From: a virus
IMG/VR virus record: IMGVR_UViG_3300044948_001003
Location: 1-20,128 of that record
Direction: 5' to 3' (one strand)
Length of the DNA stretch: 20,128 nucleotides
Shown: in pieces, positions 1 to 20,128 of the stretch
How positions within the stretch are numbered: the stretch's first letter is position 1
How the letters are laid out: every line of letters begins with the position of its first letter
Position numbers and translations under genes: made by a program
The notes under the pieces: model-generated
What the model was told of the DNA's origin: nothing
The model's database searches: none
The model's input: the letters and a program-made list of their open reading frames with translations, nothing else

Positions 1-663
1 GGCGTCGCCCTGGTGGGTCTGGAACCCGGCACTTTGCAGATTCTGGAGCCGGGTGAGGACGTCAAATTCTCGCAGCCAGCCGACGTCGGTGCGTCCTACG
101 GCGAGTTCCTGCGCATGCAGTTCCGGGCCGTGGCCGCCGCCATGGGCGTGACCTATGAGCAGTTGACCGGCGACCTCACCCAGGTCAATTACTCCTCGAT
201 CCGGGCCGGGCTCCTCGAGTTTCGCCGCCGCTGCGAGGCCATCCAGCACGGCGTGATCGTGCATCAGTTATGCCGGCCGATCTGGTCGGCTTGGATGGAG
301 CAGGCGGTGCTGTCGGGCGCGCTGAAATTGCCCGGCTATGCGAAACGTCGGCGTGAATATCTGGCCTGCAAATGGATCCCGCAGGGCTGGCAGTGGGTCG
401 ATCCGCAGAAGGAATTCAATGCCATGGTCACCGCCATCCGCGCCGGGCTGCTGTCCCGCTCGGAGGCGATTTCCTCCTTCGGCTACGACGCCGAGGACAT
501 CGATCGGGAGATTGCGGCGGACAACGCACGGGCGGATGCCTTGGGTCTGGTGTTCGAGTCCGACCCCCGGCACGACCAGCCCACCGCCGTCATGCCCGCC
601 AGGAATACACCGGCAGAAGCTACACCTGCCGATCCGGCGACCGATCCGACTTCCCTGATCTGA
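1..663 (+). CDS. Portal protein, lambda gpB family, C-terminal part (5' truncated by window)
   Basis: The reading frame is open from the first base, so this is the C-terminal ~220 residues of a longer protein (the family is usually about 500 residues). The portal is the dodecameric ring at the head vertex through which DNA is packaged and to which the tail attaches. What shows it is the family signature LEPGTLQILEPGED, then SQPADVGASYGEFLRMQFRA, then VTYEQLTGDL, then NYSSIRAGLLEFRRR, all in the order known for Phage_portal_2 proteins (recalled from family knowledge). The last ~40 residues are Pro/Ala/Thr-rich and probably disordered. The next gene, the capsid protease, starts 12 bases after the stop, as expected for the lambda order B-C-D-E. 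The GTG at position 13 is only the first start-like codon in the window, not a likely true start. Confidence 0.93.
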   Translation, partial: GVALVGLEPGTLQILEPGEDVKFSQPADVGASYGEFLRMQFRAVAAAMGVTYEQLTGDLTQVNYSSIRAGLLEFRRRCEAIQHGVIVHQLCRPIWSAWMEQAVLSGALKLPGYAKRRREYLACKWIPQGWQWVDPQKEFNAMVTAIRAGLLSRSEAISSFGYDAEDIDREIAADNARADALGLVFESDPRHDQPTAVMPARNTPAEATPADPATDPTSLI

Positions 664-675
664 AAGGTCCATCCC

Positions 676-1926
676 ATGCTCTATCCGCACTTGGCGGGAC
701 GCCTCTTTGGCGTGCCGCTGCTGATCCATCGTACCAAGCTGGACGTGATTCTCTCGGTTATGGCTCCCCGGCTCGGTCTGGACGGCACGCTGCCACAAGC
801 GGCGCTGCCTTCCTCCCGGCCAGTCGCCTCGCCCACACCGGGTATCGCCATCCTGCCTATCCACGGTTCCCTGGTGCGCCGCACCCTGGGGATGGAGGCG
901 GAATCGGGGCTACTGAGTTACCAGGCGATTCAAATCGGACTGGCAGCAGCGCTTGCCGATCCGTCCGTTGCCGGCATTCTGCTCGATGTGGATTCGCCGG
1001 GCGGCGAAGCCGGCGGCGTGTTCGACCTAGCCGACCGTATTGCAGCGGCGGCCAAGGTGAAACCCGTCTGGGCCATCGCCAACGAGTCCGCCTTCTCGGC
1101 GGCCTATGCCTTGGCCAGCGCGGCCTCGCGTCTGGTAGTCACGCGCACGGCGGGCATCGGCTCGGTGGGCGTGATCGCGATGCACATCGACCAGTCCGGC
1201 CTGGATGCGAAGGCGGGGCTGCAGTACACGCCGATCATCGCTGGCGCCCACAAGAACGACCTCTCGCCGCATACCGCCATCACCGATGAGGCACGCGCCA
1301 TGTTGCAGGCTGAAGTGGACCGGCTCTATGGCCTCTTCATCGACACGGTGGTAAGCCACGGACGCCTGACTGCGGATGCCCTGCGCGCCACCGAGGCGGG
1401 CCTCTACTTTGGCGACGCCGCCGTGACGGCTGGACTGGCCGATGCCGTGGCCACCTTCGACGACACCCTGGCCGAGATGGCCGATTTCCTCACCCCTCGA
1501 ACCGTGCAGCGCCTTGCAAGCGCGCGGGCCGAGGCATTCGCTTCACCCCCGCCATCCACCGACAAGGAGATACACATGAATGGCCCCGTTTCTGACACCA
1601 CTTCTGATTCCGGAATCCCTGCCAGCACTGTTGTTGACAGGACTCCTTCTGCAACAGTGGCTGAACCGACCGCCACCGCCCTGAGTTATGCCGATGCCGT
1701 CGAAGTGGCTGAACTCTGCCAACTGGCTGGCGTGCCCGAGCGCACCGCGAGCTACCTCTCGGCCCAGACCCCTGTGGCCAACGTGCGCCGCACATTGCTG
1801 GCGCTGCGCGCCGACGGTCCCGAGATCGCATCCCACCTGACCCCTGAAGCCATGGCCGCGAAGCCGGAAGCCCTCAAGGACAACCCCCTCATCGCCCAGG
1901 CACGCGCTCGTGCCGGAAAGGACTGA
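676..1926 (+). CDS. S49/ClpP-type capsid maturation protease with scaffold domain (lambda gpC-like)
   Basis: This 416-residue protein combines an SppA-like serine protease with a scaffold tail, as lambda gpC does. It acts inside the prohead during capsid assembly, cutting the scaffold and portal. Residues ~55-265 are the protease. DSPGGEAGG (105-113) is the oxyanion-loop motif, and the nucleophile is probably Ser141 in AFSAAYALASAA. The catalytic Lys is probably Lys193, 52 residues later, the same spacing as I recall for Bacillus SppA (Ser147/Lys199). Residues ~266-300 are a linker, and 301-416 form an Ala/Thr-rich then helical scaffold-like part. The ATG at 676 is preceded by GAAAGG. A second strong start lies in frame at codon 301 (see the separate entry). 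It sits between the portal and the decoration protein, the standard position. Confidence 0.92.
   Translation: MLYPHLAGRLFGVPLLIHRTKLDVILSVMAPRLGLDGTLPQAALPSSRPVASPTPGIAILPIHGSLVRRTLGMEAESGLLSYQAIQIGLAAALADPSVAGILLDVDSPGGEAGGVFDLADRIAAAAKVKPVWAIANESAFSAAYALASAASRLVVTRTAGIGSVGVIAMHIDQSGLDAKAGLQYTPIIAGAHKNDLSPHTAITDEARAMLQAEVDRLYGLFIDTVVSHGRLTADALRATEAGLYFGDAAVTAGLADAVATFDDTLAEMADFLTPRTVQRLASARAEAFASPPPSTDKEIHMNGPVSDTTSDSGIPASTVVDRTPSATVAEPTATALSYADAVEVAELCQLAGVPERTASYLSAQTPVANVRRTLLALRADGPEIASHLTPEAMAAKPEALKDNPLIAQARARAGKD
1576..1926 (+). CDS. Nested scaffold protein from an internal in-frame start (lambda Nu3-like)
   Basis: Inside the protease gene, AAGGAG at 1564-1569 lies six bases before an in-frame ATG at 1576. 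This is a better ribosome binding site than the one at the gene's own start. Translation from here gives a 116-residue protein identical to the C-terminal part of the protease. In lambda the scaffold Nu3 is made in the same way, from the 3' end of gene C in the same frame. The sequence starts Ser/Thr-rich, then has a predicted helical segment from about full-length residue 336 to the end, fitting a scaffold that fills the prohead and is later degraded by the full-length protease. The site is seen directly; use of the start and the scaffold role are inferred from the lambda parallel. Confidence 0.75.
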   Translation: MNGPVSDTTSDSGIPASTVVDRTPSATVAEPTATALSYADAVEVAELCQLAGVPERTASYLSAQTPVANVRRTLLALRADGPEIASHLTPEAMAAKPEALKDNPLIAQARARAGKD

Positions 1927-1929
1927 CCC

Positions 1930-2316
1930 ATGCCGACCAAACCTGTATTCACCGAAGGCCTCAACCTGGGGGACCTCCTCAAGTACGAAGCCCCCAATCT
2001 GTATTCCCGCGACCAGGTCACCGTCGCCGCCGGCCAGGTCCTGGCTCTCGGCGCGGTCGTCGGTGTGATCACCGCCAGCTCCAAGGTCAAAGTAGTGGAT
2101 CCCTCTGCTACCGATGGTTCCGAGGTCGCCGCTGGCGTCCTGATCCAGGCGGTGAACGCCAACCTGGCCGACCGGGATGACGGGCTCATCGTCGCCCGCC
2201 ACGCCATCGTCGCTGACCACGCTCTGGTCTGGCCCACGGGCATCACCGTGGCCGAGAAAAAATCCGCCATCGCCCAACTCAAGGCGCTGGGCATCCTCGT
2301 TCGCAAAGGAATCTGA
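1930..2316 (+). CDS. Head decoration protein, lambda gpD family
   Basis: A 128-residue protein in the place of lambda gpD, between protease and major capsid protein. Decoration proteins bind as trimers on the outside of the expanded head and stabilise it against DNA pressure. Family features are the N-terminal EGLNLGDLLKYEAPNLYSRD region, then VTVAAGQVLALGAVVGVI, and AAGVLIQAVNA near residues 70-80, which match the general HDPD (PF02924) layout as I know it. It starts three bases after the protease stop, with GGAAAGGA just upstream overlapping the end of that gene. Length is close to the family's usual 110-130 residues. Expression should be high and tied to the capsid gene, which begins two bases after its stop. 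Confidence 0.88.
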   Translation: MPTKPVFTEGLNLGDLLKYEAPNLYSRDQVTVAAGQVLALGAVVGVITASSKVKVVDPSATDGSEVAAGVLIQAVNANLADRDDGLIVARHAIVADHALVWPTGITVAEKKSAIAQLKALGILVRKGI

Positions 2317-2318
2317 CC

Positions 2319-3326
2319 ATGCCCATGAACAATCCCTTCGACAACCCCGCGTTCTCCATGTCGGCGCTGTCCACCGCCATCAACATCCTGCCCAACAACT
2401 ATGGGCTGATGGACCAGATGAATTTGTTTCCGGCCAAGCCAGTGCGTTTCCGCCAGATCGCCATCGAGGAGAAGAACGGCGTCCTGAGCCTGTTGCCGAC
2501 GCTGCCGGTGGGCTCGCCTGGTACGGTGGGCGTGCGCGGCAAACGCAAGCTGCGTTCCTTCGCCATCCCCCATATCCCGCACGAGGACGTAGTGCTGCCG
2601 GAAGAAGTACAGGGCATCCGCGCCTTCGGCATGGAATCCGAGTTGCAGTCCATCTCCAACGTCATGGTCGAGCATCTGCAAACCATGCGGAACAAGCACG
2701 CCATCACCCTGGAACATCTGCGCATGGGCGCCTTGAAGGGCGTAATCCTGGATTCGGATGGTTCGATGCTCTACGACCTCTATGACGAATTCCAGATCAC
2801 GCCGAAGGTGGTGGACTTCAAGTTCAGCAACACCGACCTGGACGTGAAGAAGGTTTGTCTGGGGATCAAGCGCTATGTCTCCAAGAATCTGCAGGGCGAG
2901 TTCATGACCGGCATCCACTGCCTGGTCTCGTCCAGCTTCTTCGACGCGTTGACCGGACATGACAATGTGAAGGAGGCCTACAAGGACTGGCAGACCGGAC
3001 TGGCGCTGCGTTCTGACTTGCGCACGGGATTCACCTTCGCCGGCATGACCTTCGAGGAATACTTCGGCGAGGCATCGGATGGCACCACCACGCGCAGCTT
3101 CATCGGTGAGGACGAGGGCCACGCCTTCCCCCTGGGTACGGTGGACACCTTCGCCACCTACTTCGCGCCGGCGGATTTCAACGAGACGGTGAACACGCTC
3201 GGCCAGCCGCTCTATGCCAAGCAGGAGCCGCGCAAGTTCGATCGCGGCACCGATCTGCACACGCAGAGCAATCCGCTGCCCATGTGCCACCGCCCCGGGC
3301 TGCTAGTGAAGCTCACGATGTCTTGA
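2319..3326 (+). CDS. Major capsid protein, lambda gpE family
   Basis: A 335-residue protein, almost the length of lambda gpE (341). It is the shell subunit, HK97-like fold, forming the icosahedral head. Recognisable parts are the N-terminal NIYGLM-like segment NILPNNYGLMDQMNLFP, the IEEKNGVLSLLPT stretch, HIPHEDVVLPEEVQGIR at about residues 86-102, and the C-terminal YAKQEPRKFDRGTDLHTQSNPLPMCHRPGLLVKL, which is typical of PF03864 proteins. The start at 2319 has a second ATG two codons later; CAAAGGA upstream supports either. Its last 14 bases overlap the end of an opposite-strand gene, which is unusual for a capsid gene. Lambda FI has no counterpart in the space that follows. Confidence 0.94.
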   Translation: MPMNNPFDNPAFSMSALSTAINILPNNYGLMDQMNLFPAKPVRFRQIAIEEKNGVLSLLPTLPVGSPGTVGVRGKRKLRSFAIPHIPHEDVVLPEEVQGIRAFGMESELQSISNVMVEHLQTMRNKHAITLEHLRMGALKGVILDSDGSMLYDLYDEFQITPKVVDFKFSNTDLDVKKVCLGIKRYVSKNLQGEFMTGIHCLVSSSFFDALTGHDNVKEAYKDWQTGLALRSDLRTGFTFAGMTFEEYFGEASDGTTTRSFIGEDEGHAFPLGTVDTFATYFAPADFNETVNTLGQPLYAKQEPRKFDRGTDLHTQSNPLPMCHRPGLLVKLTMS

Positions 3327-3600
3327 GCGCTTTCTGACGCTCCTTGGTGTAGCGGTACCAGGGCTGCGGCGGGTCGCCAGCCATGAAGCGAGTGGCGGCG
3401 ATGAAGGTGTCGAGCAGGCACGGGTCGTAGTTGACCCCGTTCTGCCCGCACAACTGCTGAAACAGGACGTAGGGGTCTTGCCCCACAAGGTCCGTCGGTT
3501 GGTGGATGCCGACCTCGCGCAAATACCCGGCAACCGCCGGGCCGATGTTGGGGATGGCCTCCAGTACCAACGCGTCTGCCGCTGTCTTCGCTTTCTTCAT
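3313..3600 (-). CDS. Cdd1-like helix-hairpin-helix protein (probable moron)
   Basis: A 95-residue protein on the strand opposite to every other gene of the head and tail operon. The N-terminal half contains a helix-hairpin-helix motif (IPNIGPAVAGYLREVGI, residues ~16-32) followed by TDLVGQDPYVLFQQLC, and the C-terminal end has PWYRYTKER. This pattern matches the Cdd1 'pathogenicity locus' or mitomycin-resistance-related family as I recall it; the biochemical role of that family is not known to me, and DNA binding is inferred from the HhH motif. GGAGG lies nine bases before the ATG on the minus strand. It ends inside the last codons of the capsid gene and its start is 36 bases from the divergent FII-like gene. 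A separate promoter would have to lie within the FII-like gene; only a weak TATCAT (3637-3642, complement) is visible. Confidence 0.82.
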   Translation of the reverse strand: MKKAKTAADALVLEAIPNIGPAVAGYLREVGIHQPTDLVGQDPYVLFQQLCGQNGVNYDPCLLDTFIAATRFMAGDPPQPWYRYTKERQKALKTS

Positions 3601-3636
3601 GTTTTTGATCCTCCACCCCCTTCAGAACTGAGTGCA

Positions 3637-3921
3637 ATGATAGCCATCGAATCCCTGTATGACGCGGCGGCCCGGTCCGGAATGCTGACCCGCGCTGCAT
3701 TTGGAAGTACGGAGGTCATGGTCGACTTCCGTGCGCCCGATGAGGACGTGCTCGATGGCCTGGGTGTCTCGCGCAACTACAGCATCCGCTATCCCCTGAG
3801 CCGACTGCCGGCGCTTGCTGCCGGCGACACCCTGTGGATCTCCGGGCGCAGCTATCGCGTGCGGGAAATTACCGTGACGGGCGATGGCACCGAGGCCCGC
3901 GCCACACTGACTCGACTGTAA
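3637..3921 (+). CDS. Head-tail joining protein, lambda FII-like
   Basis: A 94-residue protein, close in size to lambda FII (117). It probably sits at the head-tail interface and completes the filled head. The N-terminus IESLYDAAARSG resembles the LFDAAIARA start of FII; the middle has a YPLSRLPALAAGDTLWISGRSYRVREI stretch comparable to the LRRGDTLTIGEENFWVDRV region of FII, a beta-rich pattern. I chose the ATG at 3637 because the frame upstream runs antisense through the Cdd1-like gene and has no family sequence. The ribosome binding site is weak (GAACTGAG only), possibly a result of the insertion just upstream. The family assignment rests on pattern and position rather than on a strong motif. 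Confidence 0.7.
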   Translation: MIAIESLYDAAARSGMLTRAAFGSTEVMVDFRAPDEDVLDGLGVSRNYSIRYPLSRLPALAAGDTLWISGRSYRVREITVTGDGTEARATLTRL

Positions 3922-3929
3922 AACTGACC

Positions 3930-4385
3930 ATGCCCAATTCGATCCGTGAGCAGATTCTGCAAGCGGTGACGGGACTTCTATTGCCCGTAGCAGCCGCAGA
4001 GGGTGCGCACCTTTTACGTTCGCCCTCGACCGGCATCCCACGCGAGCAGTCTCCGGCGCTCCTGGTGTTTCCCGAATCCGATGCCATCACCCAGCGCCCG
4101 AACGACCGCGTCGAGCGGCAGTTGGTCGTGCGCCTGGTAGCACTAGCGCGCGAAACCACAGGCGAAGCGCCGGAGACCATCGCCGACCGGCTGCTGGTGG
4201 CGGCACACGCGGCGCTGCTCGGTGGCGTGAACACCAACGCCAACTTCGGCGGCCTGTGTCTAGGCATCAAGGAACTGGATTGCGAGTGGGACGTGGAGGA
4301 CGCCGATGCACTTGCTGCCGCCATTCCGGCTCGCTACCAGATCACCTATCGCACCTTGGCCCACGACCTTGCCAGCCAGGGATGA
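3930..4385 (+). CDS. Tail terminator / minor tail protein (lambda U/Z position)
   Basis: A 151-residue protein between the FII-like gene and the tail tube, where lambda carries Z and U. Terminator proteins cap the tail tube and join it to the head. The sequence shows an N-terminal helix (REQILQAVTGLLLPVAAAEG), a strand region with ERQLVVRLVALARE, a second helix (ADRLLVAAHAALLGG) and a final YQITYRT strand, the alpha/beta order common to tail terminators and tail completion proteins. The ATG at 3930 lies eight bases after the previous stop; longer frames upstream overlap the FII-like gene and are not used. No single diagnostic motif is present, so the choice between U-like and Z-like is open. 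Confidence 0.6.
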   Translation: MPNSIREQILQAVTGLLLPVAAAEGAHLLRSPSTGIPREQSPALLVFPESDAITQRPNDRVERQLVVRLVALARETTGEAPETIADRLLVAAHAALLGGVNTNANFGGLCLGIKELDCEWDVEDADALAAAIPARYQITYRTLAHDLASQG

Positions 4386-4388
4386 GCC

Positions 4389-4622
4389 ATGCCCATCGTT
4401 GAACTTCTGAAACCCCACACCCACGCCGGTCGCGACTACCAGCCGCGTGACCGCATCGAACTCGATACGGTACTGGCCCGCTGGCTAGTGGATGCCGGTG
4501 TCGCGCTTCCGGTCCTGGTTGGTGATGCGAACAGATCACCGCACACCCGTCGAAGGGTGTCATCCATCCGCACGCCACCGCCTATTACCCCAACCCATCC
4601 ATCCGAGGAGACCGCTTCATGA
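4389..4622 (+). CDS. Small DUF7210-like phage protein
   Basis: A 77-residue protein starting four bases after the preceding gene. The first half, VELLKPHTHAGRDYQPRDRIELD followed by ARWLVDAGVA, matches the short DUF7210-type proteins that I recall next to tail tube genes in proteobacterial prophages. These have no known function. The second half (from about residue 45) is rich in Arg, Pro, Thr and Ser and looks disordered. Its stop overlaps the start of the tail tube gene (ATGA at 4619-4622), so the two are probably translationally coupled. GAGGAGA at the end of this gene serves as the tail tube's ribosome binding site. Confidence 0.65.
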   Translation: MPIVELLKPHTHAGRDYQPRDRIELDTVLARWLVDAGVALPVLVGDANRSPHTRRRVSSIRTPPPITPTHPSEETAS

Positions 4623-5374
4623 GTACCTATGCATCCTTCCAGGGTCGCGTCTATCTGGGCAAGCGTGACGTCGCCGGCAATCCGGTCGAAGTCCGTTCGC
4701 CCGGCAACGTGGCGGAATTGAAACTCGCCCTCAAGACCGAGGTGCTGGAGCACTACGAGTCGCAATCCGGCCAGCGCTCGCTCGATCACCGCATGGTGAA
4801 GTCCAAGTCAGCCAGCGTGAACCTCACCATCGAGGAATTCACCCCAGAAAATCTGGCTCTCGCCCTGTACGGCACTTCCGTCCTGGGCAGCAGCGGCACT
4901 GTCACCGACGAACCAGTGGGTGGCGCGGCACCAGTGATTGGCGACCGCTACTTCCTGGCCCACCCCAAGGTATCCACCCTGGTGGTGCAGGACAGCGCAG
5001 CCACGCCCGCGACCCTGACCCTGGGCACGCATTACACGGCGGATACCGATTTCGGTGCCGTCCAGTTTCTGGACATCACCGGCCTGACCGCTCCCTTCAA
5101 GGCCAGCTACGCCTTCGGGGTAGTGACCGAGATCGGCCTCTTCACGCAGCCTCTGCCGGAACGCTTCCTTCGTCTCGAAGGCGTGAACACGGCGGCGGGC
5201 AATGCCCGGGTGCTGGTCGAACTCTATCGAGTGGCGTTCGACCCGCTGAAAGAGTTGGCGTTGATCTCCAACGACTACAACAAGTTCGAACTGGAGGGCT
5301 CGCTGCTGGCGGATGCCTCGAAACCCTACGACGCGGTGCTTGGCCAGTTCGGCAAGATCGTTCAGATCGGGTGA
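4619..5374 (+). CDS. Major tail tube protein
   Basis: A 251-residue protein that should polymerise as stacked hexameric rings to form the tail tube. Visible features are the N-terminal ASFQGRVYLGKRDVAGNP strand pair, a central SQSGQRSLDHRMVKSKSASVNLTIEEFTPENLALALYG block, and a C-terminal LPERFLRLEGVNTA...VELYRVAFDPLKELALISNDYNKFELEGSLLAD stretch; the last pattern (beta strands around a conserved FELEG) is typical of siphovirus tube proteins. An inserted, probably Ig-like or loop domain lies at about residues 90-160. GAGGAGA is well placed before the ATG. It sits directly before the tail chaperone pair, the standard position. I am confident of the role, less so of the exact family. Confidence 0.82.
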   Translation: MSTYASFQGRVYLGKRDVAGNPVEVRSPGNVAELKLALKTEVLEHYESQSGQRSLDHRMVKSKSASVNLTIEEFTPENLALALYGTSVLGSSGTVTDEPVGGAAPVIGDRYFLAHPKVSTLVVQDSAATPATLTLGTHYTADTDFGAVQFLDITGLTAPFKASYAFGVVTEIGLFTQPLPERFLRLEGVNTAAGNARVLVELYRVAFDPLKELALISNDYNKFELEGSLLADASKPYDAVLGQFGKIVQIG

Positions 5375-5379
5375 CCACC

Positions 5380-5787
5380 ATGAGCCTGGAAACCTTTGTG
5401 CCCGAGCCGGTCATCGTCGAGATTGCCGGCGAGACGTTGGCGATCGCCCCCTTGAAGGTAGGCGAATTGCCGACCTTCATACGCGCCATCCGCCCCTTCG
5501 CCCAGCATCTGACCCAGGACGTGGACTGGCTCGTCCTGTTCGGTGAGCGCGGAGAGGATCTGGTTTCCGCGCTGGCGGTGGCCATCCGCAAGCCGCGCGA
5601 GTGGGTGGCGGCGCGGGAACTGGATGAGGCGATTCGTTTGAGCGAGGCGGTGTTCGAGGTCAATGCGGATTTTTTTATCCAGCGCCTGGCCCCGGTGCTG
5701 GCTCGGGTGGCGAGCCGGGTGGAGACGATTGGGGCGCGCTTCTCCAACGCCTCGTCAAACACGGGCACCACTACCCCGAAGTCCTGA
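5380..5787 (+). CDS. Tail assembly chaperone, short form (gpG-like)
   Basis: The zero-frame product is 135 residues from the ATG at 5380 (138 from the GTG at 5371, which overlaps the tail tube stop). I prefer 5380 because GGTG lies six bases upstream. It is the short chaperone that coats the tape measure protein before tube assembly. Residues 1-60 read as beta strand then helix (VEIAGETLAIAPLKVGELPTF), similar to the N-terminal part of chaperones in Mu-like and lambda-like phages. At codons 98-99 the ribosome meets T TTT TTT (5670-5676), and without slipping it ends in a Thr/Ser-rich tail (SNASSNTGTTTPKS). Position between tail tube and tape measure is the standard one for G/GT pairs. Confidence 0.8.
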   Translation: MSLETFVPEPVIVEIAGETLAIAPLKVGELPTFIRAIRPFAQHLTQDVDWLVLFGERGEDLVSALAVAIRKPREWVAARELDEAIRLSEAVFEVNADFFIQRLAPVLARVASRVETIGARFSNASSNTGTTTPKS

Positions 5788-5936
5788 ACTACACGGTGGC
5801 TCAGGTGCGCGCGTTCAGCGAAGCGATCGAACGCAGCGAAAGCCTGGCACTCGCCGCCCAGTTCGCACTGCTGGTAACTGCTGCGCGTGGCGGCAACAGC
5901 GAAATCAAATCCCTCCTGCGTGAACTCAAGCCATGA
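5380..5936 (+). CDS. Tail assembly chaperone, frameshifted long form (gpGT-like)
   Basis: A -1 shift at 5670-5676 joins 99 zero-frame codons (5380-5676) to 86 codons in the -1 frame (read from 5676, stop TGA at 5934-5936), giving 185 residues. Read in the new frame, the junction is a Gly/Pro-rich linker (YPAPGPGAGSGGEPGG), then a well-formed domain: WGALLQRLVKHGHHYPEVLNY, TVAQVRAFSEAIER, ALAAQFALLVTAARGG and a final LLRELKP. This second domain is coding-like, has no start of its own and would be lost without frameshifting. In lambda the T domain binds the tube protein while G binds the tape measure. The stop overlaps the next gene's ATG (ATGA). The fusion is inferred from sequence, by analogy with many phages. 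Confidence 0.8.
5670..5676 (+). other. Slippery heptamer for -1 programmed frameshifting
   Basis: Seven T residues lie in phase as T TTT TTT relative to the chaperone frame (codons GAT TTT TTT ATC), the canonical X XXY YYZ form. It is the only such heptamer in the overlap between the two frames and sits where the coding character passes from the zero frame to the -1 frame. Confidence 0.82.
5679..5701 (+). promoter_or_regulatory. Candidate frameshift-stimulating hairpin
   Basis: CCAGCGCC (5679-5686) can pair with GGTGCTGG (5694-5701): eight pairs including one G-U, with a seven-base loop. It begins only two bases after the slippery site, shorter than the usual five to nine, so the lower pairs may need to melt. 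A competing stem of similar strength, CTGGCTCG (5698-5705) with CGAGCCGG (5711-5718), lies just downstream. Confidence 0.45.
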
Positions 5937-6595
5937 AGTTGTCGCTGACCACCTCCGGCCTGCTCGACCCGAAGCGGCTCGATAGCTGGGTGCCGGAAAA
6001 GCGTCGAGCGATCCGCAAAGCCGTCGAGTCCGCCATGAAAACCACCGGCAAGGAAATGGCCGACGCCGCGCGCAGCCGAATGCAATCAGCGTTCAAGGTG
6101 AAGAGGGCAGGATTTTTGAAGTCGATGCGTGCGAAGGTCTATGCCGGCAGCCCGGAGCGGTTCCCGGCGCTCCTCATCGGCTCGAAGATTGCCTGGCTGG
6201 GTCTGCACATGAAGGGCGGCACCATCACCGGCAAGCGCGGCAAGCTGCTGATCCCGCTGTTGCCCGAGCACCAGCGAATCGGCCGCCGCGCCTTCAAGCG
6301 CGTCATCGACGGGCTGATGCGCGCCGGGAACGCCTTCTTCATCGAGCGCAACGGCAAGCTGATCTTGATGGCCGAGAACATCAAGGACAACACGGCCGAG
6401 TTACGCCGCTTCAAGCGCGCCGAACGCGATCGCACCGGTGCAAAAACCATCAAGCGAGGCCAGGAAATCCCGATTGCTGTGCTGCTGCCGAGCGTGACCC
6501 TGCGCGGTCGCTTCGATCTGCCCGGCATCGTGCGCGCGCAACTACCAAAGTTGGCAACGAACATCCTGCAACAACTGAACACTCATGGCCTCTGA
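5933..6595 (+). CDS. DUF6441-like phage tail-region protein
   Basis: A 220-residue basic protein between the chaperone pair and the tape measure. The N-terminus LSLTTSGLLD followed by a helical, charged region (AIRKAVESAMKTTGKEMADAARSRMQSAF, residues ~26-54) and repeated Lys/Arg clusters match the DUF6441-type proteins I recall from proteobacterial siphophages. Its function is unknown. The position suggests a tail completion or tape-measure-associated role. It starts at the ATGA overlap with the chaperone stop and its own end overlaps the tape measure start by 11 bases. No signal peptide or membrane segment is seen. Confidence 0.6.
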   Translation: MKLSLTTSGLLDPKRLDSWVPEKRRAIRKAVESAMKTTGKEMADAARSRMQSAFKVKRAGFLKSMRAKVYAGSPERFPALLIGSKIAWLGLHMKGGTITGKRGKLLIPLLPEHQRIGRRAFKRVIDGLMRAGNAFFIERNGKLILMAENIKDNTAELRRFKRAERDRTGAKTIKRGQEIPIAVLLPSVTLRGRFDLPGIVRAQLPKLATNILQQLNTHGL

Positions 6596-9545
6596 ACGCG
6601 CCCAGATCCTGATTGCTGCCATCGACCAGACCAAGCAGGCGTTCGCCTCGGTCAAGAGCGGCCTGGAGGGGATCACCACCGCAGCCAAATCAGTCAACGG
6701 CTTGCTGGCCGGGCTGGGCGCGGCGCTGTCGGTCGCGGGGTTGATGGCCGCTGGCAAGGCCGCGATCGATACCGCCGACGATCTCTCCAAACTGTCCCAG
6801 AAAACTGGCATCTCGGTCGAGTCGCTGTCACTCCTTAAGCCCATCGCCGAGCAATCCGGCATTTCGCTGGAAGGACTGGCCAAGGGCATGCAGAAGTTGG
6901 CGACCGCGATGGTCGAGGCGGCGGGTGGTTCCAAGGAGCAGCTTGAGGTCTTTAGTCGCCTCGGCGTTTCGGTCAAAGGTGCCGCCGGGCAGATTCGTCC
7001 GACCGAAGCGGTGCTGCTCGATCTGGCTGACGCCTTCTCCGTCATGCCCGATGGGGCCGAGAAATCCGCCTTGGCTGTGAAGCTCTTCGGCAAGGCAGGC
7101 GTCGAGCTGATTCCGTTTCTGAACCAGGGCCGTGCCGGCATCGAGGAACTGAAGCAGAAGTTCAAGGAACTGGGCCTGGAGATCAGCGGCGACACGGCTC
7201 GCGCTGCCGAGAAATTCAACGACACCCTCGATACGGTCAAGCAGGCGCTTTCCGGCATCGCCCTACGCGTGGCCGAAGCGGCACTCCCCGCCTTACAGCG
7301 CTTGGCCGACGCCCTGGTGGGTCTGGCCAGCCATGGCGACGAGATTCTGGCCGTGATGCGCGCCCTGGGCGAAGTTCTGGTGGCGGTGCTGGCGGTCAAG
7401 GGTGTCGCGGCGGCGGCCAAGCTGCTGGAATCGGTCAACTTGTTGAAGGCCGCATTCACCCGTTTCCTGCCCATCCTGGCGGCGGTGGCCGTCTGGGAGA
7501 TGGGCAAAGGACTCATCAAGACGGTGCAGGACATTCGCGAGACCAATCGCGCCATCGACGAACTGGGTCGGCAACGGGCGCAGATCGATCAACTCGACGC
7601 CGCGATGCAGGAACTAGCGGCGACCGGCACGGTGAGCATCAAAACCCAGATGGCATTGGCTGCCCTGGCGGCTGAGCGCTTGAAAGCGGCGCTGCCTGGC
7701 ACGGCCGACGCACTGCGCGCCATCCAGGGCGCGGCGACACAAGCTGGTGAAGCCATCCGCCAGGCGCTGGACGCGGAAACCAAGAAAGCCGCTGAATCGG
7801 TCAAGCAGCTTGCTGCCAGTTACAAGCAGGTCGCCGCCGATATCAAGGCAAACTGGGATGCGCGCGTGGCCGAGGTCGAAAGCAACTACAAGCGCCAGGA
7901 AGCAGCCGCGCAAACGGCGGCGCGTTCCGAGTCAGCCGCTATCCAGAGTTCAACACAGAACCTGCTCGCTGCCGAGCGCGATAAACTCGCGGCGGTCGAG
8001 GCCGGTGCGCACCAGATGGAAGCCGCCTGGAAAACCACCTATGGTCAGGCCGTCGCCCTAGCACGGGCCGCTGGCCAGGATGTGGCATCTATCGAACGCC
8101 AGGCGGTAGAGGCGCGCATCAGCCTCTATGGCCAACTGGAATCGGCCTACCGCGCCACCGTCGACCGGCTGATCGCTGAGGAGCAGCGGCATCTCAATGC
8201 CGCCAAGGCCGCCGAGGAGGCACGGCTCAACCTCAAGCTCTCGGTCGAGGACCGCATCCGCGAACTTGGTCGCAAGGGGATGGATGATTACGCGGCCTAC
8301 CAGGACCGGCTGCGCCAGATCGACGAGAAGCAGGCCCAAGCCAAGGCCGCGCTCGACGCCGGCAACTATGAGCAGGCGCGCAAACTTGCCGAGGAAGCCA
8401 TCGCCCTGGCCGAGCGTTCGGCCTCAGCGGTGACCCAACAAGTCGAGCAGAACGGCAAGACAGTCACCCAGACGATGGTGTCCGAGGGCCAGGCCGCCGC
8501 CACCGCCATCGGGCAGATCAAGGAATCCGCCGGCATCGCCGACTCGGCGTTGAAGGGGTTGGGCGATGCCCACAAACAAGCCGCATCAGCGGCAGGTGCC
8601 GGCGCGGATGAGGCCAAACGCGCGCTGGCCTCCGTCTCAGACGAACTCGGCAAACTGCGCCAGCAACTGCTGTTCCAGGACAAGCTGAAGCTCGAAGTCG
8701 ATATTGAAGGCGCACGGGCCGGTATCGAGAAGCTGCAGGCGCTGATGGCGGCGCAGCAGTTGATCACCAAGATTCAGGCCGACACGAAAGAAGCCGAGTC
8801 CGCTCTGGAAAAACTCAAAACCGACACGGGCAATCTCACCCTGGTCGCCAAGATCGAAGCCGACACCACGAAGGTGATGGCCGACATCGACACGTTGAAG
8901 GGCACGCTTTCGGCAGCCAAGGTGGAGATCCCGGCGCTGGTGTCCTTCGACCAGCCCCGGGCGCAACTGGCTTCGTTCGCTCAGGACGCCCGCACGGTGT
9001 TATCCAATCCGACGTCGGCGACGCACACGCCGCAGCCTGATCTCGGCCAGTACCGGGCGGCGGTGTCTGAACTCATGCGTCCCACTTCGAGCCGCCACAC
9101 TGTCTATGTGACGAGGGTGGCAACCAATGCCCAGGGCGGGCTGATTCAGCGGTTCGCCGAGGGTGGCCAGGCCATCGCCGAGGGATTCAAGCGGATGTCC
9201 GGCCGCATCTTCGGGCCGGGCACGGAAACCTCGGACTCGGTGCCAGCGCTGCTGTCGCATGGCGAGTTCGTGGTGCGCGCGGCCTCGGTGCGCAAGTTCG
9301 GCGAGGGCTTCTTCGCAGCGCTCAACGCCGGCTTTGTGCCTCAAATTCCTCGTTTTGCGGCGGGGGGTGCCGTGGCCAATGCTGTGGCGCAGGCGACGAT
9401 GGGCGGCGGTTCGTCCTCGACTCCCGCCCGCGATGTGGTCGACCTTCGCTTTCATGTCGGCGGCAAGCCGCACACCGTGCAATCCAGCCGCGACACCGCC
9501 ATGCAACTGGCCAGCGCGCTGCGTGAACTGTCGCGGGGATCGTGA
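6585..9545 (+). CDS. Tail tape measure protein
   Basis: A 986-residue protein that sets tail length and is ejected with the DNA. The N-terminal 30 residues are amphipathic, followed by hydrophobic stretches at about residues 38-60 and 230-290, as expected for a protein that enters the cell envelope. Residues ~310-850 are mostly long Ala/Glu/Lys/Gln-rich coiled coil with little proline or cysteine. The C-terminal part has the family's Gly-rich segment: AEGGQAIAEGF, then GRIFGPGTETSDSVPALLSHGEFVVRAASVRKFG and PRFAAGGAV. By the rule of about 0.15 nm per residue it would specify a tail near 150 nm (inference). The start overlaps the previous gene by 11 bases and the ribosome binding site is weak, so translation may be coupled. 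Confidence 0.95.
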   Translation: MASERAQILIAAIDQTKQAFASVKSGLEGITTAAKSVNGLLAGLGAALSVAGLMAAGKAAIDTADDLSKLSQKTGISVESLSLLKPIAEQSGISLEGLAKGMQKLATAMVEAAGGSKEQLEVFSRLGVSVKGAAGQIRPTEAVLLDLADAFSVMPDGAEKSALAVKLFGKAGVELIPFLNQGRAGIEELKQKFKELGLEISGDTARAAEKFNDTLDTVKQALSGIALRVAEAALPALQRLADALVGLASHGDEILAVMRALGEVLVAVLAVKGVAAAAKLLESVNLLKAAFTRFLPILAAVAVWEMGKGLIKTVQDIRETNRAIDELGRQRAQIDQLDAAMQELAATGTVSIKTQMALAALAAERLKAALPGTADALRAIQGAATQAGEAIRQALDAETKKAAESVKQLAASYKQVAADIKANWDARVAEVESNYKRQEAAAQTAARSESAAIQSSTQNLLAAERDKLAAVEAGAHQMEAAWKTTYGQAVALARAAGQDVASIERQAVEARISLYGQLESAYRATVDRLIAEEQRHLNAAKAAEEARLNLKLSVEDRIRELGRKGMDDYAAYQDRLRQIDEKQAQAKAALDAGNYEQARKLAEEAIALAERSASAVTQQVEQNGKTVTQTMVSEGQAAATAIGQIKESAGIADSALKGLGDAHKQAASAAGAGADEAKRALASVSDELGKLRQQLLFQDKLKLEVDIEGARAGIEKLQALMAAQQLITKIQADTKEAESALEKLKTDTGNLTLVAKIEADTTKVMADIDTLKGTLSAAKVEIPALVSFDQPRAQLASFAQDARTVLSNPTSATHTPQPDLGQYRAAVSELMRPTSSRHTVYVTRVATNAQGGLIQRFAEGGQAIAEGFKRMSGRIFGPGTETSDSVPALLSHGEFVVRAASVRKFGEGFFAALNAGFVPQIPRFAAGGAVANAVAQATMGGGSSSTPARDVVDLRFHVGGKPHTVQSSRDTAMQLASALRELSRGS

Positions 9546-11368
9546 TGGACGCCAGCGTGCGCATTCCCCTGAAAGCCTGTGTCCGGCGCGAACCCCATCC
9601 GCAAACGTGTACGCCGCACGGATTCGAGTGGATTCCGGGGTACCTGAACCAGTACGGCGGCGAGATGACCGACTACGCGCGCAACTGGTTCATCGACAAA
9701 TGGGATGAGCCCTACCAGGCAGCGCTGGAGTCGGCCGAGCAGGAATACCAGGATTGTCTGCAAGGTGGTGTGACCGAAAGCCAAACGCCAAGCGGCCTGC
9801 AACTGCGAGTAGTTACGTTGAATGCCTCGAAACTCGACGCGCGGACAACACTCAGCGAAAGCCAGCCTACCGTCGCGTTGTCGACCCAGGTGAACGTGCA
9901 TTTCAGCCCGACAGTCGGAACGCCGCCGCCGTGCGACCCGTTCGATCCGAACTTCGACCCTGACCAACCCAGCTATCCCGTCGATCCGAATACACCGCCG
10001 GTCAGTGTGCCGCGCTCGCTCTTCTGGAAAGGGAGCAGCGCCACCTACGACCTGGAGGCGATTGAGCGGGCGATGCAGCCGGTGAACAGCCTGCTGAGTC
10101 CGGCCAATCCGTTGTCGCTGCGGGATCTGCGTCTTGATGCCAATAGCGTTATGGCTGCGGTGCGCATCACGAGCCACAATTTCCTGCCGATCCCAGCCAA
10201 TGTTGATGTCTACGACGATCTTCAAACTGAGTTGGAAGTGGCGTCTATCCGTCTGGATTTCTCCGCCGAGTGGGCCAACACCGGCGGGGTCCTGGATACC
10301 TGGTCGGCCACCAGTCTGAGTGTTAACAACAAAGACGCCTACACCGACTTCTATTGCTATTACCTGGGCGTCTGTTCGCATTGGGCAAACCCGCCCCCCG
10401 TGTTCAACTGGAACCTCGTGCCGCCAGGGTGCATCGATGATGTCCTCATCCGGGCGCTGCCCAACGCGATCACCCTGGTGCGCATCCGAGCCGGCAGTGG
10501 CGAGACACTGGATACGATCACCCTTTCGATAAACCACGTTGGTACGATCGACTCGCGCCCCATCGTCGCCCGGCACCGAATCTTTAATAGCACTTCTATT
10601 CCGCCGGGTTGGCCTCTGGTCCATGCCGTGTTGCCCCAGGTCGATGTCGGGCCGGCAGCGCTGGGGGTGACGCAGGAAGTGGTCGTGGTCCTGCCCGAAT
10701 GTCTGGTCGGCAAGGTGGAACTCGCTGCGGACGCCGTCCAGGACTTCAACCTGTTTCAGTCGGACGGCGTCATCGGCATCACGGTTCTGGCAGGGGCGAC
10801 GCCGGAGACGATCAAGCTGCGGCTCACCCTGGAGCGCCACGTTTACCACTGGGACCGGGATGTGGATATTCGCTTTATTCCGATGGGTGGCGTCGACGTG
10901 GGCTACCCGCCGCAGGGCTGGTTTCCGCATGTCATCTTGCGCGTGCCTGTGTCCTGGAATGGCTGCGATGCGTTTAACCCGGCCACCGACAGCCAGGCCC
11001 GGGTAGCCATCGTCGGATGGGCAGCCACTGACATGTTCACCGTGTCGCCCCGCTGGCTGCATACGCTGACATTCCGCATCCTGGACTATGCCGCGCCTTG
11101 CGATGCGTTTGATTGCGTCTGGGGCTACGTGCGTGTGACCTGGCCGAACGGCACGGTGCAGACCCAACAAATCATGTGCGTCACCGGGGATATCGATTTG
11201 CCACGCATTTTCACGCTGCGGATGGCCGGCAATGCGCCGCCAACCGTGAACGTCGAACTCACCCTCTACTACGAGGCCAACAACCGGCGTCGCCAAGCGG
11301 ATGGTACCGACTTCGACTACCTCCCCGTGCCCGGCCCGATGCACCGCATCCAGACTCTGTCGCCATGA
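9545..11368 (+). CDS. Unrecognised 607-residue tail-tip protein with probable repeated beta domains
   Basis: I do not recognise this protein. It follows the tape measure directly, sharing the A of TGATG, the place usually held by distal tail or tail-tip genes. Residues 1-75 carry four Tyr/Trp-rich short segments. Residues ~123-155 form an Asp-Pro-rich linker (DPFDPNFDPDQ). From ~200 onward it is beta-rich. A motif recurs at residues 313-329, 413-429 and 557-574: a strand, Ala-Gly, then Thr-Ile/Val and alternating Leu/Val. PPGW or PPQGW occurs at 353 and 455, suggesting an internal duplication of about 100 residues. There are twelve cysteines, many for a phage structural protein. A distal tail or side-fibre-anchoring role is an inference from position. 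Confidence 0.75.
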   Translation: MDASVRIPLKACVRREPHPQTCTPHGFEWIPGYLNQYGGEMTDYARNWFIDKWDEPYQAALESAEQEYQDCLQGGVTESQTPSGLQLRVVTLNASKLDARTTLSESQPTVALSTQVNVHFSPTVGTPPPCDPFDPNFDPDQPSYPVDPNTPPVSVPRSLFWKGSSATYDLEAIERAMQPVNSLLSPANPLSLRDLRLDANSVMAAVRITSHNFLPIPANVDVYDDLQTELEVASIRLDFSAEWANTGGVLDTWSATSLSVNNKDAYTDFYCYYLGVCSHWANPPPVFNWNLVPPGCIDDVLIRALPNAITLVRIRAGSGETLDTITLSINHVGTIDSRPIVARHRIFNSTSIPPGWPLVHAVLPQVDVGPAALGVTQEVVVVLPECLVGKVELAADAVQDFNLFQSDGVIGITVLAGATPETIKLRLTLERHVYHWDRDVDIRFIPMGGVDVGYPPQGWFPHVILRVPVSWNGCDAFNPATDSQARVAIVGWAATDMFTVSPRWLHTLTFRILDYAAPCDAFDCVWGYVRVTWPNGTVQTQQIMCVTGDIDLPRIFTLRMAGNAPPTVNVELTLYYEANNRRRQADGTDFDYLPVPGPMHRIQTLSP

Positions 11369-11745
11369 TCCGACTCGATACCGTGGCACTACCCGATGGC
11401 TTGGTGTGGAGTGATGAATTTGCCGCCCAAACCGTGGCGCAGAGCGTGCGCCGTACCCTGGATGGTTCAGTAGTGGTGTTCTACGGCCAGCACAGCGGCG
11501 GCCTGACCATCACCCTGGAATCCGAACCGGACGCCGGCTGGCTCACGCGCACCCAGGTGGAGGCGCTGAAGCTGCGAGCCGACAGCCCGGGCGGCATCTT
11601 CACCCTGGAACTGCGCGGCCAGGTCTTCCAGGTGATGTTCCGCCACCAGGAGCCACCCGCCTTCGAGGCGAAGCCCTTGTTCAACCTGGCCCACCCCCAG
11701 CCCGGCGATTTTTATCTTGCCACCCTGAAACTCATGACCGTGTAG
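11365..11745 (+). CDS. Conserved small tail-tip protein
   Basis: A 126-residue protein starting at an ATGA overlap with the previous stop. The start IRLDTVALPDGLVWSDEF, the middle ESEPDAGWLTRTQVEAL and the end VMFRHQEPPAFEAKPL follow a pattern that I recall from many proteobacterial siphophages, where such proteins lie just before a large hub-like protein and have no assigned function. Tail-tip or hub association is inferred from that association and from its position here. It is beta-rich, soluble and has no cysteine. The longer open frame upstream runs through the preceding gene and is not used. Confidence 0.75.
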   Translation: MIRLDTVALPDGLVWSDEFAAQTVAQSVRRTLDGSVVVFYGQHSGGLTITLESEPDAGWLTRTQVEALKLRADSPGGIFTLELRGQVFQVMFRHQEPPAFEAKPLFNLAHPQPGDFYLATLKLMTV

Positions 11746-11753
11746 GAGTCACC

Positions 11754-12761
11754 ATGCCCATCCTCGACAACGAAATCCTCTGGCGGCCCGCCGCCTTGCT
11801 GTCCGACGCCACACCCGCGCAGAACGGTGGCCGCATGGCCTTCCCCCAACTGGTCTCCGGCGTGAAGAACAATCTCTTCCCGGACGTCTCGCAATCCGAA
11901 CGCGGCGCGGGTTCGGTGAAGTGGCGCAAGGCCTTCATCCACATCAACAGCGCCCAGGATGCGGCGTTGCTGAATGTGCGGCTGTTCATCGATGCCCCCA
12001 CGCCTGCAGGCGACTTCGTGGTGTTCCAACTCGGTACGGCGACCGACACCCAGGACCAGATCGCGGGCCGCACCTATGGCATCGGCACCCTGTTCGCAAC
12101 AGTGGCTGGCGGCGCGAGTCAGATCCAGGTGGTGTGCGAGCACAACGCCGAATACGCCACCCTGCAGCCATTCCGGGTCGGCGACCTCGTCCGGGTGTCC
12201 GACCGCCCGAGTACCGGCGGCACGGGCAATGAAGAATGGATGACCCTGTCCGGCGTCAACTACGAACCGGACTTCGCTACCCTGGATTTCACATCGGCGC
12301 TGGTGAATGGCTACGCCACGGCGAATACCCTGGTGAGCACGGTTTATCAGCAGGCCAGTGTTGCTGGCGCCTGGTCGAATCTGGCGCTCACCAGTGCCGC
12401 CGGCAGTTTCGATGCGGCTACGGTCGGCAACCTCATCGCGCACAACAAAGGCGCCATCGAGCAGACCTGGAGCCTGACCTTCACCGGGCAGGGCTTCAAC
12501 GTTTCGGGTAACACGATAGGCACATTGCCCGCGATGGGTTCCACCAGCGCCGACTTCGCGCCGGTGAACCCGGCCACCGGCACGCCGTATTTCACGATCA
12601 AGGCGGCGGGATGGAGCGGCACCTTCCAGGCCAACGAGAGCCTGCATTTCGACACGCATCCAGCGGCGATTGCCATCTGGTATCGCCGCCAGGTTCCCGC
12701 CGGCACCTTCAGCCTCGCCAACGACTTCGCGTCACTGGCGATTCACGGCGAGAGTGCGTGA
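11754..12761 (+). CDS. Unrecognised 335-residue tail protein
   Basis: A structural-looking protein of unknown function. It begins with PILDNEILWRPAALLSD and contains NNLFPDVSQSERGAGSVKWRKAFIHINS (about residues 39-66), followed by Thr/Ala/Gly-rich beta segments and few charged residues, as in phage tail or fibre proteins. The last third (FTGQGFNVSGNTIGTLP, ATGTPYFTIKAAGWSGTF) looks like a beta-sandwich. GGAG is well placed before the ATG. Its end overlaps the next gene by one base (TGATG). Homologues are usually annotated as hypothetical phage proteins; no enzyme motif is visible. Confidence 0.75.
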   Translation: MPILDNEILWRPAALLSDATPAQNGGRMAFPQLVSGVKNNLFPDVSQSERGAGSVKWRKAFIHINSAQDAALLNVRLFIDAPTPAGDFVVFQLGTATDTQDQIAGRTYGIGTLFATVAGGASQIQVVCEHNAEYATLQPFRVGDLVRVSDRPSTGGTGNEEWMTLSGVNYEPDFATLDFTSALVNGYATANTLVSTVYQQASVAGAWSNLALTSAAGSFDAATVGNLIAHNKGAIEQTWSLTFTGQGFNVSGNTIGTLPAMGSTSADFAPVNPATGTPYFTIKAAGWSGTFQANESLHFDTHPAAIAIWYRRQVPAGTFSLANDFASLAIHGESA

Positions 12762-13588
12762 TGGCCACGGTGGGTTTCACCAAGGAATACTCCGCTGGCG
12801 ACTTCGACTCGGTGGCACTGACCGCCATGTTTGCCACGCTCAAGGGATTTTTTGAAGCGGCGGGGTTCGTCGTTATCCTCGATCAGGCCGACGCTTTTGA
12901 GGTGCTCCCCGCCGGCCACGCGGCCGGCACGATCAGTGATGACATCCCGCACTGGCGCATCGAGCAAGGCGGCGGCAGCTACCCCAACCTTCGTGCTCGC
13001 GCCATCTGGGGCATTAATGACGACGATATCGATAGTCGCTCTTCACACACCGTGTATTTGCTCAATGCCGATACTGATCCGCAGTGGGCCTCCTACCGGG
13101 CCATAACCTTCGCCGCTGACGGCAGCGCAGGCTGGTGGTGGCTGATCTCAAAACAATGGGACGCCGCGCACCCTGAATGGGGAAACTGGTTCGAGGCGAG
13201 CGCAGTGGCCTCGAAGACGCGTCGCTACGCTGCCGACTTTCATGTCGGACTGGTCTGTCGCTACGGCATTTATGACGGTGGAGATTGGCGCACGCCCTAC
13301 GCCATCGCTGCAACAGGCACGATCAATACCAAAGTAGTCGGCACACTCTGGTCACCGCTTGCGGGTATGCAGCGGCATGCTGCATCGCCCTTGCCGCGGC
13401 TGGTCGCCCCACTTTTTTGCGAAATCAACAACTCGCCGGGCGCACACCTGCAAGGCGAGATCGAACACATCATGAAGCTGACCAGCGGTTATGCCTGGGG
13501 AGAAGCGCCGCTGCCGGGATGGTGGGCATTCACCAATGACTACGCGCCGCTTGCTTTGCCCGCACCGACCAGCTTCACGGCACTCTAA
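12761..13588 (+). CDS. Unrecognised 275-residue tail protein
   Basis: A protein of unknown function, aromatic-rich (many Trp and Tyr), beginning MATVGFTKEYSAGDFDSVALTAMFATLKGFFEAAG-like (helix after a short strand). The middle contains YLLNADTDPQWASYR and GWWWLISKQWDAAHPEWGNWFE, unusual for their tryptophan density. Such surfaces are common in receptor- or glycan-binding tail proteins, but this is only a suggestion. The ATG at 12761 shares a base with the previous stop, and its own TAA overlaps the next ATG (TAATG). The longer frame upstream lies inside the previous gene and is not used. Confidence 0.72.
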   Translation: MATVGFTKEYSAGDFDSVALTAMFATLKGFFEAAGFVVILDQADAFEVLPAGHAAGTISDDIPHWRIEQGGGSYPNLRARAIWGINDDDIDSRSSHTVYLLNADTDPQWASYRAITFAADGSAGWWWLISKQWDAAHPEWGNWFEASAVASKTRRYAADFHVGLVCRYGIYDGGDWRTPYAIAATGTINTKVVGTLWSPLAGMQRHAASPLPRLVAPLFCEINNSPGAHLQGEIEHIMKLTSGYAWGEAPLPGWWAFTNDYAPLALPAPTSFTAL

Positions 13589-15408
13589 TGTTCGACACCG
13601 GCCTGACGCTGCACCTGAGTATTCATGCTGACGCGGCTCCGGCGAAGGTGCGTACTCGGTTCTCTGCCGCCTGGGGCACGACCGAGGTTTTTACATCCAA
13701 TGTAACAACGTGGGATATCACCCAGATCAAGGCGTGGCGGAATGTGTCGGGGTGGTCGCTGCGCTTTGCCGGCACGCACCGGACCCGCTATGGCTTGCGC
13801 CTGGAAAAAGGGAACCGCGCACCTTATGGCGACCTGCGCCAGCATCTGCGGCACCTGGTCATACCCTATGGCGATACCCGCCAACACCGGTTACGAGTGA
13901 CGCTACTTTACGGAGATGTGCAGTGGCTACGGACCCGAATTGATCTGCCCTACGGCGAGGCAAGACGTCATCATGCCCGAGTCACGCTGCCCTACGGCGA
14001 AGTGAGCCGACTTCAGGCCCAAGTCATCCTGCCCTACGGCGAGGTGAGCCGACTTCAGGCCCAAGTCACGCTGCCCTATGGCGAGGTGAGTCGGCTTCAG
14101 GCACGAGTCACGCTGCCATACGGCGAGGTAAGTCTGCTTCAGGCCCAAGTCACTCTGCCATACGGCGAAGTGACCCGGCTCCGGCAGCGGCACATCGTTC
14201 TGTATTCCGAGCTCGGCGTTTGCCAAAAAAGCATGCGCCTCACTTACTGGCTGACCCAGGAAGTCGCTACGCACCACGTCCTTGGTTACGCCGTGACGAA
14301 GGTAAATCCGCTCAAAAAGCAGCTCACCGCATCCTGGTCGTTGCTTGCTGATCAGCATCTACAAGCGGTGATGAACACGCCAGAACTGGTCTGGCAGGAC
14401 AAGACGATCCGCATTCTCCAGGCCACCCTGAGTTGCGATGAGGGCAGTCCGGTATGGATCGCGACCGTCGAGATCGCGCAGGTTGCGGACTTCGCTGCCA
14501 TCGCCATCGGCGACCCGATCACCCTGGTCCTTGGCCAGGAAACCTTCGCGCTGGTGGTGGACGGCAAGACTCTATCGCGAGAATCCATGACCAGCCAGCG
14601 TTGCGAACTGACCGCCATCTCGCCGCTGGCGCTGCTGGACGCCCCCTTCGCGGCGACTACCCGGTATTACCAGCCAGGAGCAGTGCCGGCACGCACGGCG
14701 GTAGAAGAACTGATCGGCAACGTGGACTGGCAATTGCCGGACTGGACCATCCCCGCCGGTCGCTTGCTGATGGAAGGCGTGACACCGCTCGCGGCGGCCC
14801 GCAGCGTGGTCGCCGCCATCGGCGGGATCATCGAGAGCAATCCGGATGGCACAGTGGTTTGCCGCCGCCGGCATCCGGTGAGCATCCCCGACTATGGACA
14901 AGCTCCAGTCGCCCATAACCTGTTCGACGCCGATGTCCTGGCCAGTCGCGCCCAGATTGCGCCGGCGCGTGGCTTCAACCGGGTCACTCTGGCCAACGAG
15001 GACGTGGCGAGCGGGCGTTCCGCCGATCGCATCGAGCATGTCGCCGATGCCAACGACGCCAATCAGGGCACGGTGCGGGCCTACCTGGCGATAGCGCGAC
15101 CGGTACTGCTCACCCACACCGGCAATCCGGCAACGGTCATTGCTGCGCTGGGCGAGGTAGCGCGCAGCGAATCCGAGGTTGTCGAGTTCATCGAAGGTCG
15201 GGCGAGCACGCGCTACCCGGTCACCGCCATCAATAGTGCTACCTGGCAGCACACCGATCTCGGGGCCGTGACGGTGGACGGCTTGGCACTGGTTGCGGCG
15301 GTACCCGGCTACAGCCTGCTCGCTCTGACCTACACCTCCATTTCCCTCGACTGGCGCGTCACCTTGGCCGCAGACGAGGAAGTCCAATTCATCTTGGTTG
15401 ACGCTTGA
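13588..15408 (+). CDS. Tail hub-like protein with 14-residue tyrosine repeats
   Basis: A 606-residue protein. Residues 1-78 are a beta-rich N-terminal part. Residues 79-246 are twelve 14-residue units of the form PYGEVSRLQAQVTL, the tyrosines falling exactly every 14 residues from 80 to 234. Residues ~235-606 resemble hub-like proteins of proteobacterial siphophages: IGDPITLVLGQETFALVVDG, then SQRCELTAISPLALLDAPF, a DWTIPAGRLLMEGVTPLAAARSVVAAIGGIIESNPDGTV block near 405-445, and PARGFNRVTLANED. The C-terminal resemblance is to sequences I recall, not a named domain I can prove. It likely sits at the tail tip, and the repeat may form an extended beta structure. The next gene has AAGGAG overlapping this stop. 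Confidence 0.72.
   Translation: MFDTGLTLHLSIHADAAPAKVRTRFSAAWGTTEVFTSNVTTWDITQIKAWRNVSGWSLRFAGTHRTRYGLRLEKGNRAPYGDLRQHLRHLVIPYGDTRQHRLRVTLLYGDVQWLRTRIDLPYGEARRHHARVTLPYGEVSRLQAQVILPYGEVSRLQAQVTLPYGEVSRLQARVTLPYGEVSLLQAQVTLPYGEVTRLRQRHIVLYSELGVCQKSMRLTYWLTQEVATHHVLGYAVTKVNPLKKQLTASWSLLADQHLQAVMNTPELVWQDKTIRILQATLSCDEGSPVWIATVEIAQVADFAAIAIGDPITLVLGQETFALVVDGKTLSRESMTSQRCELTAISPLALLDAPFAATTRYYQPGAVPARTAVEELIGNVDWQLPDWTIPAGRLLMEGVTPLAAARSVVAAIGGIIESNPDGTVVCRRRHPVSIPDYGQAPVAHNLFDADVLASRAQIAPARGFNRVTLANEDVASGRSADRIEHVADANDANQGTVRAYLAIARPVLLTHTGNPATVIAALGEVARSESEVVEFIEGRASTRYPVTAINSATWQHTDLGAVTVDGLALVAAVPGYSLLALTYTSISLDWRVTLAADEEVQFILVDA
13822..14325 (+). repeat. Twelve tandem 42-base coding units (14 residues each)
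   Basis: Units start at 13822 and recur every 42 bases without a change of phase. Units at 13990, 14032, 14074 and 14116 are nearly identical; the first two differ at 3 of 42 positions. The outer units are diverged, keeping mainly the Tyr and the alternating hydrophobic pattern. There are no spacers, so this is a coding tandem repeat and not a CRISPR array. Confidence 0.93.
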
Positions 15409-15419
15409 AGGAGTGATTC

Positions 15420-15932
15420 ATGGCCAACGCCACCATCCGAGTGCAATTCGGCAGTCCTGATAGTCAGGGCGGCGCGTACGAGGGGCATCTTTCTGCAGAA
15501 ATTGACAGTCGTTCCAATGGCCTCAACGGTGGCAAGTCGTCGTTCAGCCCGGGCGAGACGGTCTACATCCTCGTCTACAAATCGGACAACGTCAGCATCA
15601 CCGAGACGATCTGCTCGGCAGGTTCACTCTCCGCCCAGGGCACTGCGACCGTGACGGTCACCGACGAACTGATGTTCGAGGAAGCCGATAACGCCAGTCT
15701 CAGTGTGCCAGCCCGGGCGGGAATCGACACATCGGTCTGGTATGGCCGCAGCCTGGGCACTCTCACGCTCCAGTCCGACAAGGTAACGGTGAAATCCGCC
15801 GTCAAGGGCGTGGGCGTGGCCAAGGTCACCTATGAGGCCCAGGCCCAGGTTTACGCCCTGGCTTCTCCCGCCGCACTCAACGGGGAAACCGACTTCTCCA
15901 TCCTCGCCCTGATCAAGGGGAGCGCGACATGA
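15420..15932 (+). CDS. Unrecognised 170-residue beta-rich tail protein
   Basis: A small protein with an all-beta look: ATIRVQFGSPDSQGGAYEGHL, then TVYILVYKSDNVSITET, GTATVTVTDELMF and VAKVTYEAQAQVYAL, all alternating strands separated by Gly/Ser/Asn turns. This resembles Ig-like or jelly-roll domains of tail-tip proteins, without a match I can name. AAGGAG at 15408-15413, six bases before the ATG, is one of the strongest ribosome binding sites in the window and suggests a high copy number or independent translation. The stop overlaps the next ATG (ATGA). Confidence 0.75.
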   Translation: MANATIRVQFGSPDSQGGAYEGHLSAEIDSRSNGLNGGKSSFSPGETVYILVYKSDNVSITETICSAGSLSAQGTATVTVTDELMFEEADNASLSVPARAGIDTSVWYGRSLGTLTLQSDKVTVKSAVKGVGVAKVTYEAQAQVYALASPAALNGETDFSILALIKGSAT

Positions 15933-16225
15933 TCGTCGAGGTCTATCGCGAGGACGGTCTGCGCGAGGGCACGCCCATCGTCGAGCCGCTGCTGTCGGAC
16001 GAGGCCTTGCTGAAACGGGGCGTGGCCGAGATGGATGCCCATGCGCATGCGTTCAACCAGGTGGAGTTGGAAGTGGTGTTCCAGCCCGGCTTCCGACTCG
16101 GACAGATCGTCGAGGCCACTGACCCGTCCACCGCCAGCGCCTATCGGGCCAAGGTTACCGGCATCCAGATCACGGTGACTGAGGCAGCCATCGAGATGCG
16201 CCTCAACCTGGAACAGTCGCGATGA
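15929..16225 (+). CDS. Small hub-accessory-like tail protein
   Basis: A 98-residue protein. It contains a helix (SDEALLKRGVAEMDAHAHAFNQ) and then strands: VELEVVFQPGFRLGQIVEATDP and YRAKVTGIQITVTEAAIEMRLNLE. The order 'helix with Arg-Gly, then beta barrel with R-L-G-Q-I-V, then Y-x-x-x-V-T-G' resembles the last domain of large hub proteins, here as a separate gene, so it could be a split-off hub domain (inference). It overlaps both neighbours by ATGA. Confidence 0.65.
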   Translation: MIVEVYREDGLREGTPIVEPLLSDEALLKRGVAEMDAHAHAFNQVELEVVFQPGFRLGQIVEATDPSTASAYRAKVTGIQITVTEAAIEMRLNLEQSR

Positions 16226-16440
16226 CCTTCCCGCTGCAGGAACTCACCCGCCTCATCGCCCCTGACGCCACCCTGGTCGGTGCGGTCGTCGGATTCAACG
16301 GCTCCCTGGTGCGCGTGGCCACCGAACGTGGTGCGGTGACGGCGCGCTCCCTCGATGTTCTGGCCATCGGCGACCGGGTGCTGGTCCGCCACGGCATGGC
16401 CACCCGAGCGCCAGTGGCCCGACACATTTATCCCGTCTGA
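16222..16440 (+). CDS. Small beta-barrel tail protein
   Basis: A 72-residue protein with an N-terminal helix (TFPLQELTRLIA) followed by a compact five-strand pattern (TLVGAVVGFNGSLVRVATERGAVTARSL then IGDRVLVRHGMATR), typical of an OB-like or SH3-like barrel. The function is unknown; the position at the end of the tail-tip genes and the overlap with the previous stop (ATGA) suggest a hub or spike accessory. It is the last gene before the hairpin at 16465-16485. Confidence 0.62.
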   Translation: MTFPLQELTRLIAPDATLVGAVVGFNGSLVRVATERGAVTARSLDVLAIGDRVLVRHGMATRAPVARHIYPV

Positions 16441-16464
16441 AGCACGTTTTACGCACAACCCTGG

Positions 16465-16487
16465 AACCCGCCCTCGTGGCGGGTTTC
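16465..16487 (+). terminator. Intrinsic terminator-like hairpin between tail and lysis genes
   Basis: AACCCGCC (16465-16472) pairs perfectly with GGCGGGTT (16478-16485) around a five-base loop, followed only by TC and a broken T-rich stretch. The stem is strong but the T tract is poor, so it may be a partial terminator or attenuator, or an RNA-stabilising stem that lets the late transcript continue. Confidence 0.5.
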
Positions 16488-16508
16488 GCATTTATGGAGA
16501 GCAGAAAC

Positions 16509-16802
16509 ATGACTGAACCACTGATCGAGCGTCGCAAGTCGGTGACGCTGCCCCAGGAAGAACTGGAACGCATTCTGGAATGCGCCGCCGCCAAGGGGGC
16601 CAAGACAGCACTGCATGGCGTCGGCCTGGACGGTGAGGACGCCGCCCACGACATCCGCGAACTGCGCAACCTGCTCGATGCATTCAATGAGGCCAAGCGC
16701 ACCGCCGGCATCACCGTCGTGAAAATGCTGGTCACCGGTCTGGTCCTGGCCGTCGTCGCGGGCACCGTCCTGAAACTGAAAATCTTCGGGAGCGCGCCAT
16801 GA
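16509..16802 (+). CDS. DUF6127-like one-helix membrane protein of the lysis region
   Basis: A 97-residue protein with an acidic, helical N-terminal half (SVTLPQEELERILECAAAKGAKTALHGVGLDGEDAAHDIRELRNLLDAFNEAKR) and one membrane segment (TVVKMLVTGLVLAVVAGTVL, near residues 70-90). The layout matches DUF6127-type phage proteins as I recall them, which have no proven function. Its place just before a holin candidate and lysozyme suggests a lysis role, possibly as an antiholin or pinholin partner. I chose the ATG at 16509 because GGAGAG lies eight bases upstream; a longer start at 16494 is possible. It overlaps the next gene by ATGA. Confidence 0.68.
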   Translation: MTEPLIERRKSVTLPQEELERILECAAAKGAKTALHGVGLDGEDAAHDIRELRNLLDAFNEAKRTAGITVVKMLVTGLVLAVVAGTVLKLKIFGSAP

Positions 16803-17272
16803 TCGAGACCTTGCTGGGTGGATTGTTGGGCGGGGCGTTTCGTCTGGCGCCTGAATTTCTGAAATGGCTCGATCGGAAAGGTGAGCGAGGCCACGAACTG
16901 GCGATGCAGGACAAGGCGCTGGAGTTCGAGAAGATTCGGGGCGCGCAGCGTATGTCCGAGATCGGCGCGAGTGCCGAAGCGGCCTGGAACACCGGAGCCA
17001 TCGAGGCGTTGCGCGATGCCGTGCGCACTCAGGGTGAGAAAACCGGGGTGGCTTGGGCGGATGCGATCTCGTCGAGCGTGCGGCCGGTGATTACCTACTG
17101 GTTCATGGCGCTGTACTGCGCGGCCAAGACGGCGGCCTTCGTGGCGGCTCTCAACGGCGGGGCATTGTGGAGCGTGGCGGTCGTTCATGCCTGGACGGAT
17201 GCCGACCAGGCGTTATGGGCCGGGGTGCTGAACTTCTGGTTCCTCGGCCGCGTATTTGATCGGATGCGGTGA
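16799..17272 (+). CDS. Putative holin, GTA 3TM type
   Basis: A 157-residue protein. Hydrophobic segments are a short N-terminal one (TLLGGLLGGAFRL), a strong one at about residues 100-122 (VRPVITYWFMALYCAAKTAAFVAAL), and a third near 135-153 (WAGVLNFWFLGRVF). A charged Glu/Lys-rich region separates the first two. The VRP...YW followed by W...FW...R pattern is what I recall of the GTA_holin_3TM family. Such holins permeabilise the inner membrane to release the lysozyme. The lysozyme start shares a base with its stop (TGATG), which supports a coupled lysis cassette. The number of true membrane segments is uncertain. Confidence 0.68.
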   Translation: MIETLLGGLLGGAFRLAPEFLKWLDRKGERGHELAMQDKALEFEKIRGAQRMSEIGASAEAAWNTGAIEALRDAVRTQGEKTGVAWADAISSSVRPVITYWFMALYCAAKTAAFVAALNGGALWSVAVVHAWTDADQALWAGVLNFWFLGRVFDRMR

Positions 17273-17730
17273 TGCAGGTACCCCAGGCGGCCATCGATCT
17301 GGCCAAGCGGTTCGAGGGCTTCCATCGCGTGCCGAAGCACGATCCGTATCGAGCCTATCCATACATCTGCCCGGCCGGGTACTGGACGATCGGGTTTGGG
17401 CATCTGTGCCAACCCGTCCACTCGCCCATTACCGAGGAGGAGGGAGAATCGTATCTGGCACAGGATTTGATGACAGCGCTCAAGGCAACGCTGCGCTACT
17501 GCCCGGTGCTGGCGACGGAGTCAGAGGAACGTCTCGCGGCCATTGTGGATTTCACGTTCAATCTGGGTGCGGGGCGGCTACAGTCGTCAACCTTGCGGCG
17601 GCGAATCAATCAACGCGACTGGTCATCGGCGGGGACAGAGCTTGGGCGATGGGTGCGTGGCGGCGGGCGGGTGCTGCCAGGTCTTGTTATGCGTCGTCAG
17701 GCTGAAGTCGCCATGCTTGTCGGGTTATAA
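17272..17730 (+). CDS. Endolysin: phage lysozyme, GH24 family
   Basis: A 152-residue muramidase that cleaves N-acetylmuramic acid-(beta-1,4)-N-acetylglucosamine bonds of peptidoglycan. The catalytic pattern is visible: Glu15 in RFEGFH, Cys33 in YICPAG and Thr39 in YWTIGFGH. In T4 lysozyme the three are Glu, Asp, Thr; Cys at the middle position is common in GH24 endolysins and remains active, so this should be a working enzyme. The C-terminal half, with VDFTFNLGAGRLQSSTLRRRIN and LPGLVMRRQAE, also matches the family. There is no signal or SAR segment, so export should depend on the upstream holin candidate. The ATG at 17272 shares a base with the previous stop; a GTG one codon earlier is the alternative. 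Confidence 0.9.
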   Translation: MQVPQAAIDLAKRFEGFHRVPKHDPYRAYPYICPAGYWTIGFGHLCQPVHSPITEEEGESYLAQDLMTALKATLRYCPVLATESEERLAAIVDFTFNLGAGRLQSSTLRRRINQRDWSSAGTELGRWVRGGGRVLPGLVMRRQAEVAMLVGL

Positions 17731-17920
17731 GTTTGGCCATGAAGTTTTATCTAAGTTGCCTCTGTATTTTCTACCATTACATCACCCAGGCTTGCGAACG
17801 TTGACAACAGCATGGCATTGAAGCACTGATGCTGCTTGATCAAGGATATACGGATAACGCGAGGATCTATGAAAGTATGAACGCAGGCTACTGCCAGCAA
17901 TAGGGGAAGAAAATAAACGC
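17731..17920. other. AT-richer gap between convergent lysozyme and DUF2357-like genes
   Basis: This 190-base stretch contains no gene that I can support. The first 120-odd bases are about 43-45% GC (counted by eye), clearly below the phage genes. It holds a perfect ten-base palindrome (CTTGATCAAG, 17835-17844) but no convincing terminator. A short open stretch in one plus frame (from about 17816 to a TAG at 17903) reads like a degraded coding fragment, but I cannot name it. The site may be the phage or prophage boundary, or the edge of inserted cargo. Confidence 0.5.
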
Positions 17921-20128
17921 CTAAATGACGTTACGCCCATGGCCGCAAGACGGGCACACAAATGCTATTGTGCTGTTGTCCGCTTTATATGGCACTGCGA
18001 GCACATCGGCTCCAAGAAATCGGTCTAACCATCCCGCTGAGGAGTCATCTGTTGCCCAAGAACTCACCAAGGGCATCAGGATAGGAATCCAATCTTTGCA
18101 GTTCGGGCATATCTCTGTCCCCCACTTCGTCGAGCAGTCCGGACACACACAGGAAAACCGATGCCCATTACTACCTGTGAAATCTCGTCTCGTATCGGCA
18201 ATACTTCCGCAAGTTGGGCAAGCGAGCAAGGACTTCACGAGTCCGATCGCGGCTTCCACCTTACTCGCGAAATTGGCGAGGGCATCAATCTGTGATCGAA
18301 GGTCAGTTATCGATGCGTTCAACACCTTCTTTCGAGCGTTAAGCGGTCCGCTAGCACCGCCATCTCGTACCGCCAGTCGTAACTGCTGGGATACGTCATC
18401 ATGCTCGATCTCCAGGGCTTGAAGTTGCTTCCGTTGATTGGCAAGCCGTTCTGCAAGATGAATATCCTCATAGATTTCAGGCGCACGCGTAACGACTATG
18501 CCGGAGCCAGTTGCTTCAAGCCACGCTACATCGTTCGAGATACTGGGTATTGGGGGGCTGGCTATAAAAGGCGGATAAGCAAGGAACATTGGCGCCGTGA
18601 TCGCCCATCGAAGTTCTCGTGTGACGCGCTCGACGCTGGATAAGTCCCATGGGGAAACTGGCAAGAATCCCGCACGTGGCTGTCCCACCTCAGCCATCTC
18701 GTGCGAAAGTGAATTTAGCCGATGTGCGTTGACGGGGAGCATGCGTTGAAAGGTACTTTCAGAAGAAGGGCTCGGATAGAGAACCAACGCAATCTCGTCT
18801 GCGGTTACGGACGCGTCGGCATCGCGAATTAAATTTGCCAGATCATCGTCACCGAACATCGCAACAGACCCTGGGATAGGAATGATCTTCAATAGCTTCG
18901 CCCCTTCAACCGCAAGGCGCAGCGTGCCGTCGGTCGATGACCAGGAGAGTCGAATGCGTATGCCCCGCCCTTGAAGGTCGATCTCATGTCTATCGAGAGC
19001 GTGCGTCAGGTCTGCAGGTTCGATACCTAGTTGGTGCAGCCCCCTGATGACAAGCAGGAGAGAAAAACCTCCGAAGCAGCGGCATAACTCTTGCATCTCT
19101 TCGAAATACTTGTCTGGTCTTGGTGACTGCTTCAAACCAAGACGCGCCCAAGCTAACCAGACTTCCGCTACTCTGCGGTAATGAACATCGTTCGCGAGAA
19201 TATTCGTCATCGTGAGTGTGGTGCTCACGGATGCACGCTGCGGAACCTCACGATACAGCACGGAATCCATCAGACCCGAGATTGAGAATTTCAGGAACTT
19301 CAGTTGCTTGAGAGTACGCTCAGCTTTGCGGCGAGCCTCTCCAGCATCAAGCGAATCCCCCAAAAGCTGGAATAGCCGCCGTTGCCGCCAGTGGGATCCT
19401 TGGCCAGCGGCTTCACTGAGTTTCTCGGCATCTTTGAAAAAGCCCAGCAACTTGGAGACCTCTCTCACCCGCTCAGAGAGGTACTGTTCCAGATGATCTA
19501 CGAGACGGACAGCAATCCGGTTCTCGTAGATATCGAACTGTTCCTCTCGAACCTGCGAGAGGATGCGTTTAGGAATAACGGCACGCAGAGTTGGGCGATC
19601 CCAATCCTCAGTATGCGCTGCGAGATAGCTGGATGCCTGCGTTGCTAGCCGCCGCGCCCTCGCCACCGTGGTTCGCTCGACTTCCACCCTCAGGTGGGTC
19701 CGAGGTCGCAGACAGACTTCGACGAGATGGCCGAGTCGGTCCGCGAGCAACTTCTCGAGTTCCTGCAATTCTGCCCGTTCAGACATTCCCGGAACGAGAG
19801 GGGACACATCAAGTGCATCCAGCCAAGTTCCACCGGTAGAGAGCAGTTCACTAACGCTGTTTCCGACATCCAGAATGCTCGTCACATCCAGTCTGTCCAG
19901 AACCTGAGCCCGCGAAATCGTTCCTTCAACTCTATCTCGCCCCGGTTCCATCAACTGCCAGTGTCCACGGAGATCAGGTACGCAATAACTAGGCTGCGCT
20001 ATCGCAATGGAGTTCAAGAACGTGGCGTCATCGCCCAGCGGCTCGACCATAAATCTGCCGAGGACCATATCTTCCGCTGGCACATCACAGGAATGCCCAC
20101 GTAATCTATCGATGAACCGATACGTCAT
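17921..20128 (-). CDS. DUF2357-like protein with coiled coil and C-terminal zinc ribbons (possible defence component; 5' end at window edge)
   Basis: A 735-residue reading frame whose first ATG falls on the last bases of the window, so it may start further upstream. Residues ~120-330 resemble DUF2357, a domain associated with McrBC-like type IV restriction: RPRTHLRVEVERTTV, a basic helical region, then EEQFDIYENRIAVRLVDHLEQYL with the family's ENR, and VHYRRVAEVWLAW. Residues ~555-630 are a coiled coil. The C-terminus has four CxxC pairs (Cys637/640, 662/665, 674/677, 725/728), enough for two zinc sites. No PD-(D/E)XK or other nuclease motif is visible, so any catalytic partner is probably a neighbour outside the window. 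The gene is convergent with the lysozyme and has lower GC than the phage genes. The family call and defence role are inference. Confidence 0.68.
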   Translation of the reverse strand: MTYRFIDRLRGHSCDVPAEDMVLGRFMVEPLGDDATFLNSIAIAQPSYCVPDLRGHWQLMEPGRDRVEGTISRAQVLDRLDVTSILDVGNSVSELLSTGGTWLDALDVSPLVPGMSERAELQELEKLLADRLGHLVEVCLRPRTHLRVEVERTTVARARRLATQASSYLAAHTEDWDRPTLRAVIPKRILSQVREEQFDIYENRIAVRLVDHLEQYLSERVREVSKLLGFFKDAEKLSEAAGQGSHWRQRRLFQLLGDSLDAGEARRKAERTLKQLKFLKFSISGLMDSVLYREVPQRASVSTTLTMTNILANDVHYRRVAEVWLAWARLGLKQSPRPDKYFEEMQELCRCFGGFSLLLVIRGLHQLGIEPADLTHALDRHEIDLQGRGIRIRLSWSSTDGTLRLAVEGAKLLKIIPIPGSVAMFGDDDLANLIRDADASVTADEIALVLYPSPSSESTFQRMLPVNAHRLNSLSHEMAEVGQPRAGFLPVSPWDLSSVERVTRELRWAITAPMFLAYPPFIASPPIPSISNDVAWLEATGSGIVVTRAPEIYEDIHLAERLANQRKQLQALEIEHDDVSQQLRLAVRDGGASGPLNARKKVLNASITDLRSQIDALANFASKVEAAIGLVKSLLACPTCGSIADTRRDFTGSNGHRFSCVCPDCSTKWGTEICPNCKDWIPILMPLVSSWATDDSSAGWLDRFLGADVLAVPYKADNSTIAFVCPSCGHGRNVI

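Follow-up and report, generated by a model that had tools for sequence, protein, structure and literature searches.

A probable programmed −1 frameshift at a conserved T-run heptamer in the tail assembly chaperone genes of a proteobacterial siphophage family

The window analysed here is a virus record of 20,128 bases that carries a tailed-phage head and tail module, with genes in the order portal, S49 protease, major head protein, tail terminator, Ig-like major tail protein, tail chaperone, DUF6441 protein, tape measure protein, more tail genes and endolysin (Table 1). The zero-frame chaperone gene, G, has ATG 5380 as its start and GTG 5371 as an alternative start, and its product matches the PHROG 1442 profile 'tail assembly chaperone' over its length (residues 2-131, E=4.3e-30). 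The zero frame ends in ...SNASSNTGTTTPKS with its stop at 5787, and the −1 frame, T, begins FFYPAPGPGAGSGGEPGG and passes through a Gly/Pro-rich linker into a helical domain with a W-L-GH-YT-Q motif; its TGA (5934-5936) overlaps the ATG (5933) of the next gene as ATGA. Both frame ends lie where the first-pass annotation had placed them. The position of G between the major tail protein gene and the tape measure gene is that of a lambda-type G/GT pair, here with the DUF6441 gene intervening. The two best structural matches of predicted G, with modest Z scores, were YqbN (3klu, Z 5.5) and the HK97 chaperone (2ob9, Z 4.5), which is suggestive of a resemblance between the modelled protein and that fold. 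Neither G nor T had a significant match in Foldseek, none of G, T and the DUF6441 protein matched NCBIfam, and tblastn of a phage collection with the window G, the window T, the L030 homologue and the DUF6441 protein gave zero matches. The connection to isolate phages came through PHROG 1442 and the paper on phage PaMx73.

Table 1. Coordinates of predicted features in the 20,128-base window
Feature	Position	Strand	Evidence or remark
Small ORF between head and tail genes	3313..3600	−	Pfam Cdd1 'Pathogenicity locus', E=3e-26
Major tail protein, upstream of G	4619..5374	+	PHROG 807, E=3e-78
G, zero-frame tail assembly chaperone, 135 aa	5380..5787	+	PHROG 1442
SD-like element GAGGTCA (family consensus GAGGTGA)	5656..5662	+	GAGG at 5656-5659, 10 nt before heptamer
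Candidate slippery heptamer T TTT TTT, zero phase	5670..5676	+	T TTT TTY in 141/141 distinct homologous loci
T, −1-frame extension, 88 aa	5670..5936	+	PHROG 13355, E=4e-11; hhalign to D3112 −1 frame
Next gene, DUF6441	5933..6595	+	Pfam PF20039, E=4e-83; start in ATGA overlap with −1-frame stop
Tape measure protein, downstream	6585..9545	+	Several 'tail length tape measure protein' PHROGs, best E=9e-40
Tandem repeat in ORF 13588-15408	13945..14177	+	About 5.5 copies of a 42-base (14-codon) unit
Large ORF, to window end	17921..20128	−	735 aa within window

Elsewhere in the window, the tandem repeat encodes a TLPYGEVSRLQAQV-like peptide. It lies in the N-terminal half of a tail protein, and the C-terminal part of this protein has matches to PHROG 24698 and 6079. 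The large minus-strand ORF has a sub-threshold DUF2357 match and Cys pairs; it has no PHROG match and so is perhaps a host or cargo gene adjoining the phage genes. The small minus-strand ORF, which lies within the structural module, may be a cargo gene; 'Pathogenicity locus' is the name of its family only.

Codons 97-99 of the chaperone ORF read GAT TTT TTT in the context GA[T TTT TTT]ATC, so that the seven Ts have the phase T TTT TTT that tandem −1 slippage needs, as claimed by the first-pass annotation. This is the only T7 on either strand of the window. The mere presence of a T7 is unremarkable, since 31 of 100 shuffles contained at least one; it is the conservation of the heptamer in all distinct homologous loci that, on sequence comparison, lifts it above chance. 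To collect homologues, contigs from viruses and genomes were scanned both with G by itself and with an alignment. Of the 196 sequences found to match G, 141 differ from one another around the site. Where hosts are named, most are Pseudomonadota, and copies in a Hydrogenophilales assembly are 89-93% identical to the G of the window. At the homologous codon 76 of the 141 loci have T TTT TTC and 65 have T TTT TTT, and every one of them has an open −1 frame that encodes a homologous domain and reaches its stop at a distance of 216-372 nt from the heptamer. The alignment of homologues proposed as a check thus bears out the heptamer, while the view that an all-T site is rare does not hold for this family, in which it is also carried by Pseudomonas phage VW-6B.

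The scan patterns contained the peptide FEVNADFF or FEVNADF, and retention of FF therefore partly reflects the choice of hits. Codon choice should be free of this bias because the peptides were back-translated into degenerate DNA patterns. Asp97 is GAT in 140/140 loci and Phe98 is TTT in 141/141, as compared to 40% GAT among Asp codons and 28% TTT among Phe codons elsewhere in the same genes. Because loci share ancestry, these counts overstate independence, and 31 representatives with less than 75% identity are the fairer sample. Among them GAT is used at Asp97 in 31/31 (conserved Asp49, 5/30; Asp82, 10/30) and TTT at Phe98 in 31/31 (Phe92, 7/29), while Phe99 is TTT in 17 and TTC in 14, either pyrimidine permitting slippage. 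Codon choice in the alignment shows selection on the nucleotides of the heptamer across the family.

Both halves of the pair have counterparts in isolate phages. The orf42 product of phage D3112 belongs to PHROG 1442 (E=2e-57), its alignment to G by hhalign profile comparison puts the two FF pairs opposite each other (probability 96.3), and the D3112 −1 frame aligns to T with a probability of 95.5. Since the heptamer is conserved, its codons are constrained, the second frame lacks a start codon and both halves are homologous to D3112-like phages, we read the locus, as the first-pass annotation did, as a programmed −1 frameshift at T TTT TTT in a G/GT-type tail chaperone pair, and put the probability of this reading at about 0.94.

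An SD-like element upstream of the heptamer had been missed in that annotation. The energy profile of pairing with the 3' tail of 16S rRNA has one dominant peak, formed by 8-mers starting 14-16 nt before the heptamer, and these 8-mers fall below −5 kcal/mol in 90-94% of representatives. The consensus GAGGTGA is present in 88 of the 141 loci. Averaged over the family, the energy of the duplex with the 16S tail is −9.46 kcal/mol, against −7.2 ± 0.6 in a synonymous null in which codons were redrawn from each gene's own usage, and this value was reached in none of 1000 simulations, an excess whose main caveat is that clustering removes the relatedness between loci only partly. Glu93 is GAG in 27/28 representatives (Glu29, 17/27), a choice that adds to the excess; it is replaced by Gly in 24 loci, 8 of which read GGGGTGA, a strong SD-like sequence, while the remainder pair more weakly. 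These patterns show nucleotide-level selection at the SD-like site across the family, as far as the aligned loci reveal it. Element strength differs between close relatives: GAGGTGA pairs strongly, the window's own copy GAGGTC is weaker (−7.1), and six loci among its closest relatives have GAAGTGA (−4.9). Phage MP22 has a strongly divergent G protein and, at the same spot and distance, the strong element GGAGGTGA; D3112 has none at the corresponding spot. The element cannot be essential, since it is weak in the window, reduced to GAAGTGA in close relatives and absent in D3112.

Internal SDs located 8-11 nt upstream stimulate −1 shifts (PMC6321510), a range that includes the spacing found here. 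In one survey, 3 of the 13 frameshift clusters from IS elements and prophages had conserved SDs, and both U-run heptamers were among its motifs (PMC4066793), so the idea of an upstream SD is not new in general; for this family, we found no description of the element in the searchable literature. We consider it slightly more probable than an even bet that the SD-like element is a dnaX-type stimulator of the frameshift. A separate feature of this stretch is Asn95 (5662-5664), which is encoded by AAT at 51% of loci, although AAT accounts for 14% of the other Asn codons in the same genes. Neither slippage nor SD-like pairing calls for AAT, and no conserved frame starts at the ATG that it creates.

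A downstream hairpin could be the main stimulator of a real frameshift, and the first-pass annotation had drawn one two bases past the heptamer. A stem can be drawn there (5679-5686 with 5694-5701), and the homologues have a weak mean folding excess downstream (mean z −0.67, standard error 0.19). However, the 84-nt stretch of the window is not more stably folded than shuffled sequence (z +0.55), a 60-nt stretch gives a different fold, and the 31 homologues have no common position or stem downstream. We dropped a downstream structural stimulator on the window z score and the lack of a shared structure, and consider the hairpin unlikely in this role.

The second product might also have an origin other than ribosomal slippage. 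RNA polymerase could slip on the T run, so that some mRNAs lose or gain bases and G-T is made by standard translation. The T7 of the window would suit such slippage, and UUUUUUU runs are suspected of it (PMC4066793), but in the TTC version of the site the run is just six Ts long and then ends in C, phages of the B3 group have C CCT TTC, which is no homopolymer, and both the invariant zero phase and the tandem arrangement XXY YYZ suit tRNA slippage; we hold transcriptional slippage to be very unlikely. Were the T domain instead made by internal initiation, the SD-like sequence would be an ordinary ribosome-binding site, and in about half of the loci GAGGTSAATG does set an ATG right after the motif. 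This ATG is in the +1 frame, where the ORF has only 8-86 unconserved codons, and many loci have ACG in its place; initiation at the +1-frame ATG was dropped because its frame is so short and unconserved. The −1 frame itself has no ATG, GTG or TTG from −60 to +90 in 30/31 representatives, in agreement with the earlier statement that it lacks its own start. The missing start codons argue strongly against internal initiation for nearly all of the family and make it, in our view, highly improbable. Homopolymers are also prone to sequencing and assembly error, and an indel in the T run could have split one long gene. The identical frame break in 141 distinct loci, from many assemblies, as well as in isolate genomes, and the separate short C-terminal end that every zero frame has past the site refute this explanation, whose probability is negligible.

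Under the programmed frameshift reading, normal translation to 5787 would yield G. The fusion G-T would arise from ribosomes that, with Phe-tRNA on UUU and UUU, move one base backwards at U UUU UUU and then translate as far as 5936. We infer that such slippage occurs, and at a rate that would leave G-T the minority product, which, with a chaperone function likewise inferred, would connect the tape measure and major tail proteins as in lambda. The SD-like sequence probably pauses or pulls the elongating ribosome through pairing with 16S rRNA, in a dnaX-like manner, and would lift the rate of slippage. UUY ranks with the A-site codons that shift most readily in E. coli, and IS elements use U_UU.U_UU.C (PMC4066793); against this, U_UUU_UUU was reported to be much less shift-prone in E. 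coli than A_AAA_AAG (PMC5009743). It is about an even chance that the family pairs a U-run site with an upstream 16S-pairing stimulator and no 3' structure, in which case phages may tune the G:GT ratio by the strength of the element.

The site type is already described for this gene family. In the records of MP22 and MP42, a joined CDS and a slippery sequence for −1 translational frameshifting are annotated, the sequence being TTTTTTC in both, and T TTT TTC was predicted for the two genes in the paper on PaMx73 (PMC4378225). Added here are the depth of conservation, the near-equal use of the all-T and T6C sites, the rejection of the hairpin and the upstream SD-like sequence as a likely stimulator. 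The T domain often goes unnoticed in this family of proteobacterial siphophages and prophages, for which the correct annotation, one G and one G-T, is secured. With the SD-like element varying naturally from one close relative to another, the influence of 16S pairing on −1 frameshifting at U-run sites can be measured directly.

Among known systems, the Casadabanvirus phages (D3112, MP22, MP42 and PaMx73) share with the window PHROG 1442 (tested for D3112), a homologous −1 domain, and a site between the Ig-like major tail protein and the tape measure protein, with T TTT TTC at the homologous FF. They differ from it in that the window has T TTT TTT, its tape measure gene is separated from T by a DUF6441 gene, and the G proteins are about 25% identical by profile alignment. 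VW-6B is of the same family and has a −1 frame at its all-T heptamer, but no strong SD-like element at that distance, and its record carries no frameshift annotation. B3, JBD25 and JBD67 (L203, L202 and L204) have the same chaperone family and a −1 frame with a similar T-domain motif; unlike the window they have the heptamer C CCT TTC, and the frameshift is annotated in none of the three records. Phage lambda slips at GGGAAAG, where the window has T TTT TTT. The likeness to lambda G/GT is by analogy, in gene order and in the logic of a minority −1 fusion (PMC5009743). E. coli dnaX differs in having A AAA AAG and a downstream hairpin, of which no conserved counterpart is seen in the window family, and would share with it an SD-like stimulator upstream of the heptamer (PMC3711429, PMC6321510).

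Follow-up and report, generated by a model that had tools for sequence, protein, structure and literature searches.

Tail-tip proteins determine which bacteria a phage enters, and the question raised by the present locus is what a strictly periodic array of short, tyrosine-bearing units contributes to a protein encoded among tail-tip genes. The window, by which we mean the whole stretch of 20,128 nucleotides analysed (IMG/VR record IMGVR_UViG_3300044948_001003), encodes a 606-residue protein that had been regarded, from its letters, as tail hub-like and as carrying such an array near its N-terminus. The array proved to be real and broader than first described. The features to which the following sections refer are listed below.

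6585..9545, + strand: tape measure protein, which opens the tail-tip gene block (PHROG tape-measure families)
12761..13585, + strand: gene immediately upstream of the hub gene, ~275 aa, a second island of divergence and a possible partner in host contact
13588..15408, + strand: tail hub protein of 606 aa with N-terminal 14-residue repeat array (ORF; PHROG 24698, E 1.2e-39; PHROG 6079, E 5e-26)
13588..13818, + strand: N-terminal residues 1-77 with the degenerate aromatic units W29, W42, W56 and Y68 (residue positions)
13819..14322, + strand: array of 12 units, 14 residues (42 bases) per unit, with Tyr exactly in register
13987..14154, + strand: units 5-8, a tandem expansion specific to the lineage, the closest relative having 2 units fewer
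14374..15405, + strand: baseplate-hub domain, residues ~263-606, Mu gp44 / T4 gp27 / VgrG type (AlphaFold, Foldseek)
15420..15932, + strand: conserved downstream tail gene, 170 aa (PHROG 24905), 74-92% identical in most of the clade
15929..16440, + strand: two small conserved tail genes, 98 and 72 aa (PHROGs 22220 and 5076), order conserved

Tyrosine register and unit sequence

The twelve tyrosines (Tyr 80, 94, 108, 122, 136, 150, 164, 178, 192, 206, 220 and 234) stand in exact 14-residue register without a single insertion or deletion, just as the preliminary description had stated; the 606 codons of the ORF occupy 13588-15405 (+). When the whole protein was shuffled 2000 times and all steps from 3 to 39 were considered, the longest run of tyrosines at the same step amounted to 2-4, and once to 5. 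A 42-base period of 5.5 copies was detected at 13945-14177 by TRF. PYG is present in 8 of the 12 units and LYG in one, in agreement with the wording that the units are usually of these two types; the final three units read LYS, TYW and GYA. The central units had been called nearly identical, which is too strong, as those at 13987-14154 are only 81-93% identical at the DNA level, with a longest exact repeat of 25 bases, and differ from one another mostly by synonymous changes. Nor does the array begin at residue 80, since looser aromatics (W29, W42, W56 and Y68, with spacings of 13, 14, 12 and 12 around them) extend it N-terminally.

A Pfam search with the window protein at E values up to 1 gave no match, and the arrays of relatives gave none above any family's cut-off. 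On the opposite strand, a 143-aa open frame at 13927-14358 (-) is likewise 14-residue periodic; it is most likely a by-product, being open because the 42-base unit contains no stop in that frame.

The hub domain and its gene neighbourhood

The hub gene is placed between the tape measure gene (6585-9545) and a lysozyme gene (17269-17730), amid tail-tip genes. Its matches to PHROG 24698 span residues 304-605, part of which also match PHROG 6079, annotated as "tail protein". The full-length AlphaFold model, computed from an alignment of 25 sequences, is confident from approximately residue 263 (pLDDT mostly 80-94, residues 443-477 excepted), and the match of its C-terminal half to PDB structures of the Mu gp44, gp27 and VgrG hubs (Foldseek E 2e-7) bears out the assignment as tail hub-like. 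The structures retrieved from the PDB by Foldseek comprise the Neisseria tail protein 3d37, Mu gp44, the MuSo2 tail protein and VgrGs (best E 2.4e-7, prob 1.0), with 1wru, 9ki1 and 3cdd as further matches. Residues ~263-606 thus have a baseplate-hub fold of the Mu gp44 / T4 gp27 / VgrG type. The window protein shares with this family the fold of that region (E 2e-7 to 1e-5, prob 1) and the location of its gene in tail-tip genes past the tape measure gene, whereas the best-matching phage hubs comprise only ~310-370 residues and the examined matches exclude the N-terminal 14-residue array. Among cultured phages, the SIO-2-like Vibrio phages encode relatives of the hub domain, at 27-28% identity. 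The PHROG 6079 / PHROG 24698 proteins of Vibrio phage SIO-2 and its relatives share the hub domain and the downstream gene order with the window, but they are ~430 residues long, with a short N-terminal part in which no expanded array is recognisable.

In the relatives G007, G008 and G014, the stretch directly 3' of the hub, corresponding to the site of the 15420-15932 gene, weakly matches the hub profile over positions ~258-345 (E 4e-9 to 2e-5), and may possibly represent a paralogous domain.

Unit number among close relatives

That the length of the array can change by unit number had been proposed at the outset, and counting in relatives supports it. In a comparison of 17 clade proteins, the distance between fixed landmarks was an exact multiple of 14 residues in all except one (L196), and the unit counts were 12, 10, 7 (in three proteins), 5 (in ten) and 3, the window having 12. 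The closest relative, L183, possesses a hub ~91-92% identical to that of the window, which has two extra central units. The first four and the last four units of the two arrays are one-to-one orthologues with 88-100% DNA identity, while window units 5-8, which are 81-93% identical mutually, show 73-85% identity to units 4-6 of L183 and are mostly closer to one another than to the L183 units. The orthologous outer units and the differing unit numbers of relatives uphold the suggestion of a recently expanded centre, and the pattern of the central units is what one expects to be left behind when 42-base units undergo unequal exchange or slippage.

A divergence island around the array

The array and the gene preceding it diverge far faster than the neighbouring genes. 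Between L184 and the window, the hub is 91% identical, the three genes past the hub 90-95% and a 335-aa gene 89%, in contrast with 42-67% in the array region and 38% in the gene directly upstream. The same holds for L187-L199, in which the array and the upstream gene lie well below the hub in identity, and residues 1-77 are 43-67% identical in most clade members with hubs 71-91% identical. The product of the upstream gene (12761-13585) gave no match in a Pfam search. Fast-diverging islands within tail operons usually mark host-contact parts, a pattern well established in phage genomics, and by this analogy the island found here may represent such parts, although relaxed constraint could also produce a fast-diverging array.

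The array as a separable module in distant relatives

The array is not bound to the hub polypeptide. In six distant records (L200-L203, L205 and L209), the hub begins directly at its own methionine, and in those read (L200-L203 and L209) the array is encoded by a gene overlapping the hub start. The units of the separate array gene in L202 read 'ARFDLRYGEFAQLT', and the gene preceding that array has tail-fibre PHROG matches. The array genes of L203 and L209 also harbor a LamG domain at the front (E 3.4e-20 in L203), a gene combining LamG and repeats precedes the hub in L212, and a weak LamG match, repeats and hub are fused into a single protein in L153. At L203:4545-5975, the PYGD units are separated from the LamG domain by a second, different repeat (approximately 'GQTPAVALG').

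Records found via the hub alone (L204, L207 and L213) also carry 14-residue aromatic repeats ahead of the hub. Among the hub-selected viral proteins, 14 was the best aromatic lag in all except L210 and L211, which are distant hub relatives without this period. Hub homologues were found in 43 of the 398 Pseudomonadota genomes sampled; a PW/PY array gene lies upstream of the hub in L225 and L236, and many prophage hubs in this sample were without an evident array. Similar arrays also occur in other proteins (L159, L176 and L163), those of L159 and L163 having a weak link or none to the window array.

A DNA pattern of four PY[x] codons at 42-base spacing was also sought in bacterial genomes; since it mostly retrieved short repeats out of frame and Pro/Gln/Gly-rich proteins of low complexity, we do not claim that cellular proteins commonly contain the unit. 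Pairs of P-[F/Y]-E-W, considered as a potentially related motif, were set aside, the one viral match being an unrelated DNA repeat.

Arrays in cultured Aeromonas phages

The repeat family seems to extend to tail-tip proteins of phages that are otherwise unrelated: matching arrays are also present in cultured Aeromonas phages of the Casjensviridae (vB_C4, AVP3, phiA034, BUCT551, BUCT552 and PhAER-6; PHROG 1101), in which the C-terminus of a gpJ-like tip protein consists of 14-25 P-Y-x-L units at 14-residue spacing. These arrays share with that of the window the 14-residue unit and a number varying between isolates; they differ in being C-terminal and in residing on another tip protein, which is annotated only as tail or hypothetical protein. 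Outside the array, vB_C4 and phiA034 show 97.7% identity, but vB_C4 has a long array and phiA034 a short one, the difference being 126 residues (9 units). For BUCT552 and PhAER-6, at 93.1% identity, the arrays differ in length by 70 residues (5 units). A third pair, AVP3 and BUCT552, shares 98.7% identity beyond the array but has different unit sequences within it, as if the array had been exchanged. The IMG/VR record L018 (IMGVR_UViG_2974693939_000001) seems to be a copy of Aeromonas phage BUCT551, with an identical array.

The likeness between arrays was gauged against 200 controls, each made by reordering the 14 columns of one array in the same way throughout its units, so that period and composition were kept. 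No control reached the scores of the pairs window-L202, L202-L213, L207-L213, L207-vB_C4 and L213-vB_C4, whereas window-vB_C4 was equalled by 4 of the 200 and window-L153 by 2. The direct link between the window and Aeromonas arrays is therefore suggestive, and the chain from the window through L202 and L213 to vB_C4 is the stronger connection.

Predicted fold of the array

A solenoid or stacked hairpins with an aromatic ladder had been envisaged for the array, which the structure predictions do not establish. An AlphaFold model of the array, for which 51 six-unit fragments were aligned in 14-residue phase with few internal gaps, displays one strand of 6-10 residues per unit, with turns mostly at LPYG (pLDDT 60, pTM 0.43), and the full-length model agrees with it, likewise at low confidence in the array. 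These low-confidence models suggest a sheet built from one strand per unit rather than a multi-strand coil in each unit. The unit may resemble that of the triple beta-spiral of adenovirus- or reovirus-type fibres; that fold is a trimer of ~15-residue units, each comprising a strand, a Pro/Gly turn and a further strand.

A coiled coil of two heptads per unit (14 = 2 x 7) was rejected because all array models consist of strands, with no helix, and Pro-Tyr-Gly occurs in most units. Foldseek with the array model against viral structures gave nothing below E 0.001, and sequence searches of the PDB, run with the array profile as well as with two individual arrays, yielded no matches. A weak match to the P22 tail needle (4lin, E 0.017) is most simply read as a chance match of repetitive sequences.

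Function of the array and competing explanations

On balance, we incline to the view that the protein acts as the tail-tip hub of a siphophage and that its N-terminal 250 residues make up a module of 14-residue beta units, variable in length, which serves in host contact. Each unit would probably supply one strand of 8-10 residues and an aromatic turn x-P-Y-G, and the module would most likely project as a stalk or contact surface that takes part in host recognition. Its length changes as whole units of 42 bases are added or removed, and the module can be exchanged, split off into a separate gene or joined to a lectin-like domain. The earlier notion of a rigid spacer or receptor-facing surface fits the LamG-linked arrays, the divergence island and the C-terminal position of the Aeromonas arrays. 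Against this reading stand the low confidence of the array model, the hub relatives L210 and L211 without the 14-residue period and the many prophage hubs with no evident array; in addition, many relatives with short arrays presumably function, so that array length is not critical in them.

An unlikely alternative is that the array acts as an adaptor inside the tail tip, docking the product of 12761-13585, a possible fibre, to the hub, and varies because the docked partner varies. It accords with the fast divergence that the upstream gene shares with the array in L184 and L187-L199, with the tail-fibre matches of the gene ahead of the L202 array, and with the array's ability to exist as a separate chain. 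Against this, the two do not constantly co-vary, since the neighbouring gene of L185 is 82% identical to that of the window and its array only 42-65%, and in the Aeromonas phages the array lies at the very C-terminal end of the tip protein, a position in which docking of a partner is less obvious.

We regard it as rather improbable that the array is just a flexible linker under weak constraint, in which units drift, their number shifts by replication slippage and neither length nor surface is selected. The low AlphaFold confidence and the widely differing copy numbers of close relatives agree with such a linker; but the exact tyrosine spacing, the whole-unit length differences in 16 of the 17 clade members, the mostly synonymous differences among central units and the recurrence of the 14-residue period across many lineages argue against it. 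That the array arose through faulty assembly or annotation of a metagenomic contig, as its origin in an IMG/VR record might prompt one to ask, has a negligible chance of being correct, because the units are 81-93% identical and share at most 25 exact bases, so that units 5-8 should have come through short-read assembly neither collapsed nor expanded, and the same kind of array is found in independent contigs and in isolated, cultured Aeromonas phages.

Precedents and significance

Tandem-repeat modules in phage adhesins are already known, and it is the type of unit that appears to be undescribed; a literature search of open-access full text found no description of 14-residue repeats in phage tails. 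In crAss-like phages, BACON-domain tandem repeats grew by sequential duplication or transfer and were suggested to have a host-binding role (PMC6949934). They resemble the array as tandem modules in tail-associated proteins, although their unit is a full carbohydrate-binding domain rather than a 14-residue motif. Tandem duplications in the tail fibre of Enterococcus phage EfV12-phi1 were selected during co-evolution with a resistant host (PMC6365445); they are likewise in frame and in a tail protein, but involve a 1.8 kb segment of the long tail fibre instead of a short periodic unit.

As a wider proposal, which we advance tentatively, the x-P-Y-[G/N/E/D] 14-residue unit may constitute an undescribed and widespread tail-tip repeat, carried at either end of different hub proteins or as a separate chain and exchanged or resized to tune host contact. 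The unit is absent from Pfam, appears on several tip proteins and varies in number and sequence between cultured phages that are otherwise 98% identical. If the proposal were correct, nature would provide ready material with which to determine whether adsorption depends on the length of the tip or on the sequence of its repeats, and annotators could spot host-contact regions presently labelled hypothetical.

Two further genes of the window lie apart from the array. Just past the lysozyme gene and on the opposite strand, a 735-aa ORF at 17924-20128 (-) runs off the window end; it matched DUF2357 weakly (E 1.7e-4, below the cut-off) and had no PADLOC match. Within the head-tail gene cluster, the stretch at 3313-3600 (-) encodes a 95-aa Cdd1 ("pathogenicity locus", helix-hairpin-helix) protein (E 2.6e-26).

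Follow-up and report, generated by a model that had tools for sequence, protein, structure and literature searches.

Type II CoCoNuTs were published by Bell et al. (2024, eLife; PMC11090510) and are defined there by a CnuB protein with NxD in place of NxxD and a long N-terminal coiled coil, together with a UPF1-like SF1 helicase (CnuH) and the TerY-P triad in the operon. According to the same source, CnuC of this type has an Ig-like beta-sandwich at the N-terminus and, at the C-terminus, a zinc ribbon in which CPxC occurs two or three times, and every Type II CnuC keeps the PD-(D/E)xK domain with its catalytic motif missing; the coiled coils of CnuC are described as insertions in DUF2357, and an Hsp70-like domain on CnuC would mean Type III-A. 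CnuE contains one HEPN domain with RxxxxH "in most cases", exceptions being acknowledged. Nucleic-acid binding was proposed for the CnuC zinc ribbons, and the HEPN domain was put forward as the principal effector of the Type II systems. No experimental test of any CoCoNuT was found in the literature that we searched.

We analysed a virus record of 20,128 bases (the window), in which a phage late region is followed by a single minus-strand gene at 17921-20128(-). With a probability of about 0.92, this gene encodes the CnuC subunit of a Type II CoCoNuT, an anti-phage system resembling Type IV restriction, whose partner genes were inferred from relatives, since the window stops at the cnuC start codon. 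The Type II assignment was made because the conserved operon order, the UPF1-like helicase and the NxD-type CnuB with a coiled coil match the published definition; gene context in relatives is the decisive evidence for the identity of CnuC, the DUF2357 match being weak. The first-pass annotation had presented the gene as the best candidate for an undescribed system, a claim that falls, as the system is already known and published. It had also proposed that the protein is one part of a McrBC-like or coiled-coil nuclease system, that it has no nuclease of its own, and that it is carried by or beside the prophage; these points agree with the operon found in relatives, the lack of a catalytic set and the phage late region with a convergent lysozyme. 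A target-sensing module, its suggestion for the zinc ribbons, would be in line with the nucleic-acid binding proposed in PMC11090510.

Domains of the McrC-like protein

The DUF2357 family of Pfam (PF09823) matched residues 135-223 of the 735-aa protein with an E-value of 1.7e-4 and 21.3 bits, just under the cut-off of 23.3 bits, and homologues of CnuC carry the DUF2357 annotation. This core (19460-19726(-)), delimited by the Pfam match and by invariant alignment columns, includes a conserved Y-E-N, which reads YENR in most homologues. Residues 1-110 (19799-20128(-)) would correspond to the Ig-like beta-sandwich of CnuC proteins, by analogy with PMC11090510, and the confidence of the AlphaFold2 model is about 23-31 in this region. 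Residues 366-516 (18581-19033(-)) are where the inactivated PD-(D/E)xK fold is expected, and the strand/helix order there was read from the same low-confidence model. The model of CnuC is poor (mean pLDDT 43.5), so that both the Ig-like and the inactivated nuclease folds stay predictions. No conserved D/E plus K catalytic set was present at 366-516 across nine homologues, the only invariant residues there being L413, P417, P493 and E500. Judged from these residues, the McrC-type nuclease of CnuC is expected to be dead.

These results bear directly on the possibility of a canonical subunit of the McrC type, with DNA cut by a PD-(D/E)xK nuclease of its own. McrC itself begins with a DUF2357 domain, and the order of strands and helices that the weak model gives for 366-516 could suit a PD-(D/E)xK fold; however, the missing D/E plus K set, the absence of the catalytic motif from all Type II CnuC proteins (PMC11090510) and the lack of any Pfam match to PF10117 (McrBC) make such a subunit very improbable, and it was rejected on the missing nuclease residues. 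As in E. coli McrBC, the McrC-like DUF2357 domain should activate an McrB-like AAA+ GTPase, which relatives encode directly upstream, whereas the CnuC protein differs by its missing catalytic PD-(D/E)xK residues and its additional coiled coil and zinc ribbons, and the CnuB partner by NxD instead of NxxD.

The coiled coil and the four CxxC pairs reported by the first-pass annotation were recovered as well. A COILS-type scan, in which the scoring table was approximate, detected a coiled coil at residues 554-590, and the model, low in overall confidence, places at 553-635 a helical hairpin that scores best of all its parts (pLDDT about 75-85 at 560-610); the scan and the model together delimit a coiled-coil helical hairpin at residues 554-635 (18224-18469(-)). 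Motif reading and alignment place the zinc-ribbon tail at residues 637-728 (17945-18220(-)), with four CPxC pairs at 637, 662, 674 and 725. Like published Type II CnuC proteins, the window CnuC lacks nuclease catalytic residues, has a zinc ribbon and has no Hsp70 domain (no Hsp70 match in Pfam). Unlike them, it has four CPxC pairs rather than three or two, and its coiled coil was detected between the nuclease-like region and the zinc ribbons. No PADLOC or NCBIfam model matched the protein, and comparison with PDB sequences gave weak, non-significant matches only.

Operon context in relatives

Two full-length homologues, L002 and L003, from an Accumulibacter sp. and an unclassified Pseudomonadota MAG, share 79% identity with the window CnuC, and plasmid relatives share about 30%. 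Reading of the ORFs in L002 and L003 gave the order TerY-like VWA, PP2C phosphatase, Ser/Thr kinase, helicase (CnuH), a protein of about 520 aa (the effector CnuE), a coiled-coil AAA+ protein (CnuB) and, last, cnuC. Annotated plasmids of Deinococcus, Pseudanabaena, Polaromonas, Rhodoferax and Nostoc show this order too, although some of these stretches omit the first genes, and it recurs in further genomes of the family. The McrB-like AAA+ GTPase looked for upstream was found directly upstream of cnuC in relatives, while the window record itself ends at the cnuC start.

Pfam assigned the L003 genes to VWA (5.8e-8), PP2C_2 (1.4e-27), Pkinase (1.1e-9), an AAA_11/AAA_12 helicase and AAA_5. The operon helicase, CnuH of the relatives, matched UPF1 structures (E 3e-18). 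CnuB of the relatives has the Walker A motif G-x-SGTGKT and the Walker B motif LDEMN, and the NxD motif, as TAN-x-DE, was present in all seven relatives examined; a COILS-type scan with an approximate scoring table showed a long N-terminal coiled coil in CnuB of L002 and L003, and comparison of CnuB with PDB sequences gave no match. The relatives resemble published Type II CoCoNuTs in operon order, TerY-P triad, UPF1-like CnuH, CnuE and NxD-type CnuB with an N-terminal coiled coil. The VWA, PP2C and kinase genes stand at the head of the operon as in TerY-P triads; in the CoCoNuT operon, however, the triad is an attached regulatory module and not the system itself. Likewise, CnuH of L003 (L003:2666-5998) scored an E-value of 2.5e-88 on the PADLOC model of MkoA and is a related defence helicase, but the MkoB/Mokosh layout is absent and kinase and helicase are separate genes in the CoCoNuT operon.

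This context also bears on whether the gene could belong to the structural or lysis set of the phage, its product having only a likeness to DUF2357 proteins. It stands next to a lysis gene, and the contig was classified as viral; yet its product has no PHROG match, it lies on the strand opposite to the lysis genes, and its homologues sit within a defence operon on host chromosomes and plasmids. Moreover, scans of viral contigs returned no close relative, and only one partial relative in 2.9 million contigs. A phage protein of this kind is thus extremely unlikely, and was rejected on the operon context of the homologues.

In the CnuC tree, the window gene groups with L002 and L003, and L004 (Deinococcus) is sister to them. 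Members of this clade, to which L005, L006 and L009 belong as well, carry four to six CxxC motifs in the tail, against one or two in L007, L008 and L136-L140. A sigma-54 activator lies directly ahead of the operon in L002, and genes that appeared BREX-like by eye, unscored, lie upstream in G002; PMC11090510 places BREX within the same superoperons as CoCoNuTs. A further CoCoNuT, of the L008 type, was observed in G042 (L134:14276-19014), about 13-17 kb past the lysozyme of a related prophage and after other defence-type genes. It is preceded by a sigma-54 activator and lacks the CnuE/CnuB start as well as the greater part of CnuH, maybe through deletion or an assembly fault.

Prophage setting and defence genes past the lysozyme

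The late region of the window encodes a head maturation protease, a major head protein, a tape measure protein, tail proteins and lysis genes. The last recognisable phage gene encodes a lysozyme/endolysin (17269-17730(+)) and follows a conserved lysis-region gene of phrog_6637 (16799-17272(+)), a family without an assigned function. Further upstream, a tail-region protein (13588-15408) contains a 42-bp tandem repeat of 5.5 copies (13945-14177) with a 14-aa unit like LPYGEVSRLQAQVT. In the closest related phages, a nucleoside 2-deoxyribosyltransferase gene lies directly 3' of the lysozyme. The 190-bp gap between lysozyme and cnuC contains a remnant resembling such a gene (17736-17911(+); local alignment score 68 versus a maximum of 55 in 500 shuffles), which is suggestive of a decayed copy. 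The lysozyme is the last gene in common with related prophages, and homology to L002 and L003 starts within the final cnuC codons.

The cnuC gene is convergent to the lysozyme and lower in GC, as described at first pass (54.3% versus 63.2% in window positions 1-17730); the two homologues have 63%. Its frame of 735 codons is intact, with an ATG start exactly at the window end. This start lines up with residue 1 of L002 and L003, indicating that the gene is complete despite touching the end, and the first bases after the ATG match the cnuB/cnuC overlap context of both homologues. Taken together, start position and overlap context indicate a complete cnuC in a record that was probably trimmed at a predicted gene boundary. 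The dN/dS against the two close homologues is about 0.15 over the whole gene and lower at the ends, so that the frame is under purifying selection and is more than a chance ORF.

We weighed whether the gene might instead be an orphan CnuC/McrC-like remnant beside the prophage, having no partners and belonging to a system that no longer works. Such a remnant would suit the single gene visible in the window, the decayed, low-GC DNA of the adjoining gap, the third-position GC of cnuC (0.55 versus 0.73-0.74 in the homologues) and the probably broken CoCoNuT of G042. Against it stand the intact frame with low dN/dS throughout and the matching overlap context, and the coincidence of window end and start codon looks like record trimming rather than loss of neighbours. 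We therefore regard a remnant as unlikely, and the gene as cnuC of a Type II CoCoNuT.

Its position directly beside a prophage lysozyme differs from published Type II CoCoNuTs, and we surveyed 39 non-redundant lysozyme loci in which 1.5 kb or more follows the gene, using mechanically picked ORF sets. The 89 ORFs past the lysozyme matched 298 PADLOC families at an E-value of 1e-10, which is not a count of systems because PADLOC has many redundant models of helicases, whereas 77 upstream-side ORFs of the same phages matched none. The past-lysozyme genes, scanned singly, include BrxL, PglZ, GmrSD, HsdR, SIR2/STALD, C5 methylases, PLD-SNF2 and SNF2 helicases and McrBC, and defence genes recur directly past the lysozyme across a broad prophage family (L018-L105). 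A serine recombinase (PF07508) was present in 11 of 27 records of these prophages, and a tyrosine integrase in none of the 27. In four loci (L035:10843-12464, which was analysed, and L039, L052 and L079, by reading), a convergent pair past the lysozyme was also seen, comprising a DUF5131 (phage Gp37/Gp68-like) gene and a gene for a protein of about 275 aa that had no Pfam match.

Acidithiobacillus phage AcaML1 has a lysis region with 78.5% DNA identity to that of the window and carries Dcm, McrB and McrC directly 3' of the lysozyme. Unlike the window, it encodes Dcm and a canonical McrBC on the plus strand and no CoCoNuT, and its tail genes differ and include a tail sheath. The defence genes of this circular phage are inside the phage genome, because the lysozyme and the recombinase end flank them and attachment repeats are listed for the element in the published paper. 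The defence stretch extends for 20 kb or more in G150 and G273, where it may enter a separate island; for G273 (L153), this is because a second recombinase-like gene with two RepB-like genes, as read by eye, ends the McrBC/BREX-type stretch about 20 kb past the lysozyme, which would suit a mobile island. A direct-repeat search for attachment sites in two host-borne relatives and one ending at a contig edge gave only chance-length repeats. The CoCoNuT of the window is either phage cargo or part of a flanking island.

CnuE and the proposed mechanism

CnuE of the closest relatives differs from the published Type II form, as the arginine of the predicted HEPN motif RxxxxH is replaced by A in L002 and L003 and by C in L004, and is retained in the other eight relatives. 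This is no strict break of Type II membership, because the source admits exceptions. Since the CnuC tree places the window gene with L002 and L003, and L004 as sister, the unseen CnuE of the window system may share the loss.

By analogy with McrC and McrB, the DUF2357 domain of CnuC would contact and activate the GTPase ring of CnuB. From McrBC and PMC11090510, the dead nuclease-like domain and the zinc ribbons of CnuC would bind nucleic acid, while the coiled coils would hold the complex together and the VWA/phosphatase/kinase triad would switch it. RNA damage would come from CnuH or CnuE and not from CnuC. With the HEPN arginine missing from CnuE of the closest relatives, it is uncertain which part does the cutting in the clade of the window, L002, L003 and L004; of those that remain, an RNase-toxin-like domain of CnuH is the likeliest. 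More doubtful is a wider proposal, that this clade has lost both nucleases (the PD-(D/E)xK of CnuC and the HEPN arginine of CnuE) and so must use another effector, and that the window copy travels with the prophage as cargo, in a defence locus next to the lysozyme that is common to a broad serine-recombinase prophage family.

Beyond the published description, the analysis adds the CnuE arginine loss in the closest relatives and the defence-rich stretch past the lysozyme. If the arginine loss is functional, the published idea of HEPN as the main effector would fail, testably, for the clade of the window, L002, L003 and L004. A CoCoNuT, predicted to target RNA, is now tied to prophages of a family in which defence genes (restriction, BREX, DISARM-like, SIR2 and McrBC) repeatedly occupy the stretch at the lysozyme, and we suggest the lysozyme end of these prophages as a practical site to search for more.
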